DNA of 64,000 nucleotides from Tribonema minus (lineage: Eukaryota > Sar > Xanthophyceae > Tribonematales > Tribonemataceae), in assembly GCA_017506865.1 (NCBI GenBank), contig JAFCMP010000525.1, positions 248,001 to 312,000 on the forward strand, read 5' to 3'. This document shows positions 1 to 64,000 of this stretch, piece after piece. Under the pieces are notes generated by a model. The model was given only the letters and a program-made list of their open reading frames with translations. It did not search any database and was not told the DNA's origin. Every line of letters starts with the position of its first letter. Position 1 is the first letter of the stretch. Made by a program: the position numbers and the translations under genes.

Positions 1-152
1 CCGGATCCCATATTTGGGCCAGCCTGGCCCAATTAACTATTTGGGCCAGGGGGGTTGAACACCCCCCAGCAAGTGCACATTTGAAGTGTGCGTGTTCGCA
101 GCAGTCGCCCTTGCGTTTCTGGCGCTACGCACAGTGCGGAGGCCGTGTTGAC
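1..152 (+). repeat. Left terminal inverted repeat of the MULE
   Basis: Matches the reverse complement of 10824-10972 over about 150 bases with few differences. It contains internal small palindromes (GGCCAGCCTGGCC; GGGGGGTTGAACACCCCCC) that could form hairpins. Confidence 0.9.
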
Positions 153-415
153 GGCTCATTCTGTTGTAAAACACCAGCGGTCTGTGGTCTGGCGATGCAA
201 TGGCGTGGCTGGTGCGGGCAGCTGTCATAGGCAAGTGTTTCGAAGCGAAAGTCTGCAACTGTTGCTCTTATCCTTCGTGCGCTGTCTATGCTGTGGCGAA
301 TGCAGTGCTTGGTTTGCAAGAATTTGGAGTATTTCAGTCAACATGCAGAAATCTGCACCGGCATACACGGCAGCAGCAACCAGATTTGGCAGTCAGCACA
401 AAGAGCAAGCACTCA

Positions 416-456
<41 letters not shown>

Positions 457-3400
457 ATTGCTGCTGGCGGTGCTGCTATTACTGCCACAACTGCGAGACC
501 AGTGGCTATGGTTATTATCGCTGGCGACATTGTAGGGCGACGATAGCTTTCTGCAGCAGGCTGCTGTGCTCAGGTTGCGCTTGCCGTTCGTGTGTTGCTG
601 CTTTACCACTGCCAGTGACGCAGCTGTGGTTGCTCAAAGCTGCTTACAACTGCAGCATATGTGCACCTGACCTGTAGGCTGTAGGCTTTGTGGCTCTTGC
701 CTTGATATGACTTGAGACTGAGCTACTGCTTGTGCACGGCGCGAGTGCTTGTCCCATACTTGTTGGATCCCGCATATGGGCCAGCCTCACCCATTCAATG
801 TTGAGGCCTCAGAGCCACGTCATCCATTCATTCAGCACTGCCGCCTCGCTGCTGCTGCTACGTGAGCGCCAGAACTAACAGGCAGTAGGAGGGCTGGCTC
901 TGTGGCAGGCGCTGGCGGCAAAGGGAGGCCGCTGCTGCGACAGCCCCAGTCTCACAGGCAGTAGAAGGACTTTGTAGACAAGCGCGGGCGGCGAATGGAG
1001 GCCAATGGCGGCATGGAGACTGGTTGCAATGGCGAAAGCGCTCCAACGGCATTACAGCGGCGTTGTGTAGTGATCAGGTAAAGCGGTATACTAAAGGCTC
1101 TCAAACTGGCTTTTTTCGCTTGTGTGCTTTACTGAGGCGCTGTGTGAATACCTCTCCGTTCGCGCAACATTGCATTGAACCAGGCTCCAAACAGAGTTGG
1201 TTTACCACGTCAAGCAGACAAGGAGGCAATGATGCAAGCATCGGCTCACCACCAGCAGCAGCAGCAACAGCAGCAATTGAAACGCAGCCGCTGGTGCGTG
1301 CTGCTGCTGATGTTAGCATGCTACATGCAGGTTTTTTTGTGGTTGCTGCGCAATTCCCATATGCTCCTGGCCTTAGTCGCCCGCAAGTGCATGCCAAGCG
1401 CACTAGCAGTTGCTCTGCAGGAGTCGCAGCAGTAGCAGCGCAACGGTCACTGGATACGGTACAACAATAGAGTGAAAGCGCGGGCCAAAATAAATATAGG
1501 AACGCATGGTTTTTTTCGACTTCAGTGCAATATTCTGACGACCACATGTGCTCATTCAAGGTGGCACATGGCAGATGTTCTGATGCTATCTGTTGAAGAG
1601 TGTGATTGAGACAGCTTACACACGCACCTTCCGTTTACTGCATGTTATGGTTCCACTAAATGTTATGGTTCCACTGTTAATGTGTTCAGTCACTACCGTC
1701 AACGCGGTCTACCATACCGTAAGGCAATTATCTAGTACAAGTCTACACCACGTGTCGTTATTTAGGGGTACAGCAACAAACGATTTTTTGGAAAGCGTAT
1801 CCCACACGTGAAGACAAAGCTGAAAAGTGCCAGAGATACTGCAAAATTCAAATGTATCAATGCAGGCCAGAGCGGCTGAGTTGTGGCGTCATGCATGTGC
1901 ATGTTGATGTGATTGGACACGCTCCCGAGCAATAGAAAGATGAAGGACCACTGATTTGCACGGAGACCGTTGGGTTTGACAGGATTGCGCATGCTGGAGA
2001 CGGTCAAACATTCCCACCTGCCTCAGTCAATCCTAAGCTGAATGCGCATGCCCGTTGAGGTGAAATGCTTGAAATGTTCCAATGTGCATTGATGTTAACC
2101 AACGTCGAAGAAAGTGACAATGACCATCATGTGTTGTGGTAGTATACTGTGCCTAGTGTCAAGGAATGCTGGAAGATGGTGAAATGCTTGCAGGCAGCTG
2201 AAATTGCTGTCGTCAGCATGAACACAAATGGATAACTGGACTTGTCCACACATCGCAGCGGCGCAACGAGCAACATTTGCGACTCAGGCAAATGCAATCA
2301 CTATACGCTACTCAAGAACTTGTTGCACTGTTAAATGTCTTACAACACAATAGCGTTCTCAATGCAGTGTTCAAAACATGTTCGCATTATCACCTCACGG
2401 CCATCCTATTGCAATCTTATGCAGGCCCACCATCTGAGATCGGCTCCAAGCGAGGCACAGCTGCAGGCACCCTCACGAACTGTCAAATCGCCCTAGTACC
2501 AAGCAGCTGGTGTGCGCCACTTGCAGCGAGCAGGCCTGGCTATATGCTTGGCTCCAAGACAGGCAGGTGGTTTTGAAACTGCTCATGTTGCTTGCAAAGT
2601 TAGTTATCCGGAGCCTTTGTCCTGTGTGTATTATAAACACTGGCAGGTGTTGCTTATGTTGCGCATGCTGAAGGCATCATTGCAAATGGTGAGCTTGATT
2701 TATGCACCTGCAGAAGTGCAGGGTGGATAAGCATTATGCTATGCCCATCAATACAGCTCAACTGCAAGGCTTATGATTCAGCAGTAGTTGCTGTCATGAT
2801 ATATGCATTGCAATCGATGCCTTGTCCTGACCATCAAATTCATGCTGTTGAAATGATCAGGCTATTCAACTGCTGCTGTTGATCTAGTTAGCATGAGGTG
2901 CGTGCATGCATGGCCGCTGCTTGCGAAGAGGGCATCACTGGCCCCTGATGTGAGTATGCTGCGGATGAGATGTTTTTCTGTGACTGATGCACAAGTCCTG
3001 AACCTCTGCGGTCTGTGCTAGTGAAGGTGGTACAAGTACGCTGCAGGCACAAACTGCGTCCTTTCCATACGAGCACCAGCACACAGCCTGATTTTAGAGT
3101 GTTTCAGGTTCGTAGCATTATCAGTATTCGTGTGCTGCAAGCAGGAACCATGATCATTTAGCAAATTACCTGATCGATGTTATCTCTATCTGACGTCGCA
3201 GATGTCGTGGAGATTCCAGCAGCAAGATGGCGTGTTTTGCAGCTGCATATTCTGCATGGTGCCAGGCAACCATCCGCCCAAGTACTTATACCACCTGCAA
3301 CGTGCGATTACAGCACAGCGGATTTGCGCATTGCGCCCAGATGTGTACACACGCACTGTTATGTCAAGGCACACCGTTTTTTACAACAGGCACCTCATCA

Positions 3401-4326
3401 ATGCCCCTCTTTCTTTTCTTTTCTGCACAAATGCATTTCTGAGTTGTGCGTCCCCGTGTTGAGTATTAGTTTGTGTTACCATTTCAATTTGCGACACACT
3501 TGACCGGTTTCAAACTGTGAGGCCAACATCACATACACGCACAGGCGGCTGCAAGAGAGGGTGCATGCCCGTTCAGCAGGTTGTTTGGAGAACGGGTGCT
3601 CTGCTACACCTGATTCGATCATCTTTCAGTATTTCTCGCATTACAGTTGGTGCTGTGATCCTACGCGCATGACCTTAGTGTGAACACACATGCATGCATG
3701 CATCATGTTTGAGTTGTGGTCCTGTCAGTGGTGAAGCATCAACAGTACATCAGGCACATGTACATGCACGCACCTTGGAGTTGTCCTCGTGAACCTGATG
3801 TCAAAAGACATGCCATATAGCTGGCAAGCACATGCCATGGAATTGCAATCCAGGTCTGTATGCAAAAATTATAAAGGTAGATGACTTTGTCAGAATTCGA
3901 CATCAGGTGGCTCTGGCAGAGCCAGCTTGACAACACTTGGCTCGTGAAGTCATCATCCGTCGCTCAAGATGCCATGCACTGTTATGTCGTGTTGCAACAA
4001 CAGCACTAGACAAGCATACATACTCTGCTTTACAAGTACTAGCATGACATGTCATTATCTGCATTACAAGAGTAGGTGAAGCGGCTCACCGCAGCACGGT
4101 CACAATAGCAGAGCGGCTTTAGTTTTCACTATGCAGGACAAGGCTGACCTTACACAGCAGATGACAACGCAATGTATGCTTGCAAGCGGCTTACTTTTGT
4201 ACATGCATAAAGTTGTCAGGATGTGTGATCTGAACGCCGAAAGCAGGAGCAGTAGAACTTCAACATGCATCATGAATAATCTTGTGATTTAAACACACAT
4301 TAGGCATCACAACTGGCTGCTGATGT
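153..4326. other. Non-coding subterminal region of the MULE
   Basis: About 4.2 kb between the left TIR and the 3' end of the transposase gene. No open frame here shows a recognisable domain. A CTG/CTGCTG microsatellite lies at 418-455 and accounts for the Leu-, Ala- and Cys-rich frames around it. I see no second gene and no host exon. Confidence 0.6.
765..800 (+). repeat. Internal TIR-like relic
   Basis: GGATCCCGCATATGGGCCAG closely resembles the MULE terminus (GGATCCCATATTTGGGCCAG) in the same orientation as the left TIR. It may be an internal duplication of the element end or a relic of a related shorter element. Confidence 0.4.
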
Positions 4327-7300
4327 CTACGATTTGGGCTTCTTGCGGGCTCCGCCTGTGCTGCCCTTAATGCGTTTTCCCACCGTGTTCTGCGTACGCC
4401 GTTTCCTGACAAAAGGGTCATGGACATTGCCAGCAACCATGTCGCGCATTACCTCAGCCAGATACCTCATTTTGTCTACTGCCTGCTGTGGTGGCAATGA
4501 CTTAGCGTCTGCGACAATGGTCTTGGCAATCGCCCATACCTCAGCATGAGCCTTCTCAACATTAGTCTGCAATGGCTCATCTAATGCTGCTGCCCCTGCC
4601 CAATCACCGTCGAATGCGTGTTGAGTGACATCTGTGCCAGCAGCATAGTGCATTGCAGCAAGAGCCAACACTTTGGCCAGTGCTACCTGCTGACCAGCAC
4701 TAGTGGTGACGCAAGCTGCTGCCTGGGCTGAGGAAGGACGCAGCCACCTAGGGTTGGTGTTGCGGAATACAGCATTGGCAGCTGCAATGGCGACACGTAA
4801 GCATTGTGGCCGGCCAGGCGCTGCAGGATTTGATGGAAGAGGTACATCAGCCACCATTTGCTGCGCACTTGTGCCCGCCCCACCCCCCCCCTCCTTACCA
4901 TTCCGCAGAGTAAGTGTGTTCTGCATAGGGCTTGCTTTGCGAGCAGCCTTGAGCACCCGCTCTGCTGTGCTCTGCGGCAGCCCTTGCAGAGTGCAACCAT
5001 CTATGGCAGTGATGATGTCGCCAATGGCTACAAGCTCTGATGCCTCGGCAGCAAGCATGCCACCGTCCTCCGCGCGCGTGAACGCTTGTACGACGACCAT
5101 GCGGTTGCCGAATTTGAGCTTGACGCCGAGGCTCTCGCCCTTGCGCATGCGCAGCGTCACGTCGAACATGCCGTACGCCGGAGCTGCTGACGCCGCACCG
5201 CTTGTATCGGCAGCGGCGGTGCCAGCTGCGCATTCTCCAGAGCCCTGCTCGCTATCCGCTGTCCCCCCCACCCCCTGTCCCTCCCCCGCCGCCGGCCCCG
5301 CCGCCTCTGCCACCCCCCCAGCGGGGATGACTGTCACTCGCGGCAGGCAAGCGATGATGTGACGGCAGAGCATGCCTGTCCGTATGGGGTTCAGGCAGCT
5401 GCACAGGGCAGCGCCTGAGGCCGCCACCACCACCGAGTGCTGCGAGCACCCTGAAGTAGCCGTCGCTGCAAACCACTCCTGATTTGCAAACACTGGGGCG
5501 CTGCGCGTGATCGCTTGCAACATGCCCTCACTTGCCCTCCGACTATCATTGTCATCTAATGTTGCGTCAGGGTCGTCCTCCGGGGTTGGTCCTGAAAGCA
5601 GCAACACACGCGCATCAAGTCAGAGGGTGCTTTAGAAAGGGCTTGAATGCGTCCAGACATGAGAAGAAAGTGCAGGTGACTCTCGCATCAGGGCTGCCAC
5701 CACCCAGCAGTCCGCAGTGCACGGCGCCTCATTGAGAACCTCACGTTGATTGTACAGGGCTGCACAGGCAGACAACCTGAAGATTGAGAAGAAGGCAGGT
5801 GCGGCGTCTCAACGAGGCTCTGGTGGTGGTTGCAGCGGGCTGAACAGGTGAGAGGGGGTGAGAAAAATGCATGCAATCGAACTTCAAGTCCAGCTCAGCA
5901 GTGGAAACGTGTACCACTGAGGACATGAAGCTGAAGAACTGGTGGACATTAGCCTTCATTCGGCAGTGCACGGACTCATACAGGGTATGCATATACTAAA
6001 TTACATCGGATGATCATGATCCCTCAGTCAGGCGAGTCTGACAGCACCCCTTTGAGGGGGGGGGGGCCGGGGATTTACCAGGGCGGGGGGGGGGGGGGGG
6101 GGGGGCAGAGGTCCAAGATTGGCAAGCCGAATAAACCAGGAGGCAGGCGAGTGGGTCGAGAGGGAGGGGGGGCAGGGGCATAAGAAAGGCTGAGGGTATC
6201 GAGGATGCCGTTACCTTACTGGCTTTAGTGTACTCGACTTGCTTGGCACATGGACATGCAGTACTATAATGGGAACAGCAATATTTGCTGCAGCACTGTT
6301 GCTGTTGTCGACATTTCTGTAGGTGGGTGTTGTCGCCGTTTGGCAAAAGGGGGGCTATGACTTTGCAATGACGCCCGTGGTCTCACACAAAGAGAGGGGG
6401 CGTCTAGAATGGGGGGGCAGTAAGTCATTATTCAACAGCGGTACGGTAAGGTCACCAGGTGCGTGTGCTACATGTGCATGATGAACTTCGCAAGAAAACG
6501 TACCTGGACTGGAATTGAGACCTTCATCCGCAACCGCCACATGATACCGCGCTGCAGCGACCACCTCCTGGGCGATGTGCTTCAGGCAATGCAAAGTGCC
6601 ATGATGCTTCGCTACCTCCAGCAATGCCCCGTAGATGCTGCGCAGCCCTGCATCGACGCCCTTCACAGCCACGTCCAATGCGCGGGTGCTGGCCTCCATG
6701 TATAGCTGGTCTTCCGCGCTGTATCTTGCAGTGATGCGGCTGATGGAAGTGGTGAGGGAGCACAGCGTGCCCATTTTCTCCAGCTCTGCCTTCAGCTTGG
6801 CAAAGTAGCCCTCGCAGCGCTGGGTAGAGTTGATGCCGAGGGTGAGGATGCCAAGCCGGAAACAGAAAGCCCACCGCCTGCGGATTGCGTAGATGGTCCG
6901 GTTGAGGTATGTCACCACCTCGGCCTCAGCTTTTCCAGCGTGTGCAAGGCAATGGTGCATTGCTTGCCACGCTGATTCGAAGCAGCGCTCCGTGGGCGCT
7001 CTGGACGCCAGCCGCAGATGCCGCTTGAAGTCCTGTCAGTCAACAAGAATGGACAGTACCGGTGATGGATATGCTTGGCATAAACATTAGCATACACGGA
7101 CGAGCCTGGCCATGTCCACAGGCCAATAAGCACATGAAATACAGGAAGGTACAAACAGTACATGAGGCTCTCACTTCTCTTGTAGTTCTCTTGTAGTAGT
7201 ACATTTTTCTGCCATCGCTGCTTGTTGCCAGGCAAACCCTAGTAAATCGCGCACATTATCAAGCTGATGTAAGTGTATCAAGCACATCTCTGCACTTTGC

Positions 7301-10229
7301 AACCCTATATGCGCATTCTGTCAGATCAATTGTTTTTGAGTTAAAACATTGTGCACGTGATTCAGCTGCCCAGCACTTCCCTGGCTGAGTATGCGAGTTG
7401 CAGCATCACTGTTTAAGATGGCGCAGAACACGCAGTGCACGAAGATCATGGTTGCTTCATACATGTCACCTTTGGGTGTCAGCTGGCACATTCTGGAAAA
7501 ATACCATCTTGATCACTGCAGACTAGCCAGCGCTCAACACCAAAGACTTGTGCAAGCCTGACATGCAATGTCTCACAACGTGCATTTGGCAGCGGATGAC
7601 TAAAAAAAATGCCACGGAAGTTGGCTTGCCAAGATAGGGATGCACAGCAATGCTGGCTGACAACATTGCGATCAGATTGTTCCTGTCAACGTCATTTTTG
7701 TCACCTTTGGGTGTCAGCTGGCACATTCTGGAAAAATACCATCATGATCACTGCAGATTAGCCAGCGCTCAACACCAAAGACTTGTGCAAGCCTGACATG
7801 CAATGTCTCACAACGTGCATTTGGCAGCGGATGACTAAAAAAAATGCCACGGAAGTTCGCTTGCCAAGATAGGGATGCACAGCAATGCTGGCTGACAACA
7901 TTGCAATCAGATTGTTCCTGTCAACGTCATTTTTGTTCACGTGATGCACTCATGGCTAGGTGCTCTACACATGCAAACAAGGGGCATGCACTCATGGCTA
8001 GGTGCTCTACACATGCAAACAAGGGCCATGCTACTAATTTCCAACAGCTGTAGACATACATTTGACAGTCAACTTCCGTGGCGTCGGGGTTGCACTTGCC
8101 TTCCATGCAGTCCCCAGTCTTGATTTCAACTTCTCCTTCACGTTCTTGATGAAATGCCACTCGCAGATCAGGTGCACCGTTCCCGGCCATGACAACTCCA
8201 TGGCCGCCTCTGCAGCTGCATCTCTGCACAATAACACAAGTAAGGATAAGATTGGGTCACCAGCCTGACAGTGATGCCATGTGTAACAGGATAAGGGATG
8301 TGCGCTAGCGTATAGCACCGTACATATACGGCTGTGCAAGGGATGACTAAGAGCCTCGCTTCTTCTTCGTACATACCACGTAGGTGATACCTGAACTTCA
8401 ACTTCTTTCAATTTCTCGTTCAGCAGTGTAGCGCTATTGCAGACAGCAGGCAGTTGTGCATTTGATGACACCACAACCACAAGCATAACACTGCAAGCAC
8501 GTGCGGGCCGATGGTGGCAGCTGCTCAACAACAGTTTATGTACATATGTCTGGGTGACTACCTTCAGCTGTTCGCTCATGTCCCTGAAATCAAGCTGAAA
8601 GCAAACCTTGTTGCTTAGTGAGAAAGGATCATGACATGTACGCCGTATGCCGCATGCCACAATGGCTAAACTGCCGTCTTTATAACGCATATAGAGCGGG
8701 TAGGATACTTGAGTTGGCGTATATGTATATGCTATAGTATTTAATAACCAACATGTATATCAGTTTTGTTAAACAGGATACTCTTGCAGAAACAGGATAT
8801 GCTGCAAGCCTTCATACCTGTCTGTGAAGCACACTCGAGGGAATCGCCCGTCCACCATTTTCACATAATGGTCGAAGAACCACGTGAACTCTTCAGTGCC
8901 CTCTCCATCCAACACTGCCTGGCAGAACAGTCTTGTCCTGCACATATTGCAGAGAGATTCGCACAGTCTGAGTCAGACATCTGTGTTTCATGGCCCGCTG
9001 TGATTTAAACTTGACTGATACATGCTCAGCAATCAATAGCATAGAAGCCATTAGCATGACAGTATACGGTATACGCATATCAGAACCATGCATTCGCGCA
9101 TACAGTACTTCATCACCATCAGACATTCCTGCAACAGCGACATGACTCACTTGCTCTCGCCGTTCACGCCAATGATAATGCTGAGCGGCAGGCCATACTT
9201 GTTTGTGCCAAATGTGCAGTCCTGTGAAACACCCAAGCAAGTGGACAACAGAGACGATTCAGATTAGTGGTGCTTCAGAAAATGCAACAGTGATCACTCC
9301 AGCGGCAGTTGAGGCATTGGCACGACGACACAATCATGACAAAGCCTGCAAGCTGACCTAAATGCAAAAATATACCCCAAGGACGCAAGGATGGCACATT
9401 GACAGGTTTGTGACTGCACGTTCACTCACTACGGAAGCGTTGGCCGGCCTCAGCACACACACTGATAGCTGACAACTGCGTGCTTTGCATGCATCACCCT
9501 TTGTCACCTCAGTGCAGACCGACCGACAGTTGTGGCAAAAGCAAACTTACGTGCAGTAAGCGAGCTCAGCGACTGTGGGTCACCTGTTGAATGACATCCA
9601 GACCAAACTCCATGGCCAGCTCCACCTGCTCGCGTGTGGCCCAGAATGCTCGCTTAAACGTGCTGTCCTCCGAAAGGTCATGAGCAGCATACCCTCCTGT
9701 CGCCACCACATTGTTGAGCTCAGCAATGAACTCTTTGCTGTCGCCAGCAACGAATGCAAGCTTCGCCCTGACAGCCGCCGCTACATTGTTGAGCTGATTG
9801 ATTGCCTGCTCATCGAAGACAGCCTTCAGGTCCCCGCCGAAGTGGTGAGCGAGGACAGTTTGTCGCAGCATCTTTCCACACATGCTGGCGCGCACGCACC
9901 AGCTCCTGACATCAGCTAAGATTTCTGCTGTGAGCTCGCTCTTGGCAATGAGGCGGCCGATGCCATCAGGCCGAGGTAGCTGCTTCACAGCCATTGCATG
10001 GTTGTGACCCCGCTGAATGACGAGGGGACACTGATCAGAGTCCATGGCACTGGTGTGGCAGTGACCGTATGCTCCAGGCTATCAGTGATCGCAGCAAGAG
10101 GCTGACGCGCTGATGGCATGTGAGGCTTTAGAACTGCACGCCAGCTGCAGTTGCATTTGATGCACTGATTTACCACTGTCCGTGGTGCAGCATCGGGCTT
10201 CAGTGCAGAGGCCTTCTGAGGAGGGGCAC
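4327..10229 (-). CDS. MULE transposase with C-terminal SWIM finger and PDZ-like domain (6 exons)
   Basis: This is the DDE transposase that would cut and paste the MULE by acting on its TIRs. Exons on the minus strand: ~10229-9584, 9221-9151, 8937-8818, 8223-8100, 7032-6504, 5591-4327. All joins from 9584 onward are in phase; the intron after 8100 uses a GC donor. Read in order: a FAR1/FLYWCH-like N-terminus (CNCSW; RGHNHAM), the first catalytic Asp in DCTFGTNKYGLPL, the second in RVCFTDRD, then CEWHFIKNV, a candidate third acidic residue in TQRCEGYFAKLK, and a SWIM finger (CSCLNPIRTGMLCRH). The last exon adds a PDZ-like fold (about 5175-4905; SLGVKLKFG, IGDIITAIDG) and a basic tail (KRRTQ, KKPKS). 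In the first exon the CNCSW part and the HNH part lie in different frames overlapping near 10045-9985. This suggests a one-base shift or an unrecognised short intron, so the true start is unresolved. Confidence 0.85.
6085..6105 (+). repeat. Poly-G tract
   Basis: About 21 uninterrupted G within the last intron of the MULE transposase; a shorter G run lies just upstream at about 6056-6066. Confidence 0.8.
7464..7933 (+). repeat. 235-bp tandem duplication, two copies
   Basis: The block starting TGTCACCTTTGGGTGTCAGC at 7464 repeats at 7699 with only a handful of substitutions, so the duplication is recent. It lies in the transposase intron between 7033 and 8099 and does not include exon sequence. 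Confidence 0.9.
7944..8027 (+). repeat. 42-bp tandem duplication, two copies
   Basis: ATGCACTCATGGCTAGGTGC at 7944 recurs at 7986 almost unchanged, directly beside the 235-bp duplication in the same intron. Confidence 0.85.
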
Positions 10230-10823
10230 CTGCACAATGGCAGACTAGCCAGTATAGCGAGCTGTTTTTTTTCTTCAGGTACACCTTAAAACCAGCAGTG
10301 GAAGCTTGGCATCTGCACGACCTCCAAAGCTATCGTTTGGTGACCCAAACAGCCCTCCCTGAAGCTCAGCACCGAACTGCATGCAAAACGAACAGGGCAC
10401 AATGCGATCAGCTTGACACGATCTGCTATCTAAGGTCGAGCTGTGCCGTGCCACTCAGAAAACGCAGTGGCCATGCAGTGCGAGAGCTAACAGTACAGTC
10501 AAACTTGAGCCAAACTGGCCATGCCCGCGTAGCGCTGCTGTCCGTTGGTGTGTGTCTTTGAGTGTTGAGTACGCAACATGTCAGTGCGACTGGTCCACTC
10601 AAGCTGTGAAGCTTACAAGGCCGATGTCAAAATGGCTTGGAACATGAACCTGACTCCCTCATGGACATTGGTCTACCGCTGCAGATGGCAAGTTATGAAT
10701 GAAATTTGCAGTTGCTTCATAGTCACCTCGACATCTCCAGCGGTTGCAGCTAGCTCGCCGGAGGCGAGCCCCTCCATCTGTGCGTCACCAAGCCCACTGA
10801 TTGCTGTCTTAGCTGCTTACTCG
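10230..10823. other. Upstream region of the MULE transposase
   Basis: About 600 bases between the first recognised transposase exon and the right TIR. It presumably contains the promoter and any short first exon. I recognise no coding domain or clear TATA element. Confidence 0.5.
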
Positions 10824-10972
10824 GTCAACACGGCCTCCGCACTGTGCGTAGCGCCAGAACTGCAAAGGGCGACTGCTGCGAACACGCACACTTCAAATGT
10901 GCACTTGCTGGGGGGTGTTCAACCCCCCTGGCCAAATATTAATTGGGCCAGCGGCCCAAATATGGGATCCGG
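10824..10972 (-). repeat. Right terminal inverted repeat of the MULE
   Basis: Inverted copy of 1-152, ending in GGGATCCGG. Immediately to the right, sequence of the LTR-element fossil resumes. Confidence 0.9.
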
Positions 10973-13052
10973 CTACCTTTCCCCAATACGTGTTGCGGCG
11001 CACGTACACCGGGTACATTGAAGTGTTGCTCAATGTAGCGTATATCGTGCCGCTGGGATTTACAGTGAGAGCGGTGATATTTGCCTTAACACCTTTGCTT
11101 CTCATCATTTCTGTAGTCACTGTTTCTTCTGGTATGAGCAATGCCTCATAGGGCTGCACGCGCTTTGGCTTTGGTAGCAGCGTGAGCTCCACAATCGTCT
11201 CCGACGATGGTGCCAGTACAGTGTTGTATGCCATCCTAGCTGAGCACTGCTGAGGTTTGTCTGGTGCCTCAGTGCTCTCAGCGCTGCCATTGCCCTTGCA
11301 ACTGGCCAGTGCTGCTGCACGCGCACTCGCATTGTCTGCGCGATTCTTGTCGTGCATGGGGCGTATGGCCACACCTTTTAGTCCCCCTGAGAAGAAGGCT
11401 GGGCTACCGCCGTGATACGAGATGACTGAGCCGTGTGGGGCAAAGAAATCCGTGCCTAAGAGCACGTCCATGGGTGCGTTCACCACATAGAACTTGTCAA
11501 GAACATCTTGTTCTTAAACCGTAGCCATGCATTAACCACACCACTGATCTGCAGCGACGTCTTGCCGTCTGCCAAGAGGATCTCAGTGTAGTCACCTTGC
11601 TGAGGTGCACATACATAGCTGTTCGGGAGCTTGTCTGCAATGCGTTTGCCCATGATAGTCACGGTTGCACCGCAGTCCACCATTGCGCGCACATAAAGCT
11701 CTTTGGGCGTCTGTGAGTTGCTTTGTACGCGTAACGACGCGGACACAAACATCTGCCCTGGAGGCACAACACCGGCTACTGGGCGTATGTACTCCACGTG
11801 AGCCTCCGACTTGGAGCGCTCTACCGAGCTAGGCTCGCTGGACCCTACTGCAAGGTCCACATGAGGTAACTTGACTGGTTCCCTCTGCTTTGTGATCTCT
11901 TCTGTGAGATTCTTAATGGTCTCGGCCACACTCACTGGTGGGGCTGTGTCTAACTTGCTGACACCTGGCACATGGTCTAATATGCCTAGAGACTGAGCAT
12001 CAAGGCCAGCGCGCCTGAGCGCTGCCTTCAACCCACCTGGAGCCAGGCACGGGTCTGTACCGCCGCCGAGCTTCTTGCGAGCCGCTGCGGCCGCAATGGG
12101 TGGAGCACTGATTTCTGTGTCAATGTCCATGTCGTCTGCGCTACTGCAAACGCTCACAACTGACTGTGAGTCCCACTCAGAGTCAGAACCTGAGTCAGAG
12201 TCATCAACTTCCATGATGTCAGCCATGCCGGGCTGCACCACGGCCAAGTCTACCTCTGGCTCTTCCCATGCACTGCGCATTGGAATTATGAATACCTCTG
12301 CATACCCCGCATCATGCGCCTTTGCATGTATGCTATGCGCAACCGCTGCTGAGCAGTGTGCACTTGACGTGGGCGCTGCGTGTACCGCAGTAGCGGCCTG
12401 CACCAGCGAACCACTCTGACCAGCCAACCAAGACGGGGGCGGGCAGTCAACTGAATGCTGCAACATCGACTCTGATGTGCGGCTAACGCAGTACTCGTCG
12501 TCCGTGCAGTCATGGTGTTTCGGAAGCCTAAGGCTTGTCATGGCCGTTAACACTTGCAATGCTAGCCTTTTGACGACGATTCTGCGATATATCTCTGTAT
12601 ATCTTGGGCAAATTCAGGCATTGCCCATCAAGGTTGACTTACACATGTGTTTGGGTAGCATACGCGCTACCTTGCATCGCTCCTTGCCACTTTGCACTAC
12701 TGGCACTTGTGACGCGACGGGCGCTGTACGTGGCACGACTGGCACACGCGGCGCAACTTGACTATCTGCACCCTGACGCGGCGGCGCCACGAGCGACTTA
12801 GCTGGGGCTTTCTTGGCCTTCGCTGGTGCGGTATAGTTGTGTCGGAGCCTCCGGCCTACTAGCTGGCGGCGCGGAGCTCTTAGACGTACTAGCCACTGGT
12901 GCCACCTCAGGCGCACTCAGGGCCTGCGCACTGCGCGCGACTGACATCTTGGTCGGCTTGCTATGCACGACCTTCTTAAGGCCTGCAACTCCCGCAGAGC
13001 GGTGGCTACGGCCTTGGGCGACTTGGTACCTATGTTCTCCAAGTTCCAGGTT
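10973..13052 (-). mobile_element. LTR-retroelement fossil, retropepsin side (broken)
   Basis: Minus-strand fossil of an LTR retrotransposon, probably Ty3/gypsy-like. An aspartic protease (retropepsin) region lies around 11400-11800, with the active-site motif DCGAT and a downstream VLLGTDFF motif, preceded by a Ser/Asp-rich, presumably gag-side region towards 12900. The reverse transcriptase and integrase would lie beyond the MULE, outside the window. The copy is broken, with at least a few interruptions, and no LTR is visible. It is older than both the MULE and the non-LTR element, which are inserted into it. Confidence 0.7.
13021..13052 (+). repeat. Target-site duplication, left copy (32 bp)
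   Basis: Identical over 32 bases to 18581-18612 (begins ACTTGGTACCTATGTTCTCC). The two copies bracket the non-LTR retrotransposon exactly. Confidence 0.95.
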
Positions 13053-16000
13053 ACTTGGTACTTTTTATTAATTCTCGCTCAGGGCGCGAAAAAGCCCAGA
13101 TGATTGGCATCTAGCTGTAAGGAATCTACATGTCGTATGACAGTCTGAAAGTGTCGCAACGACAACCACTCAAACGCCGCCGCCGCCAAATGGCATCTCG
13201 GGGTCCTCCCCTACGTCCTCCTCCATGTGCCCCCCCCCCCTGGATTCTGCCATGTGTGTCATGACACGGCCAGAGTACGCCATGTGGAGCGCTGCCGACA
13301 GTGCCGAGCGTAAGCGCGCCAGGGCGATGCCCTTGAGAGCTTTAGGGCGCGCTCCTCCGGGCACTGACATCCTGCTGGCATACTCCGTCGCCACAGCCTC
13401 CAGCAGCTTCCGCCCCTGCTCCCCGATGCTGCCAAATGACCCTATTGCCAATGTGGCAAGTTTGTAGCAATTCTGATCATAATGACCAGAATAGTGGGTA
13501 GTCTTGGCGGCCTCTTGGTCGCGGCAGCATCGCTCGGGGTCTGCTGCAGTCTTCGCCGCCCGCGACGCCACCTGTGCCTCGAAGCAGGTAACGTCCACCA
13601 TGAGCGGTAGGTGGCGTGTCGGGTCGTCGTAGCCGGTCACCGGGAAGGCGTCGGCAGGCAGCACGATGTCCATCCTGCGACTCCCCGGCGGCCCGGCGGA
13701 CCCCAGAAACGGCGTGTAGTCCTCGTCCACCAGTCCCGTTTTGAGGTATTGCCGCAGGAGGCGCTGCGTGGCCCTCTTGACGCTATTGTGGACAATGGTG
13801 TCGTGCGCCTTGACGCGTGGCGCTTGACACAGCCGTGCATGCAGGGTGCCGCCCGGCGACTTCCCGCACAGCTTGCAGCCTGCCGTCTGCTCCTCTACTC
13901 CGATGGCGCGTTTGACGGCCAGCTGCCAGGATAGGCCATCGAACGAAGCCGTTGTGGAGTACATGGGCTCGTTGAGGAATGCCATGCCGATCGAGTGCAT
14001 GTGGCGCTGCGACCGGAATCGAGCAAGTGCTTGCGTGCGTTGCGTGCCCTGCGGCAGCTGTTGCAGGTCCGCCTCCACCTTATCTGCAAGCTCGGTAGCG
14101 ACGGCATCTGCAAGCGCACTCTGATTGGGGCGCTTCAGGCTACACTGCAACTGCAGAGCACTGGCGTCAAGTACGCAAGCAGCATCCGCACCAGTGCCAC
14201 CACCTGCTGTCGGCCGCAGCGGCGGCTGCTGCGTAGGTGGTTGCTGCTGCAGTGGCGTTAGCGCTGGTGGCAGTATATGTTCCAGCTTGTCACCTGTTGC
14301 TGCACGTAGAGATGTGGCAGCTGTGGCGATCGTCCGCATGAGGGGCAGGCGCGCCACCTCTGCTGCTGCTGCGCCTTGTAGCATTGCTGGTGTGGAACGC
14401 GCAGCGCCTGCATTGACGGCTGCCGCTGCTGCGTGCGCTGGTGCTGCAGCTGTGCCGCCTGCCGTTGCTGCTGCTGCCAGTGGTGTTGCTGCTGCCGCAG
14501 GTGTTGGTGCAGCACCTGCCGCATTGGCCGCTGCCACCGCCATTGCCGCTGTCGCAGCCGGCACGGTTGCGGCGCCGCCTGCCGACGCTGCTCCTGTTGC
14601 AGGTGCTGCAGCAGCCCTTAGGCTAGTAGGGCCTGTAGCAGCTGTATTGCCTATGCCCGCAGCCGCTGCTGTTGATGCTGCAGTTAGTGATGCCGCCGAG
14701 GCCACTTGAGGTGCAACATGTGCTGCCGCTGCTGCAGCAGCCTCTGATGCTGGAGCAGCTGCTGCTGCCGCCGCTGCTGCTGCCGCCGGAGTAGTTGCGC
14801 CGTGCGCCGCCGCTGCTGCTGCTGCCGCTGGTGCCGCCTGTGCTGCCGCCGCGGCCCCTGATCCAGCGGCAGCTGCGTCGTGTGCTACCGGAATGGCTGC
14901 GCCATAAGCGCGGCCAGCCGCTGATGCAGTTGCCACTGCCGGAGCGGTCGCGCCTCCACTGGCAACCGCCGCTGCCGCTGTAACAGTTGCCGCTGCTGAT
15001 GCTGCTGGTGCTGGTGCTGCTGCCGCTGCTGCCGGTGTCGCTTGTGTTGCCGCATCCTCAGCAGCGTTGTCTGCAGCCGCTTGAGGAGCCGCCTGCTGCA
15101 GCACCCCCGCCCATCCAGAGAGTGCTGGTTGCAGCGCTTGCAACGTGCCCGCCACATACGCAGCATCAGCGATGTCGCAGGCGCTGGTAATGCCAAGGCC
15201 GCCATGCCGTGTTGGGAGTCGCGCTTGCTGTAAGGCTGGGCCGTGCGCTGCCAGATGGAAGTGGGCCCCACTTTGCTCAAACTGGCGCCAGGTCTGGCCT
15301 GGTGGCTGCAGGCCCATTGAGTGCTCAAGCACCCACTGCGTGACCCGATCCCACTCCTTGGCGGCTGGCGCTGTCTGCGTAGTGGGAATGGTGCGCAGGC
15401 AGTACGTCATGCGAGGCACCACGCAGTAGCGCAGTAACCTGAACATAGCCCTCGGAGATGTCAGGCGCGCGCATCGCTCTGCAAATCGAGCCCCTGCCCC
15501 GCCTGCACCCGCTTCCCTGCGCAGCCATGCGTCCACAAAGCTGCTGTGGCCCACCGGCACCCCCAGCAACACAGCTCCACGGTTCTGATTTTCATCCGTA
15601 TCCCCCACTAGCTGAACGCCCAGCTGCTGCAGCAGTTGCCGCTCGTGGTCTGTCACCACATGCCCCCTGCCAGGCAGCGCGCGTGACTTGGTGAGGTTTA
15701 GCTCCAGCCCCACCTCCGCAAAGTGTTGTTTGAGCTGCGCCACCGCCTGTATGTCATCCTGAGTCAGCGTGCAAGCGCCTGTTCGGACGTTGGCATCGTC
15801 CATGTAGGCGCCCATCCGCCTCCGCGCGCGCTGCGCAGCCGCCGCCTCATTGAACCGTTTCAAGCACTGAGCAATGGCGCCGCAGAAGAGCATCGGTGCC
15901 GCGGGGTCCCCCTGCTTAAACCCGCGCTGAGACATGATGATGCGCGTGGAGCCGTCAACGTGCTGGAACAGCAGGCGTGGCCGAGTGCGAACGTATGTGC

Positions 16001-18580
16001 CGATGAAGTAGTCGAGGAAGTCCGGCAGCTGTGCTGCTACCCATTCCGCTGCCGCCAGGACGAACACCATGTTGAAGGCATTCTTGAGGTCCAGCATGAA
16101 CTGCCAGTGACCGAGCTCATACGCGAGTTTGCCGGCCATGGCCGCTTTCTCCGCTCCTGCTGAGACGGCTACCCCATACTGCCCGTCTGGCTCAAGGAGC
16201 TCCGCCAGGAAGTCTTTGCGGTCTGCCACGTACACCGAAGTGCATAGTCGCTGCAGCACCTCGCCGCAAACGATGGGCCGCTGCTTAGCTGTACCATCTT
16301 CCTGTTGTTCTGCAAGTGGCGTCAGGCGCCCCGCGCCATGCAACTGCCAGAAGGCATCCGGCAGCCGCGCAGCCTCCCGCATAACGGTCTGAAGCCACCG
16401 TGTGAGGACAGCAGCAAACTCATGCCGTCCCCAGCTTGTGCGTAGCGCATCCTGCAGGTGGCTGTAGCGCAGCCCCGATGGGCCTGCTCCACTGTAAGGG
16501 CTTGCTCGCTGGATGAGCTTGGCAACCGTCTCTGGCTCAATTCCCTCCCCCTGTAACAGGCTGAGTTCTGCTGGCATGTCGGCTGCTTTCGCCACAAGCT
16601 GATCAACCATGCCGGATAGCTCATGGAGTTGTTCCCCTGGCGCAGCGGGGGGGTGTTTGGACTGCATGGCGGCAAAGCAGTCATCATCAGGTATCGCCAC
16701 CGTTTTGGGCTGAAGGAAACGCGCTGCCTGCTGTAGCCCCCCCCGTGTGCCCATGCACTGTAGGACGTAGGCGTTGATCGCTGCCTCCGTTTGCTGGCGC
16801 GCGCGCCAGCGCCGGTGCGCACGCGCGTGTGCGAGGAGCGCTGGCACCAACCGGTCAAGCTCACCTCGTGCCAACATTCTGATTCTGTCGGAGCGAGTGA
16901 TGCCAGGTGCGCCATCGGTGGAGGTGATGAGTGATGGCATGAGGTGGTGTAGAATCGTGGATCTTTGCAGTCGCTGCACCCGCCCTGCGGAATCTGGCTC
17001 CCGCGCCGCATTGACGAACATCGTCATTGTGTGTGCCAACAGATGTGTTGCTGCGTTCTCCAGTGCAGCTCCCACATAGCGACGATTGCGTGGTCTAGCA
17101 AGGCTTCTAGTTGTCGCGAACTGCAGCTTGCACAGCTCATCGAGGCTGATGCTGTCAAGCACTGCTGCGACTGCGGGGGTTGAGATGGTCCACGTGAAAA
17201 GCCCACCTGCCCCACCTGCTGCGCCTGCAGGGCCTGGCGCTGCCGCTGCTGTCGCCGCACCTGCCGCTCTGGGGCCCCCTCCGCCGCCGCCGCGGCCGCC
17301 ACGACCACAGCCTCGTCCGCCGCTGTCGCTGCTGCGACCGCTGCCACGGCCACCGCGGCCGTTTTGAGTTCGCGCGCCACTGCCGCTGTTGCTAGCACCG
17401 CCGCTGCGGCTGCTGGCATCACTGCTGCGGCCGTTGCCAGCGCCGCTGTCCTTAGTACCGGCTGCACTGCCGCCGCCGGCACCGCTGCTACTGCCGCCTC
17501 CGGTTCTGCTGCCGCTAGTCGCTCTGCTACTGCTGATGTCTGCATCATTGCTGCCGCTGCGAACGCGTCCTCCATTGCCACGTCCGCGCCCTCCACTGCG
17601 ACCCCGACCCCCTCGTGTAGCACTGCTGCCCCCGCGTTCCGGCCTCTTTGAGCTGCCGGAGGAGCTGCTGCCACCAGCCTGAGCAGCAGGTGCCTGCTGC
17701 GCGTGCGCTGGTCCCTTTGCGTAGGGGTTGCCGATGGGTGTGCACGCCGGTTGCTGCTGTGGCAGCGACGTGGTAGCTGTTGCCGTCGATGCATCAGGTG
17801 CTAGCGGTGCTGCTGATGCTGTTGTTGACAATGTTGCCGCCACTGCAGCGGGTGAAGTGATAGGCCTGCATTTGCGGCAGTGCTTGCCCGCGCTGGCATC
17901 GCTGCTGTCCACTCTGAATGTCTTGTTGGCATGAAACAGGTTTTTGCACAAGGCACACTCGGTGTAGATGGTTTGCAAGTGCGACGTGCTGAGGTCGGAG
18001 CGCTCCAGGAACGTTGTTGCTGTCCCACTGTGGTGTTTGCGCTGGTGCTTCGCCGCGATGTGGGCGTTTAACCTCTGCTGTAACGAGAGCAGCGACATGC
18101 CCTTCTTCACCACGAGGTCGCATAAGTTGCACTTGTACTCCGGGTCCGCACTGCCTCCACCTCCAGCTTCGTCGTCTAGCATCAGACGTTGCTGTTCCAG
18201 ACTGTTATGACCTGTTCTAGAGCGCTTGACTGCACTTTGCCCGCCCGTGTGCTCCCCTTCGCCTGTTTGATCGGAAATTGACCAACCGTCATTCTGTACC
18301 CTCTTGCGTTTGTGCGCTGCGCGTCCGTCTCCAGTTGCTCTGCTGCTGCCACTCGTGCCATCGTCCTGTTGACAAGCGCCATTGCCATCTGCAGCACTGG
18401 TGCTAATATCCTGCGCTTGTGCGCACGCTAGATCGGATTCCTTGCATTTCTGCGCTGATTCAGAGTTGGCAATACGGGCCTCCCGCCGCCGCCATGATAT
18501 TCTTTTCATGATCTCTGCTACGCCATGGTGCTACATGCTACAGCTACATACCTATCCGCATCTCGTGGAGGCCTATATAT
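13053..18580 (-). mobile_element. Full-length non-LTR retrotransposon (LINE, restriction-like endonuclease type)
   Basis: A 5528-bp element read on the minus strand, bounded by perfect 32-bp target-site duplications. It has a short 5' leader (18580-18510), one long intact ORF, and a 3' UTR of about 117 bases ending in AATTAATAAAAAGTACCAA with no long poly-A tail. The same 3' UTR ends the truncated copies at 46840-47424 and 47431-47775, which independently defines the 3' terminus. The element lies inside the LTR-element fossil. The intact ORF and identical duplications indicate a young and possibly active copy. Confidence 0.93.
13170..18509 (-). CDS. LINE polyprotein: zinc fingers, reverse transcriptase, restriction-like endonuclease (1779 aa)
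   Basis: This ORF drives target-primed reverse transcription. About residues 125-215 hold Cys/His clusters (CNLCDLVV; CALCKNLF; CRKC), likely nucleic-acid-binding fingers. A Gly/Ser/Arg-rich linker follows. The reverse transcriptase covers about residues 640-1000, with QRGFKQGDPAAPM and a catalytic box AYMDDAN near residue 901 (the usual LINE box is Y/FADD). An Ala-rich stretch (about 1140-1400) lies next, in pure GCx codons. The C-terminus has a CCHC-type finger (CKLC...H...C, about 1543) and a restriction-like endonuclease signature: RRMDIVLP near 1612 (RPD in most relatives) and LMVDVT near 1639. This order is that of the R2/NeSL/Utopia-type elements, which often choose specific targets; no apurinic endonuclease is seen. 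The start ATG at 18509 is the first in a frame open to the 5' end. Confidence 0.9.
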   Translation of the reverse strand: MKRISWRRREARIANSESAQKCKESDLACAQAQDISTSAADGNGACQQDDGTSGSSRATGDGRAAHKRKRVQNDGWSISDQTGEGEHTGGQSAVKRSRTGHNSLEQQRLMLDDEAGGGGSADPEYKCNLCDLVVKKGMSLLSLQQRLNAHIAAKHQRKHHSGTATTFLERSDLSTSHLQTIYTECALCKNLFHANKTFRVDSSDASAGKHCRKCRPITSPAAVAATLSTTASAAPLAPDASTATATTSLPQQQPACTPIGNPYAKGPAHAQQAPAAQAGGSSSSGSSKRPERGGSSATRGGRGRSGGRGRGNGGRVRSGSNDADISSSRATSGSRTGGGSSSGAGGGSAAGTKDSGAGNGRSSDASSRSGGASNSGSGARTQNGRGGRGSGRSSDSGGRGCGRGGRGGGGGGPRAAGAATAAAAPGPAGAAGGAGGLFTWTISTPAVAAVLDSISLDELCKLQFATTRSLARPRNRRYVGAALENAATHLLAHTMTMFVNAAREPDSAGRVQRLQRSTILHHLMPSLITSTDGAPGITRSDRIRMLARGELDRLVPALLAHARAHRRWRARQQTEAAINAYVLQCMGTRGGLQQAARFLQPKTVAIPDDDCFAAMQSKHPPAAPGEQLHELSGMVDQLVAKAADMPAELSLLQGEGIEPETVAKLIQRASPYSGAGPSGLRYSHLQDALRTSWGRHEFAAVLTRWLQTVMREAARLPDAFWQLHGAGRLTPLAEQQEDGTAKQRPIVCGEVLQRLCTSVYVADRKDFLAELLEPDGQYGVAVSAGAEKAAMAGKLAYELGHWQFMLDLKNAFNMVFVLAAAEWVAAQLPDFLDYFIGTYVRTRPRLLFQHVDGSTRIIMSQRGFKQGDPAAPMLFCGAIAQCLKRFNEAAAAQRARRRMGAYMDDANVRTGACTLTQDDIQAVAQLKQHFAEVGLELNLTKSRALPGRGHVVTDHERQLLQQLGVQLVGDTDENQNRGAVLLGVPVGHSSFVDAWLRREAGAGGAGARFAERCARLTSPRAMFRLLRYCVVPRMTYCLRTIPTTQTAPAAKEWDRVTQWVLEHSMGLQPPGQTWRQFEQSGAHFHLAAHGPALQQARLPTRHGGLGITSACDIADAAYVAGTLQALQPALSGWAGVLQQAAPQAAADNAAEDAATQATPAAAAAAPAPAASAAATVTAAAAVASGGATAPAVATASAAGRAYGAAIPVAHDAAAAGSGAAAAAQAAPAAAAAAAAHGATTPAAAAAAAAAAAPASEAAAAAAAHVAPQVASAASLTAASTAAAAGIGNTAATGPTSLRAAAAPATGAASAGGAATVPAATAAMAVAAANAAGAAPTPAAAATPLAAAATAGGTAAAPAHAAAAAVNAGAARSTPAMLQGAAAAEVARLPLMRTIATAATSLRAATGDKLEHILPPALTPLQQQPPTQQPPLRPTAGGGTGADAACVLDASALQLQCSLKRPNQSALADAVATELADKVEADLQQLPQGTQRTQALARFRSQRHMHSIGMAFLNEPMYSTTASFDGLSWQLAVKRAIGVEEQTAGCKLCGKSPGGTLHARLCQAPRVKAHDTIVHNSVKRATQRLLRQYLKTGLVDEDYTPFLGSAGPPGSRRMDIVLPADAFPVTGYDDPTRHLPLMVDVTCFEAQVASRAAKTAADPERCCRDQEAAKTTHYSGHYDQNCYKLATLAIGSFGSIGEQGRKLLEAVATEYASRMSVPGGARPKALKGIALARLRSALSAALHMAYSGRVMTHMAESRGGGHMEEDVGEDPEMPFGGGGV

Positions 18581-18612
18581 ACTTGGTACCTATGTTCTCC
18601 AAGTTCCAGGTT
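18581..18612 (+). repeat. Target-site duplication, right copy (32 bp)
   Basis: Perfect match to 13021-13052. The flanking bases differ on both outer sides, which fixes the duplication length at 32. Perfect identity implies a recent insertion. Confidence 0.95.
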
Positions 18613-20570
18613 TCATCTAATACTATCATGCTGGTGCACGTCTTTTTGACAGCAGCATAGGATGTATTCTTCCACGAACTTCATACGCAGAAGCAGCAGC
18701 TGCTGCTGTAGACTGTCTGCGTAGCCTGTGTAACGGCTAGTACTTGCCTGCCCCAAATCTTCAGGGTTTAGTACCAGAAGTTTCTCGTGAGTCTCTGATG
18801 CTTTTGCAGATCAACTAGTCTTGCAGAAGCATGGTTATACGCATTGGTGAGCCAATACACCATCTGCGCTTATGACAAATGACTGAACACATGGGCCTCC
18901 AGAATACCCATGTGCTCGCCGGGGACTTCGCGAATGAGGTCAGCACATGCATACTTTAGCGGTGCTGCCGTCATTTCAAACTCTGCAGAAGTCTCTCTGT
19001 GGAAGCCGACTTCAGCAAGCTGCGCGCCGCACTGCAGCCGCGTTCAGAAGTCCTGACTGAGGCTTCAAGTCTGCTATCCTGGGTCACAACCCCACACCAT
19101 CACCACTGGAGCCTCAGGCTGCTAGTTTTGCAGTGTAATGGGTGTTGAACTTGAAGTTGCAACTGGCAGGGTGGGTATCACTACTAACCCTGCTTACTCA
19201 CCAGAAGTGAGCTGACGTACTGCACGTCCTGTGCGCACTTTGCGCATCGGTGCCTACTGTAGGCACTCTAGAGGGGGAAAGCAACTCGAACTGTTGCTTT
19301 TTACGCGTCCTCTACTAATTACAGTGGGACAGACTGGACTCAGCTCACGTGCTTCACCAGTTCAGACTCACCACCGGGCCTCTGTATACATGTGCAAAGT
19401 GAGTGTGGGTTCTCATCATTGCAATGTATTAGCGCTATAGTCAGCAGAGTCTTGTATTGCATTGGCTTGCATTTACTTGCATGACTCAGTCAGACTGCGC
19501 TCCCAAAGATGGCAAGCGTACTGTCACGCTTTGGTCCTGCCATATCAGGTTCTCATGTATGCAGCTACTGTAGCATGCTTCGGCAACTGTCACTAGACTA
19601 AGTGACGACTGTTGTGCCATGAGTCTGTATCGTTTTGCTGCACACTTCGTGCCGCTTGCTGCACAACTGGTGCAACTTGGACCACTGTATTCTAGTAATG
19701 CCCAGTCTGGGTTGACAAGTTTGGTGCGCGCGGTCACTCGGGCACAACTGCCTCCGCCACTTGCGCAAAAAGGCATTGCAGCTTACACCGCCAGCACACT
19801 TTGGCACGGTGTTTGATGACAGCATTGCCACTGGTGCCCCTTGCACCGCGCTGCCTCAGTTGGCGCGCTCGCTATGGCATAGCTGACTGTAATGTGCCGC
19901 GCAGCCTCACTTGGCGCGCTCGGCACTGTCTCACCGGCACACTGGCACGGGGTATAATGTGCCGCGCAGCCTCACTTGGCGCGCTCGGCACTGTCTCACC
20001 GGCACACTGGCACGGGGTTTGAGACGGGGGCCACTGGTGCCACCTCAGGCGCAACCAGGGCCTGCGCACTGCGCGCGACTGCCGTCCTCTAACGACGGGG
20101 CCACCGGCGCTACTGTTGCACCGGGGCTAGCGCAATGCGCGAGGGCACAACTGTTGTGACCGACTATGGGAAATCCACGGCAGCAATTGGGACCCGAGTT
20201 GCCCCTGTTGGCGCGACTCAAACCGACTCAACTGGAGTGGCGAGCGCCGCTGCACGAGGCACTGGGTGAGGGATTTTCGCGAGTACTCTACTGTGACGCT
20301 GGACGCCGCGCGCGTAGGCCGCCCTCGAACTCCGCGATTAGAGCCGGGGTCAGTTTGCACCTAGCTACGCGAACTGTTCATACCAGCTTATCCGTGCAGG
20401 CTGTCTTCTAATTGTATCAGCCCCGGAGCCACCACCGCCGGGTTCGGCATTGCACTCCGTTAAGCTATGGATAACTTAGGCACAGCACCAGTAGCAACTG
20501 GTTCTTGGAGACTGTGCCTGCGCAAAAACTGCTTCTGCCGTCGGGCACGCTAGCTGGCACCGACCTGGCT
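18613..20570 (-). mobile_element. LTR-retroelement fossil, continuation on the other side of the LINE (broken)
   Basis: The target-site duplications show that this sequence was contiguous with 10973-13020 before the LINE arrived. A stretch near 20025-20085 closely resembles the fossil sequence around 12890-12945 in the same orientation, which supports shared origin. No intact gene is visible, the copy is broken many times, and no LTR could be identified. The right boundary given is approximate. Confidence 0.45.
19894..20022 (+). repeat. 65-bp tandem duplication, two copies
   Basis: GTGCCGCGCAGCCTCACTTG at 19894 recurs at 19959 with near identity through a shared CACCGGCACACTGGCACGGG segment. 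Confidence 0.8.
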
Positions 20571-21865
20571 GGGTTGCGCGGGCGCTGCCGCGAACCATGA
20601 CTGGGGTTTTGACGACTTGTCACCCAAACTACACGAGGGACGCACTGCGCGTTTACTACTCGTGCGGTAGAAGCAGTGCTGCCAGTAGCCTCAGGCCTGG
20701 TTCTGCCACTACCTTGTCCATCACGGCTTTACCCACTAGATGGCTCTCAGAGCCATGGTCTACTATCGACCATAAGGTGTATCCTGCAATTACTGTCGCG
20801 CATGAAGCCGGGTACGTTGACAAGACCGTGTCTTGAAATGCCCACGCAAGAGCCGTCTATGCCCCGCACACTCGTGCTACTAAGGCACTCTGAACTGCAA
20901 GCCTGTTTGACATAGCAGTTGTACAGATCGACCGCGTTGTCAAATTTGCAACACGATCGCGGCCAACAATCGTGAGGCAGAATTGCATCGCTTTGCTCTA
21001 AAGCTAGAACTCCTCTCCCCCTTCTTTGCAAAAAAGCTAGTCATATCAGCTTTAGAGCATTACTAAAGGAGAGCATGCGGTAGGGATTAAACTAACGTCA
21101 ACGTCATAGGCAATTCGTTACAGCCAGAAAGTGACAGCGCATACCCTCTTGCGCTTGTGCCCGACCTGTTCGGGCGAAAATCACTTGCACTGTTTATGAC
21201 TAGTCGTATACTGAACGACTACTTTGCGCTTTCTACGACGTGCCTCTCCCTAAAAGGCGTCGCTGTCTTCCCGGGAGGCTCCTGTGCGAATCGTGATAGT
21301 GTACGGCGCGTAGGTGGCGCACGCAGCTCGCTACCGTACAATACTGCCCTTGATGACTCTCTATGAGTCCACATGACTACGTTCATCAACCACAGATGAG
21401 TCGCAGAATAAGGTCGGCTTGATGAAAGTTGCACAATCAACGCCGCTCAGACTCGTGCAGCACGCACTGCGGTATCTTGACATCAAGGGGGCGGGTCACG
21501 ACGCAGCGCTGCAGCACTACGTTGCCCCGTCGTATAGACACTCTCGTGCAGGAATACGGCGTGATTAACTCGCACCTCACCCGATTTCTTCCACGTAATT
21601 CTTTACGTTCTTTACGTGACTGGGCATCTCGAAAGGCTTTGACACGATTCGAGTGGCGATACATTAACAGCTATCACCGCGCTGCTGCCCTTGCGAGCGG
21701 GGTTAGTACGAGGTAATAAGGACTGTCGACGGGTGCCAAATTGAAGCAGCTTACCTTGTGATGCTGTCATGAATGCAAACAAGCAAGCTGGAAGAGCAAA
21801 ACAAGTAGACACGCTTCAGAGAACTCAAATGAAATGTTATGCGAAAGGAAACGCGATGCGCTCAC
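20571..21865. other. Region without recognisable gene
   Basis: Short open frames on both strands, none with a known domain. A minus-strand stretch around 21570-21690 rich in Arg/Lys/Glu could be an exon or fossil remnant, but I cannot decide. Confidence 0.4.
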
Positions 21866-21958
21866 CGGATATCTTATTCTGCTGCTGAGGGACGGAAGGC
21901 TTGGGCTGGACGATGGCTGGTGCAGCAAGGCTCGGGCTTGCTGCTTGTAGGGGAGGTT
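21866..21958 (-). other. Candidate orphan exon (Pro/Gln/Ala-rich)
   Basis: On the minus strand a CAG acceptor precedes, and a GTGAGC donor follows, a 93-base segment. It reads as a low-complexity peptide containing VQPKPSVPQQQNKIS. Splice sites and composition look like a genuine exon, but I found no partner exon with matching phase. Confidence 0.3.
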
Positions 21959-23058
21959 CTGACGTTGGGCAAAAAGCTTTAGGCCTCAGTGTTGCTCTTC
22001 ACACGCAATTAGGAACTGGCACTTCACTGAGGCTTTAACTGCCACTCAGTACTGAAGTCTAACTGGAGCATTGTAAACCTGATCCGCCCCTAAGCCGTAT
22101 CATAAATGCAAGTCCATGCGTACAAGCGACTGTGCAGGCATGTTGATGATCCTTCGGCGCCGACATTTCAACCAGTGCGGTTCTCAGCCACTGGTAACCT
22201 TGATGAGGGGCATCGCAAGCAATGTGTGGCAGTACACAACAAGGCAGTCATTGACCCAAGCCTGTCTGGAAAAGGGGAGCAGCGCCCCTCTTGCAAAACG
22301 CGAGGTGCAAACACACAGGAACTGACCTGCAACAGTAACGCTGGCACCATCACCATGAACAACACAAGTGCTTTGATGGAAACTGAGGCACCTATATGAG
22401 TCAATGTTATCAAATGGCGAATGCGCAAAAGATAAAAAAGAAGCGCAAATCATGATGCAGGACTCCAGTGTACATATTGCTTGCGCTGGCACACCAGATA
22501 GCTCTGTCACAACCTTAAGGTTGTTGCTCACAAGCCCTACACAGGCAGACAGCTCCTGCTGCACAGCTGTCAACGGTGCGCATGACAAGCAGCCCACACA
22601 GTCCAACACCTGCGCTGACATTAGGTCGTGACGTGCATACAACCAACACAATAACCCCAAGGGCAATTCACGCCAGATAGCATGCACAACGCAGTTTTTA
22701 CATACAGTCTCTCAGAATCTCACCACACATCAGCGGTGGAGGCGCCCAACGACAAGTCAGCAGACTGCCTTGACTGCTTCAATCTTCAGGCTTGCTACCG
22801 GTCTGCAAGCCGCGGTCTATAGATACCCCCTTCACACACAACGCACATCCCGCCGCGCACAGTCACACGCCACACACGACTGCGCACATACCAGTGCACC
22901 CGCACTGCCATGTACTCAGTGCAGCATCACAAAGACAGCAGACAATCATGCTGTCACCTCAAGCACTGCACCTATGCCCACCTCCCATCCCCCCCCCCCC
23001 CCCCGCCCCCAGCCCCCTCGGGGCTGCTGCTCTCCAGGCTGCCCTCCAGCGCGACCTT
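21959..23058. other. Intergenic region
   Basis: About 1.1 kb with only short unconvincing frames and a poly-C run near 22989-23004. It lies downstream of the minus-strand gene at 23059-23805. Confidence 0.5.
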
Positions 23059-23805
23059 CTAGAAGAAAAAGTGCGGCATGCTGGCAGCGGCGGCGCCGCA
23101 CACGCCCATGCGCTTCATGGCGCGTATCTTGTCAACTTCGGGGAACGTCGTCGTCGTAAAGAACGCGAGCGTGTCCAGCACCTCCTTGTGCCCCAGGCGC
23201 GGCGTCCAGAGGCTGGTGTCTTGACTCAGGCCGCTGATTATCGTGTGTGTGGCGGTGCCAAAGGAGTCGCGCACCCGGGGCGGCTCCGCGCGCACAACGA
23301 CAACGGGGCCACGCACGCTCTTGGGATCGCGGTGCTGCAGTCGCGCGATGGGGTTGGGGAGGGCCTGCTTCTTGCTGCCGTCGTGGTAGTAGAAGATGTC
23401 CGGGTAAGAACAGTTTTTGCTGTAGCTTGTTTGGTTGCAGGAGGTGACCTCGGTCCACCCCAGCTTCCGCCTGATGCAGGCCATCTCTGCGTCCATATCC
23501 ATATCGCCCAGCTTGCAGTCGAATTCGAACGGCTCTAATGTGACGCTGCCTGCTGCTGTCGGAGTGACCACCAGCGCCTTGCTGGACTCCAACTCCTCCA
23601 GGTTGTGTGGCCGTATCAGCTTCCGCAAGTCTTTCCGTGCATCGTGAACAGTGTAAGACATGTCGTCAACTCTTTGATTGAAGAGCATCACGCCAAAGCG
23701 TCCATTCTCGTTGAGTGCGGCGAAGATGAAGCCCTCCCGGCCGTTAAGCTGGGGGCACTTCTCCAGACCCTTTACTCTCACTATGGAGTTGACTTCAAGA
23801 GGCAT
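23059..23805 (-). CDS. SH3-like-fold protein of unknown function (248 aa), intact copy of a divergent pair
   Basis: Single-exon gene from ATG at 23805 to the stop at 23059. The first ~60 residues (VNSIVRVKGL, QLNGREGFIFA, NGRFGVMLFN) resemble the small beta-barrel seen in many algal proteins, where 'L..PELNG..G.V......GR..V.L' is recurrent. The rest (KLGWTEVTSC, DIFYYHDG, LPNPIARLQHRDP) is not a family I can name. It lacks an obvious signal peptide or membrane segment, so a soluble intracellular protein is likely. A diverged paralogue starts about 220 bases away on the opposite strand with the same domain order, so the pair arose by inverted duplication. Conservation of the reading frame between the two copies is the best evidence that this is a real gene. 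Confidence 0.8.
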   Translation of the reverse strand: MPLEVNSIVRVKGLEKCPQLNGREGFIFAALNENGRFGVMLFNQRVDDMSYTVHDARKDLRKLIRPHNLEELESSKALVVTPTAAGSVTLEPFEFDCKLGDMDMDAEMACIRRKLGWTEVTSCNQTSYSKNCSYPDIFYYHDGSKKQALPNPIARLQHRDPKSVRGPVVVVRAEPPRVRDSFGTATHTIISGLSQDTSLWTPRLGHKEVLDTLAFFTTTTFPEVDKIRAMKRMGVCGAAAASMPHFFF

Positions 23806-24023
23806 GACTGTGGCGGTGCTTGTTTACCCGTGCGTATGATGGATCCTTGACCTATCCACTTTTTTTTTCTTCCGTTACACGTTTCAACTTAAAGGTTGAA
23901 GTTGTGATTTGATATTTCACGCTCGAGAGCCTGAGCCTCATGAGCCTGAGCCTCTGAACTTAAGTACACAACCTTAGAGGCGTTCGCTCTGGCGATTCGG
24001 CAGGCAGATTCAGAGTGGGAGCA
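23806..24023. promoter_or_regulatory. Shared divergent promoter region of the paralogous pair
   Basis: The 218 bases between the two start codons must hold both promoters. Visible features are a T-run at 23861-23869, an inverted motif CAACTTAAAGGTTGAAGTTG, and a direct repeat GAGCCTGAGCCTC (about 23930 and 23943). No canonical TATA box was identified with confidence. Confidence 0.45.
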
Positions 24024-24764
24024 ATGCCCAAACAGGAGGGATCTATAGTGAGGCTTCAAGGCCTGCAGAACAATCCGCAGCTAAATGGCCGCGAGGGCTT
24101 CATCTACGCTGCTCAGAACGAGAATGGCCGCTTTGGAGTAAGGCTATTCAACCTGCGAGTGGACGACATGCGCATCAGCGAGCGCGACGAGATGAAGGAC
24201 CTGCGAAAGCTCATACGTCCACCAAACCTGGAGGAGCTGGAGTCCAGCTACGCTCTGCTCGTCACGCCGACAGCAGGAGGCGGCGTCACCGTGAAGCGCT
24301 TTGAGTTCGACTGCCCCATGGGCAGGGAAGCGCAAGAGATGGCCTGCATCAAGCGCAAGCTTGGCTGGTCCCAGGTCACCTCCTGCGGCCAGTTCTGCTA
24401 CAGCCAGTACGCCTCCTAGCCGGACCTCTTCTTCTACTACGATCGCACCAGAGCCAGGGGGCCCGCGAACCCCGTCGCGCGCCTGCAGCGGCGCGACCCG
24501 CGCAGTGTGCGCGGCCCCGCCGTCGTCGTTCGCGCGGAGCCGCCGCGAGTGCTCAGCAGTTACGACTCGGTAGACGGCCCCAGCACTTCGCACGAGAGCC
24601 AGGACACGAGCCTCTGGACGCCGCGCCTCGGGCACAAGGAGCTGCGCGACACGCTCGCGTTCTTCGCGACGACGGCGTTCGACGCCGTCGACAAGGTGCG
24701 CGCCATGAAGCGCATGGGCGTGCGCGGCGCCGACGCCGCCAATATGCCGCACCTGTTCTTCTAG
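24024..24764 (+). pseudogene. Paralogue of the 23059-23805 gene interrupted by one in-frame TAG
   Basis: The frame starts at ATG 24024 (MPKQEGSIVRLQGL) and follows the neighbouring paralogue closely: QLNGREGFIYA, RFGVRLFNLRVDDM, KLGWSQVTSC. After YSQYAS a TAG at 24417-24419 stops it. The same frame then continues without further damage for 345 bases (PDLFFYYDR, VRGPAVVVRAEPP, MKRMGVRG) to the same C-terminal LFF and a second stop. A single nonsense codon in an otherwise well-kept frame means a very recent pseudogene, a truncated 131-aa product, a sequencing error, or stop-codon readthrough. It belongs to the host rather than to a mobile element. Confidence 0.75.
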
Positions 24765-25790
24765 AGTGCGGCGGCGGCGGTGTGGAGCGCTGCTGTGCGG
24801 CAGCGCCGTGCCAATGCCACACATCGCAAGGGGGTCGGGGTCAGGCTGGATCGCCTCATGTGTGCAGCACTCTGACCGCGCGCCCCGCTGCGGCGGCACG
24901 CGGCGCAAGTGCTCTTGCGATGGCTAGAGCTGCATAGGAAGCGCCAGGCCTCGGGCAGGTTTACGGCTAGGGCTAGGGCCAGGGTAAGAAGGCAGTGAGC
25001 TCAGAGGCCCATCTGGCCGCAGCGCCTGTACTTCTGGGGAACAAGATGGCGTCCTCACTGCTCCGCGGTGCGCGCGGATTTGCTGTAGACTAGGGGCAGT
25101 CTATGTAAGAGTCAATGAAGTGCAAGAGCTGCAGCACTGCCTTCAGGCCGCCCTTTTAGACGTAGCGTAATTTGTTTTGTCAGTTCAGGGGCATCGAATC
25201 GATGCTGATGCGCCAGCTGGCCTGTGCGCCTCTTTGGCTGTACAGAGCGCCAGATTAGCGATGGGCCAGATACTCCCTGTAGAGCTGATGGCATCAAGAT
25301 GCGGCGCAGGCGGCAGTTGAGGTTGACCTGCACGTCGCCTGAACACTTTGTTTTCTTCAGTCTCTTGTCTTCTTTGGTAACGAACCGCATGTTTGCGGCT
25401 ATAGTTTACACAGTGCGTTGCCTTCAATGATTAAAGCATGGCTCTGACACGTGCTTGTGATTGTCCCGCTGGGCTCCGTTCGGACCCTCTTGTGTTGTAC
25501 CGCTACTGTCGCTCATGAAAAGTCGGTGTTCATGGTAGTTGGTCATGCCATCCTTGGTGCAACCTCATGAGGTCTGGTGTTCCCTGGTTTCAAGTCACTG
25601 ATCTGCTGGTGTGGTGCGTGCCAAAAAATCATGAGTCGTCGTATGACCAGAAGACATGCAGAACTCTCTGCGCGATTACAGACCATGCACGGCTTGATCG
25701 TCCTTGGCGAGATTGGCAATGCGATTTTTGAGAATGCACTGCATGCGATTGCACCCACTCCTGAGCTGGCTGGGTCCTGGGTACAACGTG

Positions 25791-25830
25791 AGGGTTAGGG
25801 TTAGGGTAATCCTAACCCTAACCCTAACCC
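25791..25830. repeat. Head-to-head interstitial telomeric repeats
   Basis: AGGGTTAGGGTTAGGG is followed after four bases by CCTAACCCTAACCCTAACCC. G-rich repeats pointing right meet C-rich repeats, which is the orientation expected at an end-to-end chromosome fusion. The block is also a near-perfect hairpin. Confidence 0.9.
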
Positions 25831-26996
25831 AAGACACCTTGAGATATGCCTCCCCAACACAGCTTCGCAAAGCCACACAGGAAATGCCGTACAAGTCTGC
25901 ATTTGCTGCACGTCGTCTTGTCTGTGCTGTCAAGTACAATCGGGTTTTCCCTCAGGTGGACAGGTGATGTCAATTTTGATTCTGCATTTGTTCATCTCAA
26001 AGTGAAGTCACTTAGTGTTGTGACCAAAGGGACAGCGATGCAAGAATGGCTTGTCCCTGCATAGCCAATCCAACACCACAGTGCAGAAGAGGACAAGCCG
26101 GAGTTGGAATGAAGCACTCCATTGATTAAACCAGAGCAAACATGGGCCGGCTCTGTGCGCGCACGCTCAACAGGCAAAAGCGATTTTGATCACTTCTGAT
26201 CAGGAGGACCAGGCAGGCGACGCTTTGCCCTGAGCGAGCTCAGCACTCTGCGTGGTGCTGAGAGAAGGATACAGGAGGACAACAGCGCCGTGCTTGATGC
26301 GGCCTTGCACTGATGCAACAGCTGTGCTTGTGCTTGTTGTTTCGTTTTGTCCGCTCCCCTCCCCCGCAAGCACTGTGGCTACCGCATGCGCTTTACGCAA
26401 ATAATTGCCACTGCAGCTCTGGCTGCGAACAAGTTTTGTGCTTGTCCGGCAGCGCCTGCACACATGCATGGCACTTAAGCAGGCGACTGCGGCTGTTGGC
26501 CAGGTGCATTGGGGGCGCGGTGCCCTTGCAAGCTAGGGGCACAGGAGCCCTGTCGGGCTCGTATGAGGCCGGCGGCAGAGTGTGCAGTCTGCGCTTCCGA
26601 TGCTCTTGCCAATGCTGGACCAGCGTACCAGCAGGGTGCTGCACCCGCAATGGGCGCCGAACAGCTAGCATGCGAGCATGCATTCAAGCAGCATGTCGAT
26701 GTGCTTGGTGGCTTCAGTCGCCAGCACCGGCCGCGGCGGAGCTGCGCAAAGCGCGCCACAGCGACGACCACCGGTATGACGGTGGAACGTGGGGCAAGGC
26801 CACAAGCGTCGCCGATGGAGCTGGACGCGTGGCAATCGCAGAGCACTGACGTCGCCAGCGGCTCAGGCACAGGCACGACGCTACGCACCCGGTATTGCTT
26901 CAATTGCCGTCGCCGCGGCATCGCCGACGGCAGCTGCGTGAGCGCAGCGGGCGCAGCAGTGCGGCGCATTTGCCCCAGGCCGCCACCACGCTTACT

Positions 26997-27009
26997 TAGG
27001 GTTAGGGCT
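26997..27009 (+). repeat. Short interstitial telomeric repeat
   Basis: TTAGGGTTAGGGC, two units, about a dozen bases beyond the stop codon of the kinesin-like gene. Confidence 0.7.
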
Positions 27010-27021
27010 CAGCTGCCCTGC

Positions 27022-27648
27022 TCAGCGCCCCCCCGGGCGCCCCAGCCCCCCCGCCTGCGGCCGCGGCAGCCCCCCCGCCCCGGCGGGGGACTTGGACGCT
27101 GCGCCGCCGCCCCCCGCGCCCCCCCCCCCCTTGGCCTCCTTCTTGAGGCGCGCCAGCTCGCGCTTGAGCTCGCGGAGCGCTGCCTCGCTGCTGCCGCCGC
27201 CGCCGGCCGCGCGGCACGCCTCGCCGAGGCGCAGCGCGCGCTCCGTGGCGAGCGTGTGCGAGGCGGCGGGGCTGATGCAGATGAGCGTCACCACCTGCGA
27301 CACGCGAGGGTGGGGCGAGAGCGGTTTGATGCTGAGCGCTGAGGTGCTGTGCCGCGCGTGTTGTGAGGGAGTCGAGAATTGTGGATGTGCAAGCGCCGAG
27401 GTGCTGTGATGAGGAGTGCTGCCGTCTACAGTGCGACAAGGGGGATGTACATGCTCCAAAACAGTCCGGCAGATTCACTCGAAGGATGTAGCTGTACTAA
27501 CGCGCACAGGCCTGCTGCTGTGCGGAAATGATACCTCATTGGTGAGCAGACCGCGAATCTTACCCCCAATCTACAACGGCAGCCGCAGCGCTGACCACTA
27601 CGCCCCGTCTACAACGCAAAGAGAGTGTGCACCTCTGTTTGGCATGCG

Positions 27649-27702
<54 letters not shown>

Positions 27703-30700
27703 CTGTTCCATGCGCGCACCTTTGCTGTTTCCGTGAGGAACTCGCGCAGCGCGCGCGCGACGCCCACCGCGGCGTCGTCAGCGCCAACGCCGCTCTCTTC
27801 GTCTACGCGCGGCAGCTCTGTTGCTGCTGCCGCGTGCGCGCTGATGATGCGCGACAGGGCCCCCCCCCATCGCTCCGACTGCAGCCGACAGCGCATTGGT
27901 AAGGCAATGGGTAATGACGCGGTTCAGGGCCGGAGCAAAGGGCACGTGGGAGTTATGCTGTTATAAATGGAGGTTGCATGAGTGCGCACAAATGGGGCAC
28001 GTACATGGGCAAGGCGGCAATGTGATTACGTGCCCATACAACACAATATCCATGACATCATGCAGCAGTTTCCAGCGAGACGAGCCAGACAGAAGGTTAC
28101 CAAGATCGAGGTGGCACATCGCGACAGTGGCACGATGAGAGCGCGATACTTTCGACGCGCGACGTGCAACAGTATAAGTTGCTGCCATTGCTGGCACGCC
28201 CCTTGAACCCTGCTCATAGATCCGCAAGTACATGCATACCTGCGGCGGCGGCGGCGCCAGCAGCGCGCACGCGAGCGTCCCCGTGCGCGCCTCGCACAGC
28301 GTTCCAGCACACGAAGTACATCGATACGAGTTGCTGCCATTGCTGGCACGCCCCTTGATTCCCGCCAACAGATAGAAGTACACAAGGTATATACTTCTAT
28401 ATACCTGCGGCGGCGGCGGCGCCAGCAGCGCGCTCGCGAGGGTCCCCGCGCGTGCCTCGCCGGACCCCCTGTTGAAGCCGAAAAATACTTCAGGTGTACA
28501 TATACATACCTGCGGCGGCGGCGGCGGCGCCAGCAGTGCTCTTGCAGCGCAGCCGCAAACATACCTCAAGTATACATACTCCGCGAAGTACGTACCTGCG
28601 GCGGCGGCGGCGCCAGCAGCGCGCACGCGAGCGTCCCCGCGCGCGCCTCGCCGGACCCCCTGTTGACGCTCTCGCAGCGCAGCCGCACGAGCGCGTGGTC
28701 GGCGCCTGCTTTGAGGCTCGCGAGGGCAGCGCTCAGCGCCTGAACCGCGCCTTGCGGCGTCTGGAAGGCGCGCCAGGGGCCTGAGACTCAGAGCGTGCAG
28801 AGGGTAAGGAGGGGGTGGGAGGGGGGGGATGAGTCGCGGAGACTAGGGCAGGAGACGCGCGCGATGGGCGGTTTGCAGCGGTGTGGCCTCTCGCTGCTGT
28901 CCCCAAACGCGTGCTGGAGGTGAGTCGAAGGGCAGTGCTCAGCCGCGCGGCGCGCCGGATGTTTGGCAGCGCATTCGCAATGCACAACGCAGGAGGAGCC
29001 GGGGCTGGCAAAGCTGTGCGTACACCGCGAGATGCTGTAAATTGGCTCGTAGCAGTACATGATGGACAACAAACAATCTGGCATGGGCAGGGTTGAGGTT
29101 GTGACTTTGAATGCAGCGCTCAGGGCGTAGGCCGGGCCCTACGCCACGCGGACTGTGTGTGCGATGAGGTACAAGTAATTGCCAGAGCAGCACGTGCCCG
29201 GGCGTATGGCTTCTGCATATGAGCAGCACGGGGCAGCCCTCAGGGCCTGAGCTCGGCCTCCCAGCATCGCGATTGCTTGACGTATGTGGCAGAGCATCGG
29301 CAGATTGCGGGTGCAGCGTTGGGTTTAAGACTCGCACACATGAGAGCAGCTGAACAGTGGTGTGTGATCCTCAACTCACCGCCAGCTTGCGAAAGCATCG
29401 GCGGGGCTTGCGGCAGTCAATGAGGCGCCTGGTGCTGCGGCGTCTGAATTGCGCATCAGACCAGGGAGCCGACCACAGTATGAATGCAAGCGCAATTGGG
29501 TACGTGAGTTGCTCGCACATGTCAATGCGTGTGAGCAGGCGCTCGACACGAGCACAAGAGCTGCATCTCCTGCGTTTTTCATACGTAAGGTGTCCGCCCC
29601 GCAAGCGGAAGTAAATAAATCACTTGCTTCACACCCGGGGGCACTCTTCCTTATCCCTGCCAAAATGCATTTACATTACCAAAGTATTCGCAATCGCACA
29701 TGATCATCATTGCATCAGATCATCAAGCGCTAGGCTTGTACATACATACCTGGAGGCGAGCCGCTCTGCTCGGTGGAAGCTGGCGGGGGCGCACCCCCCA
29801 GCGCTGCTGCCGCATCAGCCGGCGGCGGCATCTGATCCGGCTCTGGCGGCGCAGGCGGCGGCAGCAGATCTACTGGTGGCGCACCCGACGATGACAGGGC
29901 TGTGACTGAAAGCGATATGGTGCTGCAACACTGCGCATCTCTGCGAAGAACGGGAAGGCAGGGCAGGTGTGAGGGCGGGGGGGGGTGGGGGGGGGGGTGA
30001 GGTTTGTCAGCACAAGTTCACTTTGGCATGCGGCTGTTGCAGGAGGTACACGCTGCGTCGGAAGGCCAATCTGAGCGGCCCCCGCGTGCTCAGCGTCACT
30101 GTACTCATTCTTCAGCAATACGTGATCAAGCATGTCCTGAACGAAAGCGAGGCATGCAGTGAAGGGCCAGCCACAGACCTTACAGGCAACCCCGCCACCC
30201 GCCTCATCAGCAAAGAGCACTGCTGCTGGCGCCTGAGCACTCACCGCAGCAGCACCAGCACCAGCAGTAGCACCAGTACTAGCAACGCAGCAGCCAGCAA
30301 CAGAGGAGACTCGCTCCGAGGCGGGCGCACATCGCACGCCACCGTGTCTCCACACCTTGTTTACATCTTGCTTACCATGTACCTACCTGCCCACACTTCG
30401 TTTCTCATCCTCATATCAAGTCTTTACCCTATCCCGTCTCTCACCTGTCCTGCACAATCTGAAACACGTCTCTGAACAGCCGCGGCAGAAGCCCCGCCCC
30501 CGGCTTGAGGGCGGGGAACGCTGCCGGCGCGTCGGGCGCCGGCGCTGCGGCTGCGTCCTTGCCTTTTGGCTTGGGAGAAGGGGCCCCCGAGTCCGCCGGC
30601 TGCATGTAGGGGGCGGGGAGCAGGAGCTCGTCAGCTCACATTGAAAGAATAAAACTGCCAATAACAGTGGCATTCGACCCTCGGAACCGCGTTATGCCGG

Positions 30701-33700
30701 CTGTGCGGAGAGGGTGGAAACCGCGTTATGCCGGCTGTGCGTAGAGGGTGGGGAGCAACACGTTGTCAGCTCAAATCGAAAGAAGACTGCTACCAATGAC
30801 AGTGGCGGTCGACCCTGAAAACCGCGTCGCGCCTGGCAGCGCGCCGTGACATCATCATCACTCTCACAAACCCCGGAGCACGGTTGCTGGTTCGGCGTGC
30901 GCGACACACGTGGCAGCGCCCGCGCACGCTCACAACGCAGAATATCCACGCTAGACCGCATCGCACGCAGCGCGCATGCCAGCAGCCGACGCGCGGCTCC
31001 CACTGCACTGCAATCGCAACCACAAGCAGCGCGCAAAACACGCAACGCTCTCCTCCTGAGCATCGCGCGTGCGCACGCCGCTCCCACTGCGCTGCGACTA
31101 CCGCTGCGCGAACAGCGCACACAACCGCGCGACGCTCTTTCAACGGCGGCGCCAACCACTCACCGCAAACAGGCCGGCGGCGACGGTCGCGCTGTCGCCG
31201 AGTGCCGCCGTGCGCCGCCCCGCGCCGTCCGTGCCGGCGGCGACGACGACGCACGCGTTGTGACCGTCCGCGAGGCTCGCGCCCAGGCCGCTCAGCTCCG
31301 CGTACAGCTCGCGCTGCGCGGCGCCCACGTCGTCGCCGGCCTATGTTTGAGACAGCACAGCGGGGGCCGGGAGAGGTGGGTGTGTTGCAGCGGCGGGCTT
31401 CACTGCATGACATGGAGTGCGGGCTGGGCACTGGGGTGTAAACGGATGCGCACGTGCGTGGAAGGCGCAGGCGTGCAGCTCCGCGTACAGCTCGCGCTGC
31501 GCGGCGCCCACGTCGTCGCCGGCGTGTAGGCGGTGGGTGTAGAGCCGGTGGGTGTTGTAGTGAGCTTCGCTGCATGACGTGGAGTGAGGGCTGGGCACAG
31601 GGATGCGCACAAATGGATGCGCGCGTGCTCGCGCTGCGCAGCGCCCACGTCGTCGCCGGCCTATAATCGCGACAGCGCGGCGCGAGGGAGGAGAGGTGGA
31701 TGTTGTAGTAGCGGGCTTCACTGCATGATGTGGAGTGCGGGCTGGGCACTGGGGTGTAAGTGGATGCGCGCGTGCGTGGACTCCGCAGGCGTGCGGCGCA
31801 AGTGCGGTGCCGATCGCGAGGCTGCTGCTTAGGGCGCCGGGGCCGACGTGCCGTTCTCCGCTGCGCTGTCAGCGGTGCATAATCGGTGCTGCTGCGCTAT
31901 CAGCGGTACGTATGATTGCTGCCGCGCTGCAAGGTGCACATCAGCAGCGCTACGATGCATGCAGCGCAATCTGCACTGCCATGACACAGTGCGGCAAGGC
32001 GCAATCTCGCCACTGCCGCGTGCGTCATGGCAGGTCACAGCAGTGCTGTCTGCACGGCCAGGGGCCGACATCCCAGGCGCCGGCGCTGCCGCCGCCGCCG
32101 CCGCCGCCATGCGCGCTGTCCAGTGGCGCCGCAGCACTCGCCGTACATGACTGCACCAACGCTCAACAGCAATGCAGATTGGCGCGTGCACCCGCAAGCG
32201 ATTCGCCGCAGCACACCACGATAACACTTGAACTATCAATTAGTCTCGACAATTGATAGCTAGCACATTGTATTGCTTCAAAGATGAAGCGACCGAGTCG
32301 CAATGGTGGCTGATTGTAAATCAGTTGGCAACACTTCCTACCTGCATGATGAGGTCGACCTCCCAGGCGCGCTTGCCGCCGCCGCCGTGCGCGCTGTCGA
32401 GCGGCGCCGCAGTACTCGCGGAACACCGCTGACGTGACCCACGACAGCGACGCAGTGTTGTGATATGCACCCACAAGTGCCTCACTACAGCACATCACGG
32501 CAACGCCCACCTGCAAAACCAGGTCGACCTCCCACGCGCGCTTGCCGCCTCCGCCGCCGCCGCTGTGGGCTCTGTCGAGCAGCGCCACGGCATGGCGGCC
32601 GTCGTGCACGCACGGCTTAATGGTGGCTGATTGTGAATCAGTTGGTAAAACTTCCTACCTGCACGACGAGGTCGACCTCCCAGGCGCGCTTGCCGCCGCC
32701 GCCGCTGTGGGCGCCGTCGAGCAGCGCCACGGCGTGGCGGCCGTCGCGCACGCACGCCTCGCGCCCATCCGCGCGCTCCGACGCCGTGAGCGGCCGCAGC
32801 CGCGCCATCAGCCGGCTCTGCCCCCTCATGTCCTCGACCTACGGGTGGGGTGGGAGTTTTTTTGGGGGGGAGGGGGGGGGCGGGGGTATGTGGGTGGGAT
32901 TTGCGGTCGGCGAGGAGGTCGGGGAGGGGAGTTTCAAGGCGAGGGCAAGGGTGTGCGCGCGTTTACTTGAAAGGTAAGCGTGAGGAGAATCTGCAATGGG
33001 CACTTGAAGTGCATCGTGCATGCGGCACCAGCATGAAGTTGGTAGCGGCACTGAAGCGTGCACAAGTTCAAGTGGTGACGCCCGCTGCGCTGTGTCATAC
33101 TAGCGGTGTCGACTGCATGCAGGACACCAGTGTACGCCGAGCAGCTGCATCTGCACCGGCGCACACCTTCCGGGCGGCAGCCTTCTTCAGACCCCTCCCA
33201 CGAGGATACGCACCCTGATGTTGAGGTGACACTTTCTGGCTCTGCCTAATTGGGCAGCTCGCACGCACAGCGCACGAGCACCTGCCGACTCCCCCCCTTC
33301 CCCCCCTACACAAGTGCGTCACATCGACACACTCCTTGAAATATGTTGAGCCCGCAGCTGCTTCTCACCCGCCGCACCGCCCCGCCAAACCCCCGGTGCC
33401 AGCGCTCATGTGTACGCTACAGCGCCCCTCGGCTGATTTAAAGAATGGCATTGCTCTGCACTCGCATGTCCACACCCCCTACTTAGATGTCGCATGTTGC
33501 AGTGCGCTTGATGCTGACCCATCAGCAATCACAGCCGATGTACAGCTCCACCCAAGCAATATTTGCCACCAGGTCAACACCTCCATGTTTGAGGTCCCCG
33601 TGCAGCAGGTTTTTTAAAAACTGTCTTCATCGTTTGGAGGGTAGCTTTGTATGTCACTTGTATGAGCAACTCGGCAGCTCTGAGCAGGCCCGCCCGAGCT

Positions 33701-36700
33701 CGACGCATGCCTACATACCTACCTGGTTGTGCAGCTGCGCTGCCCTGTCGGACTCGCGCTTCGCGGCGGCGCGCAGCGTATCCGCATATGCCCTCGTTTC
33801 TGCGTGTTCTACCGCGCGTGACGTCGACCACTCGACAGTGGCTGGGCAGCTCTATGATCAAAACCAGACCAGCTCCAAAATCAATTGTTTGCACAAAACA
33901 GAAGTCCTCAGCAGCCCCGCTCAAAGCTCGACGCGCGAATACCAACCTGGTTGTGCAGCTGCGCGGCCCTGTCGGACTCGCGCTTGACGGCGGCGTGCAG
34001 CGCGGCGTTGGCGGCCTCCGCCTTGTGCGCGTCCGCGAGCTCGTCCTGGTGCGCCTTGATCCACGCGCGCGCGGTCTGCAGTCGCGCGCGACGCAAGGCG
34101 CAAAGCAGAGCGGATGACGGGAGGTCAGGGCTGGCTGCGCAGTCTTCGCGCCGCCGCGCTGGCAGAGGCTGTGTACTTGAGGAAGTATGGATCGTGCAAG
34201 AAGCTGCGGAGCAGGGCATACATCGAGTCCTGGTGCGCCTTGATCCACGCGCGCGCGGTCGATTCGCGCACGCAGTCACGTGCAGCGCGGAAACGGTCGA
34301 CACAGTAGGCGGTCGCGGTTGGGCGTGCATACGACGAAACGGCGGCGCGCAGGTCGAGGCTCAGAATAAACGACGCGGTGAGCTGCGATGCGGAGCGCTT
34401 GGCATAACCGCTGCTGACACATGTTGTGAGCATGCGCTCAATGGCTTGCGCACCGCGCGCATGCGGCCCTGTGCCGCACAAATGCGAGAAGGATGCCGCT
34501 GTGAAGCTGATGCCAACCCTAACCCCAACCCTAACCCTAGAGCATCCACAGTACCAGGTTATGCGTGCACGACTCTCCAGGACACCGTAATTGCTTGAAG
34601 ATTTTGCCATGTACGGCAGTTGAAGTTCCATGCAACGTGCAGGTCAGCCCAACTGGCACGTACAGCGCTGACCAGCTAGTCTTTGCTGGCTTGCAGTTTG
34701 TGTTCTTGGCCAGCGTCCATGTGCAGGTCATGGCAGGCGCGAGCAGACCCTGACAACGCAGCCCTCCCAATACAGGGTGTGTGTGTCAGAATATGGACTT
34801 CACTCACGCTCCAGTGTCTGATTCAGCATCAGCAATCATCAGTTGTCTTGAACGCGATAGCGTACTTGCGACCCCTTTTTGGTTATGGCCGTTACATGAC
34901 GGTTACATTTCTGTGTGGGGCATGTAGGTATGCAGCACTCGCCTCCGTCTCGGCAGTGTCCTGAGCGATGGCGGTGCGCAGGGCCCTCTCCTCCTGCAGC
35001 GCCTCGGTCAGCTGCTGCTCCGACTCCGCCTCAAACTGCGCACGCAATTACGGTGAAATGTCATAGATGACTGGGATGAAGTCGTTACAAGGGAACGTGC
35101 GGCTGGCTGCGTGCCGAAGCGATGACATGTGGCAAATGATTCTCAGGAGAGGTCGAGAGGAAGCCGTACAGGTAGATGCTGTGCGTAGGAGACACTTGAG
35201 CTGCTGAAAAAGCACACGCCTCGTCAGCTGCTGCTCCGACTCCGCCGTGAGCTGCGCGCGCAATTACGGAGAGATACAGATGACTGGAATGGAGTCGTAA
35301 CAAGGAGTCATACGGGAACGTGCGGCTGCATGCCGCAGCGATGATATGCGGCACTGAGAGTTGAACTGAGAACATCGTTACACATCATTTTGTAAACACC
35401 AAGAAGCGCACATGGCAGGGCAGACAGACGCCAGCGCCTCGTTCAGCTGCTGCGCCACGCGTGCAGAAGCGATGACATGCGGCGAATGATGGCCACGTTA
35501 TGAGAGACTGAGAGGTACATGCTGTGCATGACAACCATTTGCACTGCTGACAAACATCGTTGAATATAATTCACAAACACCGAAAAACGCGTATGGTAGA
35601 ACCACGGACGCAGTTCCCAGTCTTGGGGAGAGGGGAGCGCAGCCGCAGCTAGCGCCGGTGCATCGGAGATGCAGTGTAGCTACTCAGCGCGCGCGGCGGT
35701 CATCCCCCTTAGGGTTAGAGTTAGGGTTAAATTAGGGTTAGGGTTAGGGTTAGGACCTCTGCCCGTGCGGCCAGGCATCAATCTTGCTGCATCGTGATAC
35801 AAGCGTCAGCAGTGTGTAGCTGCGCCCTTCACAGCACCTCCGCAAGACAGCAAGGCGAGCGCTCGGTGGCTTGCACAGCTGCGCAGCGGCAGCAACGACC
35901 AGCAGAAACGACCCTCCCGAAACGCCTTTGCAGCAGCGGCGGCAGCAGCGGTCTCTGGCCACTCTTGGGAGCCCGTCTGAGCGATGCTGCACTCACCTCG
36001 CGCAGCTGCTGCGCGGCGGCGTCGACCTGCGCCTAGGACTGCATAGACAGTGAGCGCTGTGGCTCGTACAGGCACGCAACTGCGGCAGCGGTCAGCGACA
36101 CTGGTCACGCATGCAGCCAGGCTGAGCACTGCCGCACTCACCTCGCGCAGCTGCTGCGCGGCGGCGTCGACCTGCGCCTAGGACATGCACAGACAGTGTG
36201 CGCTGTGGCTCGTACAGGTGCGCAGCTGCGGCAGCGGCAGCATCGGTCTCTGACCACTCTTAGAAGCCAATCCGAGCGCTGCCTTACTCACCTCGCGCAG
36301 CTGCTGCGCGGCGGCGTCGACCTGCGCCTTGGCGTCCGCCTGCATGGCGGCGAGCTCTACGTCCCACGCGCGCTTCGCCTCCGCGTGCGACTGCGATGGG
36401 GGGGGGGGGCAGTGCGCGACAAGAGTAGCTGTGTGAGAGCGGTGCATTTTTGGAGCGCGGGTGCAGCATCACGTGACGCTTGCGCATCGAGCCTTCACAA
36501 GGCTCTTGAGCAAAAGGGAATTGTTGCACTATTTATAAACTGTCTGCAGTTTGAAATAGTCATTAATTGTGGCGGACAGCATGCGACGGGAGTGGTACCG
36601 TAAGAGCGGCGCATCGTTGAAGGGGGGGGGGGGGGTAGCACCATGTGACGCTTGCAAATCGAGCCCTGACGAGGCTTGGCACAAGATTAACTGTTGCTGC

Positions 36701-39700
36701 GCAGTGCTTAGGTATGCGGGTTTGCCAGCGCTCTACTGTGGCAGTTGCCTGAGCCTGAAGGGAGCGCGTTTGGCGGTGATTGCAGTCTGAGAGTGGTTGA
36801 CTGGTGGGGGTGGTGTTGCGGAGAGGGTTAAGGTTAGGGTTGGCTAACCCTTGGGTTAGGGTTAGGTTAGGGTTAACCCCAACCTGGGGTTAGGGTTCGA
36901 CCCTAACATTAGGTTTAGGTTTAACTAGCCCTAACCCTAGCCCTAAGCAAACACCACTGCGAGGCCTGTTATCCCTAACGGGGGCTTGGTGGCTGTACAG
37001 CAGACATGCGGTTTGTACAATTTTGCAAAGGCCCTTTTGAGCTACTGCACAAATCTTGTCTTGTGTTAGTTGACATGTTACAGTCTGCTAGAAGCACCTT
37101 TCAAACAAGGTCTTGAGTGGTGCCATGTACTGAGAACGACCAAGGCCTGTTGTTGGTAGCCCTCACATGTGTGCAGCACCTCAAATTGCTGCTTCCCGCA
37201 ATTTTGAAGCTCCTGTGCCCTGACCAGACCATAACAATCACATATTTAGTGAAACTGATATGACCTGCAGCCTGGTGCACCCCCAACAGGCGTCACAGTA
37301 CTGCAAGCGGACTACACACTTTTAGTTGTACATGTATCTATGCAAGAAACACAGCCTGTCTGGACTGCTGTCCACCAACCAAGAACCCACCTGCTCAAAG
37401 CCCTCGCGTATGCGCTTGGCTTCCGCGGCGGAATCCTCCCGCAGTTTCTCGAGCCGCGCGCGCCTCTCGGTGTCCGCAGCCTTGCGCTTGCCCAGGGCCT
37501 CCTCGTGCGTCCCCCTGAGGCCATCGAGGGCTTCGCCGAGGTGCGCGATGCGCGCCTTCTCCGCAGCGATCTGCCATCGAGCATTGGAAGTCAGGACCGG
37601 TCGAAACGCGTGTCAGCACCATGCTGCGTTATGCCAGGCATTGGGAACTGTAAATTGACAAGGGATCAGACGCATTGACTTGACCATTCTGCCTACGTGA
37701 AGGCAGCAGATTCTCTGAGGCCCCGAGGGCTTGGCCGAGGTGCGCAATGCGCGCCTTCTTCGCCGCGATCAGCCAGCAAGCAATGAAAGCCGTGATTGAG
37801 TAATTGGTCATAGAGGTTGTCGGTAGCGCTTTGAGAGCGTGCAGCAGGCAGCAAGATTGGTGTCGCCTGCAAAAGCGGGGGGCGCGTTGCGCGATTCGAC
37901 CTGAGGCACTTCTCCGCGGCAATATGCCAGCAAACATTGAAAGCCATGCATGACCGGTCAGTGTTCCCGACAGCATGTCGCGCTACGTCGGGCATTAGAA
38001 AATGTGAACCGACTGCAGACAGACGCACGGCATGTCATTTTGCCCATGTGCTGGGGGCAGCAGATTTTCTGTGGCGCTTGATGCCAAGGGGGCTCCTTGC
38101 GGGGCCCCACCTGAGGCGCGTGAGGGCGCTGCGCACGGGCGCACCACCATGTGCAAATGTTAACTGCAGCAAGCCGCCAGAAGCAGCAGTAATTTCAATG
38201 GCGAAAGCAGAACCATACGATAACCACCCCTCGCGCAGAACACCGCTGAAATCTGCAGCGCATCGTTGCATACAAGACCTTCAACTTTCTGTGCAGCATG
38301 CTTCAGCTGCTCGATCACCTCTGCTCTGAGCTTGGCGACGCGCGACTCCAGGCCCTCGCGCTCCCGCTTCCACGCGAGCGGATCGCCGAGGCTCTGCTGC
38401 ATGCGCTCCTGCTGCGCCGCTGCGGACGCGGCAGCTGCCTCCGCTTTCACCAAGTCGGCCCGCGCCGTTTCGAGGTCTCTCTGCGGAGGCACGTCCAGCG
38501 ACGGCCGAGCACAAAGCCACGCCAAAAATATGATGTGGAGGCACGACCAGCGGCGGTGGAGCACAAAGTCGCACCAACAATATTATGTGCAGGCACGACC
38601 AGCGGCCGTGGAGCACACAGTCACACCAAACAACTGTGTGGAGGCACTGTCGGAACAGCAGATTTATAGAAGCCTGCTATTTCCTACGAGAGCCTGCTAT
38701 TTCCGACAGGCTCTCATAGGTCTGCTGGTCAGACAGGCACGACCAGCGGCGCGGCGGCGCAGTGCTACGCAACGTCACGCTGATTATCAGCGGCTGTCAG
38801 GGAATTCATATGAACCGTTGTAACTGATTCAGCATCCTCTTACAAACAGGCAGTAGGAGGGCTGTCTGCCACATATGGCGCAAGTCAGCATGCAGATACG
38901 AAGTGCCCCAGCATCGCTGTTTGCTGCCAGATTCGTTATAGTGTTGCAAGTTCGAAATTTAAATGCTCACATCGTAGTGACAGTTACAGCATGATAACTG
39001 CAAATATGCCACACTCGGGCCTACTCCTGAAGGCCATCATGCAGAACAGTAGCAGCAACTGCTTATGCTGGGAACTGTGTGTGCTGAGTCGTCGTTTCTG
39101 AGAACTACCACCGTGTCCAAAATTTCATGAATCAAAGCCCAGTCCTAAGCCGCAATTGGGTGCCATGCAATGTGAGTGAGCTGGCCGCCTCACTTGAATG
39201 TACCAACGACAAGGTATTCCTTGCCATCTGCCATACGCATCCAACTCCTGTGTCATGTAGGTGTTCGTTATCTTGAAGTGCCGCCCCCCCGCCCTGTTTG
39301 AGCCGTGGATCGCGTCTTAAAGTGTACGCGAGGTTATGTTAGACCGTACTGCTGGTGTGCAGCAGTACGGCCCTGGTGACACTCCTGCAGCACCCATTTA
39401 TAGAATTATGGAAGTTAATTGCAGTGCGCAACCGAAAGTACATGTACTGTCAATTTCTGTACCCGTTTGGGGGGTGTTGTGCACCTTGAGCTTGTCAGCG
39501 GCAGCCTTGCGCTCTGACAGCGCCGCACTGTGTGCCGCGTCTGCAGCCGTCATGGCTTCCTTGTGGGAAGCCTCTGTATCTTCTAGCTGGCTTTCCAGTT
39601 TCTGCGATGGCAGGCAGGAGCATACACAGAAGCAGATGAAACCGACGCTTGAGACTGCTTGCTCGACAAAGACCATTCACACTCGATGAATGCCCTGAAC

Positions 39701-42700
39701 TGCCAGTGATGAACTGTGGAGCACCTGCCCATGCACTTCAACATACATGTGACATGCAAGTGCTTGTAGTGCATAAAATTATGAAAAATCAGCCCAAAAT
39801 AAATGGTGAGTACATCCGATCCGAATGTGTGGGCGGACTTGTTGAAAGGTACTTCGAGCAGCAACTTAGATGACGTGAGCTCGACACTAATTCACAGGCC
39901 TCATTTATGTCGTATGATTCACAGTCACGATGAGTACGATCAACGAGTACTCAAGAACTACTTACTCCCGATAAATTTAAAATTTACACGAGCACTCGAG
40001 TTATGCTCTAGCTCAAATAAAAAATGTACAGAAGTACTGCAGTGTTATCCCTCTTACACTTGGAAATTCAAATGAGTGCGAGTGCTGCACTCGAGTACTT
40101 GACAATTACTAGAGCAGTCCACAAGTCCCATGAGCAAAGAGAGCCAAGAGTGCTTGAATGTCCAAACAAGCTTGATTTAGCTTTATTTTAAGCATGTTGT
40201 CTTCCTGGAACGAGAGTGCATCGTGCTTGGCAAGCTACAGCACTTGAAGTAATTCCCCAGGACAAGTTGTTCCTTCAAAGTACTCCTTTGAAATTTCAAA
40301 ATTATGCACGAGGGTACATAGTGCTCGTAAAATAATCATTTGAAATTAAATTGATGCACGAGTACTTGAGTACTAGTCCCGGTGAAATTGAAACTTCACA
40401 CACGAGTAAGAGGGTACTACTCCTGTGAATATTGAAAATCTACACGAGTGATAGAATGCTACTTCTTGGCTTGCAACGATTAGCACTCCTACTCCTTACT
40501 CCTTGCAAGTACTCATACTCGTCCTGACTGTGGTATGATTGCAGCCAAAAGCTGAGTGCCGTCACTCAAATGGCACAAAACGCCACCGGCCAATTTGAAC
40601 AGTACCGCAAATGAACATTTTAAAACACAGATCGCAACACAAATTATTGGCAGTTGCTGCACCAGCATGCGCAGCAGCATGTTGTACAGTACTACACTAG
40701 GTAACGACCTTGCAGGCGCAGGTGAATCGGCGACAACAGCAGCGCCTTGTCATCCTGCGCACGGCATGCCACAGCGCACTACACCAGCGACGAGTCCATC
40801 CGGCCCTGCTGCGGAGACCCCCAAAGGGGGTTCCAGCCACTTTTGCTGCCGCAGTGTGCTTCGCCCGCCTCGAGAGGGTATATACTCCTATATGTACTGC
40901 GAAGTACCGTATCTACTGCCCATTAATTGAAGCTCTGCAGCAGAACCACTGGCAACGCTGACGCGAGTGCATCGCGCTCCGGACGCCAGGCGCAGAGTGG
41001 CTCAAGCAGCTACAATACAAAAACTTGAGCAACTGCACGGCGCTTGAGACTTTCCGCCAGAGCAGCACAAAACGCGGCCGAAACCACCATAGAAATGGTG
41101 CGACACAAAACACGGCAGAAGACACAGCGCAACTACATACTGAGTGTGAGTATGAGTGACCCCACAGCACCCACCTTCCCAACCGCTGCCGCTGTGGCCA
41201 GCGCCGCGTCCAGGCCGGTGCCAGTGCGAACGTGCATGCGAGACTCTCCGGCGGGGCAACCCAAAACACGGGGCCACAGCACGGAAGTAGTGTGAATATC
41301 AGCGACCCAGCACTCACCTTCTCTGCCGCTGCAGCTGCGGCCAGTGCTGCGTCCAGGCCGGTGCCGTCAGAGCAACTCAGTAATGGGCAAACACACAATA
41401 AAACATAGCGAAACAAGCGTGAAGATGAATGACCCCGCAGCACTCACCTTCTCGGCCGCTGCTGCCGCGGCCAGTGCTGCGTCGAGGCCGGTGCCGGCCC
41501 ACGCCGGCCCCCCGGTGCCGCCGAGGGTGCGGAAGCTCGCCGCGGTGCGCATGATGCCAAAGGCGCTGGGCGGGCGCGCCAGCGTCTTGCCCACGCTGCT
41601 GATGGGGCGCGTCGTGCTGCGCAGCGAGAGGATACAATGTTGGTTGGTGTTTATACCTGAAATGTTTTTGACTACATGCATGCAGCGAGTACCAAGCAAG
41701 TATCAGTGGCGTTGGCGTCTTGCCGATGCTGCCGACGGGGCGCGTCGTGCTGTAAAGCGATTGGATGCAGTAAGTGGATTGCTGGTCGAGCCTGACATGT
41801 TTTCGTTCCATGTGCAGCGAGTACCAATGGCATTGGCGTCTTGCCGACGCTGCTGATGGGGCACGCTGTACTGCGCAGCAAGCGAGCGGGCGCAGCGCTT
41901 GCGGGTTACACTCTGTACCTGATGTGTTTTCCGTCATATATGCAACAGGTGCTATGAATGGCGTGTTGCTATGCTACTGCCGTGGACAGCGCACGCGCGC
42001 GGTCAGCTGTACTGCCACGCCAGTGCACGATTCTGATTCAAATCCTAATTGTCAAATTAGCGATAGTCACCTGTGCTTCCGTGCCAGAGCGTTCGACAGC
42101 CGCTGCTACTACTACCGCGAAGTTTGCACAAGCCAAAAAGGACCGTAGCGCACGATGCACTAAGCCTTACACAACATGCACACTGAAGTGATGAAGCCCC
42201 ACAGTACTGAAATGAGGAGGCCCAAAACTGCTGGCTGGCTGATCCTCCTGCAGGCTTGCTGTTGTGTGCCATAGTGTGGACTTCACATGTGGACAATATT
42301 TGACCACCGCAGTCACAGAGCGGAAAATCACAACACCACTGGCAGCGCTCAACTGGGAGCAGCATCAGCACTGACACGGCAGCAGCAGTCCACCGGCGCG
42401 CGGCGATTCTCGCGCACAGCACGACTTTGAAAGCGCAATCGACACACAAGCGGCACCGGTCGCAATTTGCTTGACAGCGTCCAGCAGGCAATGCATGCAG
42501 CAGCGCATGCATCAGGACAAATCGGTGCTCTGGTTGATGATGCGTTGCATGACAAGCAGCACATGACACCGTCCCAACAACGCGCGACAACTTTGACAGG
42601 TTGCGGCAGCAGTGACAGCGCTCACCCGTGCGCGGCGGCCGTAGCAGCCATGGTCGCGGTGCTGCGCCGGTCCGCGCCCTTCGGCGACCGCGGCGCCCCC

Positions 42701-43054
42701 CCGGCTGCGCTCGCCCGCTGCTGCAGCGCCGTGTCGATGCCGTCTATGTCCAGCGTCTGCACTGCCTCTTCTTCATCGGCGCTGCCGCCGCCGCCGCCAC
42801 CGCCGCCACTTCTGGAAACATCGTCAGAGTGGCGCTTGGCAGCAGCGGCGGCGGCGGTGGCGGCGTCGGGCGGAAACAGCGGCGCGGCGCCGCCGAGCGC
42901 CGCGGAGACTTCCGCCACGGTGTCGAGGCAGTGCTCGACGTAGAGGCCCGCGAAGAGCGCGGCGTAGGCATCGGGGGCGGCGTCCTCGAGGAGGGTGTCG
43001 ACTTCGAGCGCGCGCAGGGGGTCCACGTGGCTCAGCAGGGTTATGAGCTGGGAC
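27022..43054 (-). CDS. Kinesin-14-like protein: coiled coil plus C-terminal motor with degenerate nucleotide-binding motifs (5' end not found)
   Basis: Exons: 43054-42626, 41616-41448, 39601-39485, 38480-38274, 37570-37391, 36390-36292, 35035-34943, 34075-33947, 32838-32659, 31340-31164, 30599-30445, 29899-29750, 28760-28596, 27878-27720, 27294-27022; small exons at 30109-30052 and 29443-29380 are tentative. Joins from 43054 to 30445 and from 28760 to the stop are in phase. The first exon codes an Ala/Asp-rich region; exons 41616-33947 form heptad-like coiled coil. The neck-motor junction AAQLHNQVEDMRGQSRL...ARLRPL matches the kinesin-14 pattern 'LHN..-.LRGNIRV..RVRP'. Next come ADGHNACVVVAAGTDGAGRR (kinesin: LDGYN.C.FAYGQTGSGKT), GLLPRLFRDVF, ADHALVRLRCES (switch I region, SSRSH missing), TLACALLAPPPPQ (where VDLAGSE is expected), and ICISPAASHTLATERALRL (kinesin: CVSPA...ETL.TL). 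The catalytic Lys and Ser/Thr of the P-loop are replaced by Arg-Arg, so ATPase activity is doubtful. The intron after 34943 appears to start with GC. Confidence 0.8.
27650..27698 (+). repeat. (CA)n microsatellite
   Basis: About 24 CA units in the last intron of the kinesin-like gene; it explains the His/Thr and Val/Cys open frames there. Confidence 0.95.
28240..28555 (-). repeat. Three partial copies of the 3' edge of the motor exon at 28596, with donor site
   Basis: Copies begin at about 28240, 28404 and 28510. Each carries the donor junction (plus-strand TACCTGCGGCGGCGGCGGCG) and 45-75 bases of exon 28596-28760. The third also has a piece from deeper in the exon (GCAGCGCAGCCGCA). The intronic parts are duplicated too: GTTGCTGCCATTGCTGGCAC occurs at about 28177 and 28331. 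Confidence 0.85.
31290..31800 (-). repeat. Tandem copies of the 5' edge of the P-loop exon, with acceptor region
   Basis: The exon start (plus-strand GCGGCGCCCACGTCGTCGCC) ends at 31340 in the real exon and recurs at about 31472-31527 and 31628-31664. Each copy is followed by the same intron sequence (CTGCATGA..TGGAGTG.GGGCTGGGCAC), giving three units of about 150-190 bases. Confidence 0.85.
32040..32610 (-). repeat. Partial copies of the 3' edge of the motor-start exon at 32659, with donor site
   Basis: The donor edge (plus-strand GAGGTCGACCTCCCAGGCGC) of exon 32659-32838 recurs at about 32349 and 32519, and more degenerately at about 32068. The intron sequence TGGTGGCTGATTGT.AATCAG is duplicated with it (32302 and 32621). 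Confidence 0.8.
33717..34272 (-). repeat. Copies of both edges of the neck coiled-coil exon on its two sides
   Basis: Exon 33947-34075 is flanked by a copy of its donor edge at about 33717-33780 (CTGGTTGTGCAGCTGCGCTG) and a copy of its acceptor edge at about 34228-34272 (TGGTGCGCCTTGATCCACGC). Confidence 0.8.
34514..34540 (-). repeat. Interstitial telomeric repeat (CCCTAA)n
   Basis: CCAACCCTAACCCCAACCCT plus further units, in the intron between exons 35035-34943 and 34075-33947 of the kinesin-like gene. Confidence 0.8.
35041..35465 (-). repeat. Tandem copies of the 5' edge of the coiled-coil exon at 35035
   Basis: Exon 34943-35035 ends with plus-strand GTCAGCTGCTGCTCCGACTC..; this edge recurs at about 35212-35265 and, shortened, at 35431-35460. 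The intron parts between them (GGGAACGTGCGGCTG, GAAGCGATGACATG) repeat with a period near 190 bases. Confidence 0.8.
35709..35754 (+). repeat. Interstitial telomeric repeat (TTAGGG)n
   Basis: Six to seven TTAGGG-like units with small variations, in the intron between exons 36390-36292 and 35035-34943 of the kinesin-like gene. Confidence 0.9.
35990..36335 (-). repeat. Two extra copies of the 3' edge of the coiled-coil exon at 36292, with donor site
   Basis: CTCACCTCGCGCAGCTGCTG followed by GCGGCGGCGTCGACCTGCGCC occurs at about 35994, 36140 and 36288 (period ~146). The last is the real exon edge, where the frame continues. In the other two the exon copy ends in CTAGGA. Confidence 0.9.
36824..36951. 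repeat. Mixed-orientation interstitial telomeric repeats
   Basis: About 125 bases of TTAGGG and CCCTAA blocks that switch orientation several times (GGGTTAGGGTTAGGTTAGGG; GGTTCGACCCTAACATTAGG). They lie in the intron between exons 37570-37391 and 36390-36292. Confidence 0.9.
37705..37935 (-). repeat. Copies of the 5' edge of the coiled-coil exon at 37570
   Basis: The exon edge (plus-strand GAGGTGCGCGATGCGCGCCT and following) recurs at about 37715-37782 and in shortened form at about 37910-37935, each with the following CAGCAA/ATTGAAAG intron sequence. Confidence 0.8.
38484..38650 (-). repeat. ~50-bp tandem repeat at the acceptor side of exon 38480
   Basis: GGAGGCACGACCAGCGGC..GGAGCACA.AG.C.CACCA recurs three to four times directly beyond the acceptor. 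It includes copies of the CCTCCGCAG-type splice region. Confidence 0.8.
40265..40480 (+). repeat. Degenerate ~47-bp AT-rich tandem repeat
   Basis: Four units share TTTGAAATT..AAATT.TGCAC, then CACGAGTAC and .GTACT.CTCC. A fifth related piece lies near 39965-40010. The base composition is markedly more AT-rich than the surrounding intron of the kinesin-like gene. Confidence 0.65.
41160..41880 (-). repeat. Copies of both edges of the Ala-rich exon 41448-41616
   Basis: Donor-edge copies lie at about 41170-41225 and 41312-41367 (CTCACCTTCTCTGCCGCTGC and similar). Acceptor-edge copies lie at about 41720-41757 and 41836-41878 (GGCGTCTTGCCGA.GCTGC and following). The real exon is in the middle and is the only copy open across its length. 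Confidence 0.85.
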
Positions 43055-44396
43055 CTGGGGGGGGAGCGGCCGCAGGGGGCATCGTGATGGGCGCTCCACT
43101 GTCATACGTTGAGGTATGGTGCGTGTATCATGTAAGTGTGGACAAGGGGGCTTCGTGGCACAAGTGCACCACCAGATGAGACATGCGGCGGGCGTAGGTC
43201 ATATCTAAATTCGCGTTTGCGGTTCTCATGCTCAGGACCACTGGGCCTTGCAGTTGCGGAGCGTCCGCCACCTTCCATCTGACGATATCCTCCCCCCATT
43301 AATAAAATGCTGGCCAGCAAGTAGTATCAGGCACTGGCGTGCCGAAAGTTAGCATGGTATGCTGCATGCGTAGTTGGCCAAGCAGCCATTGCGTGTAGAC
43401 ACACAAAGCTACGGTGAAAAAACAAAACGTGATTGCCAGCAATTGTTTGCTGGCTGGCGCACGCCAGCAACGGATGCAAATTGACATTGTTTTGTCCTTC
43501 TGAAGTGGTAGGTGTGCGTCATCAATGCTTTAAAGCCCGCTGGGATGCTGCTGTGTGTGAGAAATAAGATATGAGAGCGTAGCAATGCCAAGCACCTGCT
43601 GTGGAATGAACGTCATGTATAACATCCACCGGCTTCCCACAGTAGCCAGTCACCCCTCTTGGCACATGACCCATCTGCGAGGTGCCTGCACGAGGCTGAT
43701 GCACGTATATGTGGAATGCCACTCAAGCCGCTGCCCCATGCAAGTTGCGCATCAGCGCACTGTTGACTCAGTGTTGAGATGTGGGAATTTCTTTCACTGC
43801 GGTGTGACAGTGGGTGATATTCAGCAATCTTCATGTGTGTGTCAATCATGCTGCCTGAGCTACTTCAAGTAGCACTTCCACTTGGGTTTAATGGTATTGA
43901 TAATTGCATTGATGCAGTTACCGCCAAATGGTCCGCAACGCCAACTGCGTCACATATGCATCCATGTAGCCAAATCGCATTACATTAGATCCTGCTGAGA
44001 AACCCCGCAGTACCAGCCAACTACCCCCTGAAACCACCTGTGGCAGTACCCGAATGGTGATAATATTATGTCTCATCGAGACTCTCAGGATGCCTTAGTG
44101 TATCATGTCTAATCTCCCCCCCACATCATTGCCTGGCACTTTGCTTCCAGTCAAGGAACTTCATCACATGCGCTCTACCGTCAGTGAACTTCAAAGAAAC
44201 CCACAACTTGTGTATCAGTTAGAAACGCATTTTCATTGCAGCCCCCAGTGTGTGCCGTTTTCAGTGCTCTGCTGCAAAACCGTGATTTTCTGCTGCCCCC
44301 AAGGCATCTAAATGACTCAAGGCCTCCCCAAACCATAAACGCTTAGGTGTGCGACGAACCGCATTACTGGCGCTGCGCAACCTCAGCGTCTCACTC
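43055..44396. other. Probable upstream region of the kinesin-like gene; no assigned feature
   Basis: The exon ending at 43054 begins with one base of a codon, so at least one more 5' exon must lie to the right. A minus-strand frame at 43102-43320 is a candidate but no donor with the required phase was found. The rest shows nothing recognisable. Confidence 0.4.
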
Positions 44397-44516
44397 TCAC
44401 CGGATCGCCTGCGCCCGCGCCCACTCTTGTAGCTGCGCGGGCGACATCGCCGCCAGATCCGGGAGCCACGACGCCCCCGCAGCCGCCGCCGCAGCGGTAC
44501 CCTGCCCCCCTCCCCC

Positions 44517-44553
<37 letters not shown>

Positions 44554-46269
44554 ATCCCCTCCGACTCCCACCAGCTCTCCCCCGTGAGACTGTTCAGCCA
44601 GTACGCGTGCCCCGACGCGGGGTCGATGTGCCGGACCCAGGAGCCTTCCGCGCCGCCGCCGCTGCCGCCGCCTTCCGCCGCTGCCGCCGCTGCCGCCGCC
44701 TCCTCCGCCGCGGAGAGCTGCGCAGCGACGTCGGCGTGGCCGGCCTCGTGCGCGTACTGCGCGGCGCTGCGGGCGCGTTGGTACGGGGGTGGCAAGCAGG
44801 GCAGATAGCAGTGTACAGTAGTTGGCAGACAGCAGGCAGCGGTGTGCGAAGTCGCACCGCAAGTCTTGCCAGACCAAGTGCTCCGCCGCGATGTGAGATG
44901 AGCTGGCAAAGGAGGCCAGCAGCAGCACACCGGCCAGCAAGTGCACACCACCCGGCAGCAGCGCCACTGCACTCTGATTATGCCGCACTGGAAACCTCAC
45001 TGCCACCAGCCTGGCTGCACAGCTCCTCCTCCTGCATCTTTGCAGGCACATGCCTGACATGGCGCATAGCTAAAGACACTCTCAACAGCGCACCAAACCA
45101 ACACCTCATCCCGCACCAACTGGTCTAGCAGCACCAGACACTCCACCTACACCCGCCGACCCGACAACGCGTGCCGTCGGCAACGCCCCCACGCCTACTG
45201 CTCAGCAGCAAGTGCTGCGCGCGCACCTGTACTGGTAGTCGTCGCGCAGCCCCGCCTCCGCGCCGTGCGCCAGCAGCAGCGCGCACGCCTCCGCGCACCC
45301 CGCCCCCGCCGCGTAGTGCAGCGGCGCGCAGCCGTACGCGGGCTCGCGCGCCGCGGGGTCGGCGCCCGCGCGCAGCAGCGCACGCACCGCCGGCGCGCCC
45401 GCCGCGCCCGCGTACGCCGCGTAGTGCAGCGGCGCCGCGCCCGCGCCGTCCGCCGCCGCCGCCGCCGCGCCGCGCGCCAGCAGCGGCGCCACCAGGTCCC
45501 AGCAGTGGTGCTGGCACGCGCGCGTGAGCAGCGTGCCGCCGCCCTCGTCGCGCGTGTCGATGGCGGTGGGACGGAGGGTGGCGAGCGCCGCGCGCGCAGC
45601 GGCGCGCGCGCCGGCGCGCGCCGCAGCGTTGCCGCCGCTGCCGCCGCCGTCGCCGTCGCCGCACAGCGGCAGCAGCTCGAAGAGCGCGCACAGGCCGTCG
45701 TCGCGCGGGCGCGCGGCGGCGGCAGCGGCCCCCGAAGCGGGGGACCCGTCGCGCGATCGCTTGCGGGAGCGCGGCGACGCCTGGGGGCTGCTGCTTGAAT
45801 CGCTGCTGGAGGAGTGGTATAGGCCATTGGCGCCTGCGCCGCCGTTGTTGGCGCCCCTCTCCACGGGCGCGGGCATGTAGAAGTCGGACACTGGATCCTT
45901 GGTTCTGCTGTCCGCGCCGGCGCTGGCGACGGAGCCGCCGCCGCTCTTGTCCAGAGCGTCCGCTTTGCCGTGGGCCTTGCCGTGCTTGTTGTGAGCGGCC
46001 GCGCTGCTGCTGCTGCTACTGCTGCTGCTGCTGCTACTGCTGCTGCTGCTACTGCCACTGCTGCTACTGCTACTGCTGCTGCTGCGGGAGCGCGATCGCT
46101 TGTGCTTGCGATGCTTTCGTCTGCCTGAGCCCTTGCCCTTTTTCTTCTTGTTCTTCACCTCTATCACGCGCCCCGCCTTCTTCTCCTTGCTCCCATGCGC
46201 TGGTGCCGTGTGCTTGGCAGCAGCCACAGCGCTGCTGGCCTTCGCCATGCTGCTGGCACCATGACCCAT
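44397..46269 (-). CDS. Ser/Arg-rich ankyrin-WW protein (2 exons, about 470 aa)
   Basis: Exon 1 (46269-45227) and exon 2 (44766-44397) join in phase (AG|C). I start at ATG 46269 because the longer open frame begins without an ATG. MGHGASS fits an N-myristoylation consensus. Order: a Lys-rich basic patch (KNKKKKGKG, a likely nuclear signal), an RS-like tract (KRSRSRSS) running into poly-Ser, a Ser/Pro/Arg region, about four ankyrin repeats (APLHYAAYAG; CAPLHYAAGAG; the last one crosses the splice), an Ala/Glu linker, and a WW domain (WVRHIDPASGHAYWLN...WWE). A poly-Gly run encoded by about 40 C and a short tail ending RAQAIR follow. Ankyrin plus WW plus RS character suggests a nuclear adaptor, perhaps RNA-linked; this is inference. 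The TGA overlaps a GTGAGA donor at 44401-44396, so a further exon is possible. Confidence 0.75.
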
Positions 46270-46839
46270 GGTGCACGCTGCTGCGCTGCAGGTGTGGTGA
46301 TTCGTTGGCTGTAGCTGGTCCACACCAGTGCAGCTACTACGCACTGAGCCTCGCGATTTCTACACCTACATCCTGCCAGCACATCCACAATGAACAATCA
46401 CCCCATCGTCGAAGATCGATCAAAATCAAACCGAACTGCCAGTTACAGATGCATACATACGGTATGTGATAGATGAGTACGTGAAGCCAGGCATCATGAG
46501 AGGTTTGCAGGGCTGCTTACTGCCAGCCCGTGGCTGTTGTGAAACGGTGGTCGCATACGAAGACGGAGCGGTTCATGGTCGACATGGAGTTTTTTGCTGA
46601 GTGGCATCTCGTGCACCACAATATGAAACTGTACATAGGTACGTCGTACGACACCTGTTTGCTCCACACCGTCGCCGCCGTGGAGAAGTTTTTTCTGGCA
46701 GTGCACATGACCAACTGTGATATGCAGGCGATGACCTTTTGAAGGGCCAGCTGATCACAGGACATGCACTGGCATAAACATCGACAGCATCTGGGTGTGC
46801 TGTGTGTCTGTGTGTGAGTCCTGAGCCATGTACGAAACA
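46270..46839. other. Intergenic region, likely promoter of the ankyrin-WW gene
   Basis: About 570 bases between the ankyrin-WW start codon and the LINE fragments. No coding feature is supported here. Confidence 0.45.
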
Positions 46840-47424
46840 AACCGGTGACGACCCGACATGTCAACTGCCGCTCATGGTGGACGTCACCTGCTTCGAGGCA
46901 CAGGTGGCGTCACGGGCGCAGAAGACTGCAGCAGACCCCGAGCGCTGCTGTTGCGACCAAGAGGCCGCCAAGACTACCCACTATTCTGGTCATTATGATC
47001 AGAATTGCTAGAAACTTGCCACTTTGGCAATAGGGTCATTTGCAGCATCGGGGAGCAGGGGCGGAAGCTGCTGGAGGCTGTGGCGACGGAGTATGCCAGC
47101 AGGATGTCAGTGCCCGGAGGAGCGCGCCTTAAAGCTCTCAAGGGCATCGCCCTGGCGCGCTTACGCTCGGCTCTGTCGGCAGCGCTCCACATGGCGTACT
47201 CTGGCCGTGTGATGACACACATGGCAGAACCCAGGGGGGGGGGGCGTATGGAGGAGGACGTAGGGGAGGATCCCGAGATGCCATTTGGCGGCAGCGGCGT
47301 TTGAGTGGTTGTCGTTACGACACTTTCAGAGTGTCATACGACATGTAGATTCCGTACAGCTAGATGCCAATCATCTGGGCTTTCTCGCGCCAGCGAGAAC
47401 TTTAAATTTTATTAAAATAAAAAG
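46840..47424 (+). mobile_element. 5'-truncated copy of the non-LTR retrotransposon (copy 1)
   Basis: Matches the last ~190 codons and 3' UTR of the full-length element at 13053-18580: LMVDVTCFEAQVAS, then the TEYASRMSVPGGA and MAYSGRVMTHMAE segments, the stop near 47302, and AATAAAAAGTACCAA at the end. It has coding damage around 47010-47040 and small differences throughout, so it is older than the full-length copy. Truncation from the 5' side is typical of LINEs. Confidence 0.9.
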
Positions 47425-47430
47425 TACCAA

Positions 47431-47775
47431 ACTCGACGGAGTATGCCAGCAGGATGTCAGTGCCCGGAGGAGCGCGCCCTAAAGCTCTCAAGGGCATCGC
47501 CCTGGCGCGCTTACGCTCGGCACTGTCGGCAGCGCTCCACATGGCGTACTCTGGCCGTGTCATGACACACATGGCAGAATCCAGGGGGGGGGGGCACATG
47601 GAGGAGGACGTAGGGGAGGACCCCGAGATGCCATTTGGCGGCGGCGGCGTTTGAGTGGTTGTCGTTGCGACACTTTCAGACTGTCATACGACATGTAGAT
47701 TCCTTACAGCTAGATGCCAATCATCTGGGCTTTTTCGCGCCCTGAGCGAGAATTAATAAAAAGTACCAAACTTCA
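47431..47775 (+). mobile_element. 5'-truncated copy of the non-LTR retrotransposon (copy 2)
   Basis: Only about 70 codons plus the 3' UTR remain. It starts at ACGGAGTATGCCAGCAGGAT right behind copy 1 and ends in AATTAATAAAAAGTACCAA. It is nearly identical to the full-length element, so it is a younger insertion than copy 1. Confidence 0.9.
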
Positions 47776-47823
47776 GAAATCTGAGTCATCTCGAGATGAT
47801 GCAAGTTCCGCGGCCAAAAATGC

Positions 47824-47895
47824 ACCCGAGGTGGGGCTCGAACCCACGACCACACGATTAAGAGTCGTGCGCTCTACCGACTGAGCCACCCGGGC
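47824..47895 (-). tRNA. tRNA-Lys (anticodon CUU)
   Basis: On the minus strand a 72-base cloverleaf can be drawn: acceptor GCCCGGG pairing with CTCGGGT (with G-U wobbles), D arm GCTCAGTCGGTAGAGC, anticodon arm CACGA-CTCTTAA-TCGTG, T arm GTGGG-TTCGAGC-CCCAC. The loop gives anticodon CTT, lysine. A and B boxes are intact and no intron is present. The LINE fragment ends about 50 bases beyond its 3' end. Confidence 0.93.
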
Positions 47896-50355
47896 CGATC
47901 GTCAACTTGTGTGTATTTGGGCTGGCGCTTGGCATCTAGTTGGAAGAAAGACATTTTGCGGCTCTGCAGGCCCCCTGATCACTATTCAGCGCCGCGTTGG
48001 TCCACAAAATAGTCCTACACTGGCAGTCGACCGCATCATAAATGAGGCCGTTTCATAGAGTCACGGTGCAATCATTTGCCGGTGCTGTTCTACTTCAACA
48101 GTAGTACAGTGTCTCAAACCGTGATCATCCATGATATGTCAGAGTCGGCCCGCCCTTGATGGCCAGGGCAGTAAGCAGTACGTTGTGTCAGAAGCAGTGC
48201 TCACAACACACGCATGTATGTATGGCTGCTGCGGTAGCGTGCGGATACATCGGGGTGGCGGGGGTGGCTCTCTGCCCACCTACTAGTATCCTGAGGGGCT
48301 GTTTGAAACTTGTTACAAGCAGTGAGGGTGCGCATGCACTGACGAGAACGCCAGTTCAGTGTGACGGCGTTCGTTCATCGCCCCTCCCCCCCCCCCCTCC
48401 CCTGCCGCCCCTTCAAGTTGTTGAGAGCATGCCAACAGCAATTGCTTAAGCAACCTGCACCATGGTCCAGTGCACTGTGCTTGGAGGCATACATGTATAC
48501 AGAACAATGTGGCCACGCCTGACGCCATCTTGAAGTGTGTCCACTGCGCCGCTCAGGGCACAGCTGTGGAGCCGGACATCTACCAGTAGCCTGCAGAATC
48601 ATCATCATGATGCAAATGCAATTCGCCTTGGCACTTGCGTGAGCCTTTTCAAATTGCAGCAGACCATACTGCATGGCAAAGCACTCTATCAACGGCCCGG
48701 GTCGGCCACGCCACCTGATCCAGGCGAAAAAAAACCTCTTTGTGATGACAATCAGCCACTAACGTTACGCGAGAATGGGATGAAGTGGCCTGACCACGAT
48801 GTTCATGAATGCGCGCGCGCGCAAGGCTCGAGGGATGTGAATACTTAAGGGCTGCCAGTGGCCCGGCCGTTGCCTAGCTGGCGCAGCGCCGGCACCAATT
48901 GTGGGGGTTATGCAGAGGCACATGCGTACGTCAAACCTTTTCATGCCATCCGTGCTAACCGCAACTTCCAGCTACTAGGTGTCTTTGCATTTCACGAGTC
49001 ACTGAGCCGCTCGACACTGCCATTTTGCTGACGCGGATGCCGCAGCAGCAGCTGCAGACATGTCCCTGGAACCATAATGCTGCTGACAATGCATAAACCG
49101 TGGCGCTGACCCTACCGCTAACCCTACCTCTAGACCGAATCTGTTTACCCTAACCCTTGCTGCAGGTACATGATGAACTAGCCACTGTGCGCAAAATTGC
49201 ATGCGCGCGCATGCATTGTCGTTAGGGTTGCAAAAAAGCGTATTTTGAAGTTTATTTTGGAGTTCAAGTGCCCCTTTTGTGGCAGACTGTATGCTCGGAA
49301 TTGAGCAGACTCATTGCATGCCCCAAAAATACGCCCTTCACGCAGCATACTATCATGTTGAAGTTTGCTGACGACATATTCCTGGTTGCCAAATACGCCC
49401 CAAATACGCCGTATTTGTGTGGCCAAATACGTTTTTTTGCAACCCTAATTGTTGTTCTACATACTAGTAGCTTTGCTCACTCGTGGGCCTCAAATGTGAA
49501 TTCAGAAGAGTATCGGATTCCAGAGGGCTTGCAAGTACTGGCTTTGTGATACTTCAAGAAGTGTTGTGTACGTTGAATTGGAATGCAGCTTTACATGCTT
49601 TTATGGACGCATTCATTTCCAAATTCATGGTGTGAATTTTGTGCCTTAAATTGTGGGCCTCTTCACCGGACTGCGGAGGTGTTGCCGAGTCGAGCGCTGA
49701 CATCCTCTATGCCGTCATTTGCGCGCGCTCACATGTCACCTACACAGACAATCGGCAAGCCACATCCGCGGTTTGCAAGAATATCGTATATATGGACTTT
49801 GGCAGGCGCCGATGGGATGCTCCCGATGGGATGCTCCAACTTCAACTTACTGTCTGTGGTGTCAGGCATTTGTTCACGCCAGGGGCCCGCCCCTACAAAA
49901 GTGCATCTCTGGCTATGTCATGACAGGGCTCACTGACAAAATGTATAACCGTGCATGATGGCTGTCACTGTCACGCAAAATGCTGAGCAACTGTGAGCGA
50001 CAGAGGGAAATTTGCTATTGGGTGGGTGCTGTCAACCGGTTCTCTTCAAAATGCAGTCTTGTCATCACACAATGGCCACAACAAGCTCAAGTTTGGAACC
50101 GAGCACAGGCGCTGGGGATGAAGGTGCATCGAGTGCAGCCGCATCCGCCTACACTGCCAATGACCGGCACCTACTGCACATCATATATGCATGACACAGG
50201 CAGTCCAGGAGTGCAGCTCAAGCAGCTGTGATGAGGGCAGAGGTGTGTCATTCAGTCGGTCGTTGTGTGGGTGCAGCAAGTTGAAAGCGGCATTCGGCCA
50301 CGCGCCTGAAAGGGGCGTCTAGCGTGAATCACCGCCAGTTGATGTGTGCAGAGCA
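47896..50355 (+). repeat. Segmental duplication, copy A (~2.4 kb)
   Basis: Starts at the 5' flank of the tRNA-Lys gene (CGATCGTCAACTTGTGTGTA). It shares long diverged similarity with 51149-52150 and 57785-59865, e.g. GGGCTGGCGCTTGGCATCTA, GCGCTGACATCCTCTATGC and GTGTGTCATTCAGTCGGTCG. Short peptides on the minus strand are loosely shared (MQYGLLQ), but no copy has a long intact frame, so I treat it as non-coding. It holds telomere-like pieces at 49105-49165. Confidence 0.75.
49105..49165 (-). repeat. Degenerate telomeric repeats
   Basis: GACCCTACCGCTAACCCTAC and TTTACCCTAACCCTTGC; the matching place in copy C (58836-58880) also carries CTAACCCT-like pieces, so the telomeric tract predates the duplication. 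Confidence 0.6.
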
Positions 50356-51095
50356 CACTCAACGTCTCTCTGTCCAAAGTGATGGCGTGAGGGCTAATGT
50401 CCCGCGCTGGGAGCCGCCAGGCTCTGACTGATCCACACGCCGTCGGGCGTAATGGCTCAGTTGATGAGCACTGGCTTTGAATCCAACCTTGTCTCAGGCA
50501 CTGGTGTGGCAATTTTTAACTCCTTGAGAGATATCCAGGAAGTCTTGTCATTAGTAGCGCGCATGTGCTTACAGCTAAACTAAGCAATTTGCGACCTGCC
50601 GCAGAAAGAAAGTCATCAAGAGATCATCTCACAGGGTGATGTTTGACGGTCATACCTGGAGGTCTTGCCACTCGGATGCTGGAGCCTTGGCCATACAGAC
50701 CTGCAGTCACACGCGGCCTTGAAGCCTTCAAGCTGTAGTCATCAACCATTATACCAGTAATACTTCTATGCTGCAGTATCTGTGCCCACCACATAGCCTT
50801 CACATCATTGCAATGACAATGTCAGGGCGTTGCTGCATCCGCTGACGTGCAGCTTGCGACTCATGTCACACACATGCACTTCATGAATATAACCTCTGAA
50901 GCGCTTGGGTGTCAAGACAACTTGAAGGACAGGTACTAACCCAGAATGCTGGCCACGCGAAAGAAGCATCATGGTCGTGAGCGCAATGTTAATCCATGAT
51001 TGTGAATGATCTAATATCAATGCATCGAGCCACACATCACAATGCAGCACCTGGTCCTGTACGTGCTTACTACAGCGGCCTCAGGCTGCTACTGC
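50356..51095. other. Spacer between duplication copies A and B
   Basis: About 740 bases with no supported gene. A tRNA-like fragment near 50450-50500 (ATGGCTCAGTTGATGAGCAC) lacks proper stems. Confidence 0.4.
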
Positions 51096-51148
51096 CCCAC
51101 GACCACATGATTAAGAGTCGTGCGCTCTACCGACTGAGCCACCCGGGC
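51096..51148 (-). pseudogene. Truncated tRNA-Lys(CUU) pseudogene
   Basis: 53 bases nearly identical to the 5' three-quarters of the tRNA at 47824-47895, including the CTT anticodon, but lacking most of the T arm and the 3' acceptor strand. It marks the left edge of duplication copy B. Confidence 0.9.
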
Positions 51149-52150
51149 CGATCGTCAACTTGTGTGTATTTGGGCTGGCGCTTGGCATCTAGGTTAACAT
51201 AGGCCATTCGTGGCTCTGCAGCCCCCATGATCACCATTAAGCCCTGCGTTGGTCCACAAAATAGTCCTACAGTCGACCGCATCATGGATGAGGCCGTTTC
51301 ATAGAGTCACGGTGCAATCATTTGCCGGTGCTGTTCTTTTACTTCTACAGTAGTACAGTGTCTCAAACCGTGATCATCCATGATATATCAGAGTCGACCC
51401 GCCCTTGATGGCCAGGGCAGTCAGCAGTACATTATGTCAGAAGCAGTGCTCACATGCATGCCAGTGGCCGCTGCGGTAACGTGCGGACACATTGGGGGCC
51501 CAGGGGGTGCCATGGCGGCTCTCTGCACAGTATCCTGAAGGGCTGTTTGAAACTTTTAAGGAGTGAGGGCCCCGGGTGCGCATGCACTGACAGGAATGCT
51601 GGTTCAGTTCGACGGCGTTCATGACCCACTCCCCCACCCCGCCGCCACTTGTTGAGAGCATGCCAGCAGCAAGCAACCTCCACTATGGTCCAGTGCACTG
51701 TGCTTGGTGGCAAACATGCATACAGGGCACCACGCCTGATGCCAACTTGAAGTCCCCACGGCGCCGCTCGGGGCACACTGTCAGGTGGAGCCGGACAACT
51801 AGCCTGCAGAATCATGATATCTGCATATGCAAGTGCAAAACGAAGGCCTTCAAGTTGGCACTTTGTGTGAGCCTTTTCGAGTTGCAACAGACCATGATGC
51901 ATGGCAAAGTAGCTTGGCATGACTGCAGCGCTTGGCGCCACCTTGGCCAGGCAAACAAAGAAATCACGATGAGCCGTAAATGATGATCGCGTATGCTTGA
52001 ACATATGTGGTGTCCTATGAGTCAGTCTGATCGCGTAATATGTGACCGCGCGCGCGCAACTTGAAGGCTCACGGAATGACCACACTGTGGCACCTTCACC
52101 TCGCATGGCGCTCACGTGGCTCGAGGTTGCCACTTTGAACAATTGTAACA
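51149..52150 (+). repeat. Segmental duplication, copy B (~1.0 kb)
   Basis: Aligns with the first half of copy A from the tRNA flank onward (CAAAATAGTCCTACA; GAGGCCGTTTCATAGAGTCA; GTGATCATCCATGATAT). It lies only 0.7 kb from the end of copy A and is more similar to A than C is. Confidence 0.8.
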
Positions 52151-52312
52151 ATACTTAAAAGACACCATCAGATGCACTTCATAAATATCTATATATAGCT
52201 GTACGAGACGCACTTGCGGCGTGGAGGACTGAGAGTCGTGTGAGAATGACCTTGTTGCCGTGGGCATGCCCGACTATGTTATCATTACATTATTTAGGAC
52301 ACTTTTATACGG

Positions 52313-52868
52313 TACCGTATATGCCCCAGTAAACGCCCCCCCCTTGTACAGCCCCCCCCCCCTCGTAAAAACGCCCATGGGCGTGCTTGCCAGGGCAAAG
52401 TGGGCAACAACGCCCACCCCCCCCTTGTAAACGCCCCCTAGCAACCAAAATGCTGCAAGGTTGGCACGCGGCCTCGCAAAAACAGCCCCTAATTAAGCCG
52501 AACTTTAAGCCGAACTTGAACTCATAATCGATCTGAGTGCTTCTCTGATGCCGACGGATGGTCACACAGGCACAATGCTCGCTTGACAAGAGCTGTCGTA
52601 GCTGCAGCAGCTTCGCCAGCACCGCCATTGCCGGTATCAGAGATGGCAGCTGTCGCCCCTCACAACTTTTGTGCTCGCACCTTGTAAACGCCCTCCGGGC
52701 CCTAGTAAACGCCCCCCCCCCCCCCCCCCTTGTAAATGCCCCCTCTGCTAGCTGGCAATTCAGAATGGAGCAGCTAAGCCCCCCCCCCCCTGTATACGCC
52801 CATGGGCGTGCTGTGCAAAGTCCCAGATCCGCACGCCCGGGGGGGCGTTTACTGGGGCATATACGGTA
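52313..52868. mobile_element. 556-bp non-autonomous TIR element with TA ends
   Basis: Perfect ~30-bp inverted ends: TACCGTATATGCCCCAGTAA at 52313 and its reverse complement ending at 52868, both continuing into GTAAACGCCCCCC. TA at both outer edges fits a TA target duplication. Internally, 'TGTAAACGCCCCC' is repeated near 52430, 52684 and 52703-52740, and a palindrome CGCCCATGGGCGTG lies near each end. No ORF for a transposase is present, so it is MITE-like; the superfamily is not certain. Confidence 0.75.
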
Positions 52869-53439
52869 GTTACTCAATAGGTGGACGCACATAATGGTTT
52901 GTAGGACCAAGGGCTGCTGCGTTTGGCGTCCGCATGCCTAATGGCTGCTGTGTGTATAGCAGTGCGCAGTTTTTGCAAGTGGTGCGCTCGCTGCCCATAG
53001 CACACCGTGCACACGGAACACTTATCGGGCCATGTAGAATGCGCGCACGTCTTGCCCAAATTAAATTCAAGTTGCAGCGCTCACACTGCCTGAACAATGA
53101 CATCACAACAAGGATGGTCAGCTGCATCACGCATACCCTTTAACCCTAGCCTACCCCTCGTCTTACCCTAACCCTATATATGCCATAGATAATACAGCAC
53201 ACTGGCTTCCTAGCTGCTTTTACTGCTGCAGACTCACGTTGCCGGCAGAGCTCCTCCATCGTTGTCCGCTTCGCTCATGTCTGGCGCTTCGCGATGAGGT
53301 TTCAGTTTTGGTTCAGATGAAAGCACTTAACATTCACATGCAACCTCAACTACATACAACTTCAACACGAGCCACCAGAACTTGCAGTTTTGTAAGGAGT
53401 GGCCCCATAGCTAGGCAAAGGCTTGCCGCAAAGCCGAAG
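52869..53439. other. Upstream region of the ankyrin-like gene
   Basis: Contains degenerate telomeric pieces at 53141-53180 (TTAACCCTAGCC; TTACCCTAACCCTATATA). The last segment may be the promoter: a TATATA-like stretch lies near 53174, about 265 bases before the chosen ATG. Confidence 0.4.
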
Positions 53440-55014
53440 ATGGCGCACTCGAGGACGGCTGAGCACACGTTATTGGACCCAGTGCTCGTCTCATGTATTC
53501 TGGCGTTCCTGCGTGCGTCTTTAATGCTGAGAAGCACTAGCCGCACCTTTAACAGCGCCATAGATCTGCGAGCCGCAGGGGAGAAGCACGCGACGGTAGC
53601 TGCGGACGCTGTAGCGAGCACGAGCCTCATTCATTGGGCTGTAGGCATCGGCCTGGATATTCGAAAAGCGACGTGGTCTTGCGTCAAGCGAGGCGAACTC
53701 GAAGGGCTACGGCTCCTCTACGCCCTATTCCACTTTCCGCTACATAGCGGATACTCACAAACAGCGGCCGGGAGGGGACATCTAGCGGTGTTACAGTGGC
53801 TGCGACGGCAGGGGTGCCGTTGGAGCGAAGACACGTGCAGCCTCGCCGCCCGAGGAGGGCACATGGAGGTGTTGCAGTGGGCGCATGCCAACGGGTGTCG
53901 CTGGAACAAAGAGACATGCCGCGAGGCTGCGGACCGGGAACCTAGATATGCTCAAGTGGGCGCGCGCCAATGGATGCCCATGGGGCAGGGCCACTGGCCG
54001 CGGAGCCGCCTACAGAGGGGACCTCGAGATGCTGCAGCGCACGCCAACGGAGCCCCGTGGGACGAGGAGACGTGCAGCGATGCTGCATGGACCGGAAGGC
54101 TCGAGGCGCTTCAGTGGCTGCGCGCTTACGGTTGCCCCTGGGACGAGACCACGTGCAAGATGGCCGCCTCGCACGGGTACCTGGAGGTGCTGCAGTGGGC
54201 CCGCGCCAACGGGGCCCCGTGGTCCGAGCACGTGTGCAGCTTTGCTGCCGGGAACGGGCACTTCGCTGTCTTGCAGTGGGCCAGGGCACACGGCTGCCCG
54301 TGGAGCGCAGAGGCATGCAATCGCGCTGCGGCAGGCGGTCGCCTCGAGCTGCTGCAGTGGCTCAGGCACAACGGGTGCCCCTGGGACGAGTCGACGTGCG
54401 CCGGCGCGGCGCGAGGCGGCCACCTCCACGTGCTGCAGTGGGCGCGCGCCAATGGGTGCCCCTGGAACGAGGGCATGTGCAGCGACGCGGCGCGGAACGG
54501 TCACCTCGAGCTGCTGCAGTGGGCGCGCGCCAACGGCTGCCCCTGGAACGAGATCGTGTGCAGCAGCGCGGCGCAGCACGGTCACCTCGAGCTGCTGCAG
54601 TGGGCCCGCCGCAACGGGTGCCGCTGGGACGAGAGCACGTGCAGCGCCGCGGCGTCGCGCGGCTCTCTGCCTGTGCTGCAGTGGGCCCGCGCCAACGGCT
54701 GCCCGTGGAACGCGGACACGTGCAGGTGCGCCGCACGGTGCCGGAGTCTCGAGGTGTTGCAGTGGGCTCACGCCAACGGCTGCCCTTGGAATGAGGACGT
54801 ATGCAGCGGCGCGGCGGAATTCGGGCATCTCAAGGTGCTGCAGTGGGCGCGTGCCCACGGCTGCCCGTGGAGCGAGGCGACGAGCGCTGCTGCGGCCCGA
54901 CAGCGACGGTGGCGCGTGCTGCGGTGGGTGCGCGAGAATGGATGCCCATACGCACCGGGCAGCAGCGGGTCCGGTGAGTCAGACGGCAGCGAGGATGACT
55001 TTGACGACTGGTAG
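53440..55014 (+). CDS. F-box-like / ankyrin-like repeat protein (about 524 aa)
   Basis: I choose ATG 53440 (AAGATGG context) because the recognisable protein begins there; an in-frame extension to 53239 is open but low-quality. The N-terminus (LLDPVLVSCILAFLRAS, LRSTSRTFN) resembles an F-box. After a linker, about a dozen ~34-residue repeats of the type 'GHLEVLQWARANGCPWNE.TCS.AA' follow, a divergent ankyrin family expanded in stramenopiles, haptophytes and their large viruses. The C-terminus is acidic (SDGSEDDFDDW). A likely role is a substrate-recognition scaffold, by analogy only. One repeat at about 53930-54040 is read in the wrong frame. In another frame the proper sequence (LDMLKWARANGCPWG) is present and the main frame is restored afterwards, so two compensating shifts or assembly errors are likely. 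Confidence 0.75.
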   Translation: MAHSRTAEHTLLDPVLVSCILAFLRASLMLRSTSRTFNSAIDLRAAGEKHATVAADAVASTSLIHWAVGIGLDIRKATWSCVKRGELEGLRLLYALFHFPLHSGYSQTAAGRGHLAVLQWLRRQGCRWSEDTCSLAARGGHMEVLQWAHANGCRWNKETCREAADREPRYAQVGARQWMPMGQGHWPRSRLQRGPRDAAAHANGAPWDEETCSDAAWTGRLEALQWLRAYGCPWDETTCKMAASHGYLEVLQWARANGAPWSEHVCSFAAGNGHFAVLQWARAHGCPWSAEACNRAAAGGRLELLQWLRHNGCPWDESTCAGAARGGHLHVLQWARANGCPWNEGMCSDAARNGHLELLQWARANGCPWNEIVCSSAAQHGHLELLQWARRNGCRWDESTCSAAASRGSLPVLQWARANGCPWNADTCRCAARCRSLEVLQWAHANGCPWNEDVCSGAAEFGHLKVLQWARAHGCPWSEATSAAAARQRRWRVLRWVRENGCPYAPGSSGSGESDGSEDDFDDW

Positions 55015-56389
55015 TCAACTGCAGCGCTATCCTAGCACTTGCAGCAACCAGGTATAATTTTAAAAAGATGTACTGTGTCCATGTTGTGATGCATACGGCG
55101 AAGCCGGGGGGAGCAGGACTTGGGGGGGAGGGGGGAATATGTCATTTGGCGATGTCGTTCGGAAGCGATCATCATTGCGCATTGAGACACATTCAAGTTT
55201 CACAAGGCACATGTAGATGCTGGTAGCAAGCTGGACATCTACCATCTGGGCTGTTGCGAGCCCTGATCAGCTCGAGCGAGCATTAATGAACATATGTACA
55301 TTTAAAGACGTTGTGATCATGCCCCACATTGCACGCGTCTGGCGCGCATGCCCTGCCCATGTTAGCGTTAATGTTAGAACCAACCCACTGCATGGACAGA
55401 GTCATGTTCTGCCAGCCGTTGGTTCCCGTTGCCTGGTGCTGGTTGAATCATCAGATGCTGCTGTATATGCAATGGTCGTGCTACGCTGTGAAAAATGCCA
55501 CCTTTGAATTTCTGCATGCTTGCGAAATTGTGCTGCTGTGCATATGGCGTATGTGTCGGTGACATTGCAGTTCTCGGTTGTGGTCCTGGTTGGGCGGCCC
55601 GTTAAGCATGTCAATCGATAGCCGTGCATGTGAAATACTAGTCGGGATGCACTCGAGGCAACTGGGCATCGGGTTCCCTCAGATTCCTCCAACTGTCAAG
55701 ACAGCGGCACTTTCACTTTCAACAGTGCCAACAGGTATGCGCGCTATCTGATCAGACTTTCCAAACCAGATAAGCAGGTGCCTCACATGTACCTACCTCA
55801 CAGGCGGCGTTAGCGTGGGCTTATGAAGAAAATCACGCGTGCAGGCTAGCACGCCACACCGCACCAATGCATAGCGCACAGGCAAACGGAGGCAGCCACA
55901 AGGCGACACACACACTCGGTGGTGTTGCCGGAATGGAAGGCGGTGAAAGAAGCTGAAGGAATTGATGTTACTATCAACGACGAGGTGAAGGGCGCCCGAG
56001 TGGGCTGCACGAGGCAGCCAAGCTGCAGGCCGCGACCTCCGCGCTGGCGCAGCGGCTGTAGGCTGCAGAGCGCCGCGGTCTGCCAGGTGGATGTTCTGTG
56101 GCGGGCGGGGGGGGCGCAGCAGCAAACGCTCAGATCGACTGGCGGCATGCTGGACGGCGGGGCGGCGGATGTGATATCAAAGTGGGAGCAGCTGGAGGCG
56201 GAGGAGGACGCAGCAAAGCGGGAGCGCGCATGACAGGCGCACAAGGACGTCGGAGCGATGCTTGTGTGCGCCATTCGGACCGGGCCCCCATGCAGGTACC
56301 ATGCCACGGTTCAAACTTCAGGTGTTGAGGTTGTATATTATGTGTTGAGGTTGGGAGTTGAAAATTGGTTTCTGCGACGGGAGGAAGTA
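55015..56389. other. Region with possible gene fragments, unresolved
   Basis: A plus-strand frame at 55919-56233 ends in a charged helix-like peptide (SKWEQLEAEEDAAKRERA), and another frame reads AAKLQAATSALAQRL. It may be a decayed coiled-coil exon. Nothing else is recognisable. Confidence 0.35.
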
Positions 56390-56830
56390 GTAAGACCCAG
56401 ACGCGGATATCGCCAAGGACCAAGACATGAACACATTCATCGAATTTGTCCGTTGTGGGCGACGTGTGGCACGAAACTGGCTACAGCCGACCTCTCCATG
56501 GCACCAGCTCCGCTCGCGCAGCAACAGAACAGTCGGCTCCACTGACCACGACGCGCAGCGTCCAGCAGCCGGTGCGGATGCGGACGGTGGCAGCGACGAT
56601 GGGGTGGACGGCAAATGGTGAACCCTATGCTGCCGGCATGCCGAAACCTTCCTGTGCCCTCCCTGGCAGGACCCTGCAGACTACACGAAGTTGCGTCGCA
56701 GATAATGCATGGTGTCCGCTCAGCATTCAAGTTGACTCCTCGCCACCGTGGCGGGTGCCGCGGACGATTGTGGTCACGGGGGCGTCAGGACAGCGGACGG
56801 TGACTTCCGGGACTCGTACGGCGTGTACTT
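56390..56830 (+). repeat. Left arm of an inverted duplication carrying a gene fragment
   Basis: About 440 bases that match the reverse complement of 57055-57540 at moderate divergence. The arm encodes DPDADIAKDQDMNTFIEF and CGRRVARNW in one frame, matching DPDAHINEDQVMDMFIKF and CGRRAARNW read from the other arm. Confidence 0.8.
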
Positions 56831-57000
56831 GTCGATGGCGTGGCGCTCATTGCCACATGGCGTGGCGCTCATTGCCACAGCCATGCTGGGTGCTGCTGCG
56901 GACGGTGACTCCCGGAACTCTTACAGCGTTGTACTTGTCGATGGCGTGGCACTCATTGCCACAGCCATGCTGGGTGCTGCTGCGAGCGGCGACTGTGGAC
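56823..57000 (+). repeat. Tandem repeat in the spacer of the inverted duplication
   Basis: GTACTTGTCGATGGCGTGGC followed by CTCATTGCCACAGCCATGCT occurs twice about 106 bases apart, with a further internal partial copy. It translates as VVLVDGVALIATAMLGAAA repeats. Confidence 0.75.
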
Positions 57001-57054
57001 AGCACATGCCCGTCGCCTATGTGCCACTCAACAAGTACAACCGTTCAACGTTAC

Positions 57055-57343
57055 GCTGTACGAGTCCAGGAAGTCACCTTCCGCTGTCCTGACGCCCCCA
57101 TGACCATATACTTCCGTGGCACCAGCCACGATAGCGAGGACTCCATGCTGAGCGGACACCATGCAGTATCTGCGGCGCAACTTCTTGTAGGCTGCAGGGT
57201 CCTGCTAGGGGGGGCGCTGCACACTGTCAAGAAGGCCCTTACGTTTCGGCACGCCAGCAGCATAGGGATCACCATTTGCCATCCACACCATCGCCGCTGC
57301 GGGCGCCTGCACCCGCACCGGCCCGGCTGCCGGACGCTGCGCG

Positions 57344-57374
<31 letters not shown>

Positions 57375-57540
57375 TGGCGTCGACTGCTGCTGCGCGAGTG
57401 GAGCAGGTACCATAGAGAGGTCGCCTGCAGGCGGTGGCCAGTTCCGCGCCGCACGCCGCCCACAACAGGCAAATTTGATGAACATGTCCATGACCTGGTC
57501 CTCGTTGATGTGCGCGTCTGGGTCCCAATCCTCCCCCACC
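57055..57540 (-). repeat. Right arm of the inverted duplication
   Basis: Inverted counterpart of 56390-56830. It has gained a GAC/GTC-type trinucleotide expansion near 57345-57375 (poly-Asp in one minus-strand frame, poly-Thr in another) that the left arm lacks. Confidence 0.8.
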
Positions 57541-57784
57541 TGTCGCGCAGACAGACGCGCACCACGTGTCTGCATGATGCCAGCATGAGATCCTTCAACT
57601 CTTAACCCAATAACTGAAATGTAACCAATGTTACCGACAAGGCAAGGGCAACAGCAAAGGCCCTGTTCTGTTCGTGGCGTGGAATCAACGACAAGGATGG
57701 CACAACAGGCGCTTCTGCACGCCAGAGTGCCGAGCAGGAGCGCTGCAGGCGCATAGGCTGCAGAGTGAGATAAGTGTGAGCAGC

Positions 57785-59865
57785 TCAACCTGTATCTGGG
57801 CTGACGCTTGGCATCTGCGTGGAAGTAGGCCATTTTGCAGCCCCCTTCATCACCATTCAGCTCTGCGTTGATTCAACAGTGGTCCTGCAGTCACTGTAGG
57901 CCGCATTGTAGATGAGGCGCATATGCCACAGAGTTCAGTTCATATGCCTGTGAAGACAGTGTTCTACGGTGTCAAGAGTTTGGCACCCCTTAACGGACAG
58001 GGGGCAGCAGTACGTTATGCCAGAAGCAGTGCCATACGCGTGGCTGCTGCGGTGCAGACAATTGAGGGGGGCTCACTGCCCATCCTGAGGGGATCCTGTC
58101 AGGCATGTGAGTGCGCACTGACGGGAATGCTGGTTCAGCTCAACGGTGCGTCGTGCAGCCCCCCCCCCCCGCCCCCCCAACCCCATGCACGCTTCAAGTT
58201 ATCGCAAACAAACCTGGTCCAGTGAGTGCATCATGCTTGTAATGATAGTTGTATGAAGATCACCACACATTGATGGCCACTTGAAGTCTCCACTGCGCGC
58301 TCGGGGCACAGGTGGAGCCGGACAACTGTCTGCAGCATCTTGATACAATTGCCACCGTCAGCCTTGGCGCATGTGGAAGCCTCAGGCCTTTTAAGCTGCA
58401 GCAGACCATACTGCATGACAGATATGTATACTTCGAAGTATACTATCTTGCCAACGCTTGGCGCCACCTCTGCCAGGTGCACAAACCACGAGCCGCGAAT
58501 CATTGAGTGTCCTTGCCAATGCAATATCCTAAGAGTATGACTCTGTCTGACCAGGTGATATGTGAACGCGCGCGTAGGGCTCTCAGTACGAGATCATTGT
58601 CCTCATCCAGCTTGGGGGCAGCGCTGGTAACAATTGTGGTGAGGATACGAAGGCACACACGTACGCCATGTAGGGTTGAACCCTACATGTGTCATCCGTG
58701 CTAATTGCAAGCTCCAGCTATAGGAGTCGCTGAATTTCACAAGTCACCGAGCCGCTCAACGCTGCCATTTTGCTGAGGCGGCAGCAGCTGTGACAGTCCC
58801 TGGCTCCATAATGCTGCTGACAATGCATACCCCATGGCCCTGACCCTTTTGCTAACCCTTGTTGCAAATTGAACCCTAGCCATAAGGCTTGCTGCAGGTA
58901 CGTGGACTAGCCGCTGTGCATACTACTAGTAGAATTGCGTGCATGCACATTCAATTGTGGCGTCGCATGTACTGCTTACCATGTAAAAATCACGCTATTG
59001 CGAGTTGTTGAACGAGTGAATTTTGAGCATTATTTTTCCCCCAAAATCAGGGCTGAGAGCAGCTGGAACAAGATTAAGTCATGCTCTCAAGCCGTGCAAT
59101 GTAGTGCGGCCAACTGAACTATTTTGCTGCTCAATCTCTGCTCACTCATGGGTGTGCTTAAAAAGTAACGGTGTCTGATTCCAGAGGGCGTGCAGCCTGC
59201 GAACGTCTGAGTATTGCCAGGTTCTCTGTGATGCTTCAAGAAGTGTTAGGTAGTGTACGTTGAATGGAATTGCACTGCAGCGTTGCCTGCTTTCACAAAA
59301 ACTTCGCAAGACGCATGTTCGAAAACTCATGGTGTGAACATTGTGCCTGATGTTATTTGCGTGCCTTTTTGGCGGAGGTGTTGCCCGGTTGATGTTGAGC
59401 GCTGACATCCTCTATGCAGACATTTGCGCGTGCGCTCATGGAATAACCGTGCATGGTGGCTGTCATTGCCAGGCACAATGCATTTGTGAGCGAGCTGTGA
59501 ACATTTGCCATGGGGCGGGTTCTGTCAACCTTTTGTTTCAACCTGTTGTTCAACAAGCAGGCACATACATGCCATCACTCAACAGCAACATGTAGCAGGC
59601 TTTCACAGACGCGCAGTTGCTGGGGATGAAGGTGCACACAGCGCAGCCAGCGTTCACCTACAGTGCCAGTCACCCGCACCTACTGCAAAGCACATGCGCA
59701 CGGCACGGGCAGTCCACGAGTACGGCGCACACGCAGCTGCGGCGAGGGCAGAGGTGTGTCATTCAGTCGGTCGTGTGTGGGTGCAGCAGCGCTGCGGTCG
59801 CGCGCCCGCAAGGGGCGCTAGCGCGCATTGCCGCCAGTTGCTGTGTGCACTTTTGTTCAATGCAT
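57785..59865 (+). repeat. Segmental duplication, copy C (~2.1 kb)
   Basis: Diverged copy of 47935-50355 in the same orientation (TGGGCTGACGCTTGGCATCT; GGCTGCTGCGGT; GCGCTGACATCCTCTATGCA; GTGTGTCATTCAGTCGGTCG). It lacks the tRNA. More small insertions and deletions separate it from A than separate B from A. Confidence 0.75.
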
Positions 59866-60443
59866 CGTATCACTGTGGTGGCGCCCCCTCTCCCCCTGGC
59901 CGTCTCCCATGTACACATCATATCTGTGTCGGCTTGTGTCTCGCGCGGCTGCGCTGTGCGTTCCAATGGCATGCAGTGGTGCGCAGGGCACCTGACCTTG
60001 GCGACTGCGATAGCTCACGCAACAAAGTATGTCGCTGTCAATGAATGGGCATCAAACAGTGCATTGCTGGTCAAGCTGCCAGCCTTTGCACTTGCTCTGG
60101 ACGCCTCCGCCTCTGCGGGCCCCCCTCTCCCCTGCCGCTGCCGTGTAGTGCTGTTCTGATTCGCGTGGGGGACAAGCAGAATGAATGGCCCGTTGTGGGG
60201 CGAGCTGTGCTCACCGCGAGCAGCCATCGGGGCGCTGCGAGCATGACCAAGCATGTGTCATCAGCGAACCCGCCTGCCTGCCTGCCTGAAGCAGGTCAGC
60301 GGCGCCCGTGTGCGACTGCCCGCCCTCTGCTGCCACCAAGGGCGGGGGTCGCGCAGGTGCCTCAAACCTTCACGTGCCATACAGTCCAAGCACGAAAATC
60401 TGCGCGGGCGCGTCCGCCGCCTATCTAGAGCGCCTGCGTCGAA
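59866..60443. other. 3' flank of the right-end gene
   Basis: About 580 bases between duplication copy C and the stop codon of the minus-strand gene at 60444. It is GC-rich with a CCTGCCTGCCTGCC run near 60272. No gene is supported. Confidence 0.45.
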
Positions 60444-62535
60444 CTACAGGCCGCGCATGGCGCGCCGCCGCCGCGCTGCTGCCGCGAGCTCCTGGGCGTC
60501 CGAATCCTCATCGCTGCTGATGCCGCCGCTAGCCGCTGCTGCAGGGGGCGCCGCCTCTGGCTCCGATTCTGAGCGCTGCTCTGGCTCTGGCGTCGGAGCA
60601 CGCCGTTTTTGCTTCTGCGCAGGCAATCGAAGACAGCGCAGCGCCGCTACACTCAGCCATCACGGCGAGGTGCAGTAGCAGTTGATAATACGCATCTATA
60701 TATATATATACATGCGCGCTGCTGCACGCACAAGGCACCACGGCATCAGCTGACGCGTTTGACGCAAGGTGCAGGGGAAGCATGCAAGTGCAGTACCTTG
60801 GCTGGTGGTGGAGATGAGGCAGCGGCGCGCTTCCCTGCGGTTGCTGCCCCCCTCCCCCCCCTGCCTCTGCCCCTGCCCCTACCCCTCTGGGGCTTGCCAG
60901 CATCGCCACGGCTCGCTGCTGCCTTGGGCTGCAGCACCTCTTCCTCTTCAGCAGACTCCTCCGCTGCCTCTGGAGTGCTGTGTGCTGATTCAGCGTCGCT
61001 GGCAGATGGCTCCTGCAAAATTGTGAAAAAAAAAATGAGGTCGGTCAATTCTTTCGCATCCAAACACGCAAACACGCACATTACTTACCACGCACGAGCG
61101 CTTGGTGTCAGCATGGCATCAACGCGTAGGCATGCCGAAGTGCGCTGCGTCACTCGCTCTTTCCAGCTGAAGAGGCGGCCTCCTTACAGTCTACTTCAAG
61201 CCGAGGGCTGCTGCCGCAACTTTGCAGATCGCCACTATCACAAATTGGCCGCCAACGCAAACCGCTGTGCCCCCCGCACCTTAATTAAAGCTCAGCACAT
61301 TCAAATAATGCAATTCCATGAATTCCGCGCACCTCCTCCATGGACGTGCTCGTGCGCGCCGCGCGCCGCGGCCGCGGCCGCTGCTGCTGCGCCTTGGCCG
61401 CCTTCTGCGGCGACCGCTTCTTGCCAGCCGCGTCCGCGCGCTTCGCCTTCTTGCCATAGGCCGTTGGCGCGGCTGCCGCTGCGGCGGTGCCCTTGGCCCG
61501 CTTCCCATTGGCCTTCGCAGGCGGCTCGTCAGTTTCGCTCTCCGAAGCGTCGCCGTCCGTGCCGCTCGAGCCGCTCTCTGGGCGCGCGGCGGGGCGCTTG
61601 GCGCTGCCGTTGGCGCTGCACGCGTGCGGTACGTGCTTATGCATATCAGAACTGCAGCGGTCAGTTGATGTGGCATGCTGCAGTGAGTATCAAAGGCCCT
61701 CCCAGTCGCCAAGTCGTGGTGTTGCATTTCTATGCGGTCAGTGCAGCATGGCTGCTCCCACTGTGGAGCGGCGGTGTTTGCATTGCGGCACACGAAAACG
61801 GAGCACGGCAGCATGCCGGCAGCTGCAGCTGAACTGAATACACAAATGAAGCCACAAAACGCAACAAGCAAGCATTTCAGACTCAAAACGCACTCCCTTT
61901 CAATGTTGGTGAGCATGATTGCCACAGAAGCTTAGTTTTTGGATGCACGCGAGCAAAACCAGCATCTACGCAGCCCCCTCGTGCTGCTCCCGCCCCCCGG
62001 CACATGCAGACAGCGGCTGCACTGCCCCGCCCTGGCACGTCAGCACCCCATGACACACTCCGCGGCGGCCAGACTTGCCTTGTATCCTGCTGAAGACGTA
62101 GATGACAGAGGGTTCCTATAAAAACTGCCTTCCATTCTGTTGAAGCGCCTGCTGAAGACGTACATGACTGAGGGTTCCAATAGGAACTGCCTTCCATTCT
62201 GTTGAAGTGAGCACATGCCTGAGGATACGTATAGCGCACTGCATACACACATACCTGACGATGGGGCTCCCCCAGTCCGGCAGGCGAGGCGGCGCCCCCC
62301 CCCGCGCCGCGCCGCTGCCGCCGCCGCCGGACCTCTTGCTCCCCCCCGCCCCCCCCCGCGAGGGGCCGACCTTTGTCATGGGCGTAGCCAGCACTCCGCG
62401 CAGCGCGCTCTCTGCGCGTGCGGGGTCCATGGTGAGCGTCGCCGCTGCGCGCTTCGTGGCGGAAGGCACGCGGTGCGCGAACATGTCCGTGGGGAGGAAG
62501 ATCTGCACGGGGTACGGCTGGAGGTTCTCGGGGGT
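60444..62535 (-). CDS. 3' part of a gene for a charged, low-complexity nuclear-type protein (4 exons seen, continues to the right)
   Basis: Exons 62535-62255, 61615-61333, 61012-60797 and 60614-60444 (stop) join in phase (AG|C at the first junction, phase 0 at the others). The first encodes a more ordinary stretch (PYPVQIFLPTDMFAHRVPSA; ATLTMDPARAESALRGVL). The rest is a tail alternating acidic and basic blocks: SSGTDGDASESETDEPPAK, KKAKRADAAGKKRSPQKAAK, EESAEEEEVLQPK, an RGRGRGRG box, and PTPEPEQRSESEPEA with SSDEDSDAQE. Such tails are common in chromatin proteins; the family is not recognised. Further 5' exons probably lie at about 62790-62925 and beyond 63440, but phases could not be fixed. 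Confidence 0.7.
62090..62213 (+). repeat. 62-bp tandem duplication, two copies
   Basis: CTGCTGAAGACGTAGATGAC at 62090 and CTGCTGAAGACGTACATGAC at 62152, each followed by AACTGCCTTCCATTCTGTTG. It lies in the intron just 3' of exon 62255-62535. Confidence 0.85.
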
Positions 62536-62569
62536 CTGCGGCGGCGGGGGAGGGGGGGGGGTAAGAAGA

Positions 62570-62770
62570 AGCAGTGTTAATTGGTGAGTGCGCCTTCAAG
62601 TGAGTGTGTGTGTGTGGGGGGGGGGGGGGGGCACAAAAAGCAGTGTGCTGATTGGCGAGTGCATTCTTGAGTGAGTGAGTGACCTGCGAGCGGCCCTAGG
62701 GGGAAGGAGGGGGGGGTGGAGTAAAAGGCAGCGCGGATTGATGAGTGCGTCCGCGAGTGAGTGAGTGACT
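62570..62770 (+). repeat. ~65-bp degenerate tandem repeat, three copies
   Basis: Units share ATTG.TGAGTGCG, GTGAGTGAGTGA and an AAAA.GCAG.G segment. GT-rich and G-rich runs explain the Thr/His frames on the other strand. Confidence 0.75.
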
Positions 62771-63439
62771 CAAAAGCGGCGCTGCTGCTGCGCAGGGCGA
62801 CCCTGCGGCGCTGCAGATAGGAGGCCACGGGGGATGCACAACATGATGCGCACACAAGTCTGTCGGTTCGGCGGAGCTGCAGCGGGCACAACCGCGGGAC
62901 GCAGGGACGTCAGCAGCAGCAGCCGGAGCACCTGGCGAAAAAAAAGCACATACAAAGCTATTCTTGAGGGTTCTCCTTGTTGAGCAGCAGCGCTTGAAAC
63001 GTGGGGGGCGGGGGAGGGGGGGGGGGGGGCTGCGCTTAGCATTTTGTGGTGCGTACTTGCAGCGGTCAGAGCACGGGATGTGCTATGGTGGCATAGCTCA
63101 GTGCGTTGTGCTCCAAAGCGTGCACCAACATGCAGCCCTTTGCTGGAGCCTGAGCTTGATGCTACTGTCGCATGTGCCGGACAACACCATCAATGACAGC
63201 GAACACCGACGACAGGGCACGGGCACGGCTTCGTGTGCCACACACTAGCGTGCCGTGGTTCTGTTGTGTTGTAGCCAAGAGCTGCAAACACTACACTTAC
63301 GTGGCCTTGCATTTTGCGACGTGCCTTGCAGTGTGTTTGTCAGTGGGTTGCACACTGTGCTTGTTGCAAGCATTGCTGTCATAACGGCCGCTACCCTGAT
63401 GGAAGCACTTTTGCAGCAGCGCGCGCGCATTGCGGGTCG

Positions 63440-64000
63440 AGGGCCCCACCTTTGCGAGCGAGAGCAGGATGGGCGCGCGGCTTTTGCCACTACTTCATCA
63501 CATTGTCAGCATGCATGACGATAAACTTCCAGCCCGTCAAGGACAGCAGATAAAGGAGCTTCTGCAGCAGCGTGAGGGGGATAAGCATCACTGTGCCCCC
63601 AGCACAACTTCAAAGAACATCGTTAGCATGAGGGATGATAGATTTTCAGCCCCTCAAGCGAGGTACTCACATGAAAGCACTCTTTGCAGCAGCATGACAG
63701 GATGGGTATTGCTGTGCCCCCACCTTGACGCGCGAGAGCACGAAGGCGCACACGGCGTCCACCGCAACTACTGCGAAGCACGTAGCTGGCATGCATGATG
63801 TCAGCCCGTCGAGCGCGGTATACACAAGACTTCTGCGTCAGTGAAAGGGGGGTATGTCAGTATCCCTGTGCCCCCACCTTGACACGCGAGAGCAGGAAGG
63901 CGCGCGCGGCGTCCTGCAAAGCAGACCGTCAGCATGCATCATGACAGCCCGTCGAGAATATGTAGAACAAAGCACTTTTGCGCCAGCGCAAGGGGGGTAT
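63440..64000 (-). repeat. Tandem units each containing an exon edge (…LLSRVK|donor), running off the window
   Basis: CCCCACCTTGACGCGCGAGAGCA-type donor edges occur at about 63721 and 63877, with a diverged one at 63446. Each is preceded by a related ~100-150-base intron segment (CTGTGCCCC; CAGCCCGTCGAG; GCATGCATGA). The copy at about 63880-63914 has both a CAG acceptor and a GTGGGG donor around a short reading DAARAFLLSRVK. Confidence 0.7.

Follow-up and report, generated by a model that had tools for sequence, protein, structure and literature searches.

How introns lengthen is an open question, and their growth is usually attributed to transposons. A kinesin-like gene in the window (the whole 64,000-nucleotide stretch of Tribonema minus DNA analysed here) raises this question anew, as its introns contain partial copies of the edges of its own exons, lined up in tandem ladders. 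What produces such ladders, do their rungs ever contribute to the protein, and are exon edges preferred as sites of duplication?

Exon-edge ladders in the kinesin-like gene and elsewhere

The exons of the gene were read from open frames and splice sites (Table 1). A homologue is known from Phaeothamnion confervicola (P0001; E 6.2e-34; 42% across 17% of the query length), and the joined C-terminal exons give a Pfam Kinesin match at E 1.9e-4, which lies under the curated cut-off. Twenty-eight edges (14 donor and 14 acceptor) were examined, a copy being scored as a rung if at least 20 of 28 positions matched when anchored on the splice site. This identified 18 clear rungs at 10 of the 28 edges, on eight exons. 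The tandem pairs are also visible in a self-BLAST of the window, where the strongest pair of every ladder (10 in all) has an E value between 5.9e-10 and 7.1e-66.

Table 1. Kinesin-like gene of the window, its exons and the repeats at their edges
Feature	Position	Strand	Rung splice sites and remarks
Part of the kinesin-like gene with ladders	27140..43054	(-)	delimited by open frames and splice sites
Exons used, first eight	42626-43054, 41448-41616, 39485-39601, 38287-38480, 37391-37570, 36292-36390, 34943-35035, 33947-34075	(-)	
Exons used, other seven	32659-32838, 31164-31340, 30445-30599, 29750-29905, 28596-28780, 27720-27878, 27140-27294	(-)	outer boundary of 27140-27294 not fixed
Donor-edge ladder, exon 41448-41616	41143..41448	(-)	41318, 41175
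Acceptor-edge ladder, exon 41448-41616	41616..41882	(-)	41749, 41870; AG kept in both
Intron-side repeat at acceptor of exon 38287-38480	38485..38647	(-)	52-bp period; no exon part
Acceptor-edge ladder, exon 37391-37570	37570..37990	(-)	37769, 37923; neither keeps AG
Donor-edge ladder, exon 36292-36390	35930..36292	(-)	36142, 35997
Acceptor-edge ladder, exon 34943-35035	35035..35353	(-)	35251, single clear rung
Acceptor-edge rung, exon 33947-34075	34075..34260	(-)	34259; 34/34 aligned bases identical; AG lost
Donor-edge rung, exon 33947-34075	33654..33947	(-)	33723
Donor-edge ladder, exon 32659-32838	32302..32659	(-)	32511, 32342
Acceptor-edge ladder, exon 31164-31340	31340..31797	(-)	31523 (AG lost), 31660 (AG kept)
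Intron-side repeat at acceptor of exon 30445-30599	30595..30827	(-)	135-bp period; almost no exon part
Donor-edge ladder, exon 28596-28780	28177..28596	(-)	28510, 28405, 28240

These findings confirm the ladders described in an earlier, sequence-only reading of the locus as partial exon edges, splice sites included, that lengthen the introns and are not due to chance. Its listed copies at the donor edges of exons 28596, 36292 and 32659, at acceptor edge 31340 and on both sides of exon 41448-41616 were all recovered. The one exception concerns acceptor edge 35035, where a single copy is clear and the second one claimed, at 35431, is merely a 25-bp match (13 of 28 positions) and was left uncounted. 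The rungs of exons 37391-37570 and 33947-34075 come in addition to that list. The count of laddered exons, given as at least nine, comes down to eight with clear rungs, two more (38287-38480 and 30445-30599) having intron-side repeats only.

The pattern extends to four more genes of the contig (five with the kinesin-like gene; two of the five, "plastid" and "SAM/IQ", consist of ab initio exons only and bear guessed names). Ladders were also present in 5 of 5 kinesin genes selected solely by their number of Pfam exon hits, blind to ladders. Over all curated genes, 15 of 63 candidate copies fell below 20/28 matches and were excluded from the rung counts. Successive copies in the curated ladders are spaced by a median of 158.5 bp (interquartile range 142-187, n = 48), with a range of 86-408; the period proposed earlier was roughly 105-190 bases. 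Some rungs were predicted as exons by the ab initio gene finder, which was tuned on the window's kinesin gene, so that its accuracy on that gene is in-sample. Ladders are in this respect an annotation trap.

Tandem repeats can in principle be misassembled, and an artefact of this kind had been named as a possible refutation. No positive sign of it was found; the copies differ from each other by about 10 to 30 percent, with indels, and lie on several contigs, making the chance of an assembly artefact practically negligible.

Splicing and decay of the rungs

The rungs could be genuine alternative exons or splice sites, adding segments to the protein or exchanging them. Both the deposited T. minus dehydrogenase (P0002) and its Chrysoparadoxa orthologue (P0008) join the real exon directly to the next and skip five rungs. 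Likewise, P0001 reads ...KQLHNQIEDMKGR... over kinesin exons 33947-34075 and 32659-32838, with the rung absent in a by-eye comparison. Thus, in the dehydrogenase, the one gene with a deposited protein, the copies are not the genuine exons that the sequence-only reading had allowed for, nor, judging by that protein, do they form a new exon and intron in the mRNA as in the potato RdRp case discussed below. Duplication of a whole exon with both splice sites, as in mutually exclusive exons, does not apply either: the inspected rungs stop inside the exon, and the exon part measures 2-33 codons in 60 copies. Moreover, AG is absent from 6 of the 18 acceptor rungs in the curated genes, and a repeated core strand or helix in the inositol monophosphatase or dehydrogenase should disrupt the fold. 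On the other side stand the exon calls of the gene finder, the rungs of exon 36292, which begin after an AG and are in frame to the donor, and, in the first gene set, a bias of rung-versus-rung differences to third positions (see below). Taken together, these data make a coding role very improbable. To judge from a deposited protein model and from homologues, the spliceosome appears to keep to the sites adjoining intact exons. Decoy sites are nevertheless on offer, as had been claimed: donor copies in the curated genes carry GT in 28 of 30 cases and GC in the other two, and 12 of the 18 acceptor rungs keep AG.

Sequence divergence points in the same direction. In repeats crossing an exon edge, 2055 of 2277 ungapped exon columns are identical (0.903) as compared to 4264 of 5396 intron columns (0.790), and the exon part is the more identical one in 41 of 46 repeats. 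This better preservation of exon columns indicates that the real exon is constrained and the copies mostly are not. Changes at codon positions 1/2/3 number 50/47/64 when private to a rung, 11/7/27 when shared and 3/2/12 when private to the real exon, a pattern that identifies the functional exon as the constrained branch and, for rung-private changes, argues against coding use. The rungs therefore resemble non-functional snapshots of the exon edge. Two observations count against this explanation. The ladders show no age gradient with the youngest rungs next to the exon, the nearest rung being more alike than the farthest in 6, less alike in 10 and tied in 1. In addition, the substitution divergence of 0.210 in intron and 0.097 in exon columns gives a ratio of 2.2, higher than the approximately 1.6 expected if only the real exon were constrained.

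This excess could reflect gene conversion, with the real exon (or an allele or cDNA) refreshing the exon part of the rungs. In the donor ladder of exon 36292-36390, at least the final 40 exon bases are seemingly identical across all three copies, beside a poorly aligned intron part; rung 31523 matches in 48 of 48 exon columns against an intron identity of 0.65, and rung 34259 shows full exon identity (Table 1). In the first gene set, rung-versus-rung comparison yielded a context-corrected third-position ratio of 2.34 (95% 1.85-2.88), where neutral rungs predict 1.0 to about 1.75, and rung-private changes alone were distributed 34/26/47 (P = 0.05). These values had raised the idea of coding selection on the rungs, an idea weakened once five extra genes were added: the ratio fell to 1.99 (1.41-2.53) overall, the new genes by themselves giving 1.14 (0.54-1.92). 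The loss of the excess in these genes also speaks against conversion, as does the fact that constraint on the real exon by itself predicts most of the exon-intron contrast. Some of the statistics are suggestive of gene conversion or of coding use in the past; conversion as the general explanation is, in our judgement, distinctly unlikely.

Repeats at exon edges

Edge enrichment was measured against a null in which tandem duplications are placed uniformly in the shorter, pre-duplication intron, about a quarter of the clusters being then expected to cross an edge. For the strict set, 7 of 43 introns were removed by hand because their sites or edges were doubtful; one inositol monophosphatase intron, which conceals a missing exon, was also left out, as were three Pfam-defined introns where the profile has a gap. 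The acceptor of dehydrogenase exon 4 was set at 23050, following the deposited protein, in the masked and strict edge tests and at 22993 in computing the rung, spacing, codon-position, coverage and Kolmogorov-Smirnov (KS) figures; the shift hardly alters the totals (42 to 43 of 53 unmasked, 19 of 41 masked both ways).

When exons were included in the search, 36 of 44 clusters in the strict set crossed an exon edge, against 11.3 expected. When exons were removed, 15 of 33 clusters still reached an edge (7.6 expected, P = 0.00185), with 10 at acceptors (3.6 expected) and 5 at donors (3.9 expected). Since donors are near expectation in this test, much of the donor focus arises because exon sequence remains recognisable longer. 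Edge enrichment is real, about twofold once this longer visibility is discounted, and lies mainly at acceptors. The enrichment of repeats at splice junctions that had been proposed as a check is present in this 43-intron sample, and the claim that duplication starts repeatedly at junctions is supported in part, donors being close to expectation and acceptors not. Earlier tests have been superseded or set aside. With ab initio exons, 32 of 189 edges of the 264-kb contig fell within a repeat copy (18.2 expected), and 21 of 160 (13.0 expected, P = 0.023) when the kinesin gene was omitted; curated exons replaced these. Simple nulls take no account of the cutting of a crossing unit at the exon and gave larger enrichments, with 71 of 147 pairs where 12.2 were expected and 19 of 41 clusters where 1.2 were; a 40-nt trimming control shares this flaw.

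Part of the early simple-null enrichment thus shrank under the fairer null, and one may ask if any edge preference is needed. Uniform tandem duplication, combined with longer visibility of exon-bearing copies, would account for the donor figures and for the flat to low coverage by intron-only repeats at the donor end (0.14-0.25). Divergence in exon parts is about half that in intron parts, which prolongs the detectability of crossing copies. Such a uniform process does not account for the acceptor excess, which in the full set amounts to 13 against 4.7 expected, nor for repeat coverage being 0.418 in the last 300 bp of introns and 0.244 in the first 300 (P = 0.035), nor for exon extents that are shorter than uniform (KS P = 0.0025). 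We consider it rather unlikely that edge preference is zero.

Conversely, exon edges might be true hot spots of tandem duplication, if DNA breaks there owing to some feature of chromatin, transcription or splicing, such as a paused polymerase, R-loops, the drop in GC from exon to intron or a nucleosome that straddles the edge. Consistent with this possibility are the persistence of the edge excess with exons removed, the narrow, nucleosome-like spacing of the copies, the GC content of 0.68-0.71 in exon flanks versus 0.54-0.57 in introns, and the density of clusters per kb, at 0.82 for curated introns and 0.83-0.93 for two spliced stretches versus 0.09-0.24 for four retroelement-rich stretches. 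The latter may merely be younger, however; the donor data fit poorly, and the acceptor preference was not repeated in the strict blind set (donors 3 against 1.2 expected, acceptors 2 against 1.1). Hot spots are therefore a possible but doubtful explanation. A more specific version, in which junctions and above all acceptors attract nucleosome-sized duplications in this lineage and introns accrete rungs from both edges in a splicing- or chromatin-coupled manner, is put forward with low confidence; if true, it would constitute an engine of intron growth that continually supplies decoy and dual-use splice sites.

Proposed mechanism and comparison with known systems

Our preferred reading is that local tandem duplications of about 160 bp, produced by break repair and tolerated since the intact exon remains, probably build decaying ladders in introns. 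The sequence shows that the introns of this alga undergo such duplications frequently. Where the unit reaches across an exon-intron border, the intact exon would stay attached to one copy, and the second, with 30-100 exon bases and a splice site, would land within the intron. Because the spliceosome would continue at the sites beside intact exons, the insertion should be nearly harmless: the intron lengthens, the extra copy decays and repeated rounds build a ladder. The duplications most likely stem from breaks or opposed nicks that are filled in and rejoined, as suggested by five young adjacent pairs that overlap by 0, 3, 4, 2 and 6 bp (at least 88% identity and 50 columns, near-adjacent; none is a kinesin rung of the window, where joins are too decayed). 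Telomere-like inserts did not behave as markers of such joins: 7 of 16 lay no more than 20 bp from the end of a repeat (5.7 expected, P = 0.34), and 2 of 19 no more than 60 bp from an intron end (2.2 expected). The apparent focus on junctions would combine geometry, removal of within-exon duplications, the longer recognisability of exon sequence and a residual acceptor excess, which, like the short exon extents, a uniform process leaves unexplained.

The ladders suggest one route of intron growth that leaves the protein unchanged. If introns owe their length to repeated duplication at their own edges, this growth becomes datable rung by rung, every rung being a copy of a constrained exon that carries its own time stamp, and the standing stock of decoy donors and acceptors is material from which alternative splicing and intron sliding can draw. 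The ladders also offer a natural test of why an almost perfect site 150 bases away is passed over by the spliceosome.

Introner elements are dispersed, mobile families. The ladders resemble them in being repeated DNA that composes intron sequence but, in the one ladder checked, are not a dispersed family: a genome search with 28240-28700 returned the ladder itself and two short matches (59 and about 80 bp; 79-83%).

The sequence-only reading knew of no named process that predicts this pattern, yet related ones have been published. Fill-in of break ends by CST-Pol alpha-primase yields small tandem duplications, and insertions below 100 bp are the common class in humans (PMC8355091). These, too, are direct copies lying side by side whose joins share few bases or none, and thus a plausible source of units, although the Tribonema units are longer (about 160 bp) and a role of this enzyme in them would be putative. 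In the model of intron gain by AGGT tandem duplication (Rogers), exon sequence is duplicated and an intron created (PMC3443670, PMC2891723). Local duplication that copies splice-site sequence and spares the protein is common to both, but the Tribonema unit is part intron (5396 intron beside 2277 exon columns in the crossing repeats) and its intron pre-exists, rather than the copy of an exonic unit being the new intron. Polyubiquitin genes use dual-specific AGGT splice sites in whole coding monomer units that are spliced (PMC10809524); Tribonema copies also carry AG|GT, potentially donor or acceptor, but the units are partial and the sites are candidates. The potato RdRp gene provides a single case of tandem duplication across an intron-exon boundary, with the new intron used in mRNA according to RNA reads, and the same study describes an 83-bp duplication within an intron from which no change resulted (PMC4974935). 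As in potato RdRp, the duplicated unit spans the exon-intron border in the great majority of strict Tribonema clusters (36/44); unlike it, the Tribonema duplications are recurrent and multi-copy, involve both kinds of edge in many introns and apparently place the copies within an existing intron.

Copied splice junctions in the kinesin-like gene and elsewhere

The sequence-only reading had proposed that introns of the kinesin-like gene carry rows ("ladders") of partial copies of exon edges ("rungs"), each including the splice site. These ladders are real: when a rung is counted if at least 20 of 28 positions match around the copied splice site, the gene contains 18 rungs at 10 of its 28 splice edges, on eight exons, a copy proposed at 35431 matching too weakly to be counted. 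Across all curated ladders the spacing of successive copies is regular (median 158.5 bp, interquartile range 142-187, n = 48).

The pattern extends beyond one gene and recurs in ten. On the same contig (C522), a dehydrogenase exon has five donor-edge rungs and the inositol monophosphatase gene has a crossing copy at each of three donors examined. When five genes are counted together with the 5′ portion of the kinesin gene, copies crossing the splice site occur at 12 of the 29 donor edges and 12 of the 28 acceptor edges (one acceptor edge in the latter count was corrected afterwards). Five further kinesin genes from other contigs, for which the number of Pfam exon hits was the sole criterion, each have at least one exon border crossed by repeats.

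The xanthophyte Tribonema minus belongs to the PX clade of ochrophytes; its assembly comprises 158.2 Mb in 554 contigs. With at least 132 exon-level Kinesin matches in the whole genome, the kinesin family is large. The joined C-terminal exons of the kinesin-like gene match Pfam Kinesin at E = 1.9e-4, which does not reach the curated cut-off. In Phaeothamnion confervicola, a homologue found at E = 6.2e-34 (42% over 17% of the query) has matches to Microtub_bd (7.1e-12) and Ank_2 (3.6e-15). The motor exons are absent from the genome's listed PF00225 matches, which marks the motor as diverged. One of them has HNACVVVAAGTDGAGRRTA at the expected P-loop position and is missing the usual GKT/GKS motif; the Phaeothamnion homologue reads HNICFLVAGGVGAGRSFT there. 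The motor may be unable to hydrolyse ATP. Another exon of the gene ends in a GC donor (GAG|GCGAGT), not GT.

Repeat clusters at intron edges

The edge test covered 43 introns, of which 36 with sound splice sites formed a strict set; under the null, a tandem duplication starts anywhere that leaves an exon intact, within the shorter pre-duplication intron. When exons are included, the null expects 14.0 of the 53 clusters to cross an edge, and 43 do so (strict set, 36 of 44 against 11.3). Because exon sequence aids detection, the search was repeated on introns alone: 19 of 41 clusters reach an edge against 9.7 expected (P = 0.001), and 15 of 33 against 7.6 in the strict set (P = 0.00185). The edge excess is therefore about twofold once visibility is discounted. 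In the strict set donors lie near expectation (5 against 3.9; acceptors, 10 against 3.6), and the donor part of the excess may be visibility alone. In the strict introns of the five kinesin genes picked without regard to ladders, 5 of 10 clusters reach an edge against 2.3 expected (P = 0.043); the acceptor preference was not found among these 10 clusters (three donor, two acceptor).

Intron-only repeats cover about 23% of intron bases, with a coverage of 0.418 in the last 300 bp versus 0.244 in the first 300 bp (P = 0.035). Cluster density is 0.82/kb in the tested introns versus 0.09-0.24/kb in four retroelement-rich-looking stretches of the contig, a difference that may partly reflect younger sequence there.

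Other features are listed in the table. The 43 curated introns (49.9 kb) contain telomere-like TTAGGG/CCCTAA runs, in both orientations, at 19 loci spread over 14 introns; the four retroelement-rich stretches, 151 kb in all, contain two. The intronic runs show no tie to ladder joins or exon edges. YMDDANVRTG and NLTKSRALPGRGH recur in the predicted proteins of the reverse-transcriptase-like frames, judged by eye to be putative retroelements. The ankyrin-like array, whose tandem signal exceeds any other in the window, was left out of the enrichment tests.

Features of the window and contig C522 (window coordinates unless stated)
Feature	Position	Strand	Detail
Telomere-like runs	35709-35754, 36856-36925, 25795-25828		
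Reverse-transcriptase-like frames	contig ~198-216 kb and ~261-265 kb (the latter window 13487-17696)		several, near-identical
Ankyrin-like repeat array	53764-54950		LQWARANGCPWNE type
Young tandem pair outside kinesin gene	7464-7936		235 bp at 98%
Young tandem pair outside kinesin gene	47084-47772		350 bp at 91-96%
Motor exon, P-loop position	31164-31340	-	
Exon with GC donor	34943-35035	-	end at 34943

Sequence divergence of the rungs

In crossing repeats, identity over ungapped columns is 0.903 in the exon part versus 0.790 in the intron part, the former being higher in 41 of 46; this direction would be expected were the real exon constrained and its copies not. Changes private to one rung number 50/47/64 at codon positions 1/2/3 and are mostly unconstrained; those common to rungs amount to 11/7/27 and those private to the real exon to 3/2/12. 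By this split, the constraint lies with the copy that remained functional; the rungs look like snapshots of a functional exon edge taken at different times. Speaking against this reading, rung-to-rung differences in the first gene set lie mainly at third positions (ratio 2.34, 95% 1.85-2.88), exceeding the limit of about 1.75 that we estimate for neutral snapshots; the five extra genes alone give 1.14 (0.54-1.92), and all genes combined 1.99 (1.41-2.53). Gene conversion, or a past coding role of some rungs, is a possible cause.

All 30 donor rungs have GT or GC and 12 of 18 acceptor rungs retain AG; since rungs were partly selected by those positions, these counts carry no claim of selection. 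In the deposited dehydrogenase protein, possibly itself a prediction, and in its Chrysoparadoxa homologue, the real exon joins VHTMSPGM/VHTLSPGM directly, the rungs being skipped.

Origin of the ladders and published parallels

The most likely course is the following. Local duplications of about 160 bp would insert adjoining an intact exon, probably through repair of broken or nicked DNA, because the joins of five young adjacent pairs overlap by 0-6 bp. Splice sites adjoining intact exons would stay in use, so that the event would be harmless; the intron would lengthen by this route while the inserted copy decayed, and repeated rounds would build a ladder. The core of the phenomenon is ordinary, namely tandem duplication and survival of harmless events. 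That core does not account for the acceptor edge excess, the narrow unit size and a preservation of exon parts better than expected. No description of exon-edge ladders or comparable intron growth was found in the literature searched, mostly outside subscription journals; the nearest published case there is a tandem duplication spanning an intron-exon border in potato RdRp (PMC4974935).
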